Positions 1 to 58,487 of a stretch of 58,487 nt of DNA are shown here, piece after piece (position 1 is the stretch's first letter; each line of letters begins with the position of its first letter). The DNA is taken from NCBI GenBank assembly GCA_016199745.1, contig JACQFZ010000043.1:1-58487 (forward strand), in the 5' to 3' direction. Under the pieces are notes generated by a model. That model searched no databases and was not told the origin of the DNA. It worked only from the letters and a program-made list of their open reading frames with translations. The translations under genes and the position numbers were made by a program. The DNA comes from Gammaproteobacteria bacterium (GTDB lineage Bacteria; Pseudomonadota; Gammaproteobacteria; Acidiferrobacterales; Sulfurifustaceae).

Positions 1-2
1 AT

Positions 3-125
3 GAAATGCTACAGATCTTGAGTCTGACCTTGTTCGAGCGAATGCCATTGGATCAGCTACTTAATAACATCATCACGGATGACATCCAGGCGCTTGCGGC
101 TAATCAGCTGACTTTATTCGATTAA
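3..125 (+). mobile_element. IS4-like transposase, C-terminal tail (cut by window edge)
   Basis: A frame open from the window edge ends in TAA at 123-125. Its last 40 residues include LQILSLTLFERMPLDQLL and end in NQLTLFD. I recognise this style of C-terminus from IS4-like DDE transposases, but this is recall rather than a search. Just downstream, GTCCGGACACTACTG (126-140) read in reverse gives CAGTAGTGTCCGGAC, a plausible terminal inverted repeat. The element may be intact outside the window. It sits directly beyond the 3' end of the GMC oxidoreductase gene and so bounds the PKS/NRPS operon on this side. Bases 126-198 hold no gene. Confidence 0.6.
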
Positions 126-198
126 CGTCCGGACACTACTGATCCTCAATAACTTTTAAGGTTGAGATTAAGCATGGTGAATATCTCGGCGGATTATC

Positions 199-1806
199 TC
201 AACATCCGGGCGGATGTCGGCACAGCTGGGACGCAATCTTCTCCCCGATCATGATGCACGTAAGATTCGTCGGTGCGCTCGGGATCGTCGGCATGATCGA
301 CGCATCCGCCACCCACAGGTTATCTACGCCATAAACCCGCCCGCTTGCGTCAACCACGGCGCCGTCATCGGGAGAGCGGCCCATCTTTGCCGAGCCGCAT
401 AGGTGCGCGCTCGGTCGCACGAGGGTCGCGACTGCCTGTTGCAGCGCGACGTCGGAGTTAATCATGCCGTCGGTCCATGCAAGTACCCGATCGAAGCGGG
501 AACAAAGCTCGCCATGCTGCAACAGCTGCCACGCCAGTCGTACCCCTTCCTTGAGCGGCGCGACATCGCTCGGCTCGCCGAGGCAATTGAGCGCGACCTG
601 TGGCGACGCCCGCGGGTCCGCCGAGGTGAGACGAACCACGCCGCGAGAACTTGGCTTCATGAGAGTGACGAGCGCGCCGACGATCGTCGGCGCCTCCGAG
701 ATTGCGCGCAATTGCGGCAATAACGCATGCGCGTTCATGCTCGCCAGTACGCAGATCTCCATGTCATCCGCATAATGCGTCCGGCGAGAGGAGTAGCGCA
801 GCAGCGTCTGCCGCGACGGCTCGCCCGGGATGCAAACATCCGGCTTCGGCACACCCCAAATGCCGACCGCGGGATGATCCATGAGCCCCGAGCCAACGCC
901 GGGTAACGCCTGTCTGACCTCGATGCCCAGGGGTGCAAGCGCCGCCGGATCGCCGATACCGGAGCGCATCAGTATCGCCGGCGTGCCGACGGCACCGGCG
1001 CAGAGAATCACATTGCGCGCCAACAAACGTCGTGGGGTTCCGGCGACGTCAGCCTCGACACCGCCGCAGGTGTACCTACCGGACCAAAGAATCCGATGGA
1101 CATGCGTGTCGGCGAGCAGCGTCAGATTCGAGCGGCGGCGTGCCGCTTCGAGATACGTCAACGCCGTCGACATCCGTACCCCATCGACGACATTCCTCGG
1201 AATAATGCCGACGCCGGGGGTCTGTGGATTGTTGAGATCCGACGTCTCGGGAAAACCGTGCGCGATACACGACGCCATCAGCGCTGCTTGCAACGGCCGC
1301 AGTTCGTCCTTGCGTTCGCGCCGTATCGGTATCGGTCCGCCGCGCCCATGCAGATCGTCCGGGCCCAACAGGTCATCCTCCAGCGCCCGGAAATAGCGTA
1401 AGCAATTTTCCCACCCCCACTGTACGCCGCATTCGGCCGCCCACTGATCGTAATCCTGTGGTGTCCCGCGCAATGCCTGGGCGGCATTGACCGCCGACGA
1501 TCCACCGACCACCCTTCCTGGGTTATACCCGAAAACGCCGCTGCTACCACGCAGTCCGTGCGACGCCTGCGCGGTCGCAGCGCCCTTGATCGACGCACGT
1601 ATATTCCAGTTCAGGCCGGGCGCTACCGCCGGCTGATTCGCATCGCGCATCGCCTGCAGCATCTCCGTCGTCACCGGCTGGTCCGGACCCGATTCCACCA
1701 ACAACACGCGTCGTTCGCGATCCTCGCTCAAACGACTGGCGAGAACCGCTCCCGCGGAGCCGGCACCGACGATAAGAAAGTCAATGTCGTCGACAGAGGC
1801 CGTCAT
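199..1806 (-). CDS. GMC-family FAD-dependent oxidoreductase (choline-dehydrogenase-like)
   Basis: This 535-residue protein has the usual GMC size and layout. The FAD-binding GAGSAGAVLASRL motif is near residue 14, and GGSSAVNA, the GMC signature 1 region, is near residue 101. The C-terminal block contains the active-site-region His in SAHLCGSAKMG and then VADASIMPTIPSAPTN. The family oxidises alcohols to aldehydes, or aldehydes further. The ATG lies 9 bp after the stop of the reductase-terminated NRPS gene, so it is the last gene of that operon. I infer that it acts on the alcohol or aldehyde released by the upstream reductase domain, but a free-standing metabolic role is not excluded. The protein is probably cytoplasmic, since no signal peptide is seen. 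Confidence 0.85.
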   Translation of the reverse strand: MTASVDDIDFLIVGAGSAGAVLASRLSEDRERRVLLVESGPDQPVTTEMLQAMRDANQPAVAPGLNWNIRASIKGAATAQASHGLRGSSGVFGYNPGRVVGGSSAVNAAQALRGTPQDYDQWAAECGVQWGWENCLRYFRALEDDLLGPDDLHGRGGPIPIRRERKDELRPLQAALMASCIAHGFPETSDLNNPQTPGVGIIPRNVVDGVRMSTALTYLEAARRRSNLTLLADTHVHRILWSGRYTCGGVEADVAGTPRRLLARNVILCAGAVGTPAILMRSGIGDPAALAPLGIEVRQALPGVGSGLMDHPAVGIWGVPKPDVCIPGEPSRQTLLRYSSRRTHYADDMEICVLASMNAHALLPQLRAISEAPTIVGALVTLMKPSSRGVVRLTSADPRASPQVALNCLGEPSDVAPLKEGVRLAWQLLQHGELCSRFDRVLAWTDGMINSDVALQQAVATLVRPSAHLCGSAKMGRSPDDGAVVDASGRVYGVDNLWVADASIMPTIPSAPTNLTCIMIGEKIASQLCRHPPGC

Positions 1807-1815
1807 ATGTTTTGA

Positions 1816-4800
1816 TTAGCCATGCAGACTACGCCGAAGACGGAGCCAATATTCCGGCGGCGTCAGGTTAGCGAGTTTGCTCGCCTGGCCGCAGCGATCG
1901 AAGTACCCGGTATCGAGCGGATGCGCATGAAACATATGCTCCACCGCCGCGCCCAATGACCGGTCCGCAAACAGCATAGAAGCAAACCTTGCGCCCTCCC
2001 ACGACAATCGGGCGGCAACTTCCCGGCACTTCGACTTCCATTCCGCGATTGAGATGCGAGATACAAGCTCCTTGTCGGCTAAAAGAATTTCCAGAATCGA
2101 CGTAACGCTAAGCGGATTGTGATTATCGATATGGACAAGTCCACGGTAGTCGTCGCTAATGAGTGAGTTCTCGACCACTAGATACGCCAAGACATCCACC
2201 GGAACGCCGTAGAACAGCGAATCGCTCCAATCGGGCACCGAACCGGCGGCACACGCGGCACGCAACACATTCACGTAGGTGTCGTTGGGTTTTACCCGGC
2301 CGCTACGCGCCGACGGCAACGCATGCGAGCTTCGATAAATCTTTACGGGCAGTCCTCGCTCCACCGCGGTAAGGAATACCTGCTCAGCAGCCCACTTGGA
2401 TTGCGCATAGCCAGTGAGCAATCCTTCCGAATCGGTATGTGCGCGCTCCTCGTGCAAGATCACCAGCTCACCGTTTCTATGGCGCCGGCATACGGTCATC
2501 GGCGAAACGAAAAAGACCGGCTTAGTCCATCGTTCGGTCGCGAGCTGCAACGCCCACACTGCGGAGCTCACGTTGGTTTTTCGATGAGCGGTGTAATGGG
2601 CAAGCACGTTGAGCGAGGCGCCCAAATGGTAGATGGAATCGACGGAGTCGCAGAGATCGCGCCACGTCGGTGGTTGCAGTCCCCATTGCGGCTCCGCCAA
2701 GTCACCACACACCGGTTGCACACGATCTCGCCACGATTGATCGACCTCAATACCGCACTGCTGCATCATGTCGAACAAACGTGCGGCACCCTCGGCGGCG
2801 TCGCGTGTCCGAACCAGGCAGTAAATTTTCGCCCGCGTGCGTGCCAACAACTCGGCCAACACGTGCGCGCCGATCCAGCCGGTCCCACCGGTCAACAAAA
2901 TGTTTTGCGGCGCAGATGGTGGGCGGCGTGCAGCGCTACCATCAAGCGCAGCGACACGTGTAATCGCCGTAGCGATGTCCGCCAGCATAGTGTCACGATC
3001 GATCGACGCTATCTCTACCGTTGGCGACGCGTCACCCGGTATCGGTGTACCACGACGCCGATGTAACGCTGCCAACGATTCGATCGTGACGTTCTCGAAT
3101 AACTCATGCATCTCGAGTCGGAACGACGGCAGCGCCGCGTTGATCTCTCGCACCAACTGCGTGGCCTGAATGGAATCGCCGCCGAACTCGAAGAAATTAT
3201 CGGTCACGCCGATTTCAACCCCGCCGATGACGCGCGACCATATCGCGAGAATCGCGCGCTCCGCCTCGTCGCGCGGTGCCACGCATGCGCGCGTCGCGCT
3301 GTCCGGCTCCTCGACCGGCGGCAACGCACGGTAATCGATCTTGCCGTTGCCGGTTATCGGCAGGCGTTCGAGCGCCACCATCGCACGGGGCACCATGTAC
3401 TCCGGCAAGCGCCGCGACAGATAATCCTTCAGCGCTTGCACATCCAGTCCGGTTTCGGTCGTTTCGATGTACGCCGTCAGCTGGCGCGTCCCAGCTCGCT
3501 CGGCATCGAACACAACGACACACTGCTTCACCTGCGGATGCTGGCGCAACACTGCTTCGATCTCGCCCAGCTCCACGCGATGTCCGCGTATTTTTACCCG
3601 ACGATCGTTGCGCCCGACGATGATAACGTTGCCATCAGCCGCGTAACGTCCCAAATCGCCGGTGTCGTACAGGCGCTCCCCCGTTTGCGGATGCACGATG
3701 AAACGCGCGGCGGTGGCTTCGTCGTCGCACCAATACCCGCGCGCCAATCCGGCGCCGCCGATGAAAATCCGACCTGTAACATGATCAGGACACGGCCGCA
3801 GCGCCGCGTCGTACACCCAGAGCGTCTGATTCGGCAACGGTTTGCCGTACGGAATACTGGCCCAGTCGGGCGAGACGGTCTCGATCGGAAAATAATTCGA
3901 CCAGATCGACGCCTCGGTTGCGCCACCGAGCGCAATCAGCGTTGCATCGGAATAGCGCGCGCGAATCCGCTGCGGCAGATCGAGCGGAATGAAATCGCCG
4001 CTCAGCAACACGGCACGCAGCGCCGTCATCTCGCGTCCGTCGTCGTGGAAGCTGTCGATCAGCATACGCATAAGTTGCGGCGTGGAATTCCACAACGTTA
4101 CGCGCGACTGCGCAATTAGCGCGCACCAATGAAACGGATCATGCGCCTTGCGCGCATCGGGCAACACGAGTGCACCGCCGGCGGCGAGCGGACCGAAGCT
4201 GTCGTACACCGAAAGATCGAAACTGAGCGACGACACCGACAACACACGATCCTGCGCCGAGACGCCGAGCAAACGATTCACCTGCTCGATCGTGTTCATC
4301 GCCGCGCGATGTTCGATCATCACCCCTTTGGGAACGCCGGTCGTGCCGGACGTAAAAATGACATATGCCAGCCCATCGAGCGCGCCCTCGAGCGAGCGCC
4401 GATGCGCGGTGTCGAACTCGCCACGGCGGCTGCCATCGATCTCGAGCACGTCGCAACCTGCCGCGATCGCTACCGGGACCACTCCCGGCTGCGTCAGCAA
4501 CTGCGCGATGCCGCCGAGGCGCAGCAGCTCTTGCTGGCGCCGCGCCGGCAAATCGGCATCGATCGGTAAATACGCGCCACCAGCGAGCAGCACGCCGTAT
4601 ACCGCGACCAGCTGCTCCCAACCTTTGCGCATCAACACCGCGACCGGTCGGTCGGCGCGCAGACCGTGGCGCATCAACCAATCGGCGACGGCAACGCTTT
4701 CGCCGAGCAACTCGCCGTACGTCATGGTGCGCGTGGGCGAAAAAATGGCCGGCGTCTGCGGCGCAGCGCGTGCGCGCGCGACAAATTCTCCCTGCAAGCG

Positions 4801-6399
4801 TTGCGACGGCAGCGCCGCCGATATCCGATCGATCGGCGCGCGCCGAAGTTGCATGTCCTCGGGCAACTCGACGATATCGCGGCACTGCCAAGCCGACGCA
4901 TCCGCGCACAGCCGCTCGAGCGCGCGATTGTAAGCCGCGAACATCGCCTCCGGCACGCCATCGTCGAACACGGCATCGGCCACGTCCCAGATCAGTAACA
5001 GACCATCGCGCTGTTCCAACACATCGTGATCGAGCCACACCTGCGATGCCTGGCTGATGTTATAACCCATGCGCCCGAACTGCTCGGTGTCGGTAATCGC
5101 GTCGGCGTCGCTCCAGATCAGTCCGCTGGTGTAGACCACCGGCAGCGTCGCTTGCAACGGCGCGCCGTTACGTCTGGCCCATTCGCGCATGACGGTCACG
5201 CCACTCAGCTGAGCGTAATCGAGGTCGGTCAGAAACTGCTGCTGTAAGCGTTGCGCGAATTCGACGAACGTCAGTCGCGGGTCGCGCCGGTCCACCTCCA
5301 GCATCAGCGTCGACGTGAACTCGCCAAGCACGCGGTTCACGTCGGGATGCAGCTGCCGGCGCAGCCCGCTCGTGACGTTCAGCGTGAAATGCGCACTCTG
5401 ACTCCAACGCGCTAGCACTTCCGCGTATAGCGCCATCACCAAATTCGACGGCGTGAGCCCACGCGCCCGCGCCTCGACCTTGAGCGTATTCCAGCGCGTC
5501 TTATCGAGCAGCCGTTCATGCCGGTGAAAGCGCGGCGATCGGCGCGCGGCGGGATCGGTGCGCAACGGCAGCGCCGGCGCGGGCGGAAGCGAGTCGATGC
5601 GCGCCATCCAGTAATTCTGCGCGCGGCGATACGCCGCCGAGTCGTGCAGCACCTGCTCCGCCAACACGTAATCGCGAAACGAAAACTCAAGCGCCGGCGG
5701 CTGATACCGCGGTTGTTCATAAAACTGATGCCATTCGCGCAGAAACAACGATAGGCTCCACACGTCAAGCATCAGGAGATCGACACTGAGATGCAAACGC
5801 ACGCGCTCGTCCGGCAACAGGGTCGCGCGGATCTCGAACAGCGGCCAACGATCCGGTCGAAAAACTTGGTGCGACAGCGCCGCGCGCACTGCCACGGTCG
5901 CCTGTTCGATGTGCGCAGATATGGCTCGACGCTGATCGCCGACCTCGATCCGATAGCGCGGCACCTCGGGCAACACACGCTGCAGGCCGGTACTGTCGAC
6001 TACCGCGCGCAGCATGTCGTGGCGCTCGATCACGCGGCACAACGCATCGTTGAGGCGCTCGATATCCAGCGCGGCGCAATCGAACTCGACATAGAAATGT
6101 GTCGCGACATCGCCCATTTCGATCGCACCATCGCGCCCGAGCCAATAGGCGTGCTGTAGATCGGTGAGCGGAAATGGTTGAAAGCGATTGGCGGCGTCGG
6201 GAGTCCATGCGCCCGACGCCTCTTCCGCGTCCGACGTCTGTGCGCGCAACAATTCCAGAAGCTCGGACTTGTGCAACTGCAACGCATGACGCAGTTCGTC
6301 GTTCAACACACCCACGGGCGCCTGGATGCGCAACTCGTCCCGTTCCAGGCGAAGTTTCACACCCAGCTGGTTCAGTTCCGTAAGAAATTGTTCCATCAT
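1816..6399 (-). CDS. NRPS module: TubC docking-Cy-A(Cys)-PCP-thioester reductase
   Basis: In 1527 residues the domains are as follows. A TubC-type N-terminal docking domain occupies about 1-55. A heterocyclisation domain (about 75-500) carries an intact DxxxxD motif, DLLMLD. The adenylation domain (about 540-1010) has FTSGTTGVPKG and FDLSVYDSFG. The A4 residues D-L-Y, WNSTP and ATEASIW fit the cysteine code of thiazoline-forming modules. The PCP has FGGDSI (Ser near 1074). A terminal reductase (about 1165-1527) has TGGTGWIGAHV for NADPH and YAQSK as the YxxxK catalytic pair. Expected chemistry is Cys loading, condensation and cyclisation to thiazoline, then reductive release as aldehyde or alcohol. 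It has no thioesterase, unlike its sister NRPS. The upstream partner must supply an acidic C-terminal docking tail. The substrate call is by eye only. Confidence 0.9.
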   Translation of the reverse strand: MMEQFLTELNQLGVKLRLERDELRIQAPVGVLNDELRHALQLHKSELLELLRAQTSDAEEASGAWTPDAANRFQPFPLTDLQHAYWLGRDGAIEMGDVATHFYVEFDCAALDIERLNDALCRVIERHDMLRAVVDSTGLQRVLPEVPRYRIEVGDQRRAISAHIEQATVAVRAALSHQVFRPDRWPLFEIRATLLPDERVRLHLSVDLLMLDVWSLSLFLREWHQFYEQPRYQPPALEFSFRDYVLAEQVLHDSAAYRRAQNYWMARIDSLPPAPALPLRTDPAARRSPRFHRHERLLDKTRWNTLKVEARARGLTPSNLVMALYAEVLARWSQSAHFTLNVTSGLRRQLHPDVNRVLGEFTSTLMLEVDRRDPRLTFVEFAQRLQQQFLTDLDYAQLSGVTVMREWARRNGAPLQATLPVVYTSGLIWSDADAITDTEQFGRMGYNISQASQVWLDHDVLEQRDGLLLIWDVADAVFDDGVPEAMFAAYNRALERLCADASAWQCRDIVELPEDMQLRRAPIDRISAALPSQRLQGEFVARARAAPQTPAIFSPTRTMTYGELLGESVAVADWLMRHGLRADRPVAVLMRKGWEQLVAVYGVLLAGGAYLPIDADLPARRQQELLRLGGIAQLLTQPGVVPVAIAAGCDVLEIDGSRRGEFDTAHRRSLEGALDGLAYVIFTSGTTGVPKGVMIEHRAAMNTIEQVNRLLGVSAQDRVLSVSSLSFDLSVYDSFGPLAAGGALVLPDARKAHDPFHWCALIAQSRVTLWNSTPQLMRMLIDSFHDDGREMTALRAVLLSGDFIPLDLPQRIRARYSDATLIALGGATEASIWSNYFPIETVSPDWASIPYGKPLPNQTLWVYDAALRPCPDHVTGRIFIGGAGLARGYWCDDEATAARFIVHPQTGERLYDTGDLGRYAADGNVIIVGRNDRRVKIRGHRVELGEIEAVLRQHPQVKQCVVVFDAERAGTRQLTAYIETTETGLDVQALKDYLSRRLPEYMVPRAMVALERLPITGNGKIDYRALPPVEEPDSATRACVAPRDEAERAILAIWSRVIGGVEIGVTDNFFEFGGDSIQATQLVREINAALPSFRLEMHELFENVTIESLAALHRRRGTPIPGDASPTVEIASIDRDTMLADIATAITRVAALDGSAARRPPSAPQNILLTGGTGWIGAHVLAELLARTRAKIYCLVRTRDAAEGAARLFDMMQQCGIEVDQSWRDRVQPVCGDLAEPQWGLQPPTWRDLCDSVDSIYHLGASLNVLAHYTAHRKTNVSSAVWALQLATERWTKPVFFVSPMTVCRRHRNGELVILHEERAHTDSEGLLTGYAQSKWAAEQVFLTAVERGLPVKIYRSSHALPSARSGRVKPNDTYVNVLRAACAAGSVPDWSDSLFYGVPVDVLAYLVVENSLISDDYRGLVHIDNHNPLSVTSILEILLADKELVSRISIAEWKSKCREVAARLSWEGARFASMLFADRSLGAAVEHMFHAHPLDTGYFDRCGQASKLANLTPPEYWLRLRRSLHG

Positions 6400-6482
6400 T
6401 GATTCAATCCGATGACCAGTTCATTTTCGTTACGCGAGCACCAGCGTTGCAGCACTCGCGGCGGCGCTCTGACGGACGATGA

Positions 6483-6950
6483 TCAGACCGCCGATGTGCC
6501 GACGACATTGGCATCGATGTCGAACCCGGATCGCGGCTCCCTGGCCCAACGTATCGCGATCAGTGTTACCCAGACTCCGAGCGCATGATGCGCAAAATCC
6601 GGCAAGTAGAGCACGAGCGGTTTATCTCCGAGTAACAGGTGCCTGACGTTGTGCGCGCCGACAATCAGCGTGAAACCAACGGTCAGTCCCACTGCCGCCC
6701 ACCGAAACCAGTACCCTTTCACGGTGAGGGCCAACATGGGTGCGAAAACATACAATGCCAACAGCAGCGCCAGTGGGCCGCGCATATCGAAAAATTTCTT
6801 CTTCAACAACAGCAGTTGCCATGGCGTCAAATCTATCGCGGCAACGATCATCATTATTTCCGTAAGAAATATCGACAGGACCGCCAGGAACATCATGGTC
6901 CAGCCTTGTGCGATAAGTTTTTCAGTAGACTCGTGCTCGGTATCCTTCAT
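6483..6950 (-). CDS. Small integral membrane protein of unknown function
   Basis: This 155-residue protein has about four hydrophobic segments (roughly residues 17-40, 58-76, 84-102 and 118-137) separated by short charged loops such as LLLLKKKFFD and HNVRHLLLGDKP. I recognise no family. It lies between two NRPS genes on the same strand, 83 bp upstream of the reductase-NRPS, and a GAGGCG-like ribosome site precedes the ATG. The reading frame has uniform codon use and sensible membrane topology, so it is probably real. A role in export of the product, self-protection or membrane tethering of the synthase is possible, but this is inferred from position only. PigN-like function was considered and not supported. 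Confidence 0.65.
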   Translation of the reverse strand: MKDTEHESTEKLIAQGWTMMFLAVLSIFLTEIMMIVAAIDLTPWQLLLLKKKFFDMRGPLALLLALYVFAPMLALTVKGYWFRWAAVGLTVGFTLIVGAHNVRHLLLGDKPLVLYLPDFAHHALGVWVTLIAIRWAREPRSGFDIDANVVGTSAV

Positions 6951-6972
6951 GGTGTTGCGCCTCGCTATTGAC

Positions 6973-7078
6973 CTAGGGAACCTCAGATGTATTCATACTT
7001 GTAGCGTGCGCCATGCGCACGATTAAGATGATCCGTGCGCATAGCGCACGCGACGTGAATTATTCAGGGCTTCCCTAG
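6973..7078. repeat. Palindromic mobile-repeat copy A (MITE/REP-like)
   Basis: The outer ends CTAGGGAA (6973-6980) and TTCCCTAG (7071-7078) are perfect inverted repeats. Inside is a stem of GTGCGCCATGCGCAC (7006-7020) and GTGCGCATAGCGCAC (7035-7049) with one mismatch, around a 14-base loop GATTAAGATGATCC. The reverse complement matches copy B at about 20,373-20,457 nearly base for base over about 75 bp, including the flank CTACAAGTATGAAT. The TAG stop of the upstream NRPS (7075-7077) lies inside the terminal repeat, so the element supplies the end of that gene. It encodes nothing itself. Confidence 0.8.
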
Positions 7079-10000
7079 CCACAGTCGATCGCCTGCGGAA
7101 ACCGTTTTCGTTCGAGGTGTGATCGTACGACGGCGGCGACGGTATCGACGTTGCTCTCACTCAACACGGTGTAGTGCGTGCCCGGTACGCGCGCGCAATG
7201 CACCGCCCCTGACGTAAAACCCAACCAGCCCCAGTCTTCCGCCGTCAAGCTCGGATGATCGGAAAACTCACCGACGCTGCCATCGGCGGCGCGCAACACG
7301 CTGATGTCGGCGGTGATGGGCGTGGGCCGGTAACGACGCGCGGCGCGAACCGTGCGCGTAAAAATCGCCAGCATGTACACCAGCTGCTGCGAATCGAGAT
7401 TGGCGTGAATGGATCGATGCGCGCGCATGAGGTCGAGTGCTAGTACCAGCGCTCGCTCGGGTTCTACCTCGACGTCTTCGCGTCGTAGGCAGCTCACGTC
7501 GATGCCAACGTCGAAATCTTCGAGGAACCAGCGCAACAAGGTGACATTGTCGACCGGCCCATCTTGCATCGGTGCGGCGGCGTCGATCATCACCACACGC
7601 TCCACCTCTTCGCCGGTGCTTTCGAGCTGACGCGCCATCTCGAAAGCAATCGCGCCGCCACTCGACCAACCGCCAAGCAGATACGGACCTCGCGGCCGCC
7701 GCTTTCGTATCGCCGCCAGATACAACGCCGCCATCTGTTCGATGCTCTCGAGCGGCGGCTGTTCGCCGAAAAGCCCGGGCGCTTGCAGGCCGTAGAACGG
7801 TCGATCGAGCTTCTGTGCCAACCCCCGATAACACAGCACGTTGCCGCCGGCTGGGTGCACGAAAAAGCACGGCGCGCCCTCGCCCGTCGTGCGCAGCGGC
7901 ACCAGCGGCGACCAGGTCGCTTGCTTTTGCAATCTGCGCGCAAGCGTCTCGATGGTTCCGTCCTCGAGCAACAGGCCCAACGGCAAACGTCGCCCGCATT
8001 CCTGTTCGATGCGCGTCATCACGCGCACGGCGGCGAACGACTGGCCGCCGAGGTCGAAGAAGTCGTCGTGTACGCCGACAGGCTTGACCGCGAGCACCTC
8101 TTGCCAAATCGCAGCGAGTTTCCGTTCGGTGTCGTTGCGCGGCGCAACGAATTCGCGCTTCGCCTGTCCAGCGGGTCCGAGTTTAGCGAGCGCCGCGCGA
8201 TCCACTTTTCCGTTCGCCGTCAGTGGCAACTGCGCCAACGGCACGATGTGTGACGGCAGCATGTAGGCGGGGAGCTTCGTGCGGAGATAACGTTGCAACG
8301 CGTCCTTCATCTCTACCCATGCTCCAGAAGGAATCGCGTTTTCCCTGGCGGGAAGAGCGTGCAGCGAAAGACTCGCGCGAGAACCGGCGTCGGCAACAAC
8401 GAAGGCAACGAGCTGCTTTCCCACCGGCGTGACGCTAACGATGACCGCCGCCGCCTGTACTTGGGAATGCTGAACCAATACCGCTTCGATCTCCCCAAGC
8501 TCAACGCGATAACCCTGAATCTTCACCTGCAAATCAGCACGGCCGAGGAATTCGATGTTGCCGTCCGGCAGATAGCGACCGAGGTCACCCGTGCGGTAGA
8601 GCCGTTCGCCGGTGCGCGGGTGGGGCACGAAAACAGCGTCGGTTTTTTGCGGGTCACCCCAATATCCCAGGGCCAGACCGCGGCCACCTATATATAGGTA
8701 TCCAGGCGCCCAAATTGGTGCATCCTCGCCGTTCTCGTCCAAGACATGCCAGGTCTGGTTGGCCAACGGTTTACCGTAGGGAATGCTGACCCAGGAGGAA
8801 TCGACGTGCTCGATCGGATAATAAATCGACCAGATCGACGCCTCGGTGGCGCCGCCCAAGCTCACGATACGCGCGTTCGGCGCGACGCGTTTGATCTGCG
8901 CCGGCAACGCGACCGGGATCCAGTCGCCGCTCAACATAACGAGTCGCAACGACGGTAATTGCGCCCCGACAATCGCCGCGGCGTCGACCAGCAGTTGCAT
9001 TAACGCCGGCACGGAGTTCCACACCGTCACTGCGTGTTGCTGGATCGAATCGATCCACCTGGCAGGCTCCGGTTCAGGCGTGGTGGATGGCAGCACGAGC
9101 GTGGCACCTGCGGCGGCGGCACCGAAAAGATCGTAGACGGAGAGATCGAAGCAGAGCGAGGAGACGCCGAATATCACGTCGTCCTTCGTCACACCGAAAC
9201 GACGATTGATGTCGAGCACGGTATTGAGCGCACCACCGTGGTCGATCATCACACCCTTGGGCACGCCGGTGGAGCCGGACGTGTAGATGATGTAGGCCAG
9301 GTCGGTTGCTCGCCGCGTCGCTAGAAGCGGCGCGTCAGCGAATGGCGAGCGCTCGATATCGTCGACGTAGACGGCTCGAACGTCACGATGGCCCTCCTCA
9401 CTCCCGCCTCTCGCCGTGGGAAAAGAATCAAGGATGACGGAAACGGTTTGCAAACGCCGACTCGTCACTACCGCGCGCGCGTCGATGTTCTTCAACACGA
9501 AGTGCACACGCTCCGCCGGCCAGTGCGGATCGATCGGCACATAGGCCGCGCCGACGGCGAGGATGCCGAAAACCGCCACCGCTTGCTCGCTGCCCTTTTC
9601 GAGCAAAATGGCAATGCGCTCGCCCGGTTGTGCGCCTGCTTGCTTCAAACATTGGGCGAGACGGTTGGCGGCGGCGTATAGCTCGGCGTACGTCAGCGTG
9701 CGCTCATCGGTGATGACTGCCGGTCTCTCGGGGAAACCATCGGCGCTGGTCGAGAGTCCTTGTGTCAACAATGCCTCGTAGAGCGGGTACGAGGTCTCGT
9801 TGATCCGGGCGCGCTGGTCGCGCTGCGCGCTCGGCAGCAGATCGAACGATGACCGCCGCCACGCCGCTTCGTCGTCGGCGAGTTTTGCGAGCAGCGTTTC
9901 GTAACCGTGCTGCATCGCGTCGATCAACCCAGACGGGAAACACGCTTCGATCGCATCCCAACTGACCAGCAACGATCCGTCCGGAACCTCCCAGAACTGA

Positions 10001-11349
10001 TAATCCAGCAGCACCTGCGACGTCTCGAGGCAACTGAAATAAAATTCCTCCCACTCCTTGATGAATAATCCGCTGCCGACCACGAACGGACACGGCGCGC
10101 GTCCTGGCGTCTTCTGCGCTTGATTGAGCGCCTGCAACACCTTCATGCCGCTCCAATACAGATGCCGCATATCGGTCGTGAGTCGCGTCTGCAGGCGCTG
10201 TGCCCGCTGGTGAAACGTCTCGTGTGCGCGCCAATCGACTTCCAGCGGATAGAGTGACGCGAAGTTGCCGTAAACCTCCATGATCTGCGGATGCATCGGA
10301 AAACGATGCGTCACCATGTGGTTGAACAGGAAATGGCGCGATCCACTCCAACTCGAGATAATTTCGGCGTACACCGCCGTCAACGCGTTACTCGGCGTGA
10401 TGCCGAATCGATAGGCAAACTGTTTGAACCGCGCCCACTGCGACGCCGGCAACCTGAGCTTGCGGCAACTCAAAAAAGATCGCCGGCGTGCAACGTGACC
10501 GGCGGCGAGCGGTATCGATGGCGGACCCGGTAGCGCGGCGAGGCGCTCCTCCCAATAGCGCCGCGATGCCTGACCGAGCAGCGATGCCTCGAGTCGCGCC
10601 AACGCCAACACACAATCGCGGAATGCCAGGCTCAATTCCGGCAACGGCCGCGGGCGGCGATAACATTCCATTATCGTCGCGAACAATTTCATCGTGCCGT
10701 AACCGTCACCGAAAAAATTATTGTGATTGATATGCAACCGCACGCGCGCGCCGGCGTAGCGGCTGACGCGAAAATCCTCCGACGGCCAGCGATCGAGCGG
10801 CAGGATTTCGCGCGACATCGCGTCGCGCGTCTTCAGCAATGCCGTCTGCGCTTCGTCAGCGGTGAGATGGCGCAGATCGTCGACCTTGAGCTTCAACGGC
10901 TGCCATACGAGCGGCACTTGTAGCTGCAAATCCGGCCGCAGCAGCGGAAGATTGTGCCGCTGCTGATATAGCACCGCGTTCAACGTCGCTTCGAAGCGCT
11001 CGACGTCCAACTCCGCGAAATCATTCTCGATATAAAAATGCGGGCGCACGTAATACTCCATGTCCTCGTTCTGCCCGACGAGAAAACTTGCCTGCAAATC
11101 CGCCATGAGAAACGGCTCGTACCATCGCGCGGGATCGGGGACAATCGACGGGATCGCCTCGTCGATCGACTCGGCGTCGCGATGTTGCTTCAACCACTCG
11201 ATCAGCACCGACTTGTGTTCGGCGATATGGGCGCGCAGCGTTTCGTTGACGCTGCCTTTGGGCGCGCTTACCGAGAGCCGGTCGTCCGTGGCTAAACGCA
11301 GCTGCACGCCAGCCTTCGTCAATTCGCTAAGCAGAGTATCGAGACTCAC
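7075..11349 (-). CDS. NRPS module: TubC docking-Cy-A(Cys)-PCP-thioesterase
   Basis: In 1424 residues, a TubC-type docking domain (about 1-55) is followed by a Cy-family condensation domain (about 70-490). The adenylation domain (about 520-1020) has YTSGSTGVPKG, FDLSVYDLFG, WNSVPAL and ATEASIW, again the cysteine-type pocket. The PCP has LGGQSF (Ser near 1101) and a type I thioesterase (about 1160-1410) has GWSSGG and a late His in GTHYTVL. In the Cy domain the position of the first Asp of DxxxxD is Asn (NNFFGD), while the second Asp is kept. Cyclisation could therefore be impaired or altered. There is no methyltransferase or epimerase insertion. The start overlaps the PKS stop by 4 bp (ATGA), so translation is coupled. 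The 3' end runs into repeat copy A, which provides the TAG stop. The TE should release an acid or a cyclic product. Confidence 0.9.
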   Translation of the reverse strand: MSLDTLLSELTKAGVQLRLATDDRLSVSAPKGSVNETLRAHIAEHKSVLIEWLKQHRDAESIDEAIPSIVPDPARWYEPFLMADLQASFLVGQNEDMEYYVRPHFYIENDFAELDVERFEATLNAVLYQQRHNLPLLRPDLQLQVPLVWQPLKLKVDDLRHLTADEAQTALLKTRDAMSREILPLDRWPSEDFRVSRYAGARVRLHINHNNFFGDGYGTMKLFATIMECYRRPRPLPELSLAFRDCVLALARLEASLLGQASRRYWEERLAALPGPPSIPLAAGHVARRRSFLSCRKLRLPASQWARFKQFAYRFGITPSNALTAVYAEIISSWSGSRHFLFNHMVTHRFPMHPQIMEVYGNFASLYPLEVDWRAHETFHQRAQRLQTRLTTDMRHLYWSGMKVLQALNQAQKTPGRAPCPFVVGSGLFIKEWEEFYFSCLETSQVLLDYQFWEVPDGSLLVSWDAIEACFPSGLIDAMQHGYETLLAKLADDEAAWRRSSFDLLPSAQRDQRARINETSYPLYEALLTQGLSTSADGFPERPAVITDERTLTYAELYAAANRLAQCLKQAGAQPGERIAILLEKGSEQAVAVFGILAVGAAYVPIDPHWPAERVHFVLKNIDARAVVTSRRLQTVSVILDSFPTARGGSEEGHRDVRAVYVDDIERSPFADAPLLATRRATDLAYIIYTSGSTGVPKGVMIDHGGALNTVLDINRRFGVTKDDVIFGVSSLCFDLSVYDLFGAAAAGATLVLPSTTPEPEPARWIDSIQQHAVTVWNSVPALMQLLVDAAAIVGAQLPSLRLVMLSGDWIPVALPAQIKRVAPNARIVSLGGATEASIWSIYYPIEHVDSSWVSIPYGKPLANQTWHVLDENGEDAPIWAPGYLYIGGRGLALGYWGDPQKTDAVFVPHPRTGERLYRTGDLGRYLPDGNIEFLGRADLQVKIQGYRVELGEIEAVLVQHSQVQAAAVIVSVTPVGKQLVAFVVADAGSRASLSLHALPARENAIPSGAWVEMKDALQRYLRTKLPAYMLPSHIVPLAQLPLTANGKVDRAALAKLGPAGQAKREFVAPRNDTERKLAAIWQEVLAVKPVGVHDDFFDLGGQSFAAVRVMTRIEQECGRRLPLGLLLEDGTIETLARRLQKQATWSPLVPLRTTGEGAPCFFVHPAGGNVLCYRGLAQKLDRPFYGLQAPGLFGEQPPLESIEQMAALYLAAIRKRRPRGPYLLGGWSSGGAIAFEMARQLESTGEEVERVVMIDAAAPMQDGPVDNVTLLRWFLEDFDVGIDVSCLRREDVEVEPERALVLALDLMRAHRSIHANLDSQQLVYMLAIFTRTVRAARRYRPTPITADISVLRAADGSVGEFSDHPSLTAEDWGWLGFTSGAVHCARVPGTHYTVLSESNVDTVAAVVRSHLERKRFPQAIDCG

Positions 11350-14300
11350 AGAATAAATTCCTCGTTCTCGGTACCCTGTTCGACGGCAACCGCGCTCGTG
11401 ATCCGGTTCAACACGCAGTGACGATAAATCAGATCAACCACATCGGTCCCGGTCGATCCGCCGATAAGCAGGTGAATCGGGATATCGACGCCAAGATCCG
11501 CCAGCAAACGATTGCGCAACTGCACCGCCATCAACGAATCCAGGCCCAGCTGATTGAGGCGCCATTGCCCAAACACCGGCGCCAACTCCGCGTGTCTGGC
11601 ATTGCTCAATTTCAATATCGTTACTACTAAGTGCAGCAGACGATTTAGGATATGCGCTTTGGCAGCGCCGTGTTCCATGTTGCCGAGTTGCTCCCGGGAT
11701 ACCGGTTGATCGGCAACGATGTCAACTTGCACTGATGCTGCATCAACACGACCGACCTCGGACAACAATGCGTACGGCTCAACGCGTGTGGCGGCGGCAA
11801 CGCGTGTCCAATCGACATCGAATACGCCAATCTGCGCTACGTCGGAATGCAGCGCCGCCGCCAATGCCCGCAGTCCGGCTTGCATCGAGAGGCCGCGCAC
11901 GCCTTGTGCGGCGAAACGATCTATCAGACCGCGGCGCGCGGCCATACCGATATCGGACCATGGCCCCCAATTAATGCTGAGCGCCTTCATTCCCAACGCG
12001 CGACGATACTCGGCTAACGTATCGAGGAAGGAATTGGCGACAACGTAGTTCGCCTGACCGGGCGAACCGATCAACGACGCCATCGATGAAAACAACACGA
12101 AGAAATCGAGAGTCGTGTTGCTTGTAATGGTGTGCAGATTCCAGGCACCGCGCACCTTGGCGTCCATGACACTGCGGAAACGCGACCAATCGAGTTGCTC
12201 CAGTACCGCGTCGTCCGTTATGCCGGCGGCGTGAATTATTCCTCGCAACGGCGGCAAATTTTGCGCAACGTGCGCAAACACGCGCGCCACTCCCGCCAAG
12301 TCGCTCACGTCGACCATCAACGCTTCGACGTGCGCGCCAGCTGCACGCAATAACGCCAATTCCGTTTCGATATCCGGTAGTAAGCGGCGACCCAGCAATA
12401 CCAGTGAGCGTGCCCCTTGCGCCACCAACCACTGCGCGACCGCCAGACCGAGACCGCGCAAACCGCCGGTAATAAGATAGGTTGCATCACGCCGAACGAT
12501 CGACGCGTGGGTGGTTTCACAACACATCAACTTTTTAAGCTGAGCCGAGTACCAACGCTCGCCGCGCTGTACGATTTGCCCGACACCGGACAACTGTGCC
12601 GCCGCCGTCAACAGCGTCTCAAGTGAATCGTCCCGGCGCGCCGGATCCAAATCGACTTGTAAACACTTCAGTTGCGGATATTCGACGATGATGGCTTTGG
12701 TCAACCCCGTCAGCGGGCTTTGCGCTAAACCGCTCTCGCTCATCGCGTTCGCAATACGAAGCGCATGGCGGGTAACAATGACGATCTGCGGCCGATCCAC
12801 TGCGCTTACCCGCAGAAAGTGCTGCAACGATTGAAACGCGATTTCGGCGACGCGATACACCCGCTCCACATCCGCTTCTTCCTGCACCTCGACAAACGAA
12901 GCGCCATCGAGCAACAGTCCATTAACAGCGATGTCCTCGGCGCGCAATGTATCGAAAAGCCGCTGCCAATCGCGGCTCACACCAACATCCAGCACGAACG
13001 AGCTGGGACCGATGCGCGAAAATGCCGCACTTGCGTACGCGGCGATCACCTCCTTACCCAACTTGCCAAATTGCACCTGCCACTCACGCACCTGTTCATC
13101 ATTCGCGACGACTATCAACCATCGTTCCGGCGTCGCACGCGTGAACATCGTTGATACCTTGGGTGTCGCAAGCGGCACCCATTCGATGCCATAGAAATTC
13201 GGTAGCTGCTCTTGCGCAGCGGCAATTACCGCGTGCGGCGTTTCGATAAACTGCATGCCTTCGATAACGACGAGCGCTTCCCCTGCTTCATCGAACAGCG
13301 TCAAATCGGATTCATAGTGACTAGATGTCGCGCCGGTGCGCCATATCATTCGGCACCAAAACGCGCGCGGCAAACGGGAACGGATCGTCAGTTTGCGTGT
13401 ACCGACCGGCAGCAGCGCGTACTCTCCTCGCGGATCTTGCTGGCGCTCTAGGGCGAACGACAACAGCGCGTGCGTGCAGGCATCGAGCACGCACGGATGC
13501 AAAACGAATCGATCGTTTTCCGTTGCCGTGCTCTCGATCCAGGCGAGCGCTTCCTGCTCGTGCCGCCATAGTCGTTTGAGACCGCGGAAGACCGGTCCGA
13601 ATTCGAACCCTAAACCGGATAGGCGCTCGTAATATCCATCGAGCGCATACTCCGACCAGCGCTGGGTCACTTGTGCCGGCGTCAATCGTTCCACGACAGG
13701 AAGTTGCGCTACTGCCGATGCCGTCGCGCAGAAACGTTCTTTCCAATCGTTGCCGTTCACGACGCGGCCGAAACAACGGATATGAAACCTTTCGTTACCA
13801 ACGTTTTCGACGATGGTCTGCGTCTCCAGCGCGTCCTGATCGCGTATCGTTATCGCTTCCTTGAAGGCGATACCCTCCAAGACCCAGCCAGCCGGCCTAG
13901 TGTTACAAACCTCCTCGACCGCGGCACACAGCCATTCCACGATCGCCGCACCGGGCAACACCGGCGTTCCAAATACGCGATGCTGAGAAACGAAATCGGG
14001 ATTCTCTTGCGTCAGCAGGCTGCGGAAATAATATCTACCGGGAAGGTCGACCAAATCGAGCCCTCGGCCGAGCAAAGGATGGAGATTGTCCGAAAGATTG
14101 GAAACAGCGAACGACGCCAACTCGTGACGCGGTTTGTACCAATAACGATGCACCTCAAATGGATAATGCGGCAGCGAAACCGGCTTCGGGGGCTTATAGT
14201 CATTCCCTTGTCGGGCTTGGTACCAACGCTTCCAGTCGATCGTTCCTCCGGACACGTACCACTGCGCCAGACCCGTCAGGAACTCAGCCTCGTCATCGCG

Positions 14301-17300
14301 CACATCGACCGGCGTGCGCCGTAGGCTGTGCAACCACGTCGCGTTCGGCGTCATCTTCTGTCCAAACGCGCTCAGTACCGGATGTGGTCCGACCTCGACG
14401 AACACGCGACAACCCGCATCGGCGAGCGTGCGTAACCCGCGAGCGAATTGCACCGGCGCCATGACGTGCCTGACCCAATAATCCGGTGTAGCGATCTCGC
14501 CGCCGGCGATGTCTCCGGATACGTTCGAGATCACGTGAATCGTCGGTGGTGAATACGTGATCTCACGCGCCACGCGTGCGAACTCATCGAGCATGGGTGT
14601 CATCAGTGGCGAATGAAACGCGCGATTGACATGCAGCGGCGTAACGACCACGTTGCATTCACCGCTTGGGGTCATCCAGGGTGCGAGCCACGCGTGCAGT
14701 GCAGCCTCGTCGCCGGAAAGCACAACGTCCTCGGGGCTGTTGCGCGCCGCGATAGCGCATCGGTCGGGCGGTTGCGACTCGAACGCCTTCGATAGATTCG
14801 AAATCGTTGCCGCCGCTCCTCGAACAGCGACCATCACCCCCGCTGGCACACGCTCCTGCATGAGACGGCCACGGTGCACGACCAGTTTCAGCGCATCCTC
14901 TAGGCTAAACACCCCAGCGATGCAGGCCGCAACGTATTCGCCGAGGCTGTGTCCGATGAGATAATCCGGTCGCAAGCCGCCACTTTGCCAGAGCGCAGCG
15001 AGTGCATAATCAATGGAGAATAACGCGGGCTGGGCATGAACCGTCTGATCGAGTTCCGCGGTCTGGTCCGCGTCACTATATATAAGGTGTGCAATCGGCG
15101 ACCGACCCGCTAAATCCCGAAGGATTTCATCGCAGCGGTCGAGCACGGCGCGAAAACCGGCATGGTTTTGGTACAGCCCCTGCGCCATGCGCCAATATTG
15201 CGCGCCTTGACCGGTGCACAAGAATGCCACCTTCCCTTCAGGGGGCTGCGCAACGAATGAGGTGCGAACCTCGGCTACGCTCTCGCCTCGTCCCACGCGC
15301 TGCAGCAAAATCGCTGCTTCGTTCGGCGAGCGCAGTAACATCGCCAGGCGATACGCATGATGCGTGCGGCGTGCCGCGGCGGTATAACAAAATTCCTCAA
15401 CGGAAATTCGCCCGACGTTAGCATTCAGATACTTGGCCGCAGCCGCCGCCGATTCGCGCAACGCATTTTTGCTTTTAGCCGACAGCGTCAGCACATGCCA
15501 CGAGACCGTGTGCACTTGTCTCGTCGACACATCGTCAATCGCCTCCTGAAGGACGATATGGGCATTGGTCCCACCAAAGCCGAACGAGCTTACGCCCGCT
15601 AGACGCGGACCTTCGCTATTCCATGATTGCAACACGGTTGGAATCGCCATACGACTTCCGCTTAGCGAGATCAAGGGATTTAACTGTTGCAGATGTAAAT
15701 TCGCCGGGATTTCTTTGTGTCGTAGCATCAGTACGGTCTTGATCAGCCCGGCGACACCGGCGGCGGACTCCAGATGGCCGATGTTCGTTTTCACCGAACC
15801 GAGCCACAGTGGCGACGATCCCGAAGCACCGTATACATGTTTCAATGCGTTAACTTCGATGGAATCACCGAGGTGCGTCCCGGTACCGTGTGCTTCGATG
15901 TAGCTGATTTGTTGCGGCACCACGTTCGCCGCCGCGAGCGCTTGGCGAATGACGGCTTGTTGGGCTTCGCCATTTGGAGCGGTCAGTCCGTTGCTTTTTC
16001 CGTCCTGGTTCACGGCGGAACCCGCAATCAGCGCGAGAATGCGATCGTTGTCGCGCATCGCGTCTGAACGCCGCTTCAATATCAGCACCCCGCAACCTTC
16101 ACCGCGTACGTAGCCATTAGCGCTCGCGTCGAAGGTCTTACATCGACCCTCTGGTGACATCATGCTCGCCTGGGAAAGCACGACGGTGATCTCCGGCACC
16201 AACAGCAGATTAATTCCGCCGACGATGGCCACGTCGCTCTCCCCGGCCAGCAAGCTCGCGCGCGCCTGATGAACCGCAACCAACGACGACGAACAAGCCG
16301 TGTTCACCGCCCAGCTCGGGCCTCTCAGGTCGAAGCAATAAGAAATGCGATTGGCCGTGATGCTCAGGGAGTTTCCGGTCCCGGCATAAGCATCGGTGCC
16401 AACACCATGGCGCAGTTGCAACTGCCAGTAGTCATACGTACTCACGCCGATGAACACGCCCGTGCGGCTGCCGGCTAGGTTTTCAATCGGGATATTGGCG
16501 TCTTCGAGCGCGTGCCACGTCAGCGACAGCAGCAACCGCTGCTGCGGATCCATGCTCTGCGTCTCGCGCGGCGAGATCCCGAAAAACTCGGGATCGAACT
16601 CATCGATGCCGTCGATAAACCCGCCCCATCGGGTGTTCATCTTGCCAGCCGGTAGGTTGGTATCGGCGGCATAATAGTTTTGCGCCGGCCAGCGCGCGCT
16701 GGGAACTTCGCGAATGGCATCCGTACCGGTCTCAAGCAAGTGCCAGAAGGCATCGACGGAGTCCGCGCCGGGAAAACGACACGCCATACCGACGATCGCG
16801 ATGGGCTCCGTCGGCCGCGCCGGATTCGATGAAAGCGTCGGTTCCGAACGGGACGGATTGCCCGACAGATGCCGCGCGAGCGCATGCGTATTGGGGTAAT
16901 CGTAGAACAACGTCGGCTCCACCGACTGTCGCCGCCAAGACGACAGCTCAGCAGCAAGCGCCGACAATTCCAATGAGTTCAGACCGAAGTGGGTAAACGG
17001 CTGGTCGAGCGGGATATTCGAGGCGTCGCGTTCGGTGTCGAGATTCTTCTGACGCGCGATCGAGTGACGAATCCACGCGACGGCTTCTTCATAAGAAATG
17101 GCATGACGTTCATTCCCAACGTCGATCGTCCAGTCGACGTCAGCGCCGCTCGGTGCAAACGCCGCGACCGGTTTGGACCACACATGCAACGGTTGGCGGC
17201 GACCGCGTAGATAATCCTGCTTGCACGCTTGGCGCTGAATCTTGCCGCTCGATGTAACGGGCACAGTAGCCGGCTTCAGCAACTGAACCGCATGGACGTC

Positions 17301-18899
17301 GATACCATGTTGCTCCGCCACGGCGTCACGAATGGCACGCACGACTTCTTCCGGATCGAGATGCTTACGTTGCGAGCGGCGAATCTCTTGGACGATGACG
17401 AGTCTTTCCTGATCGTGCGCGTCCACTGAAAACGCCGCGCCGTGCCCTACCTTCAGCGCGGGATGCGCTCGAAACACGGTCTGCTCGATATCCTGGGGGT
17501 AATAGTTGCGACCACGAACGATGATGAGGTCTTTGAGACGACCCGTGACGTAGAGCTCGCCTTGATGCAATGCGCCGAGATCGCCAGTGCGTAGAAATGG
17601 ACCCTGACCATCGGCGAGACATGCCCGAAACGCGCTCCGGGTATTTTCCGGCTGTCCCCAATAGCCAGCGGCCACTGCCGGACCGCGCACCCAGATTTCT
17701 CCAACCTCTCCATCGGAACAGGCACGACCCGTGTTAGGTTCCGCGATCGTCACCTCGAGACCCGGCCATATTTTTCCGCAACTAACGACAGAACGAGTTC
17801 GTGCATTCGCGTTCGACGTAGGCACGAATCGATGATGTTCCAACGCTGCGGCGTCAACGTCGTAAACGGAAACATCGCTGAACCGGCGATGATAAGAAAC
17901 ACCGAGCGTCGCTTCCGCCAGGCCATAACAGGGATTCATCGCTTCGGGGCGGAAACCGCAGGATGCGAAACGACGCGTGAAGCTGGCGATGGTCGACGCG
18001 CGAACCGGTTCGGCGCCGTTCACGGCGATGTTCCATGACGACAGATCTAATATTTCTCGATCTGTCTCTTCGCGTGCCGCGGCGCATAGGTCGTAGGCGA
18101 AATTCGGCGCATACGTTATGGTGCCTCGATAACGACTGATCGCCGACAACCACCGCAACGGCTTCTGTAAGAATGCGATCGCTGTCATCAGCACGATGGT
18201 GGCACCGACGGAAAGCGGCTCAAGGATGGCGCCGATCAATCCCATGTCGTGGTACAACGGCAACCAAGTGACGAAGACATCGCGCTCATGCGCCTGCCAA
18301 CCAGCATGCAAATAGCGGCAATGCGCCCATAGATTGCCGTGCGTCACCCTTATACCGCGCGGGTTCATGGTCGATCCGGAGGTGTATTGCAGGTACGCGA
18401 GCGCGTCGGGAAACAGCGCGGGCTGAACCCATGCCGATTCCGACAAATCGCCCAACGGGTCTATCATAATCAGCGGGTAATCGCGTCCGCTGGGAAGATA
18501 GCGCGCTAATCGGGCTCGTATAGTCGATTGCGCCGTGGCTTCGACTACCGCCGCTTTGGCGCCACAATCGGCGAGAATGTGTCCGATGCGCTCGGCGTGG
18601 ATATTGTTCGGCGGCGGATAAGCAGGAATCGGAACCGCGTTTGCGTACAAGCACCCCAAAAAAGCCGCGACATAAGATGGACCGGAGGGCAATAACAGCA
18701 GTACGCGTTGATCAACTAGTCCGTCCACCTGAAGTCGCGCCGCAAACGCGCGGGCACGTCGATCGAGTTCTTCGTAACTGAGGCGGCTGGTTTCCCGCTC
18801 GCCGTCGTCGAGGAATATCAACGCCTCATGCGTCGGCGCCGTTATCGCCCGATGACGAATAAGCTCCACCAACGAGACGAAATTTGTTGGGTCGATCAC
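11346..18899 (-). CDS. Type I PKS: FAAL-ACP-KS-AT-DH-KR-ACP
   Basis: I place the start at GTG 18,899. AAGGAG precedes it by about 9 bp, it sits 2 bp after the upstream stop, and the protein then begins VIDPTNFVSL as FAAL proteins do. The longer frame from 18,989 overlaps the acetyltransferase. The product is 2517 residues. The FAAL has YTSGSTMNPRG near 172. ACP1 has GLNSLE near 638. The KS (about 695-1120) has TACSSSL, EAHGTGT and NIGHLESAAG. The AT (about 1220-1520) has GHSLGEYVAAC and AFHS, which is malonyl-type. The DH (about 1600-1880) has HRVFGTPVLP and DACTH. The KR has TGGLRGLGL near 2136 and an SxY pair in the SSMASLIGSPGQANY region. ACP2 has GLDSLM near 2455. There is no ER. A fatty acid is adenylated and loaded, then extended with malonate to a beta-hydroxy or enoyl chain. 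The acidic end TENEEFIL resembles a motif that docks to TubC-type domains. Confidence 0.9.
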   Translation of the reverse strand: MIDPTNFVSLVELIRHRAITAPTHEALIFLDDGERETSRLSYEELDRRARAFAARLQVDGLVDQRVLLLLPSGPSYVAAFLGCLYANAVPIPAYPPPNNIHAERIGHILADCGAKAAVVEATAQSTIRARLARYLPSGRDYPLIMIDPLGDLSESAWVQPALFPDALAYLQYTSGSTMNPRGIRVTHGNLWAHCRYLHAGWQAHERDVFVTWLPLYHDMGLIGAILEPLSVGATIVLMTAIAFLQKPLRWLSAISRYRGTITYAPNFAYDLCAAAREETDREILDLSSWNIAVNGAEPVRASTIASFTRRFASCGFRPEAMNPCYGLAEATLGVSYHRRFSDVSVYDVDAAALEHHRFVPTSNANARTRSVVSCGKIWPGLEVTIAEPNTGRACSDGEVGEIWVRGPAVAAGYWGQPENTRSAFRACLADGQGPFLRTGDLGALHQGELYVTGRLKDLIIVRGRNYYPQDIEQTVFRAHPALKVGHGAAFSVDAHDQERLVIVQEIRRSQRKHLDPEEVVRAIRDAVAEQHGIDVHAVQLLKPATVPVTSSGKIQRQACKQDYLRGRRQPLHVWSKPVAAFAPSGADVDWTIDVGNERHAISYEEAVAWIRHSIARQKNLDTERDASNIPLDQPFTHFGLNSLELSALAAELSSWRRQSVEPTLFYDYPNTHALARHLSGNPSRSEPTLSSNPARPTEPIAIVGMACRFPGADSVDAFWHLLETGTDAIREVPSARWPAQNYYAADTNLPAGKMNTRWGGFIDGIDEFDPEFFGISPRETQSMDPQQRLLLSLTWHALEDANIPIENLAGSRTGVFIGVSTYDYWQLQLRHGVGTDAYAGTGNSLSITANRISYCFDLRGPSWAVNTACSSSLVAVHQARASLLAGESDVAIVGGINLLLVPEITVVLSQASMMSPEGRCKTFDASANGYVRGEGCGVLILKRRSDAMRDNDRILALIAGSAVNQDGKSNGLTAPNGEAQQAVIRQALAAANVVPQQISYIEAHGTGTHLGDSIEVNALKHVYGASGSSPLWLGSVKTNIGHLESAAGVAGLIKTVLMLRHKEIPANLHLQQLNPLISLSGSRMAIPTVLQSWNSEGPRLAGVSSFGFGGTNAHIVLQEAIDDVSTRQVHTVSWHVLTLSAKSKNALRESAAAAAKYLNANVGRISVEEFCYTAAARRTHHAYRLAMLLRSPNEAAILLQRVGRGESVAEVRTSFVAQPPEGKVAFLCTGQGAQYWRMAQGLYQNHAGFRAVLDRCDEILRDLAGRSPIAHLIYSDADQTAELDQTVHAQPALFSIDYALAALWQSGGLRPDYLIGHSLGEYVAACIAGVFSLEDALKLVVHRGRLMQERVPAGVMVAVRGAAATISNLSKAFESQPPDRCAIAARNSPEDVVLSGDEAALHAWLAPWMTPSGECNVVVTPLHVNRAFHSPLMTPMLDEFARVAREITYSPPTIHVISNVSGDIAGGEIATPDYWVRHVMAPVQFARGLRTLADAGCRVFVEVGPHPVLSAFGQKMTPNATWLHSLRRTPVDVRDDEAEFLTGLAQWYVSGGTIDWKRWYQARQGNDYKPPKPVSLPHYPFEVHRYWYKPRHELASFAVSNLSDNLHPLLGRGLDLVDLPGRYYFRSLLTQENPDFVSQHRVFGTPVLPGAAIVEWLCAAVEEVCNTRPAGWVLEGIAFKEAITIRDQDALETQTIVENVGNERFHIRCFGRVVNGNDWKERFCATASAVAQLPVVERLTPAQVTQRWSEYALDGYYERLSGLGFEFGPVFRGLKRLWRHEQEALAWIESTATENDRFVLHPCVLDACTHALLSFALERQQDPRGEYALLPVGTRKLTIRSRLPRAFWCRMIWRTGATSSHYESDLTLFDEAGEALVVIEGMQFIETPHAVIAAAQEQLPNFYGIEWVPLATPKVSTMFTRATPERWLIVVANDEQVREWQVQFGKLGKEVIAAYASAAFSRIGPSSFVLDVGVSRDWQRLFDTLRAEDIAVNGLLLDGASFVEVQEEADVERVYRVAEIAFQSLQHFLRVSAVDRPQIVIVTRHALRIANAMSESGLAQSPLTGLTKAIIVEYPQLKCLQVDLDPARRDDSLETLLTAAAQLSGVGQIVQRGERWYSAQLKKLMCCETTHASIVRRDATYLITGGLRGLGLAVAQWLVAQGARSLVLLGRRLLPDIETELALLRAAGAHVEALMVDVSDLAGVARVFAHVAQNLPPLRGIIHAAGITDDAVLEQLDWSRFRSVMDAKVRGAWNLHTITSNTTLDFFVLFSSMASLIGSPGQANYVVANSFLDTLAEYRRALGMKALSINWGPWSDIGMAARRGLIDRFAAQGVRGLSMQAGLRALAAALHSDVAQIGVFDVDWTRVAAATRVEPYALLSEVGRVDAASVQVDIVADQPVSREQLGNMEHGAAKAHILNRLLHLVVTILKLSNARHAELAPVFGQWRLNQLGLDSLMAVQLRNRLLADLGVDIPIHLLIGGSTGTDVVDLIYRHCVLNRITSAVAVEQGTENEEFIL

Positions 18900-18901
18900 G
18901 G

Positions 18902-19543
18902 TTAGTCTGCTCCTTCGAGTGCGACGATGTCCGCTCCACAGATCGCTCGCAGGTTGCGTGTGATTTTCCCCACGTCCCAGTTCCACCACTGTAAAGCGCG
19001 TAGACGTTCGATCGTAGGTTGATCGAAACGATAACGAATGACCCGAGCTGGATTACCCCCGACCACGGCATAAGGCGGCACATCGTTGGTGACGACCGCA
19101 GCGGTCGCGACAATGGCGCCGTCCCCGATCGTCACGCCCGGCATGACGATAGCGCCGTAACCCATCCATACGTCGTGACCGACCACGGTGTCGCCCTTGA
19201 TGGGTCGTTCGAGCGGGACCCTGCTCCGCGCCGGTTCCCACCCACCGCCAAACATTGGAAACGGATACGTGGTCAACAAGTTCGTCGGATGATTGCCGCC
19301 GTTCATGATGAAGCGCACCTCGGCGGCGATAGAGCAGAACTTGCCGATAATCAACCGGTCGCCGATGAAATCGAAGTGATAAAGCACGTTGGCCTCGAAA
19401 CGCTCGGGACCGAGCGGATCGTCGTAGTACGTGTAATCACCGACGATGATATTGGGTCGCGTGATAAACGCTTTGAGAAAACCGGTACGCACGACGCCAG
19501 CCATAGGATATCGCGCATCAGGTGACGGACCGTGATTGAGCAT
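18902..19543 (-). CDS. CatB/Vat-type hexapeptide-repeat O-acetyltransferase
   Basis: This 213-residue left-handed beta-helix acyltransferase shows features of the xenobiotic acetyltransferase (CatB/Vat) family: an N-terminal GDYTYYDD segment, GNHPTN, the [17 protein letters not shown] hexapeptide turns, [14 protein letters not shown], and a WWNWDV region near the C-terminus. The family uses acetyl-CoA to acetylate a hydroxyl, often on an antibiotic. It is the first intact gene of the PKS/NRPS operon. AGGAAA precedes the ATG, and its stop is 2 bp from the PKS GTG, so the genes are coupled. Its ATG overlaps the TAA of the PKS remnant upstream (TAATG). It could tailor or detoxify the product (inferred). 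An unrelated resistance role is possible. Confidence 0.85.
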
Positions 19544-19821
19544 TATAATTTTCCTACGCTTTCACGAATTTTGTTTGCCTCGCTGGCAAATCGCTGCGTC
19601 GCCTCCTCCGCCAAACGCTGCTGCGGATCCATCCAATGCACCTCGCGCGGCGAGATGCCGAAGAATGCGGCGTCAAACTTATCGGCATCGGCGACGAATC
19701 CGCCCCAGATGATCACGTCTTTAGGACGGCCCGTGACATAGAACTCGCCCTGGTACAACGCCTTGATCGCATGATGGCGAACAAGCTCAACTAAAAAACT
19801 GTGATGGAAACGTCCCGGAGG
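19543..19821 (-). pseudogene. Internally deleted remnant of a second FAAL-KS polyketide synthase
   Basis: The frame is open from an in-frame TAA just above 19,821 to TAA at 19,543-19,545, with no ATG and only a TTG at 19,758. It reads as three joined pieces of a PKS like the neighbour. [13 protein letters not shown] matches the FAAL N-terminus (SLVELIRHRAIT). [17 protein letters not shown] matches the FAAL C-terminal [37 protein letters not shown] followed by [11 protein letters not shown] matches the KS start. About 500 residues between pieces 1 and 2 and about 250 between pieces 2 and 3 are missing. The last 25 or so residues match nothing I know. It is presumably the wreck of a duplicated PKS gene. 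Confidence 0.8.
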
Positions 19822-19981
19822 TTACTTTCTCATTGATAGAAAAGTTAAGCTTTGTTGAGAACAATTTTTCTATATCTCTATGCCTAGTGAAAAGCTCTAA
19901 CATGATGAAATGCGCCATCGGCAACAATGGAGAAAAACCCGCTAATGCCGGGAGACGACAGTGGTTGGTCCAGCATAATTA

Positions 19982-20266
19982 TTAGATGGCATCATCCAAT
20001 AACCTGATGAGGATAAAACGGCCCTGAACGTTGGTCTCGAAGTACTCGAGGCCACGAGGATCGCCGTAACCGGTGTACTTCTCGATACGGCGTCCGGCTT
20101 TAAGAAAATTCCGTTCCACCGCTCTGGATTCGGCGGTGATGCGCATCGCCGCTATACGGAACGGATTAAATCGCAGTGATTCTTCCATGATTCCATCGTG
20201 CCGACTTGTGAAACCGCATTGAAGCGCGAAAGGTGCGAGATGCAAAATATATTCCAACTTTCTCAA
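19982..20266 (-). pseudogene. Probable remnant of a second CatB/Vat acetyltransferase
   Basis: This 94-codon frame contains FLKAGRRIEKYTGYGDPRG and then EYFETNV. This parallels the segment of the intact acetyltransferase that starts FLKAF and contains [17 protein letters not shown], with gaps. The hexapeptide repeats and C-terminus are absent, and the N-terminal 50 residues look unrelated. It lies just upstream of the PKS remnant, so the broken pair has the same order as the intact pair (acetyltransferase, then PKS). The similarity is short and was judged by eye, so an unrelated small protein is possible. Bases 19,822-19,981 between the two remnants show nothing I can name. Confidence 0.45.
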
Positions 20267-20372
20267 CCAAAATTAAAAGTGAAAAATATTTCCCATCGCT
20301 GAACACTGCACACCAACGCTATTGAGACGAGGACCCGATCACCGGTTTGACGACTGATGTCGCGTGCCGAGT

Positions 20373-20457
20373 CACGTAGCGTGCGCCACGCGCACGGATC
20401 ATCTTAATCGTGCGCATGGCGCACGCTACAAGTATGAATAAATCAGAGGTTTCTTAG
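20373..20457. repeat. Palindromic mobile-repeat copy B (MITE/REP-like)
   Basis: The stem is GTGCGCCACGCGCAC (20,381-20,395) against GTGCGCATGGCGCAC (20,410-20,424), with one mismatch and loop GGATCATCTTAATC. It is followed by GCTACAAGTATGAAT and ends at TTTCTTAG, close to the TTCCCTAG end of copy A. It lies in the opposite orientation to copy A, so the two copies form a 13.4-kb inverted pair around the PKS, acetyltransferase and TE-NRPS. A matching left terminal repeat is not obvious here, so this copy may be truncated on that side. Confidence 0.8.
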
Positions 20458-20821
20458 TAATAACTTTGTCAAATGGGAGGGGGATTAGGAAACCACGGTC
20501 CTTCGCAGTCCCTTCTGCGTTGTTTGCAAGGCGACATACAACGGTAGAGCGCCTCAGCAAAACGCGCTTACAAAAAATCCGCCAACCAATAGAACAATCC
20601 GACCAATCGGCAAAAATATGCGCATTTTTTCGGCCGATAGGCATTATATTGCCGCAACCGTTCTTATTTCACGTTACTTCAAAACCTTTCGGGACGGTTT
20701 GTCCGTCGCCATGGGCGTTCCACGATTTAGCGGGAACTTCCGGTCTTACGAAACGATTGTCGATGTCTGCATGCACTAAACACGTCGGCTATTAGCACCC
20801 GCGATGATGATTTGTGATTGT
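20458..20821. other. Intergenic region upstream of the sigma-54 promoter
   Basis: I see no gene. Two short palindromes, CCGACCAATCGG (20,599-20,610) and TCGGCCGA (20,630-20,637), lie about 190-220 bp upstream of the sigma-54 promoter. AAACC and GGTTT flank TTTCGGGAC near 20,682-20,700. Enhancer sites for sigma-54 activators usually lie 80-200 bp upstream, so these are candidates, but none matches a site I know exactly. Confidence 0.35.
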
Positions 20822-20837
20822 TGGCCCGGGAGTTGCT
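20822..20837 (+). promoter_or_regulatory. Sigma-54 (-24/-12) promoter of the amino-acid transporter operon
   Basis: TGGCCCGGGAGTTGCT fits the consensus TGGCACRNNNNTTGCW at every defined position but one (C for A), with the required 10 bases between GG and GC. Transcription should start near 20,848, about 45-70 bases before the aapJ start. Activation needs an enhancer-binding protein. The DctD/AauR-like regulator encoded at 31,435-32,820 is the nearest candidate. Confidence 0.75.
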
Positions 20838-20918
20838 TTACTGCGGCGCGCCCCGACTGGGTTTGCGCACAAAAACGATGATGAGGAAAACATGCGATCG
20901 ATAACGAAAGGGGGAAAT

Positions 20919-21938
20919 ATGAGCACGCGTACCGTAATGGTAGCCATGACGGCCATGGCATTTTCCGGCGTAACCGCGATAGCACACGCTGGAGCGACAC
21001 TGGATGCCGTAAAGAAAAAGGGAGCTGTACAGTGCGGCGTCAACACCGGCCTGCCGGGGTTCTCCGCTGCCGATGAGAAAGGTCAATGGAAGGGCATCGA
21101 CGTCGACGTCTGCCGCGCTGTTGCGGCGGCGGTCTTCGGCGACGCCGAGAAAGTCAGATATACCCCGGTCACGGCGAAGGAACGGTTCACCGCGTTAGCG
21201 ACCGGCGAGATCGATGTGTTGTCACGCAATGCGACCTGGACCCAGACGCGCGACGCCGATATGGGCATCGGCTTCACCGGTGTCACGTACTACGACGGTC
21301 AAGGATTTCTCGCTAAGAAGAAGCTTGGCGTGAAGACCGCCAAGAAGTTGAACGGCGCGGCGGTGTGCGTGCTTTCGGGCACGACGACGGAGCTCAACCT
21401 CGCCGATTATTTCCGCACCAACGCCATGAAATTCAAGCCCGTGGTATACGACACTGCCGACGAAACCATCAAAGCGTTCGAAGCCGGCCGCTGCGATGTG
21501 TTAACCAGCGATGCGTCGGGGCTCTATGCGCTGCGCACCAAACTCGCCAATCCGGACAGCGCCGTCGTGTTGCCGGAGCTCATTTCAAAAGAACCGTTGG
21601 GGCCGGCCGTGCGTCAAGGCGACGACGAGTGGTTCAAGCTGGTGCGCTGGAGTTTGTACGCCATGCTCAACGCCGAGGAACTCGGGATCACCTCAAAAAA
21701 TGTCGACGAGATGAAGCGCAGCGCCAATCCCGAAATCAAACGCCTGTTGGGCGCTGAACAAATCAAGCACGGATTGGGCGTTTCCGACGACTGGGCCTAC
21801 CAGATCATCAAGCAGGTGGGGAACTACGGCGAGAGCTTCGAGCGTAACGTCGGTAAAGAGAGCCCGCTCAAGATCGATCGCGGCTTGAATGCGCTATGGA
21901 GCAAAGGAGGAATTCAGTACGCACCACCGATTCGTTGA
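20919..21938 (+). CDS. aapJ: General L-amino-acid ABC transporter, periplasmic binding protein
   Basis: This is a family 3 solute-binding protein of the AapJ/BztA type. I choose ATG 20,919: AAGGGGG lies just upstream and the product then starts with a good Sec signal (MSTRTVMVAMTAMAFSGV, cleavage after AHA). ATG 20,892 with GAGGA upstream is the alternative. Family features include VQCGVNTGLPGFS, DVDVCRAVAAAVFG, RNATWTQTRD and LSGTTTELNLADYF. About 340 residues is normal for the family. It captures polar and acidic amino acids in the periplasm for AapQMP. It is the first gene after the sigma-54 promoter and is followed in order by both permeases and the ATPase. Confidence 0.93.
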   Translation: MSTRTVMVAMTAMAFSGVTAIAHAGATLDAVKKKGAVQCGVNTGLPGFSAADEKGQWKGIDVDVCRAVAAAVFGDAEKVRYTPVTAKERFTALATGEIDVLSRNATWTQTRDADMGIGFTGVTYYDGQGFLAKKKLGVKTAKKLNGAAVCVLSGTTTELNLADYFRTNAMKFKPVVYDTADETIKAFEAGRCDVLTSDASGLYALRTKLANPDSAVVLPELISKEPLGPAVRQGDDEWFKLVRWSLYAMLNAEELGITSKNVDEMKRSANPEIKRLLGAEQIKHGLGVSDDWAYQIIKQVGNYGESFERNVGKESPLKIDRGLNALWSKGGIQYAPPIR

Positions 21939-22030
21939 CAAGAACAATAAGCTGAACTGCTACCGGCTTGCGTCCTGGCGACGCCAGCCGGGAACATTTA
22001 ACTAATAATTATAGCGAGTCACGATTTTAC

Positions 22031-23224
22031 ATGACGCCAACTCACGATAAGCGTGGGCTACCGCCCAAACGGACTCTTTGGAATGACGCTACCATTCGAG
22101 CTCTCGCATTCCAGTTACTCACTGTTTTCGCCGTAACAGGATTACTGCTCTACATCGTTTTAAATACGTTACACAACATGGACGCGCGTGGTATCTCCAC
22201 CGGTTTCGACTTCCTATCGCGGCCGGCGGGCTTTGGCATCACGCAATCATTCGTCGAGTACAGCGAGTCGACATCGACTTATGGTCGCACGTTCATTGTC
22301 GGTCTGCTCAACACGCTGGTGGTGTCGGTTCTCGGCATCGTCCTCGCGAGCTTGTTGGGACTGATCATCGGTGTAGCACGGCTGTCGAAAAATTGGCTGA
22401 TCGCCAAACTGGCGGCGATCTATATCGAGCTCTTCCGTAATATTCCGTTATTGCTCCAGATTCTATTCTGGTACTTCGCCGTCTTCCTGACATTGCCGGA
22501 GATCGATACGCCGATTCAGTTCGGCGATTCAACCTTTCTTACCCGCCGCGGGCTCTATCTGCCGTCGCCGGTGTTTGCCAATGGCTTCTCGGTAGTACTT
22601 GGCGCGGCGGCGCTGGCAATAGCAGGAGCTGTTGCCGTGTCGCGCTGGGCGAGTCGACGCCGTGAGCGCACCGGTCGGCAGTTTCCTTCGTTGCTGGTGG
22701 CGACGGCGCTGGTGATTGGAATACCGATGTTGGCGTTCTTCGCCGCCGGCCGGCCGCTATCCTGGGACGCGCCGAAAATGGGAACGTTTGATTTCGACGG
22801 TGGAATGGTCGTCATCCCCGAACTCGGCGCGCTGCTGCTGGCGCTCTCCATCTACACCGCGACGTTTATCGCCGAGACCGTGCGCGCCGGCATCCTCGCC
22901 GTTTCTCACGGGCAGACCGAGGCCGCCTATGCCCTCGGCCTGCGCCCAAGTTGGACACTGCGGCTCGTCGTAATTCCACAAGCGCTGCGAGTCGCCGTTC
23001 CGCCGTTGACCAGCCAATATCTGAATCTCATCAAGAATTCCACGCTCGCCGCCGCTATCGGTTATCCCGACCTGTTTGCGGTGTTCACCGGCACGGTACT
23101 CAACCAAACCGGCCAGGCCGTCGAAGTTATTGCGATGACCATGGCGGTGTACCTGACGATCAGCTTGCTCATTTCTCTGTTCATGAATTGGTACAACGCG
23201 AATATCGCCTTGGTGGAACGCTAA
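22031..23224 (+). CDS. aapQ: Amino-acid ABC transporter permease AapQ
   Basis: The start MTPTHDKRG at 22,031 is preferred over a TTG at 21,968. The product is 397 residues with several membrane helices, beginning around residue 28 with LAFQLLTVFAVTGLLLYIVL. The HisMQ-type permease signature is in the C-terminal third: AETVRAGILAVSHGQTEAAY followed by ALGL, the EAA-like loop that contacts the ATPase. The large periplasmic insertion between the first helices is typical of AapQ/BztB. It forms the translocation channel with AapM. It lies between aapJ and aapM on the same strand, 3 bp before the aapM ATG. Confidence 0.92.
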   Translation: MTPTHDKRGLPPKRTLWNDATIRALAFQLLTVFAVTGLLLYIVLNTLHNMDARGISTGFDFLSRPAGFGITQSFVEYSESTSTYGRTFIVGLLNTLVVSVLGIVLASLLGLIIGVARLSKNWLIAKLAAIYIELFRNIPLLLQILFWYFAVFLTLPEIDTPIQFGDSTFLTRRGLYLPSPVFANGFSVVLGAAALAIAGAVAVSRWASRRRERTGRQFPSLLVATALVIGIPMLAFFAAGRPLSWDAPKMGTFDFDGGMVVIPELGALLLALSIYTATFIAETVRAGILAVSHGQTEAAYALGLRPSWTLRLVVIPQALRVAVPPLTSQYLNLIKNSTLAAAIGYPDLFAVFTGTVLNQTGQAVEVIAMTMAVYLTISLLISLFMNWYNANIALVER

Positions 23225-23227
23225 AGC

Positions 23228-24328
23228 ATGACGCATTTTGAACTTCATCCTGATTTGCCGCCGCCGATGACTTCGGTCGGCGTACTTGGCTGGGTGCGCC
23301 GGAATCTTTTCTCGTCGCCGCTAAACACCGGGCTCACACTGCTGGCGCTGTATCTGCTCTATATCGTGCTCGTGCCTGCTATCGAGTGGGGCCTCATTCG
23401 AGCCGATTGGATCGGCAGCACGCGCGCCGACTGCGACAGCGGTGGCGCCTGTTGGGTTTTTATCGGCACGCGCCTCAACCAGTTTGTGTACGGCTTTTAT
23501 CCGGGTCCGCAACAGTGGCGCGTCAATCTGGCATTCGGTTTGTTAGCAGTGCTCATGATACCGATGCTCAGTCAGCGCTTTCGATGGAAAGGTTGGTTGG
23601 GCGCCCTGCTCTCTGTGATCTATCTGTTCATTGCCTACGTTCTGCTGGTCGGTGGCCACTGCGGCCTCGCGCCCGTGCCGACCGATAAATGGGGCGGCCT
23701 GATGTTGACGCTGGTGATCGCCGCGATCGGCATGGCGGCGGCACTGCCGCTCGGTGTACTACTCGCCTTGGGGCGACGCAGTAAAAAAATGCCGGTGGTG
23801 AAATCGTTGTGTGTCGTCTTCATTGAACTCTGGCGTGGTGCGCCGTTGATCACGGTACTGTTCATGTCGTCCGTGATGCTGCCACTGTTCCTGCCCGAAG
23901 GTGTCAACTTCGACAAACTGCTGCGCGCGCTCATCGGCGTGATGCTGTTCGAGGCCGCGTATATGGCCGAGGTCGTACGCGGTGGTCTACAGGGAGTTCC
24001 CAAAGGGCAGCGCGAAGCCGCCGATGCGCTCGGTTTGAGTTATTTCAAAACCATGGGGCTGGTGATTTTGCCGCAGGCACTGAAGCTCGTGATCCCCGGA
24101 ATCGTCAATACCTTCATCGCGTTATTCAAGGATACGAGTCTGGTGCTGATCATCGGCCTGTTCGATCTGCTCGGCGCCGTACAGAACGCCGTCAAAGACG
24201 TCGCCTGGGGCCATGTCGCTATCGAAGGCTATGTCTTTGCGGCACTGATTTACTGGATCTTCTGCTTCGGCATGTCGCGCTACAGCCAACGACTGGAACG
24301 CCGGCTGCGTACCGGTCACGAACACTAA
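23228..24328 (+). CDS. aapM: Amino-acid ABC transporter permease AapM
   Basis: This 366-residue polytopic membrane protein is the partner of AapQ. The EAA-type loop is AEVVRGGLQGVPKGQREAAD followed by ALGL. The preceding block FIELWRGAPLITVLFM is characteristic of HisM/AapM permeases. The ATG is 3 bp after the aapQ stop, and GGTGGAACG lies inside the end of aapQ as a possible ribosome site. About 37 bp separate it from aapP. The length fits AapM/BztC. Confidence 0.92.
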   Translation: MTHFELHPDLPPPMTSVGVLGWVRRNLFSSPLNTGLTLLALYLLYIVLVPAIEWGLIRADWIGSTRADCDSGGACWVFIGTRLNQFVYGFYPGPQQWRVNLAFGLLAVLMIPMLSQRFRWKGWLGALLSVIYLFIAYVLLVGGHCGLAPVPTDKWGGLMLTLVIAAIGMAAALPLGVLLALGRRSKKMPVVKSLCVVFIELWRGAPLITVLFMSSVMLPLFLPEGVNFDKLLRALIGVMLFEAAYMAEVVRGGLQGVPKGQREAADALGLSYFKTMGLVILPQALKLVIPGIVNTFIALFKDTSLVLIIGLFDLLGAVQNAVKDVAWGHVAIEGYVFAALIYWIFCFGMSRYSQRLERRLRTGHEH

Positions 24329-24365
24329 CCACCCGACCATTTTCTTCGATTCATAAGGTGACGTC

Positions 24366-25139
24366 ATGACTATCGCATCGCTACCGCAAACACAGGATCC
24401 CGGCCAACCGATGGTCGAGCTTCGCGGAGTACAGAAGTGGTACGGCAATTTTCATGTGCTGAAAGACATCAACCTCACGGTCACCAAAGGCGAGCGCATC
24501 GTCATCTGCGGTCCGTCCGGCTCGGGCAAGTCGACCATGATCCGCTGTATTAACCGACTCGAAGAACATCAGGCGGGTCGGATCGTCGTCGACGGCACCG
24601 AGCTGACGGGGGATCTCAAGCATATCGAGAAGGTACGTTCTGAAGTCGGCATGGTGTTCCAGCACTTCAATTTGTTCCCGCACCTCACTGTGCTCGAGAA
24701 CTGCGTGCTCGCCCCCATGTGGGCACGCAAGACGCCGCGCAAAACAGCGGAAGCCGCCGCCATGAAATATCTTGAACGAGTGCGTATTCCCGAGCAGGCA
24801 CGGAAGTATCCCGGCCAACTGTCCGGCGGCCAGCAGCAACGCGTGGCGATTGCGCGCAGTTTGTGCATGGGCCCCAAAATAATGTTATTCGACGAACCGA
24901 CGTCGGCGCTCGACCCAGAGATGATCAAGGAAGTGTTGGATGTCATGGTCGAGCTGGCACAGAGCGGCATTACGATGTTGTGCGTCACCCATGAAATGGG
25001 CTTCGCCAAGACCGTCGCTAACCGTGTGATCTTCATGGACCACGGCCAGATCGTCGAAGAAAACCCGCCTTCGGATTTCTTCTCGAACCCGCGACACGAT
25101 CGCACCAAGCTGTTCCTGAGCCAGATCCTCAAGCACTGA
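24366..25139 (+). CDS. aapP: Amino-acid ABC transporter ATP-binding protein AapP
   Basis: A 257-residue PAAT-family ATPase. Walker A is GPSGSGKST, the Q-loop is [12 protein letters not shown], the signature is [15 protein letters not shown], Walker B is [14 protein letters not shown] and the switch His is in [11 protein letters not shown]. All catalytic motifs are intact. AAGGTGACGTC precedes the ATG. It powers AapQM from the cytoplasmic face. It is directly followed by a second binding protein that may share the same permease. Confidence 0.95.
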
Positions 25140-25149
25140 AAGGTGGACG

Positions 25150-26049
25150 ATGACACAGCATAGGGTGTTAGGTGTTGTAGCGATTACGCTGGTTCTTGTT
25201 ACTGCCCCAGCCTTTCCGGATACGCTCGAAAAAATATCGAGCTCGGGGAAAATTGTCCTCGGTTATCGCGAGTCGTCCGTACCCTTTTCCTACCTCGATG
25301 CCAATCAACAACCGATCGGTTATTCCATCGATATCTGCTCGCGGGTGATAGATGCGCTCAAAGCGAAGCTGCAGCGGCCGGCGCTTCAGATGGAATACAA
25401 ACTGGTGACGTCGGCGACTCGTATACCACTGGTGAGAGAAGGCGCGGTCGATCTCGAATGTGGTTCGACTACCAACAACCTCGATCGCCAAAAAGACGTC
25501 GCTTTCTCGGTCACCACGTTCGTTGCCGCCAACCGTCTACTGTCGAAGAAATCGTCACGCATACGAATGCTGTTCGATCTCAAAGGCAAGACCGTGGTAT
25601 CGACCGCTGGCACGACCAGTCTCAAACAATTATCCGAGTTTAACGAGCGCTATCGCTACGGCATGAAAATACTCGAAGCCAAGGATCATGCCGAGTCGTT
25701 CGCCATGATAGCGAGCGATGGCGCCGTCGCTTTCTCTATGGACGACATCTTGCTCGCAAGCCTGGTCGCCAATACATCCAATCCGACGAACTACACGCTC
25801 TCGATTCAGCCGCTGTCGATCGAGCCTTACGGCATGATGCTGCGGCGCGACGATCCTGACTTCAAGAAGGCCGTTGACGACGCGATCATTGGACTGTTCA
25901 GGAGCGGCGACATAAAAAAAATATATGCCAAGTGGTTTACGTCACCTATTCCGCCGAAGGGCGTCAATCTCAACGTGCCTATGAGCGATATGTTGGAGAA
26001 GGTAATAAAGAACCCCACCGACTCCGGCAATCCGGCGTTTTACCACTGA
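25150..26049 (+). CDS. GltI-like glutamate/aspartate periplasmic binding protein
   Basis: This 299-residue family 3 binding protein has a Sec signal (about residues 1-23) and the GltI/AatJ-like blocks GYRESSVPFSYLD, GYSIDIC, DLECGSTTNNLDRQ and VSTAGTTS. AAAGGTGG precedes the ATG, 10 bp after the aapP stop, so it belongs to the same transcript. It likely binds Glu or Asp and feeds the adjacent AapQMP system, giving one permease with two receptors, or it acts with a permease elsewhere. Ligand identity is inferred from family resemblance only. Confidence 0.85.
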   Translation: MTQHRVLGVVAITLVLVTAPAFPDTLEKISSSGKIVLGYRESSVPFSYLDANQQPIGYSIDICSRVIDALKAKLQRPALQMEYKLVTSATRIPLVREGAVDLECGSTTNNLDRQKDVAFSVTTFVAANRLLSKKSSRIRMLFDLKGKTVVSTAGTTSLKQLSEFNERYRYGMKILEAKDHAESFAMIASDGAVAFSMDDILLASLVANTSNPTNYTLSIQPLSIEPYGMMLRRDDPDFKKAVDDAIIGLFRSGDIKKIYAKWFTSPIPPKGVNLNVPMSDMLEKVIKNPTDSGNPAFYH

Positions 26050-26113
26050 CCTATTCAATAACGGTGCCGACGGCGATTTTTCTGTCTGCGCCATGTTTCG
26101 AATCCACGTGAGC

Positions 26114-26129
26114 GGCAACGGACGTTGCC
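26114..26129. promoter_or_regulatory. Perfect 16-bp palindrome upstream of the porin gene
   Basis: GGCAACG-GA-CGTTGCC is a perfect inverted repeat 105 bp before the porin ATG. It resembles an operator for a dimeric regulator. It looks superficially like a sigma-54 promoter (GG then TTGC), but the GG-to-GC spacing is 11 instead of 10, so I do not call one. Confidence 0.3.
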
Positions 26130-26233
26130 CACGCCTGATATCTCGATCGATGGACGACCTGTTTAAAAAATCGAGAAAGTCGGCTAGGGATTTTGGTGTC
26201 CACATCATAAATCACGACTCAGGAGCAAGGTCC

Positions 26234-27292
26234 ATGAATAAGAAGATGCTAACCGCAACCATCGGTGCGGCGTTGTACGCGGTCGGTCCCACGGCGTCTG
26301 CGTTAGAGGCGAAAGTATCGGGCCAAGTCAATCGCGCCATCATGTGGGCGGACGACGGCGTCACGCCTAAAACACACCATGTCGACAACGCCATGAGCGG
26401 TACCCGATTTCGCTTCACTGGCTCGGACGATCTGTCGACCGACCTGAAGGCCGGTGTCACGCTGGAGTTCGAATATTTATCCAATTCGTCGAGTTCCGTG
26501 ACTCAATCGAGCAAGACCACAGATTCGGGTCTGAAAGAACGCGTGCTGGAAGCCTACTTCAGCGGTGGTTTTGGTCGGATCGGTCTCGGCCAAGGCGCCG
26601 GCGCCGCCGATGGCGGCACTGAAGTCGATCTCTCGGGCACGAACGTTGTGCAATCGGCGGCCGTAGCGGATATCGGCGGCTCGATTACCTTTATGACATC
26701 TACCGGCACTACCGGTCCCAAAATCACCGATGCCATCAATCAACAAGACTTCGAAAGCCGCTACGATCGGCTACGATACGATTCGCCGGCGTTCGGTCTG
26801 CTGAAGTTCGCGGTCAGCACCGGCACGAAAACCGACACCATCAACGAGGCCGCGATTACTTTCAATTCGAACCTCGGCGGTTCCGGCACGCTTGCCGCCG
26901 CCATCGGTTATTCCAAAGAAGATACCAACGTCGCCGGTACGCCGGAAACAACCAAAGGCGGCTCCCTCTCCTGGCTGGCATCGTTCGGCCTGAACGTGAC
27001 GCTGGCGGTATCGAACGTCCAGAACGACGCCACTCCGACGGCGAAGGACGCCGACTTCCGGTACCTGAAGATCGGTTACAAGTCGGGCGATCATGCCGTC
27101 GCCTTGGATTACGGCAAAGGTGAGGATTTCACCGCCGGCGATACATCTGAGATGGTAGGTGTCGGTTACGTCTATACGGCCGCCAAGTTCGCGGAGCTGT
27201 ACGCTGGCGCCAAAGTCCATCGTTTGGATCGGCCAGGCACTGAGTTTGAGGACATCACCATCGTCACTGCCGGCACGCGCTTGAAGTTCTAG
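26234..27292 (+). CDS. Gram-negative outer-membrane porin (trimeric beta-barrel)
   Basis: I place the start at ATG 26,234, preceded by AGGAG (26,221) with 8 bp spacing. The upstream in-frame extension lacks a signal. The 352-residue product begins MNKKMLTATIGAALYAVG with a signal peptide ending near SALEA. It then shows porin-type blocks: GTRFRFTGSDDLSTDLKAGV, EAYFSGGFGRIGLGQG, DRLRYDSPAFGLLKFAVS and a terminal TAGTRLKF with the C-terminal Phe needed for barrel assembly. It probably lets amino acids into the periplasm for the transporters on either side. Substrate selectivity cannot be read. Confidence 0.88.
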   Translation: MNKKMLTATIGAALYAVGPTASALEAKVSGQVNRAIMWADDGVTPKTHHVDNAMSGTRFRFTGSDDLSTDLKAGVTLEFEYLSNSSSSVTQSSKTTDSGLKERVLEAYFSGGFGRIGLGQGAGAADGGTEVDLSGTNVVQSAAVADIGGSITFMTSTGTTGPKITDAINQQDFESRYDRLRYDSPAFGLLKFAVSTGTKTDTINEAAITFNSNLGGSGTLAAAIGYSKEDTNVAGTPETTKGGSLSWLASFGLNVTLAVSNVQNDATPTAKDADFRYLKIGYKSGDHAVALDYGKGEDFTAGDTSEMVGVGYVYTAAKFAELYAGAKVHRLDRPGTEFEDITIVTAGTRLKF

Positions 27293-27299
27293 CTCGTTG

Positions 27300-27336
27300 C
27301 ACCGACGGCGGCACTTCAAGATCACCGCCGTCGGTG
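27300..27336 (+). terminator. Rho-independent-type terminator after the porin
   Basis: A perfect 12-bp stem CACCGACGGCGG / CCGCCGTCGGTG with a 13-base loop starts 8 bp after the porin stop. The following tract TACTTTA is only moderately T-rich, so termination may be partial. Confidence 0.65.
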
Positions 27337-27427
27337 TACTTTATGCGCTCTACTACAGGAGTCTTCGATGAACTGCTCGAAACGCGCTGTACGACGGCAT
27401 ACCCATGCCGTTTCTTTCACTACATTG

Positions 27428-27478
27428 AATTTATCTCATGGATTAATCGAAAAAATGTCATTTTCCATGAGATAAATT
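27428..27478. repeat. Perfect 15-bp inverted repeat with 21-bp spacer
   Basis: The arms AATTTATCTCATGGA (27,428-27,442) and TCCATGAGATAAATT (27,464-27,478) are exact reverse complements. No T-run follows and the stem is AT-rich, so this is not a typical terminator. It lies about 120 bp upstream of the TAXI-protein start. A smaller repeat ACGGCAT-ACCC-ATGCCGT lies upstream at about 27,397-27,414. Both may be operator sites. The 306-bp region 27,293-27,598 has no credible gene. Confidence 0.5.
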
Positions 27479-27598
27479 TGTGTCCATACTTTTTCTCGTG
27501 CCTCCGAGCGAAGGCTGTCGTCGGTGGCGGACCACTCTCTGATTGAAGGAATGACGCCCATGATTATCCGATCGATCGAATCAATGAGAGGAAAAACA

Positions 27599-28582
27599 AT
27601 GCGATTGCTAAAAAAAACGTTCGCTTCTCTGGCAGCAACAATAATGATAGGAACATCTGTGCCAGCGTCAGCCGCTCAGGATTTGCTCATAGGCGGCGGC
27701 TCGGCTTCCGGTGTTTATTATCAGGCCGCGTTGCAACTGTGCAACGTGATCAACCGGCACTCGGCCGGCAAGTACAACTGCATCGGTCGCCCGGCGCTGG
27801 GCTCCGCGTTCAATATCAACGCGGTAAACCAGGGGTTGCTGGACTTCGGGGTCGCACAATCGGATAGCAACTGGCAATCCTACACCGGCAACGCCGATTG
27901 GAAAGGCAAGCCAATCGTTAACCTCCGCAGCGTCTTCAGCATGCACCCGGAGGCAGTACTACTGATCAGTCGTAAAGATACTCGCATTGCCTCCATCGAT
28001 GATCTCAAGGGCAAGCGCGTCAATATCGGCAATCCCGGCTCGGGTCATCGCGGCAACGCCGAAGACGTGCTGCGCATCCACCGCATCCACCCAGCACGCG
28101 ACCTCCAGGCCGGGGGCCTGCAACAACACGACGCTTCCCGCGCCCTTGTGGACCGCACGATCGATGCGCTTTTCTATACGGTCGGCAACCCCAACGCCGC
28201 CATCGAAGAGCTCGCAAACTCGACTCATATTTCATTGATTCCGATTAACTCGCGGGCGCTGAAAAAATTCATCGCCGATAAACCCTATTACGTAACAACC
28301 ACGATCCCGGCGGGCACCTATAAGGGCGTTGATCAGCCGACAGAAACCTACGCCGTAAAGGCCACCATCGTTGCTAGCGCCGATGCGTCCGAGCAAATGA
28401 TCTACGACGTAGTGAAAATTGTATTTGAGCATCTGGACGAACTGCGCAATGCGCACACTGCGTTCAAAGATCTCACCTCGGAGGAGATGCTACGCGGCCT
28501 ATCGGCACCGTTTCATCCCGGTGCTCTCGAATACTACAAAGAGCGCGGCTGGAAAATTCCGGAAACGCTCGCCGCACAATGA
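27599..28582 (+). CDS. TAXI-family TRAP-type solute-binding protein
   Basis: I choose ATG 27,599 because GAGAGGAAAAAC precedes it and the product then starts MRLLKKTFASLAATIMIG, a clean signal sequence ending at ASA. The 327-residue product has TAXI-family blocks: LLIGGGSASGVYYQAALQLC, the CIGRPALGSAFNINAV and QGLLDFGVAQSDSNWQSYTG region, and GNPGSGHRGNAEDVL. It is a periplasmic receptor for a small organic anion or amino acid. TRAP membrane subunits are normally needed, but none is in the window. The adjacent gene is a large amino-acid decarboxylase, which suggests the ligand may be its substrate (inferred). Confidence 0.85.
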   Translation: MRLLKKTFASLAATIMIGTSVPASAAQDLLIGGGSASGVYYQAALQLCNVINRHSAGKYNCIGRPALGSAFNINAVNQGLLDFGVAQSDSNWQSYTGNADWKGKPIVNLRSVFSMHPEAVLLISRKDTRIASIDDLKGKRVNIGNPGSGHRGNAEDVLRIHRIHPARDLQAGGLQQHDASRALVDRTIDALFYTVGNPNAAIEELANSTHISLIPINSRALKKFIADKPYYVTTTIPAGTYKGVDQPTETYAVKATIVASADASEQMIYDVVKIVFEHLDELRNAHTAFKDLTSEEMLRGLSAPFHPGALEYYKERGWKIPETLAAQ

Positions 28583-28652
28583 GACCGACGTGGGATTCGT
28601 GACAATTCACCCACCTACCGACAATGGCGATAACTTCGCCACAGGCAATGAA

Positions 28653-31424
28653 ATGAACCGTAAATTGAATACCACCCGATCACACCGTGATAATTCGATC
28701 AATTTTTGCAGCGGTGTTTGGGAAGCACGGAACGACTATTGGATACACCTATCGGACAACGCGGACCACCTGTTCGACGCCGAGACCAGCGGCGGCGACA
28801 CCGAACCGGCGCGTCATCACGTCGCGAAGATTCTGCAGCAACTTGAACCGATCGAAAGCTATTGGTCATTCCCTGGCCGGATCCAGTTCGAGCGCCTCCT
28901 CACACTGTTTCGCGACGGCGAGTTTCGCCTGTTCAGCGAGTCGGTGAAACCGATCGCGCGTGCGGTATCGGGACAGACTTACCGCTCCGCTCCAGACGGA
29001 CCGCCCTTCGCCGGCAACGACACGGCCGCCGACGAAGAGACACGCCGACAACTCGGCGACGACGCGCGCCGTCCCTACTTCGAAGTGCTGATTGTCGATA
29101 ACCTGTCGGCACAGCAGGAAGAATCGCTGCGCGCACGTGTGCGCCGCCGGCGCCGACCCGAAGACAAATTTATTTATGAGATCGTAACCGTCCCCAGTTA
29201 CCAGGACGCTCTAATCGCGGCGCTGCTCAACTTCAATCTCCAAGCCTGCGTGATCCGCCACGGTTTTTTGGTGAAGTCGAGATTCACGCTCGACATATTG
29301 CACAGGCTGGTCGACGGCAATGAAACGGCGTTACATGTGCTCGAGCGTATGTCGAAAAGCGAGCGCGGTTGCTGGCTCGGCGCCAAGATCGCGCAACTCC
29401 GGCCCGAACTCGATCTATACATGGTGGCCGATGTGTCGATGGAGAACATCGCCGGTCAGCTGTGCGATAAATTCCAGCGCGTGTTTTATGGCGAGGACGA
29501 CGATCACGAGCTGCATTGCAGCATCTTGCAGGCGATCGAAGACCGCTATCAGACGCCATTTTTTACCGCGCTCCGAGAATACAGTCAGCAACCGACAGGG
29601 GTATTCCACGCGCTGCCTATCTCTCGCGGCAAGTCGATCCTGCAATCGCACTGGATCCGAGATATGGCGCGGTTCTACGGACTCGGTATATTCATGGCCG
29701 AGACCTCGGCCACGTCCGGTGGCCTCGACTCACTGCTGGAGCCAACCGGACCGATGAAGCTTGCGCAGGTGCTCGCCGCGCGTGCATTCGGTTCCAAATA
29801 CACATTCTTCGTCACCAACGGCACCTCGACCGCGAACAAAATCGTCGTGCAAGCGTTGATCCAGCCGGGCGACATCGTGCTGCTCGACCGCAACTGCCAC
29901 AAGTCGCATCACTACGGCATGGTGCTCTCGGGCGCGCGCGTTGCGTACCTCGATGCCTATCCCCTAAACGAGTACGCCATGTATGGCGCCGTACCGCTGA
30001 AGGAGATCAAACGTACGCTGCTTGCATTTCGCCGTGCCGGCAAGCTCGATCGGGTCAAGCTCATACTGCTAACCAACTGCACCTTCGACGGCGTCGTGTA
30101 TGACGTTGAGCGCGTCATGGAGGAATGTCTCGCTATTAAATCGGATCTGATCTTCCTGTGGGACGAGGCGTGGTTCGCGTTCGCCGGGTTTCATCCGACC
30201 TATCGCCGGCGCACCGGCATGGGCGCCGCCGCACAACTGCGCGAACGCTTCGCCGATCCCGACTATCACCGACGCTATCTCGATTTCAAGGAATCGTTCG
30301 GCGATACCGCGGACGACGCGCGATGGTTGTCCACGCGACTCGTCCCCGACCCGATGACGGCACGGGTACGTGTGTATGTGACACAGTCGACTCACAAGAC
30401 ACTGACGGCGCTACGACAAGGATCGATGATTCACATATACGACCAGGACTTCAAAAAAAAGGTCGAGGTTGCGTTTCGCGAAGCGTACATGACACACACG
30501 TCGACCTCGCCCAACTATCAAATATTGGCGTCGCTCGACGTCGGCCGTCGACAAGTTGAACTCGAAGGCTACGAATTAGTGCAAATACAATTAAACCACG
30601 CAATGACGCTGCGAAAACGGATCGCGACGCATCCGTTGATAAAAAAGTATTTCCGCTTTCTTACTCCCACCGATCTGATTCCAGCGGAATTTCGACCACC
30701 CGGCGTCGATAGATATTTCGACTCAGACCAGTCCTGGACATGCATGGAGCAGTGCTGGCGGAGCGATGAGTTTGTAATCGATCCCACGCGCCTGACGCTC
30801 TATATCGGCGGGACCGGCATCGACGGCGACACTCTCAAGCACGAGTACTTGATGGATATGTTCGGCATCCAGATTAATAAGACCTCGCGTAATACTGTGC
30901 TGTTCATGACCAACATCGGCACCACGCGCAGCGCGGTCGCGTACTTGATTGAAGTGTTGGCGAAGCTTGCCCTCACGTTCGATCAACGCACCGATAACAT
31001 GAGCCCAGCGGAGCTAGGCCGGCATCGAGAGCGGATAGAAACGCTAACCCAGCGACAGCCACCGCTGCCGAACTTCAGCGAGTTTCACTGGCAATTTCGC
31101 GGCGATCCATCGACAACGGATGGCGACATCCGCAAGGCGTACTTCATGTCGCACGACGAGAGCTTGTGTCGTTATATCACGTTGGCGGATCTTGAGCGGC
31201 AGGTGGCGATGGGTCGGACGCTCGTGTCGGCGGCATTCGTGATTCCCTACCCGCCCGGCTTCCCGGTGCTATTACCCGGACAGCTCATCAGCAAGCAGAT
31301 CCTCGCGTTTATGGAAGCGCTCGATACGCGCGAGATTCACGGTTACCGCCCGGAGATCGGCTTTCGCGTATTTACCGACGAGGCATTATCGACAAAGGAG
31401 ATCGCGCCGCTGCGTAACGTCTGA
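28653..31424 (+). CDS. Large Orn/Lys/Arg-type PLP decarboxylase
   Basis: The frame is open from 28,419, but that part overlaps the TAXI gene. ATG 28,653 (MNRKLNTTRS) is my choice, and GTG 28,592 is possible. The product is 923 residues. The fold type I PLP domain has FGSKYTFFVTNGTSTANKIV, DRNCHKSHHYG, FLWDEAWFAF and the lysine motif QSTHKTLTALRQGS. A long N-terminal extension (about 270 residues) contains a segment like the wing domain of these enzymes, and the C-terminal domain has YPPGFPVLLPGQ. Intact active-site motifs suggest decarboxylation of a basic amino acid, or a related PLP reaction. It is longer than classical LdcC/SpeC proteins (about 715). Substrate is not assignable by eye. It is convergent with the sigma-54 regulator, 10 bp away. 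Confidence 0.85.
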   Translation: MNRKLNTTRSHRDNSINFCSGVWEARNDYWIHLSDNADHLFDAETSGGDTEPARHHVAKILQQLEPIESYWSFPGRIQFERLLTLFRDGEFRLFSESVKPIARAVSGQTYRSAPDGPPFAGNDTAADEETRRQLGDDARRPYFEVLIVDNLSAQQEESLRARVRRRRRPEDKFIYEIVTVPSYQDALIAALLNFNLQACVIRHGFLVKSRFTLDILHRLVDGNETALHVLERMSKSERGCWLGAKIAQLRPELDLYMVADVSMENIAGQLCDKFQRVFYGEDDDHELHCSILQAIEDRYQTPFFTALREYSQQPTGVFHALPISRGKSILQSHWIRDMARFYGLGIFMAETSATSGGLDSLLEPTGPMKLAQVLAARAFGSKYTFFVTNGTSTANKIVVQALIQPGDIVLLDRNCHKSHHYGMVLSGARVAYLDAYPLNEYAMYGAVPLKEIKRTLLAFRRAGKLDRVKLILLTNCTFDGVVYDVERVMEECLAIKSDLIFLWDEAWFAFAGFHPTYRRRTGMGAAAQLRERFADPDYHRRYLDFKESFGDTADDARWLSTRLVPDPMTARVRVYVTQSTHKTLTALRQGSMIHIYDQDFKKKVEVAFREAYMTHTSTSPNYQILASLDVGRRQVELEGYELVQIQLNHAMTLRKRIATHPLIKKYFRFLTPTDLIPAEFRPPGVDRYFDSDQSWTCMEQCWRSDEFVIDPTRLTLYIGGTGIDGDTLKHEYLMDMFGIQINKTSRNTVLFMTNIGTTRSAVAYLIEVLAKLALTFDQRTDNMSPAELGRHRERIETLTQRQPPLPNFSEFHWQFRGDPSTTDGDIRKAYFMSHDESLCRYITLADLERQVAMGRTLVSAAFVIPYPPGFPVLLPGQLISKQILAFMEALDTREIHGYRPEIGFRVFTDEALSTKEIAPLRNV

Positions 31425-31434
31425 TTCCATAAAT

Positions 31435-32820
31435 TCAATGGCGAAAGTCTCGGCGCGCTAATCCGTAGGTAATCATTTTCTGGTTCAAGGTACGGCGCGG
31501 TATGTCGAGTTCGTCGAGCACCGCCTTGATATTGCCTTTGTGGCGAATCAGCGCCTGCTCGATGACACGGCGCTCAAAGTGGCGCACCTGATCGGCGAGA
31601 TTGTCGGTGGCGCCGTTTTGCGACGCTGAATTGTCAGCGCTTGTCTGAACCGTAACGGCCGACGGCACCAACCAATCGACGCCGGTACCAATTCCAAGCA
31701 CATAACGCTCGGCGACGTTGCGTAGCTCACGGATATTACCCGGCCAGTCATAGTCGACCAACGCACGCAGATCGTTAGCTGTCGGTGGTTGAACCTCGAC
31801 GTTGTGAATCCTGGCAGCGCGGGCACAGAAATATTCGAATAGCAGCGGAATATCAGACTTGCGCTGGTGCAGCGCAGGAATGCGCAACTCGGCCACGCCA
31901 AGGCGATAGTACAAGTCGGCACGAAATCGTCCGGCCGTAGACAACGCGCGCAAATCAGCCTTGCTCGCGGCCACCACGCGCAGGTCCACGGAAATCGATT
32001 GGTTGGATCCGAGCCGCTCCACTTCGCTTTCCTGCAGCACCCGCAATAGCTTGACTTGAAGATTGAGCGGCATGCTCTCGATCTCATCGAGGAACAACGT
32101 GCCGCCACTGGCGTGCTCCACCTTGCCTATCCGCCGACGCGTGGCACCGGTAAACGCACCACCTTCATGACCGAAGAGTTCATTTTCAAAAATGGACTCG
32201 GGTATGGCGGCGCAGTTGATGGCAACAAACGGCCGATCACGGCGCGTACTGAAATCGTGCAGACAACGCGCCACCAATTCCTTACCGCTGCCGGTTTCGC
32301 CGTTGATGAGAACATTTACCGTGGTCGCCGCCAGCTTGAGGACGCTGTGCCGCAATTGCTCCATCCCCTTGGAGATCCCGAGCAATCGGCCCTCGACACC
32401 ATTCTGCGAATCGATCTGCTCGCGCAAACGCCGCACTTCGATCACCAATCGGCGTTTCTCGCCGGCCCGGCGCAATACATCGATCAACTTTTCCGGATCG
32501 AACGGTTTTTCAATGAAGTCGTAGGCACCGATCCGCATGGCCTCGACTGCCATGGCAATCTCACCGTGGCCAGTGATCAACACCACCGGCAAATCAGCAT
32601 CCAAAGATTGGATACGCCGCAGCAGCTCGAGACCGTCCATGCCGGGCATTTTGACATCGCATAGCAACACGCCGCGACAATCGCGATTGATTTCGCCCAG
32701 CAGCACTTCCGGCAACTCGAAAGTTTTTATTTCGAATCCAGAAAGCGTGAGCCAACTGTGTACAGACTCGCGCATTGGCGCTTCGTCATCAACGAAGTAG
32801 ACGACGGGATGTTGATTCAT
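31435..32820 (-). CDS. Sigma-54-dependent response regulator (DctD/AauR-like)
   Basis: In 461 residues the receiver domain (about 1-120) has the acidic pair in FVDDEAP, the phospho-acceptor Asp in LLCDVKMPGMDG and a Lys in IEKPFDP. The AAA+ domain (about 140-380) has GETGSGKELVAR, the sigma-54 contact loop GAFTGA, and GGTLFLDEIESM. The C-terminal Fis-type helix-turn-helix includes HKGNIKAVLDELDIPRRTL. It should activate a -24/-12 promoter. One lies at 20,822, upstream of aapJ. In Pseudomonas the AauR/AauS pair controls acidic amino-acid uptake in this way. Its ATG overlaps the kinase stop by 4 bp. Confidence 0.92.
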   Translation of the reverse strand: MNQHPVVYFVDDEAPMRESVHSWLTLSGFEIKTFELPEVLLGEINRDCRGVLLCDVKMPGMDGLELLRRIQSLDADLPVVLITGHGEIAMAVEAMRIGAYDFIEKPFDPEKLIDVLRRAGEKRRLVIEVRRLREQIDSQNGVEGRLLGISKGMEQLRHSVLKLAATTVNVLINGETGSGKELVARCLHDFSTRRDRPFVAINCAAIPESIFENELFGHEGGAFTGATRRRIGKVEHASGGTLFLDEIESMPLNLQVKLLRVLQESEVERLGSNQSISVDLRVVAASKADLRALSTAGRFRADLYYRLGVAELRIPALHQRKSDIPLLFEYFCARAARIHNVEVQPPTANDLRALVDYDWPGNIRELRNVAERYVLGIGTGVDWLVPSAVTVQTSADNSASQNGATDNLADQVRHFERRVIEQALIRHKGNIKAVLDELDIPRRTLNQKMITYGLARRDFRH

Positions 32821-34664
32821 GAACGTGTTTCCACCGCGGTATGCAACGGAATGGTAAGGGTAAAGACGGCGCCACCGCCACTGCGATTGGCCACACGTAG
32901 GGTGCCACCGAGGTCGGTGACGATGCCATAGGAAATCGATAGCCCCAAGCCGAGGCCCCGCCCCACTTCCTTGGTAGTAAAAAAAGGATCGAATAAGCGC
33001 GGTAGGTCGGTAGGCGCTATGCCGGAACCAGAGTCGGCAACACTGACGATGGCGCGTCCATCGCCGATCGTTGCTTCTATTATGATAAGGCGATGTCCGA
33101 CATTAGCCGTGGCGTCGATGGCATTGCTCAGCAGGTTGACGAACACCTGCTCCAGGCGCACTTCATCGGCCAGCACCAACAACGCCTGTTGCGGCAAGTT
33201 CAGCTGCAACTCGACGGCGTGCAAACGCCGCTTGGCGTCGATCAGGGTGACAGCGCGATCGATAGCAGTCTGCAACGCCGTCGGATGCAACACGCCAGGG
33301 CTCTTGCGAGCGAAAATCTTTAGATGCGACGTGATGCGACCCATGCGCTCCGTCAGGTCGGACATAGCACGCAGATGTCGCTCACTTTGTTCCTGTTCGC
33401 CTTGCCCCAATAGTAACCGCAAGCTCGCCATATAGGTGCGCAGCGCGGCAAGCGGCTGATTGAGTTCGTGCGCAATACCGGCGGAAAGCTGGCCGAGGGC
33501 TGCCAACTTTCCGGACTGGATCAACTCTTCCTGTGCCTCCTTGAGCTCGCGTTCTGCCTGCTCGCGGTCGACCACCTCCTGGCGCAGGCGCTCGTTGGCA
33601 ATTCGCAGTTCCTGCGTACGCAGCGCTACGCGGCTCTCGAGTTCATCCTTAGCGTGCAAACGCAAACGGATCTTAAGTTGGCGCTCGCGCAGGAACAACG
33701 CTAGTAACACGATCAATATCGCCACGGAAACCGCGATATAAACCATATGCGTAATACGCTCTCGTACCGGCGCGAAATCGGACAGATAAAACAGTTTCCA
33801 GTCAAACTCGGCCAACTCGCGTTCCTGGACAAGATAGCGCGGATTGCGATTGCGCCAAGAGGCAACCTGGGTTAACAAGCGGATGACGTGCGTTCCAGGC
33901 GCCAGGCGGCGTTCGACGGTTAGTTCAAGTGGCAAGATCTTGCGATTAATGAATTCGCGACTCACGTGGCCGCGCTTGCCGGCGTACTCAGCTAGCGTCG
34001 CCAACGAGCGATACTTCCACTCGTCATGGCTCGCAAGCAGAACCACACCATCGCTGTCGACCAGCATCACCGATTCGAGGCTTGCGGTCCACGCGACTTC
34101 GATAGGATCCAGATTGATCTTGACGATAACGGCGCCAATCGGTTTCTCTGCATCGACGATAGATCGCGATAGATAGAAACCGGGCTCGCCGGTCGCCGCG
34201 TCAATCCCGAAGAATCCGCGACCGTGCCCTAATGTCGTTTCGGTAAGGTACGGACGAAAACCAACGTCTGTGCCGACAACATTGTGCGGACTACGCCAGT
34301 TGCTTGATGCGCGGACAACGCCTGCCGCGTCGAGAATAAACAACTCGTCGGTGCCTGCTTCGGCGTTGGTACGCTCAAGTAAACGACTGGCACGCTCATT
34401 GAGCGCTGAGCGGTTGATCTTCAGGGCGGTAACGATGTCTGGGTGATTCGACAACAGCAACGGCAGCGGGCTGAAACGGTCGATAGCGCCACGGAGGGTC
34501 TGCGCATAAAGCTCCAGCCGATGCTCACCGACTCGCTGCAGTTCGGCTACCGCGCCCCGCTCTGCGTAACCCCACGTCTGCCACACGGCGAAGACGCTGG
34601 TGACAAGCAAGAACAGAAGAATACCCAAATAACGACCTGTGCGCTGGGCGACAATCATTGGCAT
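32817..34664 (-). CDS. DctB/AauS-like membrane sensor histidine kinase
   Basis: In 615 residues, a first membrane helix (about 8-28), a periplasmic sensor region of about 260 residues and a second helix (about 302-325, VYIAVSVAILIVLLALFL) are followed by a coiled linker rich in Glu, Arg and Gln. The dimerisation and phospho-acceptor motif is GIAHELNQPLAALRTY. ATPase boxes follow in FVNLLSNAID, VADSGSGI and GLGLGLSISYG. The double-PAS-like periplasmic part (RASSNWRSPHNVVGTDVGFR, FYLSRSI) resembles DctB. It senses an extracellular organic or amino acid and phosphorylates the adjacent regulator. The ATG is followed in frame by a second ATG, either usable. Confidence 0.9.
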   Translation of the reverse strand: MPMIVAQRTGRYLGILLFLLVTSVFAVWQTWGYAERGAVAELQRVGEHRLELYAQTLRGAIDRFSPLPLLLSNHPDIVTALKINRSALNERASRLLERTNAEAGTDELFILDAAGVVRASSNWRSPHNVVGTDVGFRPYLTETTLGHGRGFFGIDAATGEPGFYLSRSIVDAEKPIGAVIVKINLDPIEVAWTASLESVMLVDSDGVVLLASHDEWKYRSLATLAEYAGKRGHVSREFINRKILPLELTVERRLAPGTHVIRLLTQVASWRNRNPRYLVQERELAEFDWKLFYLSDFAPVRERITHMVYIAVSVAILIVLLALFLRERQLKIRLRLHAKDELESRVALRTQELRIANERLRQEVVDREQAERELKEAQEELIQSGKLAALGQLSAGIAHELNQPLAALRTYMASLRLLLGQGEQEQSERHLRAMSDLTERMGRITSHLKIFARKSPGVLHPTALQTAIDRAVTLIDAKRRLHAVELQLNLPQQALLVLADEVRLEQVFVNLLSNAIDATANVGHRLIIIEATIGDGRAIVSVADSGSGIAPTDLPRLFDPFFTTKEVGRGLGLGLSISYGIVTDLGGTLRVANRSGGGAVFTLTIPLHTAVETRS

Positions 34665-35108
34665 CGCACGAGCTCAACAAAGTACACCGACGGTCGCGAC
34701 GTGCAATCGTGGTACCTCCTTGGGATTATCAACGCTTGCTCAATCATGCAATTTTTTCTTGTTTTCGGACCGCCTATTTCTCAATCGCGGTAACTCGACA
34801 CTCCGTCCCAATATATCAGTTGGTCGAGCGTCCGCCGTGGTGATGGCGATGTCATCGGCGAACCGATGGCTGAGCAGAATGACACCTGTGAATATATGGT
34901 TTGCTATTATCGCGGTTAAAGACCCGATTGTTGATTGGTGTTGTCGTGTTCTTCAAACAAATTATACGGATAGCCGGCTCTTCCTCGAACCTGTAGTCCG
35001 GTCGGTCGCTGTGCTCCAACTTGGGATCGCCGCGCCAGAGGGGAATCGTCGTCGTGATCATGTGGCTCACAGTTACAAGTTGGAATAGCTTTGGAGGAGG
35101 CAAATCGC
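34665..35108. other. Intergenic region between sensor kinase and hipA
   Basis: I can support no gene. A minus-strand frame at about 34,740-34,925 reads FTGVILLSHRFADDIAITT followed by ADARPTDILGRSVELP. It has a protein-like look but I recognise no family, and it has no clear start. It may be a relic. AAGGAGG at 34,709-34,715 (minus strand) precedes no usable start codon. Confidence 0.3.
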
Positions 35109-36413
35109 TCACGGTTTCGGCACGCTATCGTCATCCGGCGTATCGGACGGGGAAGCATCGTCCAGTGAGAGCGTCGAGACGTACTGACGATTGGGTTCGA
35201 CCGAAAGACGTCCGCCATCCCATTCCTGGGTCAGGTGTTGTAGAAAGCGCGCCTCGACGCGCGACCGATTCGCCGCCAGCGTTTCGGTCATGGCGCTGGC
35301 GATACGATCGATGACGTACGCGGGGTGGCGGACGTGACAGATATCAGCACCGAAGCGCAAGAGTTCGTCACGTGACGGATACGTCTTTTGCTTGTTGAGC
35401 TTCAGTGCCAAGGTACGATCGACCATCGACCGGCGGGTGCGGTGGTCGACGTAGTCGTAGACGGTCGTCGTGACCACATCGTACAGCGGCGCCAGCGTCG
35501 GTGACGCCGCCACTGGGCGCTCATAGAGCAAGCCAAAGTTTTTCAGATGGGCATCGCCGTTACGCACCATCACCGACAACGCGACGTATTCAAAAAACCG
35601 CTGGCGGCTTTCCAAACCTTCGCCATCGCGACAGAAGGCTTGGATGAAACGGGCGATGGCTTCGTAGCTGCCTTGATACTTGTAGTTACCCTGCGTATCC
35701 GGTGCTTTACCCATCAGCACGGCCATGTCCTCGAAACCGAACGACCTGCCCTCGTTGAGGTCGAAGCGTTCCATAACAAACAGACCGCCATCGTTCGAAA
35801 GCCAGAAGTTGGGCACGCGGATGCCCGCGCGCCGCGCGGCGTCCATGCATAAGAATTCGTTTTGCGTGAGGAACGGAAATTCGTCGCCGCCGGACTTCAC
35901 GATCAGATCGGATTGGGCGACAGTGGCCCGATGCGGCAGCGGTTTTTCAGCGTCCGGAATCATGACCTTTGGCTGCACGCCGGAGATGCCGGACTCGAAA
36001 TAGGTCTCAACGAGAAAATTAAAAAGTGCTCGGGTCGGTTCGCGCGTCAGCAGTTCGTCACGCCCTACCTGCGGTTTCGGGCGCGATCGCGACTCCCCAG
36101 GTAATGCAAAGGTCAGTCGCCCAACTTGGTTACCGCCAACGATCGACAAGAGTTTCATGTCGTCGATGGTTTCGTGCTTCGCCATGCGCTCGACGATTTG
36201 GCGGTATAACCAACCCTCAGGTTGGTTCATGGCGAACACCGGCAGAAGCGTCGTCGACGCATAGCTCTCCGCCCGGATCGGCATCGTCAGCGACACCTCG
36301 CAGGAGTGATCGCCGGTGGAATAGTTGAACACGTAGCGGGACTCGCGATCGAGCGCACCCGATTCCCCTTGTGGGGTCGAAACGATCAGACGTTTAATCT
36401 TCTGCGGGCTCAT
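35109..36413 (-). CDS. hipA: HipA-type serine/threonine kinase toxin
   Basis: This 434-residue protein has the HipA order. An N-terminal Couple_hipA-like domain (about 40-110, GWLYRQIVERM, GGNQVGRLTFAL) is followed by the Gly-rich/phosphorylation segment SGISGVQPKVM, the nucleotide lysine in DLIVKSGG, a GLFVMERFD hinge, the catalytic loop VRNGDAHLKNFGLLY and the metal-binding LAPLYDVV. All kinase residues I can check are present. HipA toxins phosphorylate glutamyl-tRNA synthetase (GltX) or related targets and slow growth. It overlaps the hipB stop by 20 bp, so the pair is co-translated. Its acidic C-terminal tail (SLDDASPSDTPDDD) is unusual. Confidence 0.9.
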   Translation of the reverse strand: MSPQKIKRLIVSTPQGESGALDRESRYVFNYSTGDHSCEVSLTMPIRAESYASTTLLPVFAMNQPEGWLYRQIVERMAKHETIDDMKLLSIVGGNQVGRLTFALPGESRSRPKPQVGRDELLTREPTRALFNFLVETYFESGISGVQPKVMIPDAEKPLPHRATVAQSDLIVKSGGDEFPFLTQNEFLCMDAARRAGIRVPNFWLSNDGGLFVMERFDLNEGRSFGFEDMAVLMGKAPDTQGNYKYQGSYEAIARFIQAFCRDGEGLESRQRFFEYVALSVMVRNGDAHLKNFGLLYERPVAASPTLAPLYDVVTTTVYDYVDHRTRRSMVDRTLALKLNKQKTYPSRDELLRFGADICHVRHPAYVIDRIASAMTETLAANRSRVEARFLQHLTQEWDGGRLSVEPNRQYVSTLSLDDASPSDTPDDDSVPKP

Positions 36414-36657
36414 CCAGCAACTCGTTCAAGCGATCAAGTTCAAGGCGCGCATCGACGATGGTAAGCCCCTTATCCAAAGCGGCCAACGCCGCGAGCACTG
36501 TGTAAAACTCGACGTTCTTCCCCGCCTCCAAATCGGCAATGGTTTGACGCCGACAACCGACGCGTGCGGCAACCCATTGCTGGGTCTTGCGTCGCGCGAG
36601 GCGGTTGGCGCGGAAGGCGGCGCCGAAATCTGAGGCGGAAAAGAGGTTGGTAGTCAT
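36394..36657 (-). CDS. hipB: HipB-like XRE-family antitoxin and autorepressor
   Basis: This 87-residue protein has a helix-turn-helix in QQWVAARVGCRRQTIADLEAGK (residues about 26-47) and the short tail typical of HipB. It should bind HipA and the two palindromes immediately upstream. The first palindrome ends at the base next to the ATG, leaving no room for a Shine-Dalgarno sequence, so the mRNA may be leaderless or poorly initiated. It lies upstream of hipA with a 20-bp overlap. Confidence 0.88.
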   Translation of the reverse strand: MTTNLFSASDFGAAFRANRLARRKTQQWVAARVGCRRQTIADLEAGKNVEFYTVLAALAALDKGLTIVDARLELDRLNELLDEPAED

Positions 36658-36673
36658 GTTCGTTTTTACGAAC
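36658..36673. promoter_or_regulatory. HipB operator 1
   Basis: GTTCGT-TTTT-ACGAAC is a perfect 6-bp inverted repeat with 4-bp spacer, directly abutting the hipB ATG. Its twin is at 36,698. Centre-to-centre distance is 40 bp, close to four helical turns, which suits cooperative binding of two dimers. Confidence 0.75.
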
Positions 36674-36682
36674 TTTTAAAGT

Positions 36683-37024
36683 TTATATTCGTATATTGTT
36701 CGTTATAACGAACTCTCTGTCAAGAATAGATGGTACTGCCCCTTGGCTCACATTGGCGCCTACTACCTTTATGAGGGGTCGATTAACTTTGCCCCAACGA
36801 ATTTGCCGGTCGGTCGAGGGTTCGCGGACGATAAATTTATCGTTAGCGGAGCGGCCGCTGTGTACGACTAACGGGCCGTCGGCGGCAACAACACCTTCGT
36901 GGCGACGAAGCGCGTGCTCGTAAAGCACGGGGACGGAAAGGTTCCAATGCACTTCGCCTAGCTCGGTAAGTCCGTGAGCGGCGAGCCCGTGTCGATCTGG
37001 CTCACCTGAATATTGCTCTTCCAT
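36683..37024 (-). pseudogene. pckA: Truncated N-terminus of ATP-type phosphoenolpyruvate carboxykinase
   Basis: The 113-codon frame starts with a good site (GAGGACAGCGTA-ATG). It reads VHWNLSVPVLYEHALRR, then GVVAADGPLVVHSGRS, ANDKFIVREPST and WGKVNRPL, the N-terminal region of PckA. Intact PckA is about 530 residues. Similarity stops near residue 87, and the frame then runs into the hipB operator. Within the match, about four residues before GRS appear deleted compared with the usual TGxHTGRS. Gluconeogenic function is lost here. The 3' part was probably removed when the hipBA segment arrived. Confidence 0.8.
36698..36713. promoter_or_regulatory. HipB operator 2
   Basis: GTTCGT-TATA-ACGAAC has the same half-sites as operator 1. 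The AT-rich stretch between the two operators (TATATTCGTATAT region) probably contains the hipBA promoter -10, so binding would occlude polymerase. Confidence 0.75.
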
Positions 37025-37151
37025 TACGCTGTCCTCGAAAAATTGGAATTGGCTTAGAAAGTTTTCGCATTAAATGGAGACGACGTTCGCGCCGACGGCG
37101 CATCCGCTTCTGCTGTGAAATGTCGTGGCGAGGAGCTCGCTCTTGGGATTA

Positions 37152-37829
37152 CTATTCCCCCATGTACGCCCAACGTACCTGGGGATTGGTCAACAACGCC
37201 GCCGCCGAGTCCGTCAACACAATGCTGCCGCTATCCATGACATAACCGCGATCACTCACTTGAAGCGCGAGCTTCGCGCTCTGCGCCACCAGCAATACCG
37301 TCACTCCGTCACGTGCGATCTGGGTGATGACATTGAAGATCTTCCGCACCATGATCGGTGCGAGACCCATGGTCGGTTCATCGAGCAGCAACATTTTTGG
37401 TCGACTCATGAGCGCGCGACCGATGGCGACCATCTGTTGCTCGCCGCCGGACAGCGTGCCAGCCGATTGCTTGTAACGTTCTTTCAACAACGGAAAGCGT
37501 GCGTATACGCGTTCGATGTCGGACTTAACCGACGCCTTGTCATTGCGGGCATACGCACCGACGGCAAGGTTCTCGGCGACAGTCAATTGGCCAAAGATGC
37601 CGCGCCCCTGCGGCACGAATGCCATACCGCCGCGCGCCAGCTTGTAAGCCGGAACGCCTTTGATATCGGCACCGTCATAAACAATGTGACCCTGCTTGAG
37701 CGGCACGAGGGCGCAGATCGCTTTGAGAATGGTGCTCTTACCAACGCCGTTGCTGCCGACCAACGCGATCTCCTCCGCTGCGTCGATGTTCGCGCCCGCC
37801 AGATACGCGTCCAGCACCCGTGGATCGCG
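37152..37829 (-). pseudogene. livF: livG-livF deletion chimera (branched-chain amino-acid ABC ATPase)
   Basis: From Walker A (ALVGSNGVGKST) to the end the frame is LivF-like: FVPQGRGIFGQLTVAENL, LSGGEQQMVAIGRAL and LLLDEPTMGLAPIM are complete. The front is not. It starts with RDPRVLDAYLAG, which looks like the C-terminal tail of LivG, joined directly to the residues before Walker A. The first 25 or so residues of LivF, including the aromatic A-loop, are missing. There is no ATG before the Q-loop region. It reads out of frame from the truncated betC upstream. No permease or binding-protein partner is in the window. Probably non-functional. Confidence 0.75.
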
Positions 37830-38353
37830 CTGCACTGCTGCGCAGCGAACACCACTTCTTCGTCAAAATCGAGTTGATTAGTGCGCAAGCATGGGCCAGC
37901 GTCGACGACCGAACTCATGTTGTGATACCAGCTCGGTCGTACCTTCGGATGATCCCAATCCGGCGTCCAGCCGAAATCCGCCGGATAGATATCGGTGGTA
38001 AGACGCTCTTCAAAACCATGCAATTGGTCAGCGCCACAAAAATGCATCTTGCCGGACAAGATGGTGCGATAGCCGGCATGGCGCAAATAGTGACCGAAGG
38101 TCAGCGCCTCAGACGGTAGTTCTGCCGCATTGTCGTAACCGCCGGTTCTCGATGGTAGCTTGCCGGTCATGAACACGTAACGCGCCGGCGTACATAACGG
38201 GCTGTTACTGTAGGCGTCGTCGAACACAACTCCCTGGGCGGCGAGAGCATCGATGTGAGGCGTTTTGCTGACCGAGTTACCGTAGATACGCAATGCGTTG
38301 GTGGTTAACTGATCTGCCATCAACAACAGAATATTAGGCTGAGATCGATTCAT
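37830..38353 (-). pseudogene. betC: Truncated choline-sulfatase (betC) fused to livG/livF debris
   Basis: The ATG and about 174 codons are intact: MNRSQPNILLLMADQL, then the sulfatase block SNSPLCTPARYVFMTGKLPS with the Cys that becomes formylglycine, then SGKMHFCGADQLHGFEERLT and LDFDEEVVFAA. At about 37,830 the match stops and the sequence becomes the end of livG in another frame. The frame stays open to 37,583 as nonsense. Full-length BetC is about 500 residues, so two thirds are gone. A deletion between betC and a liv operon explains the junction. Confidence 0.8.
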
Positions 38354-38466
38354 GAATCTCCGTGGTAAAAAAATAACGTATAAAGTAGCGTCGTATTAAA
38401 GATAGCCTATCTGCTATTTTTGACGTGTGAAGATGCGAATTCCTCATTTGTCCATTAAGACTGCTA

Positions 38467-38520
38467 ATGGCTACACGTTCGCAACTGCCGCCGCTGCAAT
38501 CACTGGTGTTCTTCGAGTGA
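38467..38520 (+). pseudogene. 5' remnant of the LysR regulator divergent from betC
   Basis: Seventeen codons from ATG read MATRSQLPPLQSLVFFE and then hit TGA. This is the usual opening of LysR-family regulators before the first helix. It diverges from betC across 113 bp, the arrangement known for choline-sulfate-utilisation regulators. The following sequence (SLSKF in frame) does not continue the HTH. From 38,521 to 38,729 I see no gene. Confidence 0.5.
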
Positions 38521-38729
38521 GCCAGTCTTTCTAAATTTGTTCCGCGATTGGGTTTCCGACAAGTGCCGAGCATCGATAGCACAAAGCCTACGCCACGCTC
38601 GCTGGTATGCCGCCGGTGACAAGACTCTACGCCGCGTTGTTACCCTGCGTGGTCGGCATCCTGTGGGGTTGGTCACCAGGGCTTCGTCTTCGTGATACGG
38701 CGATGTACGTAAAAAGTCGGGCTAGCAAG

Positions 38730-39533
38730 CTAAAGCTGCCATTCCTGCCCGCTGCGATAGACAAGTACATTTACACCAGCATCGGTTAATCGGCTTTGCA
38801 CGCACCAATGGCGAGGATCGGCGAGTGCATTCGCCTCGTGGCATTGCCATCGTGGTGAAACCGGTTCCTGCCAATCCGTTAGGAAAATGTTTTGCGCGAA
38901 GGCGGCGAAGCTCCCTTCGCCACAGGCTTTATACAGCGCTTCTTTCAACGACCAGATGAGTGTCCGCGCCTGTTGGTTGTCGCATTGTCTCGTCGTCATC
39001 ACCGCTGCCACTTCAGTCGCGAGCACCAACTCGGAAAGGCTTTGCGCCCGCACCGCGGCGCATAACTCCGTATCTATTCCGAGCGGAACATTGCCAATGG
39101 CGGCAACCGCGTAACGTCGGCAATGACTGATCGAGAGGTAGGTTTGGTCGTCAATAAAAGGGCGGCCATTTTGCTGACGGCGGATTGTCGTCGCCGAAAG
39201 TGCTGATGATCCACCCCGGAAATGACGGAGTGCGTATTTGGCTGCCAACCGTCCGGCCAACCATTCGAGCCGGCGCTTTTGAATCGGGAAGCGCTCGAAC
39301 TGGTGTATCTCATCCACCGTCAGCGATTCGATTAACAACGGTGGGAGTCGTTCGTCGATAAACCAGTCGCGGCGAAATTTCTCCAGATCGATCGTCGCGC
39401 AAACTATCGACGCCGACGGCTCCGACCACTCTGTTATGGCGATCTCCGGGAGCAACACGGAAGTCACTGCGGTTGCCGATGAACCGGGAGAGAAGAGGCT
39501 TCTGTTATCACAAGTTATGTCGGACTGGCACAT
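38730..39533 (-). CDS. pigL: Sfp-type 4'-phosphopantetheinyl transferase (PigL)
   Basis: This 267-residue protein has the PPTase motifs GRPFIDDQTYLSISHC (P1/P2), PLGIDTE with Mg-binding Asp and Glu, and WSLKEALYKACGEGSF (the WxxKEAxxKA signature). It moves phosphopantetheine from CoA to a conserved Ser of carrier proteins. It is the last gene of the prodiginine operon, 3 bp after the pigE TAA (TAAGAGATG), as PigL in known clusters has this activity. It could also prime the ACPs and PCPs of the PKS/NRPS operon, which has no PPTase of its own here (inferred). Confidence 0.92.
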   Translation of the reverse strand: MCQSDITCDNRSLFSPGSSATAVTSVLLPEIAITEWSEPSASIVCATIDLEKFRRDWFIDERLPPLLIESLTVDEIHQFERFPIQKRRLEWLAGRLAAKYALRHFRGGSSALSATTIRRQQNGRPFIDDQTYLSISHCRRYAVAAIGNVPLGIDTELCAAVRAQSLSELVLATEVAAVMTTRQCDNQQARTLIWSLKEALYKACGEGSFAAFAQNIFLTDWQEPVSPRWQCHEANALADPRHWCVQSRLTDAGVNVLVYRSGQEWQL

Positions 39534-39536
39534 CTC

Positions 39537-42047
39537 TTAATTTAAAAAGCTGGACATGTCTTCACAAACGGCGGCAAACGCCTTAACAAAACGATCGATC
39601 TCGCGCTGCTCGATGACCAATGGCGGCTGAATCCGAATCACCGTCGAACTGTTCGCCGTTACAAACGTAAGAATATTGTGATCGTTGCCAAGCTTGGTGA
39701 CGAAGCGCAAACAGAACATTTCGCTAAACGTTTCTTCCATTTTGTCGATTGCCGAATTCAGGTGCTGCTTGACCTCATCCGGAAAAAATTGATAGGTCAG
39801 ATGCCAATTACCGGAAAAGCGCGTGCCCAACTCGTTGGCGCAAGCCCGGATTGCGCCTTTGAAGTTATTGTCGAACTGAATTCCCAGCATCAGGCCCTTG
39901 CCACGAATCTCGGTAATGAACGGATAGTTCGCGGTCGCGCGCTCAAGCTCCGATTTGAAATAGTCGCCGAGACGCTCCGCCCGCTCCGGCAATCGCTGCT
40001 CCAACACGCCGTCAATCGCCGCCAACCCGGCGACAGCGGCGATATTGCCGCCGCCGAAGGTGGAGGTATGAAGCGCGAATCGATCCGCCGTCCCATACGC
40101 GGCGTCCCATACCGACGCGGTGCTAAGCGTGGCGCCGATAGGAATGACACCGCCGGAAAGCGATTTTGCCAGCACCAAGATATCCGGCTCGAGTCCGTCC
40201 CATTCGCTGGCGAACATCCGGCCGGTGCGACCCAAACCGGTTTGAATTTCGTCGACGATGAACAAAGTTCCGGTGCGACGACACACTTCCTGAGCACCGG
40301 CGAGATAACCCGCCGCCGGCACGCGCACACCGCCCTCTCCTTGAATCGGCTCGACGATAAACGCCGCAACATCCATCGATGCCAGCTCGCGCGTGAGCGC
40401 ATCGAGGTCGCCGAACGGTGTCGACGTGCAACCCGCTACCAACGGTTTGAAATGCTTTTGGTGCTTTTCCCGGCCGGTAACAGAAAGAGCCCCCAAGGTT
40501 TTGCCGTGATAGCTGTTCTGCGCATACACAAAACGCGGACGTCCGGTGGCGGCCCTGGCGGTTTTCAGTGCGGCCTCCACCGCTTCCGTTCCGGAGTTGC
40601 TAAAAAATACCCGCTGCAGATTTCCCGGCGCTATTTCACAGAGCCGCTCGGCGAGCCTGGAGGTTTCTTGCGGTAACGAAACGTATTGGACGAAATTCGG
40701 CTTCATCTGACCGAGGTAGTCCTGAATAGCTTGGGTGACACACTGGGGATTGTGACCCAAGTTCAAGCAACCGTAGCCGGAAACCATATCGAGAAACGGA
40801 TTGCCGTCGGTGTCGGTCAGCGTGCATTTCTCGGCGCGATCGAACACCCGGTCGCAATGCTGCATGCCGAGAAAATCTGCCATTACCGGATTGATGTGAT
40901 GGCGATACCGCTGCGCTGTCTGCGCGCGCCGATTCGGATTTTGTTTGTCGCCGCGATCGGGCTTAGCGGTGTGATGAAAACCGCGGAAACTTTTTATCAG
41001 TTCCTTATCGATGCGCTGACCGTACGACGCCAGCGGAAATGCCTCGAAGCCATGAGACTGTGCGAGCTTGCCGATTTCGAGCACCTTCTCCGGTGCCAAG
41101 GTGCGGCCTATCGAAAAACATTCGGCACGTTCCTCCAGCGCCAATACCATCGTCTCGGCCAGACACCCATTGATCTGCTGTTTAATACCCATGTTTAAAA
41201 ATTCACCGCCCATTCGGACCTTGGGCGATGCACTGACACAACCCCCATCTATTACCAGCACATCGCTGCGCGAATAAGGCATCGACGGTACATCGCGCGG
41301 CAAGGCGATATCGATGACGATCGCGCCCGGCAACAATCGCGCGGGATCGATCACGCCGCCGGCAGAAGTCGCGGCGACCAACAAACGGTTCGCGGCGATA
41401 CAATCCTCGACACGCTCAGTCAGCGTTACTTGATCACGCCACTTGGCGGGAAGATGTTCCAATAACGATTCTCGTTTGGCGCCGCTTCCTTTGTGCACCA
41501 GCTCTACCTGACATTCCATTGCCAGCAACAACTTCGCCATTACCAAGCCGATGGAACCGGGATAGCCGACGATCCCTATACGCGTCTCCTTCGGCACCAA
41601 CATCAGCCAATCCAACACCTGACATAACGCGCTATAGCCCGCATACGCCGTTAGTGAATTGCCGCTAGTCACCGGCAGCGATGCGTCGCGGGAGGTATCG
41701 AGTCCGCGGTTACCGATGATGGAGGTGAATCCTCCGAGTCCGACCAACTGTGCGCCCCGATCTCGCAACGAGTCGATGCCCGCCAAAATCCTGGCTTGCA
41801 CCTGGTGCACCGACGCCAGCATTTCTTCAGCAGTAAGGGGCATGTAGCTCACCATACCCTCGCAGACAGCCGAGCTGGCCGAGCGAATTTGACCAAAATC
41901 GACGAACGGAACGAGATTTCGCTGATGCCAAACATCTCGCTGATATCCGCTTTGGAGATCGCTCGCGGTTCGCTCCAGCAGGTCGAGCATCTTCACATAC
42001 CGCTTCAGGTCGACCGATGTAGGATGCGCAATAAATCCGAATTTCAT
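39537..42047 (-). CDS. pigE: PigE: thioester reductase-aminotransferase fusion
   Basis: 836 residues in two parts. Residues 1-350 resemble acyl-ACP reductases: MKFGFIAHPTS, LGGFTSIIGNRGLDTSRD, SGNSLTAYAGY, a Rossmann site IGIVGYPGSIGLV and VLVIDGGCV. Residues about 370-836 are a class III aminotransferase with SGTEAVEAALKTARAATGR, FIVDEIQTGLGRTG and PLP Lys in LAKSLSGG (near 625). PigE transaminates the PigD product 3-acetyloctanal, which then cyclises to dihydro-MAP. The N-terminal domain is suited to reducing an acyl thioester to the enal or aldehyde that PigD uses. The length matches Serratia PigE (about 850). It precedes pigL by 3 bp. Confidence 0.92.
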   Translation of the reverse strand: MKFGFIAHPTSVDLKRYVKMLDLLERTASDLQSGYQRDVWHQRNLVPFVDFGQIRSASSAVCEGMVSYMPLTAEEMLASVHQVQARILAGIDSLRDRGAQLVGLGGFTSIIGNRGLDTSRDASLPVTSGNSLTAYAGYSALCQVLDWLMLVPKETRIGIVGYPGSIGLVMAKLLLAMECQVELVHKGSGAKRESLLEHLPAKWRDQVTLTERVEDCIAANRLLVAATSAGGVIDPARLLPGAIVIDIALPRDVPSMPYSRSDVLVIDGGCVSASPKVRMGGEFLNMGIKQQINGCLAETMVLALEERAECFSIGRTLAPEKVLEIGKLAQSHGFEAFPLASYGQRIDKELIKSFRGFHHTAKPDRGDKQNPNRRAQTAQRYRHHINPVMADFLGMQHCDRVFDRAEKCTLTDTDGNPFLDMVSGYGCLNLGHNPQCVTQAIQDYLGQMKPNFVQYVSLPQETSRLAERLCEIAPGNLQRVFFSNSGTEAVEAALKTARAATGRPRFVYAQNSYHGKTLGALSVTGREKHQKHFKPLVAGCTSTPFGDLDALTRELASMDVAAFIVEPIQGEGGVRVPAAGYLAGAQEVCRRTGTLFIVDEIQTGLGRTGRMFASEWDGLEPDILVLAKSLSGGVIPIGATLSTASVWDAAYGTADRFALHTSTFGGGNIAAVAGLAAIDGVLEQRLPERAERLGDYFKSELERATANYPFITEIRGKGLMLGIQFDNNFKGAIRACANELGTRFSGNWHLTYQFFPDEVKQHLNSAIDKMEETFSEMFCLRFVTKLGNDHNILTFVTANSSTVIRIQPPLVIEQREIDRFVKAFAAVCEDMSSFLN

Positions 42048-42093
42048 GATTTTCTCTGGTATTAGTTACAAGTAACTTCTGATTTACCCAAGC

Positions 42094-42115
42094 ATCCCCG
42101 CGAAGGCGGGAATGA
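42094..42115. repeat. Dispersed TCCCCGC/GCGGGAATGAC palindromic repeat, single unit
   Basis: ATCCCCGC-GAAG-GCGGGAATGAC in the 94-bp gap between pigD and pigE matches the half-units at 56,155-56,275 between pigI and pigH. It is a REP-like dispersed repeat that can form a GC hairpin and may modulate the transcript between the two genes. Confidence 0.6.
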
Positions 42116-42141
42116 CAAACAGGCAATTAATCAGAACTCCC

Positions 42142-44592
42142 TTAAGCTGTTTCCGCTTCGATCGACGATATGTCGTCGCTCACTGTCAACGCGTCGCGTT
42201 GCCATCCGGTCGCGGTCGCCAGGCTAAGACCGTCACCCTCGCTGTTATGCGACACGACTACGGAAAACAGATTAATGCAACCCCGCTTGAGCAATGCGGC
42301 CGTCAATATTTCCGAATCGAACGTGTTCAAGGTGCGGCAATTTACTTTCAGACCGGCAACCTCCCCCTCCCAATCATCCGAAAAAATGTTGACGAGTCGC
42401 ATCTGTCGCGACGTCTGTTTAAACAGAATGCGTTCTTGATAGGTATTGATAATGGAATGGCCGCCGTTGAGGAAATAAAAAATGGTGATGTTCTTGTTCA
42501 TCCGTTCCGGGTAATACAGCGCATTCTCCACGAAACAGGGCAGCACGTCCGGTACCAGTCCTTTGGCACCATCACCGACAAAAGCGAGGACATCGACCGG
42601 ACTGGTGTACGCCACACTTAACGTGGCTTGCAACGCATCGCCCATCAATGCCCGTCCATACCAGCCGGAAAATCCGTGCCGGGTTCTGGCGATATTTCTA
42701 ACAGCGGAGCTGCCACAACGGCCGACGTCATACATGCCCGTGTAATCGTAGTTGCGCTCGACGATCAACTTTTCTATCAACCCATTCAGGCGATGAAAGA
42801 AATAGTTCGGGCTCATCGGTATTTTCGGTAGCCGGCTCACCACATCCGATGGCGCGTCCGGTACGGCGTCCATGATCCGATAACGCCTATCTCTCAATGC
42901 CGGCGATACGTCGAGATGCGCATCGACGTATTCCAAGAACGCGCGATAGCTCATCACCAACGGATAATCCGCGAACGGCGCGATATGATCCGCATTGCTA
43001 GTCAGCTGCACAATATTCAGCTTGCGCGCAAGGCGCCCTTCGGAAAATGGTGTCGCAATTTGCGAAAGCTTGCTCTTGAGAAAGAACAAACATTGATCCG
43101 CGGTCGGATTGATTTTTTCGCGGGTATGAAGATAACTGTAAACGCGCGGACTATATCCGTATGCCGCCAATGTGCCGAGATAATTTCGGTTACGCTTCCC
43201 GTCAACGAACTTGGGAATCGAACCGGGGTGGATCAGCGAGTCGACCAGCGCGATCCCGGCACGATCGGCGATAGATAAACTAAGTTTCAGTTCCTCATCA
43301 TTTATCGCACCGCACTGCCAAAGCAGCCGAGGAGGACCGTCGTTGATGATCCGCATCACCTCGTCGAGCACCGCCGACGTCGATCCTATCGCCGGGGGTA
43401 GACTAGTCGGTCGCGGACGACTACCCGGAAACGCCAAGTCGATATGACCGCTGGCATCCAGCACCGCTTGCGTAGCCAGGATCACAACCGGACCTTCATT
43501 GGCGTCGTAAAGCTCGGCCGCCTTCTGTAAGTCCTGCACCAGCCGATCGACGCTATCCAAGTAAACATGGGGGATGCGCCGAGCGCGCAGCACTTCGCGC
43601 GTATCCTCATCGCGCGACACGGTGCCTTGAAACGCAAACCACTGTTCGGCGCGGTTCTCGGCACAAACGATGAATCCCTTCGCACGCGCCTCGCGCAAGT
43701 TAGCCATCGTCCCTTTGAATTCATCGATCATGCCGCTAGTAACGATGATCACGAACGGTTTGCGGTACAACTGCCAGTTCGCCATCGCACCACAGGCCAA
43801 GCTGTGCTCACTGGGTCCGCGCAACATCAGTACACCACGCCGGCCGGCTTCCACTTCGAAATAGTTAATCAGGTTGGAAACGAGCGAACCGGTGTAATAA
43901 AAACCCAACCAATCCGCACCCGCTCGTTGCGACATGAATTCGATGAGCTTCGCCCCCAACGTATTGTTGGACACGGCCTTCGCCTGTGGCTTTACCAGGC
44001 GATTGGTATAGCTCAGTTCGAAAAAATCCATCCACAAGCACAACAACTCCGCCTGCAATAGCGATCGATCGTCCGGCAACACACAGTGGATGTACTCCAT
44101 CGGTTGAAAATGAAGCTGCGTCTTTCGTTGTCGGGTAAATACAGCCGAGGCGAACTGCCGATAGAACAGAATCGACGACTGGCGCAAACGATCATAGAAA
44201 GCCGTCAGTTGTCGATCGATCTTCAACGAATCGATATCCGCCGCCAATGGATCGGCATAATCTACGCAAACTAAGCCGACCCGAAGCGGTTTGCCTAATT
44301 CGGCCGCAGACATATCAACGATTTTATTTACTGCGTGGTCGAGCGATTCGGCCTGAATCAACGCGATCGAAATGGGTTCCTCACTGATCCGCAAAAAGCG
44401 CAGCGCTTTCTCTCTGGCCTCACGATACACCGGCGACATTTCGGGCGGTGACAGCAAATAGTCGATGTCGGCGTGGATCGTCAGGCCCAGATGGGCCTGG
44501 TCGCACAGATCTTTCAACATTCCCACGAGCGCTTCAAAAAAGTAACGGCTACGCGTTACGGCGACGATGGCAATTGTCGTATCCATGGTCAT
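42142..44592 (-). CDS. pigD: PigD: ThDP-dependent acyl-transfer enzyme of the alkylpyrrole branch
   Basis: I choose ATG 44,592, 4 bp after the pigC TAA (44,586 is a second choice); a longer frame runs into pigC. The 816-residue protein has the layout of SEPHCHK-type ThDP enzymes. The Pyr-type domain (about 200-390) includes GVLMLRGPSEHSLACGAMAN, a middle domain follows, and the C-terminal PP domain has VLAFVGDGAKGLVPDVLP and FFLNGGH-like FYFLNGGHSIIN. In prodigiosin synthesis PigD adds an acetyl unit from pyruvate to 2-octenal to give 3-acetyloctanal. Its place between pigC and pigE supports this. Confidence 0.92.
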   Translation of the reverse strand: MTMDTTIAIVAVTRSRYFFEALVGMLKDLCDQAHLGLTIHADIDYLLSPPEMSPVYREAREKALRFLRISEEPISIALIQAESLDHAVNKIVDMSAAELGKPLRVGLVCVDYADPLAADIDSLKIDRQLTAFYDRLRQSSILFYRQFASAVFTRQRKTQLHFQPMEYIHCVLPDDRSLLQAELLCLWMDFFELSYTNRLVKPQAKAVSNNTLGAKLIEFMSQRAGADWLGFYYTGSLVSNLINYFEVEAGRRGVLMLRGPSEHSLACGAMANWQLYRKPFVIIVTSGMIDEFKGTMANLREARAKGFIVCAENRAEQWFAFQGTVSRDEDTREVLRARRIPHVYLDSVDRLVQDLQKAAELYDANEGPVVILATQAVLDASGHIDLAFPGSRPRPTSLPPAIGSTSAVLDEVMRIINDGPPRLLWQCGAINDEELKLSLSIADRAGIALVDSLIHPGSIPKFVDGKRNRNYLGTLAAYGYSPRVYSYLHTREKINPTADQCLFFLKSKLSQIATPFSEGRLARKLNIVQLTSNADHIAPFADYPLVMSYRAFLEYVDAHLDVSPALRDRRYRIMDAVPDAPSDVVSRLPKIPMSPNYFFHRLNGLIEKLIVERNYDYTGMYDVGRCGSSAVRNIARTRHGFSGWYGRALMGDALQATLSVAYTSPVDVLAFVGDGAKGLVPDVLPCFVENALYYPERMNKNITIFYFLNGGHSIINTYQERILFKQTSRQMRLVNIFSDDWEGEVAGLKVNCRTLNTFDSEILTAALLKRGCINLFSVVVSHNSEGDGLSLATATGWQRDALTVSDDISSIEAETA

Positions 44593-44596
44593 GTCG

Positions 44597-47371
44597 TTAC
44601 GGAAGAACCGCATGCGCGGACATGCCAATTCTTCGTTCCACATCAGTTGCCGGCACCGCCGGGTGTTTGCCGCGTTCTTCGATGCGCACGAGCCCGGCGT
44701 TGCCGTCCAGATAAATCAAATCGCCGGTGTTGATAGTTTGCGTGGCGGTTTTTGTGTTCACCACGGCGGGAATGCCGAATTCGCGCGAGACGATCGAGCT
44801 GTGCGATAACGTCGAACCCACATCCGCGACGACACCCGCGGCCAACACAAACAGCGGCGTCCACGACGCGTCGGTAAAGCGCGTCACCAGAATTTCACCG
44901 TGCTGAAACTCATCGATTTGCCGGTTCAAGTCGGTAATCACGCGCGCTCGCGCCACCGCCACACCCGGACTTGCACCGAGGCCAACTATCACGTTGACAC
45001 CGCCGTCGACCGCGACCGTTGCGGTAGTCTCGCGTGTCGGTGTATAGCCACCGATGATTACCATCGGTGGCTCCTTGCTGTGCCTATTCACCAGGTGCTG
45101 GCGCCGGTTGCGCTCGATCAGCGCTTTCGAGAACGCCTCCGCGGCCGACTTCTTCCCGGAAACGTAGGTCCGGAATTCGTTGAAATCGATATAGGGCAGA
45201 TCGCTCACAGCGACGACGCCTTGCCGCTCCAATCGGCTAAGCACCTCGACGATGATCTTTCGATAAAACCAGGTATGCGCAATGAACGTGGGCCGCACGG
45301 CTTCCCGGCGTTCCGCATTTTTGCCATAAGCCGAGACGATGAGCTTGAACAAAACGCGTATCTTGAACGGCAACTTGGCCAATAATTGTGCGGTATCTTT
45401 TTCTCTCGCCGCATCAGTTGCGCCAAGCTGCGCTTCAATCCGAACTTCCTTGGCGAGATACAAGCGAATCACCTGCAGAATATAGGTAGGGTCGTCGCTC
45501 CAACGTGGGATGCTCAATTCGAACTCTTGCCGTGCACGCGTACCGAATTCTTTCAGGAACGGCGCCAACGCTTCCGCCAGGAATGCGTGACCTTCGTTAT
45601 CACGTTCCAACGTCTCGATCAGATCGTCGGTACTCGTATCCAGGAACAACTGTCGCAACGCGGGCGACGCATTGACCGTCTCGGTCAATGCGACTATTCC
45701 ACGAGTCACTTCAATCGTCCGAAGATTATTCATCGCCGCCTTGATGCGGTTCTGCAATCCCTGTCCTTCGCCGTTGAGCCACTTACTGCACAGCTCGGTC
45801 AGCGCGTCGTATAGCGCGAACGACTGTAGAAAAAACGGCATGTAGGCGGCGCTTCCGATCAGAAAAAAATGGTCGACGCGTTTCAGTTCCGCATCGAGCG
45901 CTGACAGGCTCATGGCGTCGAGATTCAGCCCGCGGAAACGCGCCGTCTCGCGCTCGCGCAACACCAGCATTTTCCTCACCGTGCGACCGGCGGTGAGCAT
46001 GTTGCGAAGCTGAATCACCAACCAATACAGACCGCTTTTCAAATACCGAAATCCGGAAATGGGCGTGCCGTAAGGATTGACGTAAGCCGATAAATCCACC
46101 TCGTCATTGGCATAACGTTGGGTGAATTTCATCGGCTCATGCGTTGGCGGGCACTGCGTCAGCAAGTGCGCCGACGCGGAGATGTTCAAATACACGTGCC
46201 CCTGAAGGTAACCCATGTAGTGTTGCGAGTTGCCGATATCGCGCAGCCCCATCGTCTTCACCGACGGGCCGTGAATATGGTGCTGATAGAACCGGCAGAA
46301 CGAAAGGCCGAGCGGTGTCATCAAGCCGGTCACGATCTCGCCGGTATCCAAACGCGAGAACATCGCCTGGTCGCGAATGCGCGGATCGGTTTCCTCGGCA
46401 TCGGCATAAATCTTCGCGCCCGGCTTCGACGCCGTTATCGTGATCGGCCGCGCCTGCAAGATCCAAATTTTTTCGTCCTTGATCGCCCACTCGATATCGA
46501 CGTCCTGACCATAATGTTTGCGAATCGCGTCGGCTTGAACGGCAAGCTCGATCGCCTTGGCATTGGTCAACGTTCTCGCCGAAACCCACTGCGGCGGCGT
46601 TTCCTGCGTCACGACACCGCCGGCAAGTCCGGGCGCGGACATCGTCCATTTTTGCCGCACCGAACAATCCGCGACCGCAAAGTGGTCGCTGCGCACGACA
46701 TAGGTGTCGGTCGACACTTTTCCCGCGACCACGCCCTCGCCCACACCCCAGCACGATTCAATAATCGTGCGCGTGGAATCGCCGTCGATAGGATCAGCAG
46801 TGAACAAAACGCCAGCGACATCGGCGTCGACCATCGCCTGTATGACAACGGCGATGCCGGTCTTGCTGTCGGCAGCCGCGCCCGCCACCGCTTGGTGACG
46901 ACGATAAGTTTGCGCACGCCGATCCCACAACGAACCCCAAATGCGCTTTACGCTGTCTACCACAGCGCACGCATCCTTCACGTACAGGAAACTGTCGAAC
47001 TGTCCGGCGAACGAACGCAACGCGCCATCTTCATCGACCGCGGAAGAACGTACCGCTACCGACTCGCCGCCGATCGCTTGATAGACATCGACAATAGCGT
47101 GTCGAAGGTCGAAAGGAATTTCCGCTTGTTCGATGCGGCGGCGAATCTCTGCATGGGTATCGAGATCGAATGAACTCAAGCCGTCGATCCAGCGTTCAAT
47201 CCCCGATGTCTTCAAAAACATTTGGTAAGCGTCGGCAGTGACGCAATACGCCCGCGGCACCGAAAATCCCGCGCGAACTAATGTGTTGAGCGATTTTCCC
47301 TTACCGCCAAGACGTTCGACGCTGTCATCGGCGGTTCCAGTAATTTCTACTACGTAACGACCGCTGTTCAT
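44597..47371 (-). CDS. pigC: PigC: ATP-dependent prodigiosin-forming condensing enzyme
   Basis: This 924-residue protein has a PEP-synthase-like build. The N-terminal ATP-grasp domain has RLGGKGKSLNTLVRAGFSVP, AVRSSAVDEDGALRSFAGQF and DVDIEWAIKD. A long middle part follows, then a C-terminal PEP-utiliser mobile domain with GSTLSHSSIVSREFGIPAVV, whose His carries the phosphoryl group in relatives. PigC condenses the bipyrrole aldehyde with the alkylpyrrole to make the tripyrrole, the final step. Family length is about 890. The start overlaps the pigB stop by 4 bp. Confidence 0.94.
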   Translation of the reverse strand: MNSGRYVVEITGTADDSVERLGGKGKSLNTLVRAGFSVPRAYCVTADAYQMFLKTSGIERWIDGLSSFDLDTHAEIRRRIEQAEIPFDLRHAIVDVYQAIGGESVAVRSSAVDEDGALRSFAGQFDSFLYVKDACAVVDSVKRIWGSLWDRRAQTYRRHQAVAGAAADSKTGIAVVIQAMVDADVAGVLFTADPIDGDSTRTIIESCWGVGEGVVAGKVSTDTYVVRSDHFAVADCSVRQKWTMSAPGLAGGVVTQETPPQWVSARTLTNAKAIELAVQADAIRKHYGQDVDIEWAIKDEKIWILQARPITITASKPGAKIYADAEETDPRIRDQAMFSRLDTGEIVTGLMTPLGLSFCRFYQHHIHGPSVKTMGLRDIGNSQHYMGYLQGHVYLNISASAHLLTQCPPTHEPMKFTQRYANDEVDLSAYVNPYGTPISGFRYLKSGLYWLVIQLRNMLTAGRTVRKMLVLRERETARFRGLNLDAMSLSALDAELKRVDHFFLIGSAAYMPFFLQSFALYDALTELCSKWLNGEGQGLQNRIKAAMNNLRTIEVTRGIVALTETVNASPALRQLFLDTSTDDLIETLERDNEGHAFLAEALAPFLKEFGTRARQEFELSIPRWSDDPTYILQVIRLYLAKEVRIEAQLGATDAAREKDTAQLLAKLPFKIRVLFKLIVSAYGKNAERREAVRPTFIAHTWFYRKIIVEVLSRLERQGVVAVSDLPYIDFNEFRTYVSGKKSAAEAFSKALIERNRRQHLVNRHSKEPPMVIIGGYTPTRETTATVAVDGGVNVIVGLGASPGVAVARARVITDLNRQIDEFQHGEILVTRFTDASWTPLFVLAAGVVADVGSTLSHSSIVSREFGIPAVVNTKTATQTINTGDLIYLDGNAGLVRIEERGKHPAVPATDVERRIGMSAHAVLP

Positions 47372-49044
47372 GGGATTAGCTGCTCGGAATCAACTCCTTG
47401 TTGGAGCGGGATGTGTCCCGATTCACGCGTCATATGTTCTTCCGCCTGTGCCGCCGCGCTGCATCCCGCCGCAATCGCACTTTCGAGATTGCCGATGCCG
47501 ATGCTGTCCTGGTTGGCAAAAAAGATACCTCGGTGCGGATGCGACGCGCGCACAAACACGTCGTCTTTCATCTGACCCCGCTTGGCGATCACCAAGCTAC
47601 GCGGCCAACGCCAGATCTTGATGTCCTGAATCAGGTCGGTGGCAATCCCCATCGCCTGCAACAATTCACACGCTTCCAAATAAGTAGATCGCTGCAAGTC
47701 GTCAAACGTCGATAGCGTCAGCTTGCCTTGGTCCGCCTCGCGCGCGACCGGTTTGAGCAGCGTTAGCACACCGATGTCGTCAGTGCAGGCGCTGTCCATC
47801 CAGTTCGCCACCAAACACGCGCCGCTGCGACACCAGTCGTTGGGATATTTGCCGGTGACATGGGTTTCGATGAGATAACCCCCGAAATATTTTTTTGCAG
47901 CCGCTTTCTCAAGAAACACGTTGGCCATGCAATAGTCACGATGCTCGATTTGCCCGATCGCTTGGCGCTGACCCGCCGGTAAATCGTCGATGGCTTGCAG
48001 CGCGGAAAATTTCGGTGCCGCCCAAATCACGCTGCCGGCGGATACTGTCAAACGTTGACCGTCTTGCTCAAAATAAATTTGATATCGAGCACCGTCGTGT
48101 TGCACCGCATCGACACGTGCGTTCTTCTTAAGTGCGCATTGCGATCGGCAACCGAGCCGTTCCTGCAAGCGCTCGGTGATTAGTCCGTTGCCGCCGGGGA
48201 AACTAACCAACGATCCATAGAGATAGCCGATTAGAAAATAAAGCCCGACATAACCGGAAACTTCTCGGGCGGAAAGACATTCCGCCCGCAACGTCGTCTC
48301 GACCGCATCTTCCACCAACTTGCCGAAACGACCCGTCGGCGCTAACGATCGCGGCAATCGCGCACGCGCATCTTGATCGAACAACAACTCGTGCAGCGAT
48401 ATCGAATCCAACTGCTCCATGTCCTGTCGACGCCAGCGACCGTCTTCTCGCCAGGGTAGTGCTGGATACCGGTCTGACCCCGGCTTGAATCGATCGAGAT
48501 AGGCAAACAGCGCCGCGAACGTTGGATCGCCCAGTTTCTTTGATGCAGCAATGAGCTTGCGCCTGGCGATGGCACTGTAGATAAGGTTGACGGTGAGACC
48601 GTAAATACCCGGATTCAACAATGCCGCAGGGCGCTTCAATAGCCCCATCACCACTTCATCCATCGAGCCGAGCAATCGCCGTGTGTCAAAAATCGCCAAC
48701 ATGTCGGCGTCGCCGGCCACCCGCCAGGTGTTCCAAAGATCGAGGTCGCGCAGCAGCGTCGCTACTTCACCGTCATTAGTGGGGAGCTGAAAACAGGTGC
48801 CGCCGATCGCAAAGCGCAGCCCATTGCGGTATTCCGTGCGCGCATTACCACCCAACTCCGTCCCCTGATCGAGCAGCAACACGGATCGATTTTGAATTTT
48901 CCAAGCGGCAGTGAGTCCCGAAACACCGCCGCCGACGACAACGACGTCATACTCACCGAGGGCGCGCCCCTGCCGGCTGCTGGGAGAACCGAAGGGCCTG
49001 CCTGCCGGCTCGAATTGTGTGGTGGGAAGCGCGTTAATTTTCAT
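47368..49044 (-). CDS. pigB: PigB: FAD-dependent dihydro-MAP oxidase
   Basis: This 558-residue flavoprotein of the amine-oxidase/desaturase type has DVVVVGGGVSGLTAAWKI near residue 33, GGNARTEYRNGLRFAIGG, and the C-terminal FAD block HPHRGIFFANQDSIGIGNLE. PigB oxidises dihydro-MAP to 2-methyl-3-alkylpyrrole (MAP). It is shorter than Serratia PigB (about 670), and I see no obvious long C-terminal membrane segment. Context (pigB-C-D-E contiguous) makes the assignment firm despite the generic fold. Confidence 0.88.
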   Translation of the reverse strand: MKINALPTTQFEPAGRPFGSPSSRQGRALGEYDVVVVGGGVSGLTAAWKIQNRSVLLLDQGTELGGNARTEYRNGLRFAIGGTCFQLPTNDGEVATLLRDLDLWNTWRVAGDADMLAIFDTRRLLGSMDEVVMGLLKRPAALLNPGIYGLTVNLIYSAIARRKLIAASKKLGDPTFAALFAYLDRFKPGSDRYPALPWREDGRWRRQDMEQLDSISLHELLFDQDARARLPRSLAPTGRFGKLVEDAVETTLRAECLSAREVSGYVGLYFLIGYLYGSLVSFPGGNGLITERLQERLGCRSQCALKKNARVDAVQHDGARYQIYFEQDGQRLTVSAGSVIWAAPKFSALQAIDDLPAGQRQAIGQIEHRDYCMANVFLEKAAAKKYFGGYLIETHVTGKYPNDWCRSGACLVANWMDSACTDDIGVLTLLKPVAREADQGKLTLSTFDDLQRSTYLEACELLQAMGIATDLIQDIKIWRWPRSLVIAKRGQMKDDVFVRASHPHRGIFFANQDSIGIGNLESAIAAGCSAAAQAEEHMTRESGHIPLQQGVDSEQLIP

Positions 49045-49088
49045 TGTTAACCCTCGGCAAACTCGATTCTTGGAAATGCATCAGCCCA

Positions 49089-49400
49089 CTACAATTGCCG
49101 GTACCCCGGCGGAATCGGATCACAGATTATTTGTTCGCTGACGTCCGCCATTTGCGAAAAGCGCGCGACCAACGATTGGAACAATGGAGTTCGCATGTCT
49201 TTTTCAAAATCCGACCAGGAACTTATCTGAACGATCTCGAGAAAATCGCAGTCTCCGCCGCGTTCCACACGTTGCATGTGAAAGCCCATAACACTCGGCA
49301 AATTATGGCAGGCGGCGTAGTCCACCTCTTTGACCCATTTGACGAACTCGTCGGCGCAAGCCGTGTCTTTCAGTTTGATTTTGTCGATGACAATCAACAT
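49089..49400 (-). CDS. pigK: PigK/RedY-like small protein of the prodiginine pathway
   Basis: This 103-residue protein, MLIVIDKIKLKDTACADEF and so on, has an alternating beta-alpha pattern with two aromatic-rich helices (WVKEVDYAACHNLP, SDFEKDMRTPLFQSL). It looks like a dimeric alpha-beta barrel (ABM-type) fold. Size and place in the cluster match PigK/RedY, small proteins of undefined catalytic role in the bipyrrole branch. It lies 6 bp after the pigM stop and 44 bp before pigB. Confidence 0.8.
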   Translation of the reverse strand: MLIVIDKIKLKDTACADEFVKWVKEVDYAACHNLPSVMGFHMQRVERGGDCDFLEIVQISSWSDFEKDMRTPLFQSLVARFSQMADVSEQIICDPIPPGYRQL

Positions 49401-49406
49401 GGTGAT

Positions 49407-50666
49407 TTACCTCGTCTCGTCGCCGAGCGCTGTCGTCGGAAAAACACAAAACGGATTGATGGCGCGGCGATAGCGAAACGAGATAGTCGGCGTTTGCGCC
49501 GGCTCGCCGACGCGGGCGAGGAACCAAATCTCGTCGAGTACCTGCAACAGTTGTTGCAACTGAGCGCGGATGTCGTCGTGCTGCAGAACAACGCTCACGG
49601 GATGTAACGCCAAACCGTTTTCCGTCGCTGCCAGCCACAACGCGAGCATCGATTCTCCGGCGAGGAATTGTCGTTCGGCGTAATCCGCAATGCTCCGCAC
49701 AACTCCCTGTGCTCCCGGGAGAGGATTAACAACAAGCGAGCCGTTGCTCGCTGCCTGAGCGCTTTGTTCGATCGACGAGGGAGAATATGTTAGGTAATAA
49801 ACGGCGGCGCTATGTGCGACCAAATCGCCGAGTTGTCGAGCGATTCGCCGAGCAACTCCCAAGCGCACGGAAACCGGCATGAACACCGGCGCCAACAACC
49901 CGCGGTACCAGGCTCGCTTCCACGCCGGCATCGGTCCCAGTAATTGCTGAATATTGAAACCGATGTCATCTACCTCACCGGTGCGCTCGGAGAAGTCGAT
50001 GTGGCGATAGCTCTCGGCCCACGCGCGTCGATCGCTGAAATCACGCTCGGCGTGGCGGGCAACGAATTCAGCGAGTCGTTTTACATCTTGTCGCTGATCG
50101 CGCTTATGCCATGTGCATGCATCGTCCGTCGACAGCCGATACGGCAACACCGATCCAGCATCAGTCGGTAGCATGCACACCGAGGAAATTCGATAGCGAC
50201 CACGCAACGTTTTGCGTTGCTGTGCCAAACGCAGAAGATAATCGAGTTGAGCAGGTTGTTCCGAAATCAGTTGTTCGTTGATAAAAAATACCGCGAGCGG
50301 CTCACATGTCGAAAATTTTTGTGCCCCCATCGCCGTAGCAGGCGCCCACCCCTGCGAAAATAGCTGGACCGCAACATCGATTCCCTGTAAGCGCAGAAAG
50401 TTATGAAACAGCGCGGCAAAACCACCGACGCTCATGCGCATTTCTCTTTTTAAACTGAGCAATGCCGATAACGATCTGGTCTGATCGATACCCAACACCA
50501 ATGCGTTACGCCATTCAAAAGGAACGACTGGGGACGGCTGAACGTGTTCGGTGTAGAACCGCTGATTGCACCCGATCAGCGACCACGGCTGACAGTTATG
50601 CGATGACGGCGCCAGGCTGGCCCATTCGGCAGCACGCCGTATCTTTGTCGCGATAACGTCGGTCAT
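49407..50666 (-). CDS. pigM: PigM: nitroreductase-fold bipyrrole methanol oxidase
   Basis: I choose ATG 50,666, preceded by AAGGGG and 10 bp after the pigA stop; the longer frame from 50,732 overlaps pigA. The 419-residue product begins MTDVIATKIRRAAEWASLAP with SSHNCQPW, the FMN-binding opening of nitroreductase-like enzymes. It then has two imperfect repeats with LPGAQGVVRSIADYAERQFLAG and ESMLALWLAATENGLALHPVS. PigM oxidises 4-hydroxy-bipyrrole methanol (HBM) to the aldehyde. The assignment rests on the fold and complete cluster context. Confidence 0.88.
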   Translation of the reverse strand: MTDVIATKIRRAAEWASLAPSSHNCQPWSLIGCNQRFYTEHVQPSPVVPFEWRNALVLGIDQTRSLSALLSLKREMRMSVGGFAALFHNFLRLQGIDVAVQLFSQGWAPATAMGAQKFSTCEPLAVFFINEQLISEQPAQLDYLLRLAQQRKTLRGRYRISSVCMLPTDAGSVLPYRLSTDDACTWHKRDQRQDVKRLAEFVARHAERDFSDRRAWAESYRHIDFSERTGEVDDIGFNIQQLLGPMPAWKRAWYRGLLAPVFMPVSVRLGVARRIARQLGDLVAHSAAVYYLTYSPSSIEQSAQAASNGSLVVNPLPGAQGVVRSIADYAERQFLAGESMLALWLAATENGLALHPVSVVLQHDDIRAQLQQLLQVLDEIWFLARVGEPAQTPTISFRYRRAINPFCVFPTTALGDETR

Positions 50667-50676
50667 CAATGACCCC

Positions 50677-51855
50677 TTACATCGTCGCCGGCTTGCGCCG
50701 GCGCACCGCCGCCGTTCGCAGCTGGCGAGCAAGATTGTTTTTCAAAACCTCGGTCGTGCCGGAGAAGATTGTGGACGGTAAAGAGTTGCGCAATTGCCGT
50801 TCGATCTCGCCGGTCAACACGCCGTAGGCGCCGTGGATTTGCAAAGCGTCAAGCCCGTTCTGCACGGCGCCGTCCGACGCCAACAGCTTCGCCATCGCCG
50901 AGCTGATGGGATGCGACTTGCCTTGGTCGAGATGCCACGCGGCTTTGTGAACCGCGAGCCGCGCGGTTTCGAGGCGCAAGTACATGGCGACCAGCTTGTG
51001 GCCAATGGCTTGATGGTCGCCAATCGCTTGGCCGAATTGTTGGCGCGATTCGCTGCGCGCCAACGTCAGATCGAACTGGCGCTGCATAAGACCCAGGTAG
51101 AGCGCGAACAAACAAGTGCGCTCCCATTCCATCGATGCCTGGAACACGGCACCGCCACTACCCTCGGCACCGATACGATCGTGTTCGCCGATCCAAACGT
51201 CGTCGAACACGATATCGCCCATGGCGGTGGTGCGCAGGCCGACCTTTTCGTGCGCCGTGGCGCTGACGGTCACGCCGGGTGCGTGCCGATCCAAGATGAA
51301 GGTGCTGAGATCGAAAAAATTTCCGTTATCGGCAGTACGCGCGTGCACGATCAGGAAATCGGCGACCGGCGCGTTGGTGATATAAGTTTTTTGACCACGC
51401 AGACGGTAGCCATCTGCTTCTTTGACGGCACGCGTCTGTATCGCGAATACGTCCGAGCCGACGTCGATTTCGGTGACAGCATGTGCGCCGATCAAACCTT
51501 GCGCTCGGATCTTGGGCAACCAACGCCGCGATAGCTCGTCGCCGCCGTAGCTAACCAGTGGATGGATACACGCGCACAGATGCGCGGCAAACGCGAATAC
51601 CAATCCCGTATCCAAGCAGTGCTCGCCCAACGCTTCCAGCGCCACTGCCGTATCCAACGCGCCATACCCGCGCCCGCCGAACGACTCGGGCACGAGCAAA
51701 GCATCGAGACCGTGTGCGCTCAACACCTTCCAAAGATCGCGCGAGAACACACCGTCGGCGTCGCGCTGCGTCAGATGGGGATCGACGAGCTGCAGGCACA
51801 CCTGCGCAATCTCTTGGCGAATGTCTTGTTGTTTTTTGCTGTAGGCGAAATCCAT
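50677..51855 (-). CDS. pigA: PigA: L-prolyl-S-PCP dehydrogenase (acyl-CoA-dehydrogenase fold)
   Basis: This 392-residue flavoenzyme has the ACAD order: AHAVTEIDVGSDVFAIQT, GLRTTAMGDIVFDDVW, RQQFGQAIGDHQAI and LQIHGAYGVLTGEIERQLR, ending in STIFSGTTEV. The catalytic base is probably the Glu in MEWERTCLF. It oxidises prolyl-PigG twice to pyrrolyl-2-carboxyl-PigG. Length agrees with PigA (about 386). It lies 5 bp after the pigJ stop. Confidence 0.93.
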   Translation of the reverse strand: MDFAYSKKQQDIRQEIAQVCLQLVDPHLTQRDADGVFSRDLWKVLSAHGLDALLVPESFGGRGYGALDTAVALEALGEHCLDTGLVFAFAAHLCACIHPLVSYGGDELSRRWLPKIRAQGLIGAHAVTEIDVGSDVFAIQTRAVKEADGYRLRGQKTYITNAPVADFLIVHARTADNGNFFDLSTFILDRHAPGVTVSATAHEKVGLRTTAMGDIVFDDVWIGEHDRIGAEGSGGAVFQASMEWERTCLFALYLGLMQRQFDLTLARSESRQQFGQAIGDHQAIGHKLVAMYLRLETARLAVHKAAWHLDQGKSHPISSAMAKLLASDGAVQNGLDALQIHGAYGVLTGEIERQLRNSLPSTIFSGTTEVLKNNLARQLRTAAVRRRKPATM

Positions 51856-51860
51856 CGGCG

Positions 51861-54572
51861 TTATTCGCGATATGCTTCCAGTAACAAATGAAAGTTGATC
51901 CCGCCGGTACCGAAAGCATTAATCGCCGCGCGCTTCGGGCGCTCGGCGTTAAAAGACCATGCTTGGTTTTCCTTTAGGACGTCGAAGTTCTTTGTATCGA
52001 GCGCCAGCACCGGATTGATCTCTCCGCGAATCACATTGGCGGGATAGCAATCCTGCTCCATCGCCAGCAGCACTTTATGGACGCTGGCCATGCCGGCTGC
52101 GGCGAAGCAATGGCCGAAGCGGGTTTTGAGCGCGCCCAATTTCAGCACCTGATCGGAACCGCGCGGATAGACGTCGGCTAACGATTGAATTTCGATCTCA
52201 TCGCCGATAGTCGTACCGGTGCCGTGGGTCTCGACGTAGTCGACGGCATCGGATTCATACGCGACTTGAGCGAATGCCCGCGTCATCGACTTGACCTGCC
52301 CCGCTACATTCGGCGCGATGACTGATTTGCTTTCAGTACAACTGCCAACGGCGTTGAGCACACCGTGAATCCGCTGACCAGTGCGCTTAGCATCCGCGAG
52401 CCGGGTTAGCACCAGCGTTCCGGCGCCGTCGCCCGGCGTAAAGCCGGTGGCTTGATCGGTGAAGGTGGCGATCAGGTCCGGCGCCAACATGCGCTGCGAT
52501 GAGCACAGACATAAGTCGGTTATGTTGACGGGCAGTTCCACGCCTGTCACCAACGCCAAGTCGCAGCGACCGGAACGCAAGCGGTTCATGGCAAGCTCAA
52601 TGGCCGCCAGCGAACCAGCGCACGCCGCCTCGACGGCGACATAGCTCGCCGGCGCACCGAACTGCTCGGCGACTTGCCGGCTAATACCGCTAGCAGCCAG
52701 ATGTTCGAGATCGAGTGATGTGGGCAACTGTTGCGCGAGCGCACGCTCAACGGCACGTAGTCCGGCGTCGACGTCGGCCGCGGGCAACTGCAACTCATCG
52801 GCGGTTTCATACAGAAGGTCTTCGAACTTTCCGTAGAGAAATTTGAACGCCGCCTGTTTTTCCTGCTCCAGCGTCAGGTTGGATGCCGTCACTGCCAGGA
52901 CACGTAACGGCCACTTCACCAAATTGGCCAACGCGCCCACGCCCTGCGCCGCTTCGCGCGCCGCCGCGCGCGCAGCCACATGAGCGGCGCTATGACAGCT
53001 GTCGTCCGATAATTGCCGAGCGATCCGTCCGATATCCAGCGTCGAGGCACGCTGCACGTAGTAACTGGCTGGCTCAGCGGGATCGGGATGCCAATAAATC
53101 TCCGGCTTGAAGTACGCCGAACGCAGCTCACTAAAACACTCGTCGTTACTCGTTAATCGTTGCCAATATTCCTGCAAGCCGACGGCCTTGCCATAACAGC
53201 CGCCCAGACCGATGACGGCAATGCCCTGAGCTTCATTTGTGGATCCGTTCAGAGGAACATATGAAGGTTCCGAACACGTCGGGAGCGATGGAACCGTCGC
53301 GGAGAAATCGCTGCCGAGCTTGATCGCAAACCCGTTCCCGTGCAGACCGATGCCGGCCACTAAGGTGCTGACGCGTTCCTGGTCGATGGCGATGACCTGC
53401 CGTGGAATTATTAAATTCGACCACTTGGAAAATCGGCTCGACACGTCGTCATGCGGCGCTACCGACGGTGGGATTTGTCGGTGTTGAATGACCAATAAAG
53501 CTTTAATAAACGATGCGAATACGCTCGCAGCATAGGTGTACCCGGTGACGCTTTGGGCCGCGCCGACATAGCAAGCGCCGTCATTCGTCGAACCACGGGT
53601 CGCGGCGATACTGGACAGCCAATCGGCAAAACCCGCCTCTCCGCGATTACGGACCGTATCTATATATAAGAGTGACGGGTCGCTAAGCGGCGCTTTCCAT
53701 GGGCTGACGTCACCAGCGCTGTCATTGCCGGGCAACGGCGCCGAATAGGCGGTATCGATGTAGGCTAATGCCTTCGACTCCGGTCGTTCGCAGGCCTTCA
53801 GCACCACCGCACACACGCCCTCACCGAAACCACCGACACCGTCCGCACTAAACGGCGCACCACACCGCGATACATCGACCCCCTGCTTTGCCAACACCTC
53901 CAGCATCAACGGTGATTCCAACCGCTGTCCGCCGATAATAAGCACCGCCTTGGCGCGGCGCTGCTGCAAGGCGTCGATCGCACTGATAAACGCCTCGATG
54001 CCACCGCTGTCGAGCGACTCCAGCGCCATTGCCCGGCCACGCAACTTGAAATAAGCAGCGATCCGCGCCGGGATTGTGCTCGCCATCTCGCCGACCTTGT
54101 CGTGCGACGTGGCAGTGAAGGCGTGCTGTAGTTTTTTCTTGATCTGCGCGGTAATCCGCGGGCGCAATGCCGGATCGAGTGGCGTCGCAAATTCCACAGC
54201 CAGTTGCTGACCGAACAAACGTGCATAATTTTCATAAGCGCGGTTCAGGCCGAAGCCCGTGCAAAAAATAACGTCGGTGAGTTCAGCATCGATCTCCCCC
54301 TGTTCCAGCCCGGCTTGCGTCAACGCTTGCTGCGCGACCTCGAACAAATGCAACTGAATCTCGTTGATGGAATCTCGGTAAATCGGTGGCACGTTGAATT
54401 GCCCATAACTAGCCCTGGGCTGATCGATACGTTGAACATTCGTACGGGAATCGTGCCACGGAGAGTGTTCGACAAATCGTTGCCAAAGCTCATCGAGATT
54501 GTTGGCTCCGGCAAAACGGCAGGCCACTCCCGTCACGGCAACACGGGGAACACCGGCAGATGCCACCGTCAT
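51861..54572 (-). CDS. pigJ: PigJ: tandem ketosynthase protein for bipyrrole formation
   Basis: 903 residues with two ketosynthase-like halves. The C-terminal KS (about 450-903) has a full triad: EAACAGSLAA (Cys), VETHGTGTTIGD (His) and FGHCFAAAGM (His). In the N-terminal KS (about 1-420) the nucleophile region reads LESLDSGGIEA, with Asp where Cys is expected, so that half should be catalytically silent, like a chain-length factor. PigJ takes pyrrolyl-PigG and condenses it with malonyl on the PigH carrier domain. The stop overlaps nothing; the ATG overlaps the pigI stop by 4 bp. Confidence 0.93.
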   Translation of the reverse strand: MTVASAGVPRVAVTGVACRFAGANNLDELWQRFVEHSPWHDSRTNVQRIDQPRASYGQFNVPPIYRDSINEIQLHLFEVAQQALTQAGLEQGEIDAELTDVIFCTGFGLNRAYENYARLFGQQLAVEFATPLDPALRPRITAQIKKKLQHAFTATSHDKVGEMASTIPARIAAYFKLRGRAMALESLDSGGIEAFISAIDALQQRRAKAVLIIGGQRLESPLMLEVLAKQGVDVSRCGAPFSADGVGGFGEGVCAVVLKACERPESKALAYIDTAYSAPLPGNDSAGDVSPWKAPLSDPSLLYIDTVRNRGEAGFADWLSSIAATRGSTNDGACYVGAAQSVTGYTYAASVFASFIKALLVIQHRQIPPSVAPHDDVSSRFSKWSNLIIPRQVIAIDQERVSTLVAGIGLHGNGFAIKLGSDFSATVPSLPTCSEPSYVPLNGSTNEAQGIAVIGLGGCYGKAVGLQEYWQRLTSNDECFSELRSAYFKPEIYWHPDPAEPASYYVQRASTLDIGRIARQLSDDSCHSAAHVAARAAAREAAQGVGALANLVKWPLRVLAVTASNLTLEQEKQAAFKFLYGKFEDLLYETADELQLPAADVDAGLRAVERALAQQLPTSLDLEHLAASGISRQVAEQFGAPASYVAVEAACAGSLAAIELAMNRLRSGRCDLALVTGVELPVNITDLCLCSSQRMLAPDLIATFTDQATGFTPGDGAGTLVLTRLADAKRTGQRIHGVLNAVGSCTESKSVIAPNVAGQVKSMTRAFAQVAYESDAVDYVETHGTGTTIGDEIEIQSLADVYPRGSDQVLKLGALKTRFGHCFAAAGMASVHKVLLAMEQDCYPANVIRGEINPVLALDTKNFDVLKENQAWSFNAERPKRAAINAFGTGGINFHLLLEAYRE

Positions 54573-56122
54573 GAGAGCGCACCCGCTGGCGCGCCATCCA
54601 CCAGCGCGCGGTAGTCGATCTTGCCGTTGGGATTTTTTGGCAACACCGGAAGCGCGCCGACGTTATGCGGGATCATGTATTTCGGCAGATGCTCGGCGCA
54701 GAACGACTTGAGCTCGGCAACGGATATCTTGGTGTCAACGCCGCGGGTGGCGATGTATGCGATCAGCCGCGTCGTTTGTTTTTGCTCGGCGACGACGGCG
54801 ACTTCCTGAATCTGCGGGTGCGTCGCCAACACCGCTTCGATCTCGCCGAGCTCGATGCGAAAGCCATTGAGCTTCAACATGCGGTCGATGCGGCCGTGAT
54901 AAACGAGCTCGCCGTTTTCGTAACGGCCGAGATCGCCGGTGGCGTGACAGTTATGTCGATGGTTGTCGCCGTTCTTCGGATCCTCGCGATGCCAATAGCC
55001 CGGCGTCACGCATGCGCCCGCCACCCAGATCTCGCCAAGCTGATCGCTTTCCGGAGGCAAGATGTCGCCGGCGTCGTCTTGTAGCCAAACCTGGGTCTGA
55101 TCGATCGGCCGGCCGATCGGCACCGGCGCGGTCCGCTGCAAGTCCGGCGGCGTCACCTTGTAATACAGGCACACGTTGGTCTCGGTGGGGCCATAGAAGT
55201 TATACAAATCGCACGTTACCGGCAGACAACGCGCCAACGTGCTCAAGGTCGGCATCGGCATAGTTTCGCCGGCGAATATGACACGCCGTAATCGCAATGG
55301 CTCGATGCGTTCCCAGATCCGCGCGCGTGTCATCAATGCCAACATCGACGGCACGGTATAAAGCACGGTGATGCCGTGCGTCTGCAAAATTTCTTCGAGC
55401 CGTCCGATAGTTTGCGTATCCGCCTCATGCGTCACGTAAACAGCGGCGCCGTGTCGCAGACTCACGAACAAATCGAAGGTGCTCAAGTCGAAATTGAAAC
55501 TGGCGATATTTAGAAAAGTGTCTTGCGACGTCAGCGACAATTCGCGCCCGCACCACTCGACGAAGTTGGCAAGATTGCCCCGACTCAGTTGCACGCCCTT
55601 CGGCTGACCCGTCGAACCGGAGGTGTATAAGATGGCGGCGATACGGTCGGCGGAAACGTCGCGGGGTTCCGGCAGTTCTATGGGTTCGGCGGATAAAGCA
55701 TCGAACGAAAGCACTGTGACGCGAGGATCCTCGCTCACGTGCACGCTCGGCTCAGCGAACACCAGAATGCTCTCGATAAAATCCGGCACACCCACCGCTG
55801 CAAGCGCGTCATAGTGCGCTGCGTCGAGCAATAACGCGCGTGGGCGGCAGTCTTCAAGGATGCGCCGTGCGCGCGATAGCGGCTGCGCATCGTCCAGTGG
55901 AACGTAGACACCACTGGCATAGAGCACCGCCAATATCGACAACGCGTAGTCGTTGCTTTTGGCCATCCAGATAGCCACACGCTCACCGGCGAATTCAGCG
56001 AGATACCGGTTGGCCACACCGCTCACCCAGCCGGCGGCCTGACGATAACTGACGCCGCCATCGGCTAATAGAAAGGCGCGATTCGGTGTTGAGCGAGCGT
56101 AGTGCGTTAGTGGAAGATGCAT
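54569..56122 (-). CDS. pigI: PigI: L-prolyl-AMP ligase
   Basis: This 517-residue stand-alone adenylation enzyme has ILYTSGSTGQPKGVQLSRGN, FNFDLSTFDLF, FYGPTETNVCLYY, ATGDLGRYENGELVYHGR with the hinge DRMLKLNGFRIELGEIE, and the catalytic Lys in NPNGKIDYRAL. It activates L-proline and loads it onto PigG. Cluster position and size match PigI (about 490). It is separated from pigH by 183 bp containing repeats, the longest gap in the operon. Confidence 0.93.
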   Translation of the reverse strand: MHLPLTHYARSTPNRAFLLADGGVSYRQAAGWVSGVANRYLAEFAGERVAIWMAKSNDYALSILAVLYASGVYVPLDDAQPLSRARRILEDCRPRALLLDAAHYDALAAVGVPDFIESILVFAEPSVHVSEDPRVTVLSFDALSAEPIELPEPRDVSADRIAAILYTSGSTGQPKGVQLSRGNLANFVEWCGRELSLTSQDTFLNIASFNFDLSTFDLFVSLRHGAAVYVTHEADTQTIGRLEEILQTHGITVLYTVPSMLALMTRARIWERIEPLRLRRVIFAGETMPMPTLSTLARCLPVTCDLYNFYGPTETNVCLYYKVTPPDLQRTAPVPIGRPIDQTQVWLQDDAGDILPPESDQLGEIWVAGACVTPGYWHREDPKNGDNHRHNCHATGDLGRYENGELVYHGRIDRMLKLNGFRIELGEIEAVLATHPQIQEVAVVAEQKQTTRLIAYIATRGVDTKISVAELKSFCAEHLPKYMIPHNVGALPVLPKNPNGKIDYRALVDGAPAGALS

Positions 56123-56154
56123 TAGTAATGGTCGTCTCTAGGTTCCAACCGTTG

Positions 56155-56275
56155 TCATTCCCGCGATCGCTCTTGCGCATCCCTACGCCGGCGAGTCGCG
56201 CCTCCTGCGCAGCAAGGCGGGAATCCATGCAACTTCGCTTACACCCCTATGGATTCCCGCCTACGCGGGAATGAC
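56155..56275. repeat. Cluster of TCATTCCCGC/GCGGGAATCC dispersed repeat units
   Basis: Three related half-units lie between pigI and pigH: TCATTCCCGC (56,155-56,164), GGCGGGAATCCATGC (56,216-56,230) and ATGGATTCCCGCCTACGCGGGAATGAC (56,249-56,275, described in parts: ATGGATTCCCGC and GCGGGAATGAC). They can form alternative hairpins. Another unit is at 42,094. Such REP-like repeats are common between genes in proteobacteria and can trim or stabilise polycistronic mRNA. Confidence 0.65.
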
Positions 56276-56305
56276 CGAGGGGAAATTTCCTGAGCATTCC
56301 GGGTT

Positions 56306-57907
56306 TCAGTTAACTTCCAGAAGTCGCGTCTCACACGCCACCTCGATCAGAATGTCGACCGCTTGATCGAGATCCTCGCGCGTATGTGACGTCAGCACAC
56401 TGATGCGCAATCGCGCCTCGCCGACCGCAACACCGGGGAACACCACCGTTTGGCAAAATAAACCGCGGCGACGCACGGCGCGGCCGAACGTCATTGCTTT
56501 TTGTTCGTCGCCGATGGCGACGGGAATGATCGCGCTGTCACTCTGTTCGGTGTCGAAACCTTGCTGCTGCAACGCCGTGCGCAGATAACGAATGTTCGAC
56601 CACAGCTTTTCGATGCGCTCGGGTTCTTGCTGCAAAATCTCGATCGACGTAATCAAACCGGCGGCAACGTGCGCCGGGATCGCCGCAGCGAACACGTACG
56701 CATTCGCATAGAAACGCAGATAATCGATCACGTCGCGATTGCCGACGACGAAGCCGCCCATACCGGCCAGCGCTTTACTCAGCGTGCCGACTTCCAGATC
56801 GACGGCTCCCTTTAACCCGAAGTGCTCCGCTGTACCCGAACCGCGCTCGCCGAGCACGCCGGTCGCGTGCGCATCGTCGATCAGCAAGCGCGCGTTGTAC
56901 TGCTTGGCCAGGCGAATCATGTCCGGCAACTTGGCGATGTCGCCGTGCATGCTGAACACGCCGTCGGCCACAATGAGTTTGCCTCCGGGCCTATCGGCCG
57001 CGCGCTGCAAAACTTGCTCCAACGAATCCATGTCGTTGTGAGAATAAATCCGCCGAGCAGCGCCGGCCAACTTGGCGCCGTCCTGAATACTCATGTGGTT
57101 GTAGACATCGCTGATGACGACGTCGTTCGGACCGAGCAACGCCGACAACACGCCAACGTTGGCGGAATAGCCGGACGGGAACACGATGCAATCGTCTCGT
57201 CCTTTGAGCGCGGCGAGCTTGGCTTCCAGTTCTTTGTGCAACGCGCTGGTGCCGCCGATCAACCGCGAACCAGTATGAGTGGCGCCGAATTTTTTTGCGG
57301 CATCGCCGATCGCCTGAATAACGCGCGGATCGTTCGCCAAGTCCAGATAGTTGTTGGAGGCGAACATCAGAAACTCGCGCTCTTGGCCGGCATGCTCGTC
57401 GAAAATGACGGCGCGGTTGGCGCTACGGTCTTTCGCCGCCATGCCGTACCAGAACAGTCCCTGGCTCGTGCGATCTTTTAGAAATGGTGCAAAACGCTCG
57501 ACTTTCGCGAACAAATCAGCACCGCCATCGCCAACGAAATCGCGTATCGTTAGTCGGTCGTAGTCGGCTGGCACCGTAACCGCGGAATCGACATCGTTGT
57601 CGCTTTGGCGCACGGCACTCGACGGAAACCAGCGATACCACGCTTCCTCGCCAAGCTCGTACTTGCCAAATTTTTCAATCAGCATGTTCAGCGTTTCTAC
57701 ACCCTGCGTGGTCACCGGCTGCGGTACCGTGAACATCTTGTTCAGTTCGGCGGCGATGGCGGCGATCATGATCGAGTCGATACCAAGGTCTTCCTGCAAC
57801 AAAGCGGACGGAATCAACTCATCTTCCGAATACTTCGAAAATGTTTTTACGACCTCGCGGATAAGTCGCTCCTTTTTCTTGCGCGACCCGACATCTGCCT
57901 CGACCAT
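56306..57907 (-). CDS. pigH: PigH: ACP-fused aminotransferase-type HBM synthase
   Basis: In 533 residues an N-terminal carrier domain (about 10-85) has LGIDSIMIAA (Ser45). A PLP alpha-oxoamine synthase domain (about 130-533) follows, with FASNNYLDLANDPRV, GSRLIGGTSALHKELE, LIDDAHATGVLG and the PLP Lys in TLSKALAGMGG. It condenses the beta-ketothioester made by PigJ with L-serine, with decarboxylation, giving 4-hydroxy-bipyrrole methanol. Serratia PigH is about 650 residues with two tandem ACPs; here I see only one. GGAGTAATAATAAA precedes the ATG, 7 bp after the pigG stop. Confidence 0.93.
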   Translation of the reverse strand: MVEADVGSRKKKERLIREVVKTFSKYSEDELIPSALLQEDLGIDSIMIAAIAAELNKMFTVPQPVTTQGVETLNMLIEKFGKYELGEEAWYRWFPSSAVRQSDNDVDSAVTVPADYDRLTIRDFVGDGGADLFAKVERFAPFLKDRTSQGLFWYGMAAKDRSANRAVIFDEHAGQEREFLMFASNNYLDLANDPRVIQAIGDAAKKFGATHTGSRLIGGTSALHKELEAKLAALKGRDDCIVFPSGYSANVGVLSALLGPNDVVISDVYNHMSIQDGAKLAGAARRIYSHNDMDSLEQVLQRAADRPGGKLIVADGVFSMHGDIAKLPDMIRLAKQYNARLLIDDAHATGVLGERGSGTAEHFGLKGAVDLEVGTLSKALAGMGGFVVGNRDVIDYLRFYANAYVFAAAIPAHVAAGLITSIEILQQEPERIEKLWSNIRYLRTALQQQGFDTEQSDSAIIPVAIGDEQKAMTFGRAVRRRGLFCQTVVFPGVAVGEARLRISVLTSHTREDLDQAVDILIEVACETRLLEVN

Positions 57908-57914
57908 TTTATTA

Positions 57915-58172
57915 TTACTCCATCAGCGCCAAGCGGTTGATCAATTGCTCCAGCTTCACAACACTATGAAAATTTTCCGGATGTATCTCCCGCAACGGAA
58001 TACGTACGTTGAATTCGGACAATACAAAATCGACCACGTCGAACACCGACGCCGAGTCGAGAATGTTCAGGTCCATCAGCGGTGTATCAACCGATAGGTC
58101 GGCGTGACCGTCAAGAAAACTGAGCGAGATGAAATTCAGTATTTTCTGGGAACGGTCGTTAAGATTGAGCAC
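57915..58172 (-). CDS. pigG: PigG: prolyl/pyrrolyl carrier protein
   Basis: This 85-residue acidic carrier protein has the phosphopantetheine Ser in NILDSASVFDVVDFV (Ser40). The start is GTG at 58,172, with AAAGGAG 6 bp upstream. It carries proline from PigI and is the substrate of PigA. It is the first gene of the operon, lying 90 bp downstream of the TGTCA repeat array. Size matches PigG (about 87). Confidence 0.93.
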   Translation of the reverse strand: MLNLNDRSQKILNFISLSFLDGHADLSVDTPLMDLNILDSASVFDVVDFVLSEFNVRIPLREIHPENFHSVVKLEQLINRLALME

Positions 58173-58194
58173 GATCTACTCCTTTCGGTGGATC

Positions 58195-58223
58195 ATAATG
58201 GTGCACAAATCTAGCGGCGACAA
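58195..58223 (-). promoter_or_regulatory. Possible sigma-70-type promoter of the pig operon
   Basis: On the minus strand TTGTCG (58,223-58,218), a 17-bp spacer and CATTAT (58,200-58,195) form a weak -35/-10 pair (four of six matches each). Transcription would start near 58,188, just before the ribosome site. It is about 40 bp downstream of the Pho-box-like array, further than usual for PhoB. An alternative -10 nearer the array is not evident. Confidence 0.35.
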
Positions 58224-58261
58224 GTTGCACTCTCGTTACAGATGCCGTGTCATCAACTTCA

Positions 58262-58301
58262 TTGACAGCAAAATGACAGTGAATTGACATAGAGTTGACA
58301 G
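58262..58301 (-). promoter_or_regulatory. Four-unit Pho-box-like direct repeat array
   Basis: Read on the minus strand the units are CTGTCAA-CTCT, ATGTCAA-TTCA, CTGTCAT-TTTG and CTGTCAA. The TGTCA cores start at 58,300, 58,289, 58,278 and 58,267, an exact 11-bp period. The classical Pho box is two such units, CTGTCAT plus four AT-rich bases plus CTGTCA. Four units make a double box for two PhoB dimers. They lie 90-129 bp upstream of the pigG start and read toward it. A different OmpR-family or SARP-type activator would also bind 11-bp repeats. Confidence 0.7.
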
Positions 58302-58347
58302 GTTATAGTCCGATTCGATGGCATGAAAAATTTTTATCTTCGTTTCT

Positions 58348-58487
58348 TCTTAGGGCGTGTCACCAATTACGCCAACCACACCCAAATAGCCGCACAATAA
58401 ATACCCGCCAGGAAGTTACGCGCCCGTTTGTCATAGCGCGTGGCAACGGCGCGGAATTGTTTGAGTTTGGCAAAGAAGTTTTCGATG
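58348..58487 (-). mobile_element. IS5-like insertion sequence end with transposase C-terminus (cut by window edge)
   Basis: On the minus strand the frame open from the window end reads IENFFAKLKQFRAVATRYDK and then RARNFLAGIYCAAIWVWLA before TAA at 58,367-58,369. This is the standard C-terminus of IS5/IS1031-group transposases, with the DDE-domain Glu in IENFF. The adjoining TTAGGGCGTGTCACCAATTA (58,350-58,369) would be the right terminal repeat. The element may be complete beyond the window. It inserted about 50 bp upstream of the Pho-like array and bounds the pig operon. Confidence 0.88.

Follow-up and report, generated by a model that had tools for sequence, protein, structure and literature searches.

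The prodigiosin-type (pig) operon described here raises the question of whether an antibiotic pigment may be placed directly under the control of phosphate sensing, since the window, namely the whole stretch of 58,487 nucleotides that was analysed, carries an array of PhoB-like repeats in front of the first gene of the operon. A link between phosphate and prodigiosin is known from Serratia sp. ATCC 39006, in which pigA is upregulated in a PhoB-dependent manner under conditions mimicking phosphate limitation (PMC2695467). In the available text of this study, only putative weak Pho boxes are mentioned at pigA, smaI and rap, direct PhoB action is not demonstrated, and part of the PhoB effect passes through other regulators. 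The precedent invoked in an earlier note on this DNA thus holds for PhoBR raising the expression of prodigiosin genes, but, given these weak boxes and the lack of demonstrated direct binding, not for direct control. With regard to the present locus, we consider it likely that the array is a double Pho box at which two PhoB dimers would directly activate the pig operon upon phosphate starvation. PhoB binding in vivo, its outcome (activation and not repression), the transcription start site and the effect on pigment are what we infer from the sequence.

Layout, rarity and score of the array

Read on the minus strand, positions 58301-58262 correspond to CTGTCAACTCTATGTCAATTCACTGTCATTTTGCTGTCAA, that is, four units (CTGTCAA, ATGTCAA, CTGTCAT and CTGTCAA) separated by CTCT, TTCA and TTTG. 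This reading confirms the earlier description of four TGTCA cores, exact in all units, with a period of exactly 11 bp and a leading C in three of them (units 1, 3 and 4), and direct repeats of CTGTCA-type 7-mers at an 11-bp period are the signature of a Pho box. The array (58262..58301, minus strand) is intergenic, is oriented toward pigG and does lie directly upstream of this gene, as had been claimed, its last unit (58262) being separated by 89 bases from the GTG start of pigG (58172). When the four units are compared pairwise, the five core columns agree in all six pairs, and the other six columns in only 1 to 3 of them. As the cores are invariant and the spacers variable, the array bears little resemblance to a recent tandem duplication, and this origin was rejected.

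The four-core pattern, allowing up to three mismatches, was never encountered in 100 dinucleotide shuffles of the window, and in the window itself its only matches were the array, without mismatch, and a one-unit shift of it, with three mismatches. The exact three-core pattern is confined, in the genome as a whole (4.26 Mb, 72 contigs, 98% complete), to the pig array, where it occurs as two overlapping windows, and the reversed control is found nowhere.

For scoring, PhoB matrices were built from the 59 E. coli ChIP-seq motif instances given in Table 1 of PMC10294691. With the four-unit matrix, the pig array reaches 32.4 bits (p 1.2e-11 per position, about 1e-4 expected per genome), compared with 36.1 bits for E. 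coli pstS, 28.1 for pstS of the same genome, 20.3 for a weaker array on contig C49, and 9.8 for the best window position that does not overlap the array. The matrix check proposed in the earlier note therefore places the whole array well above background. The same does not apply to its parts, as an 18-bp matrix gives 15.3, 14.3 and 12.6 bits for the three overlapping boxes, all below the median of the E. coli training set (16.6 bits, lower quartile 13.9). Each is expected 37 to 213 times per genome, so that no single 18-mer has genome-wide significance with this matrix, and an unrelated site in the window scores higher (16.8 bits). The strength of the pig site resides in the whole array rather than in single boxes. 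Of note, the core is followed by A in three of the four units, at variance with the preference of PhoB sites for a pyrimidine, which is no absolute rule. TGTCAA accounts for 2 out of 41 TGTCA-type half-sites of the E. coli set, and an A follows the core in 7 out of 87 units of the class-wide arrays considered below, one of them before a PhoX-family gene. Because of this A, the pattern TGTMAYN5TGTMAY misses the pig array, which is not among its 4 matches in the genome (1 for the control).

Phosphate machinery and related sites

The genome encodes PhoB and PhoR together with PhoU and a Pst operon. A single protein exceeds the curated cut-off of the PhoB model TIGR02154 (354 bits, cut-off 296), and PhoR (TIGR02966), a PstS-family protein (TIGR02136) and PhoU (TIGR02135) are likewise above their curated cut-offs; the stretch from pstS to phoU contains the ORFs anticipated there, which were assigned to pstC, pstA and pstB by inspection. 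The recognition helix of this PhoB is identical to that of E. coli PhoB at 16 out of 17 residues, compared with 3-10 out of 17 in the ten other OmpR-type regulators that gave a usable alignment. At eight positions presumed to contact DNA, it shares all eight residues with E. coli PhoB, and a regulator encoded on contig C48 shares seven. PhoR thus accompanies a PhoB with matching DNA-recognition residues.

The exact motif CTGTCAN5CTGTCA occurs at three sites in the genome, namely, the pig array, the gap between pstS and pstC, and a phosphonate/phosphite uptake locus that also encodes a response regulator, a kinase and a porin. With one mismatch, 12 sites are found (three of them in the pig array) versus 5 for the reversed pattern. 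The earlier note had suggested searching for the same array before pstS and phoBR; the pstS promoter indeed carries four units of the same layout, with one core exact and three degenerate, but no TGTCA array is present upstream of phoBR, where only TGTAAT-type boxes are seen. A near-perfect Pho box with a -10 element at 10 nt lies between pstS and pstC (C57, L043 4540-4557, minus strand), which suggests an internal Pho promoter within the pst operon. The C49 array (L045, C49:69000-76000, 3662-3701, minus strand) is a weaker, three- to four-unit version (CTGGCAA, CTTTCAG, CTGTCAG and CTGTCAT, with TCGT, CAAG and TTCG as spacers). It separates a TctD-like regulator and a kinase from a divergent porin and phosphate/phosphite/phosphonate uptake proteins, and the locus is probably Pho-controlled.

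A search of 368 further genomes from the class detected the exact three-core pattern at 32 sites, in 29 genomes, versus 3 for the reversed control. Loci were obtained for 29 of the 32 sites, and a downstream ORF was counted when it had at least 80 residues and began near the site or no more than 400 nt beyond it; four loci had no such ORF, leaving 25 proteins to be scanned. By our own sorting, which yields raw counts to be read with no background rate of phosphate genes, five belong to phosphate-type families (L160, L162, L171, L182 and L183: two PBP_like_2, PhoX, Porin_O_P and the phosphate ABC permease DUF3708), nine more are plausible Pho targets (L157, L164-L167, L170 and L179-L181, with L165-L167 from one genus), and 11 fall into other or unassigned families. 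The excess over the control and the nature of the downstream families indicate that TGTCA arrays are enriched in the class and often precede phosphate-type genes. Considering together the layout, rarity and matrix score of the pig array, the presence of PhoBR and Pst genes, the PhoB helix and this class-wide enrichment, the array is almost certainly a double Pho box according to most of the sequence tests made, and it is very probably bound by PhoB.

The pigG-first cluster and its promoter

The operon starts with a pigG-type acyl carrier protein gene (57915..58172, minus strand), which has a GTG start preceded by an AAAGGAG ribosome-binding site. In tblastn searches, pigG shares 65% identity with two Chitinimonas loci and 36-54% with the other loci matched at 1e-8; its product has no Pfam match and only weak acyl carrier protein matches below the cut-off in NCBIfam. 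The following pigH-type gene (56306..57907, minus strand) codes for a PP-binding domain fused to a BioF/KBL-like PLP enzyme (PF00550 and PF00155) and shares 53-55% identity with three plasmid-borne homologues. The next genes (44597..56122, minus strand), assigned by Pfam and a homology map, come in the order I, J, A, M-like, B and C, where pigC (44597-47371, minus strand) codes for the prodigiosin ligase (NF052631 prodigiosin_PigC, 1403 bits, cut-off 1300). The cluster ends with pigD-like, pigE-like and phosphopantetheinyl transferase genes (38730..44643, minus strand), assigned in the same way; the D-like protein has no Pfam match, and the two others match aminotransferase III and PPTase. With a PigC-type ligase and homologues of G, H, I, J, A, B, D and E, this is a prodigiosin cluster, of order pigG-H-I-J-A-M-B-C-D-E plus the phosphopantetheinyl transferase gene. 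In each of the 43 other loci compared, pigG is preceded on the same strand by an ORF of 200 residues or more, at a distance of 45 nt or less in 42 of them, so that pigG is internal there and leads the cluster here.

The cluster (38730-58172) looks like a mosaic. On the homology map, the nearest homologues of G, H, I, J, A and M are those of the Chitinimonas loci, which have a tambjamine-like layout and yielded no B, C or D over the 21.9 kb examined; for B, C, D and E the nearest are those of the Massilia/Rugamonas prodigiosin clusters, joined for C to E by those of Hahella and Thiosymbion. No close homologue of the pigF O-methyltransferase or of pigN was found in this 98% complete genome with one Methylocystis query each, the best matches (24% identity) being located on other contigs, and the product may therefore be a demethylated, norprodigiosin-like pigment.

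The end of a multi-copy insertion sequence (58349..58487, minus strand) is situated about 50 bp upstream of the array, and the contig breaks within this element at 58487. Five further copies or partial copies exist in the genome, starting at window positions 58349-58351, and the element is also found at the ends of contigs C8, C29 and C42; by inspection, the C-terminal part of a transposase within 58349-58487 seems to read toward pigG. On the other side of the cluster, apparent remnants are present at 36683-37024 and 37583-38353, namely, an ATP-type PEP carboxykinase reduced to an N-terminal fragment and a sulfatase-like ORF whose match to its family is confined to the N-terminal part.

A survey of 43 other pig-type loci (40 named and 3 plasmid loci) revealed no comparable array, the best four-unit score being 19.9 bits. 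This site, on a Pseudoalteromonas xiamenensis plasmid (L047, 7069, minus strand), is about 180 bp before pigA and faces away from it. As many of these loci were too short to reach the start of the cluster, pigA-type genes were fetched from 29 genomes, corresponding to 29 of the 40 loci (all but L050-L053, L055, L063, L069, L071, L072, L083 and L086). Seven of these pigA genes are internal (L144, L146 and L152-L156) and hence uninformative on the cluster promoter, whereas 22 have 400 bp upstream without a same-strand gene ending within 160 nt. In the 400 bp preceding these 22 cluster-leading genes, the PhoB matrix revealed no comparable array. The highest exceptions, Pseudoalteromonas NBT06-2 (three-unit, 20.4 bits, P 0.0008) and P. 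rubra S2599 (two-unit, 14.7 bits, P 0.003), are not striking for about 100 tests, and the start of a Methylocystis plasmid cluster gave a two-unit score of 14.7 bits (P 0.0055). The pigA upstream region of Prodigiosinella confusarubida LacA (L132), which we take to be the Serratia 39006 strain, scored no better than random sequence (two-unit, 7.2 bits, P 0.70). A Pho box common to pig clusters was thus rejected, given the lack of a comparable array in the 43 loci and before the 22 pigA genes. In its own right, the Pseudoalteromonas sp. NBT06-2 site (L140), a three-unit array of TGTAAC/GGTAAC type with an 11-bp period about 125 nt before pigA, possibly represents a second Pho-controlled pig promoter. 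The 176-bp region upstream of pigG has no homologue in 40 other genomes (best match 22 nt, E 0.005), PigH searches in the 59 nearest genomes returned nothing beyond 33-41% identity to the PLP domain region, and none of the relatives searched carries an orthologous promoter.

The promoter itself departs from the usual arrangement. The hexamer located 10 nt after the last unit, GACACG, matches a -10 element at 2 out of 6 positions, compared with 4 out of 6 at the same offset for pstS (GATAGT) and pstC (TACCAT) of the same genome and 4-5 out of 6 in three E. coli control promoters; the values are 3 out of 6 at the C49 array and 1 out of 6 at a candidate site that precedes a ppx-like ORF. Since random DNA of the same composition gives 2 out of 6 or fewer at a fixed offset about half the time, this test is weak both ways and calls for caution without amounting to a refutation. 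A weak candidate -10, TGTAAC (58235..58240, minus strand), matches at 4 out of 6 positions, lacks the conserved A2 and T6, and sits 21 nt after the last unit, one unit beyond the canonical 10 nt. A consensus scan of either strand detected no sigma-70 promoter before pigG, and a plus-strand promoter formed by the repeated TTGACA was rejected on the same scan.

Proposed PhoB control, alternative readings and known systems

If the array acts as its layout suggests, it would consist of two adjacent pairs of 11-bp units, each pair accommodating one PhoB dimer. Upon exhaustion of phosphate, PhoR would phosphorylate PhoB, two dimers of which, arranged head-to-tail on the minus strand, would occupy the array beside the pigG promoter and bring in the sigma-70 RNA polymerase, leading to transcription of the pigG-H-I-J-A-M-B-C-D-E operon. 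Of the direct and strong PhoB control put forward in the earlier note, the PhoB site is supported by the layout and matrix score of the array, but activation and strength are not, as the single boxes remain below the E. coli median and the expected -10 is lacking.

The missing -10 at the canonical offset is what gives some weight to the main alternative, in which PhoB would bind the array without canonical activation of pigG, either as a repressor or with no transcriptional consequence. In E. coli, PhoB sites can be bound without effect, and many of those reported in the available text of PMC10294691 are inert; these are chiefly intragenic, whereas the pig array is intergenic, points toward pigG and is followed, after 89 bp, by this gene, which has a good ribosome-binding site. 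Its cores are moreover invariant and its spacers are not, and the weak -10 at 58240-58235 is available one unit further on. We regard this non-activating role as improbable, albeit worth keeping in mind. Less probable still is the use of the array by another regulator of the OmpR/PhoB type, for instance the TctD-like regulator of contig C49. The genome contains 12 OmpR-type regulators above 150 bits, the C49 array precedes this regulator and shares with the pig array a non-pyrimidine after TGTCA, and the C48 regulator resembles E. coli PhoB at 7 of the 8 presumed contact positions and at 10 of the 17 helix residues. Against this, the helix of the C49 regulator matches that of E. coli PhoB at only 7 out of 17 residues, versus 16 out of 17 for PhoB, and phosphate-type genes are often found downstream of TGTCA arrays in the class. 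Furthermore, the C49 array may also be a PhoB site, given the phosphate/phosphite/phosphonate uptake proteins encoded at this locus. A chance or otherwise non-regulatory repeat would fit with the lack of a comparable array in other pig clusters and of any homologue of the 176-bp region in 40 other genomes, but it is very hard to reconcile with the empty shuffles, the uniqueness of the array in the genome, the expectation of about 1e-4 per genome under the PhoB matrix, and cores that are constrained while the spacers are free; chance was rejected on these grounds, and we give this reading very little credit.

Direct activation of the pig operon by PhoB, the reading we retain, would add a new target to those of a known regulator, within a rearranged cluster headed by pigG and with two departures from the canonical promoter. 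As a tentative scenario, which we hold to be rather less likely than direct activation itself, a horizontally acquired and reshuffled pigG-first mosaic may have been captured by the phosphate response, with its own double Pho box, a pigment, perhaps norprodigiosin-like, as a first-line member of the Pho regulon, no quorum-sensing intermediate, and PhoB positioned one unit further upstream than usual. Should PhoB activate the operon directly, this would be a clear-cut example of phosphate sensing coupled without intermediates to an antibiotic pigment, in contrast to Serratia 39006, where phosphate and pigment are linked in part indirectly and weak boxes have been reported. It would also help to account for the onset of secondary metabolism that certain producers show at low phosphate, and would provide a phosphate-controlled promoter of unusual geometry. 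In the open-access literature, searched by titles and the beginnings of abstracts, we found no report of a further Pho box in a prodiginine promoter, and a regulator of a related type, OmpR, binds the Serratia marcescens prodigiosin promoter directly, according to the available text of PMC9712742.

The closest parallel among known systems is E. coli pstS, which also carries four head-to-tail CTGTCA-type units of 11 bp upstream and in the same orientation (36.1 versus 32.4 bits). The E. coli promoter has a -10 element, TATTTT, 10 nt after the last unit, which the pig promoter does not, and its target is a phosphate transporter instead of a pigment operon. The pstS and pstC genes of the same genome have Pho boxes of the same layout as the pig array, but differ from it by a -10 matching at 4 out of 6 positions at the canonical offset and by a pyrimidine after the core of each unit. 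Finally, in Serratia 39006 the boxes are weak and located at pigA, whereas the array described here is strong and stands before pigG, in a cluster with a different operon order.
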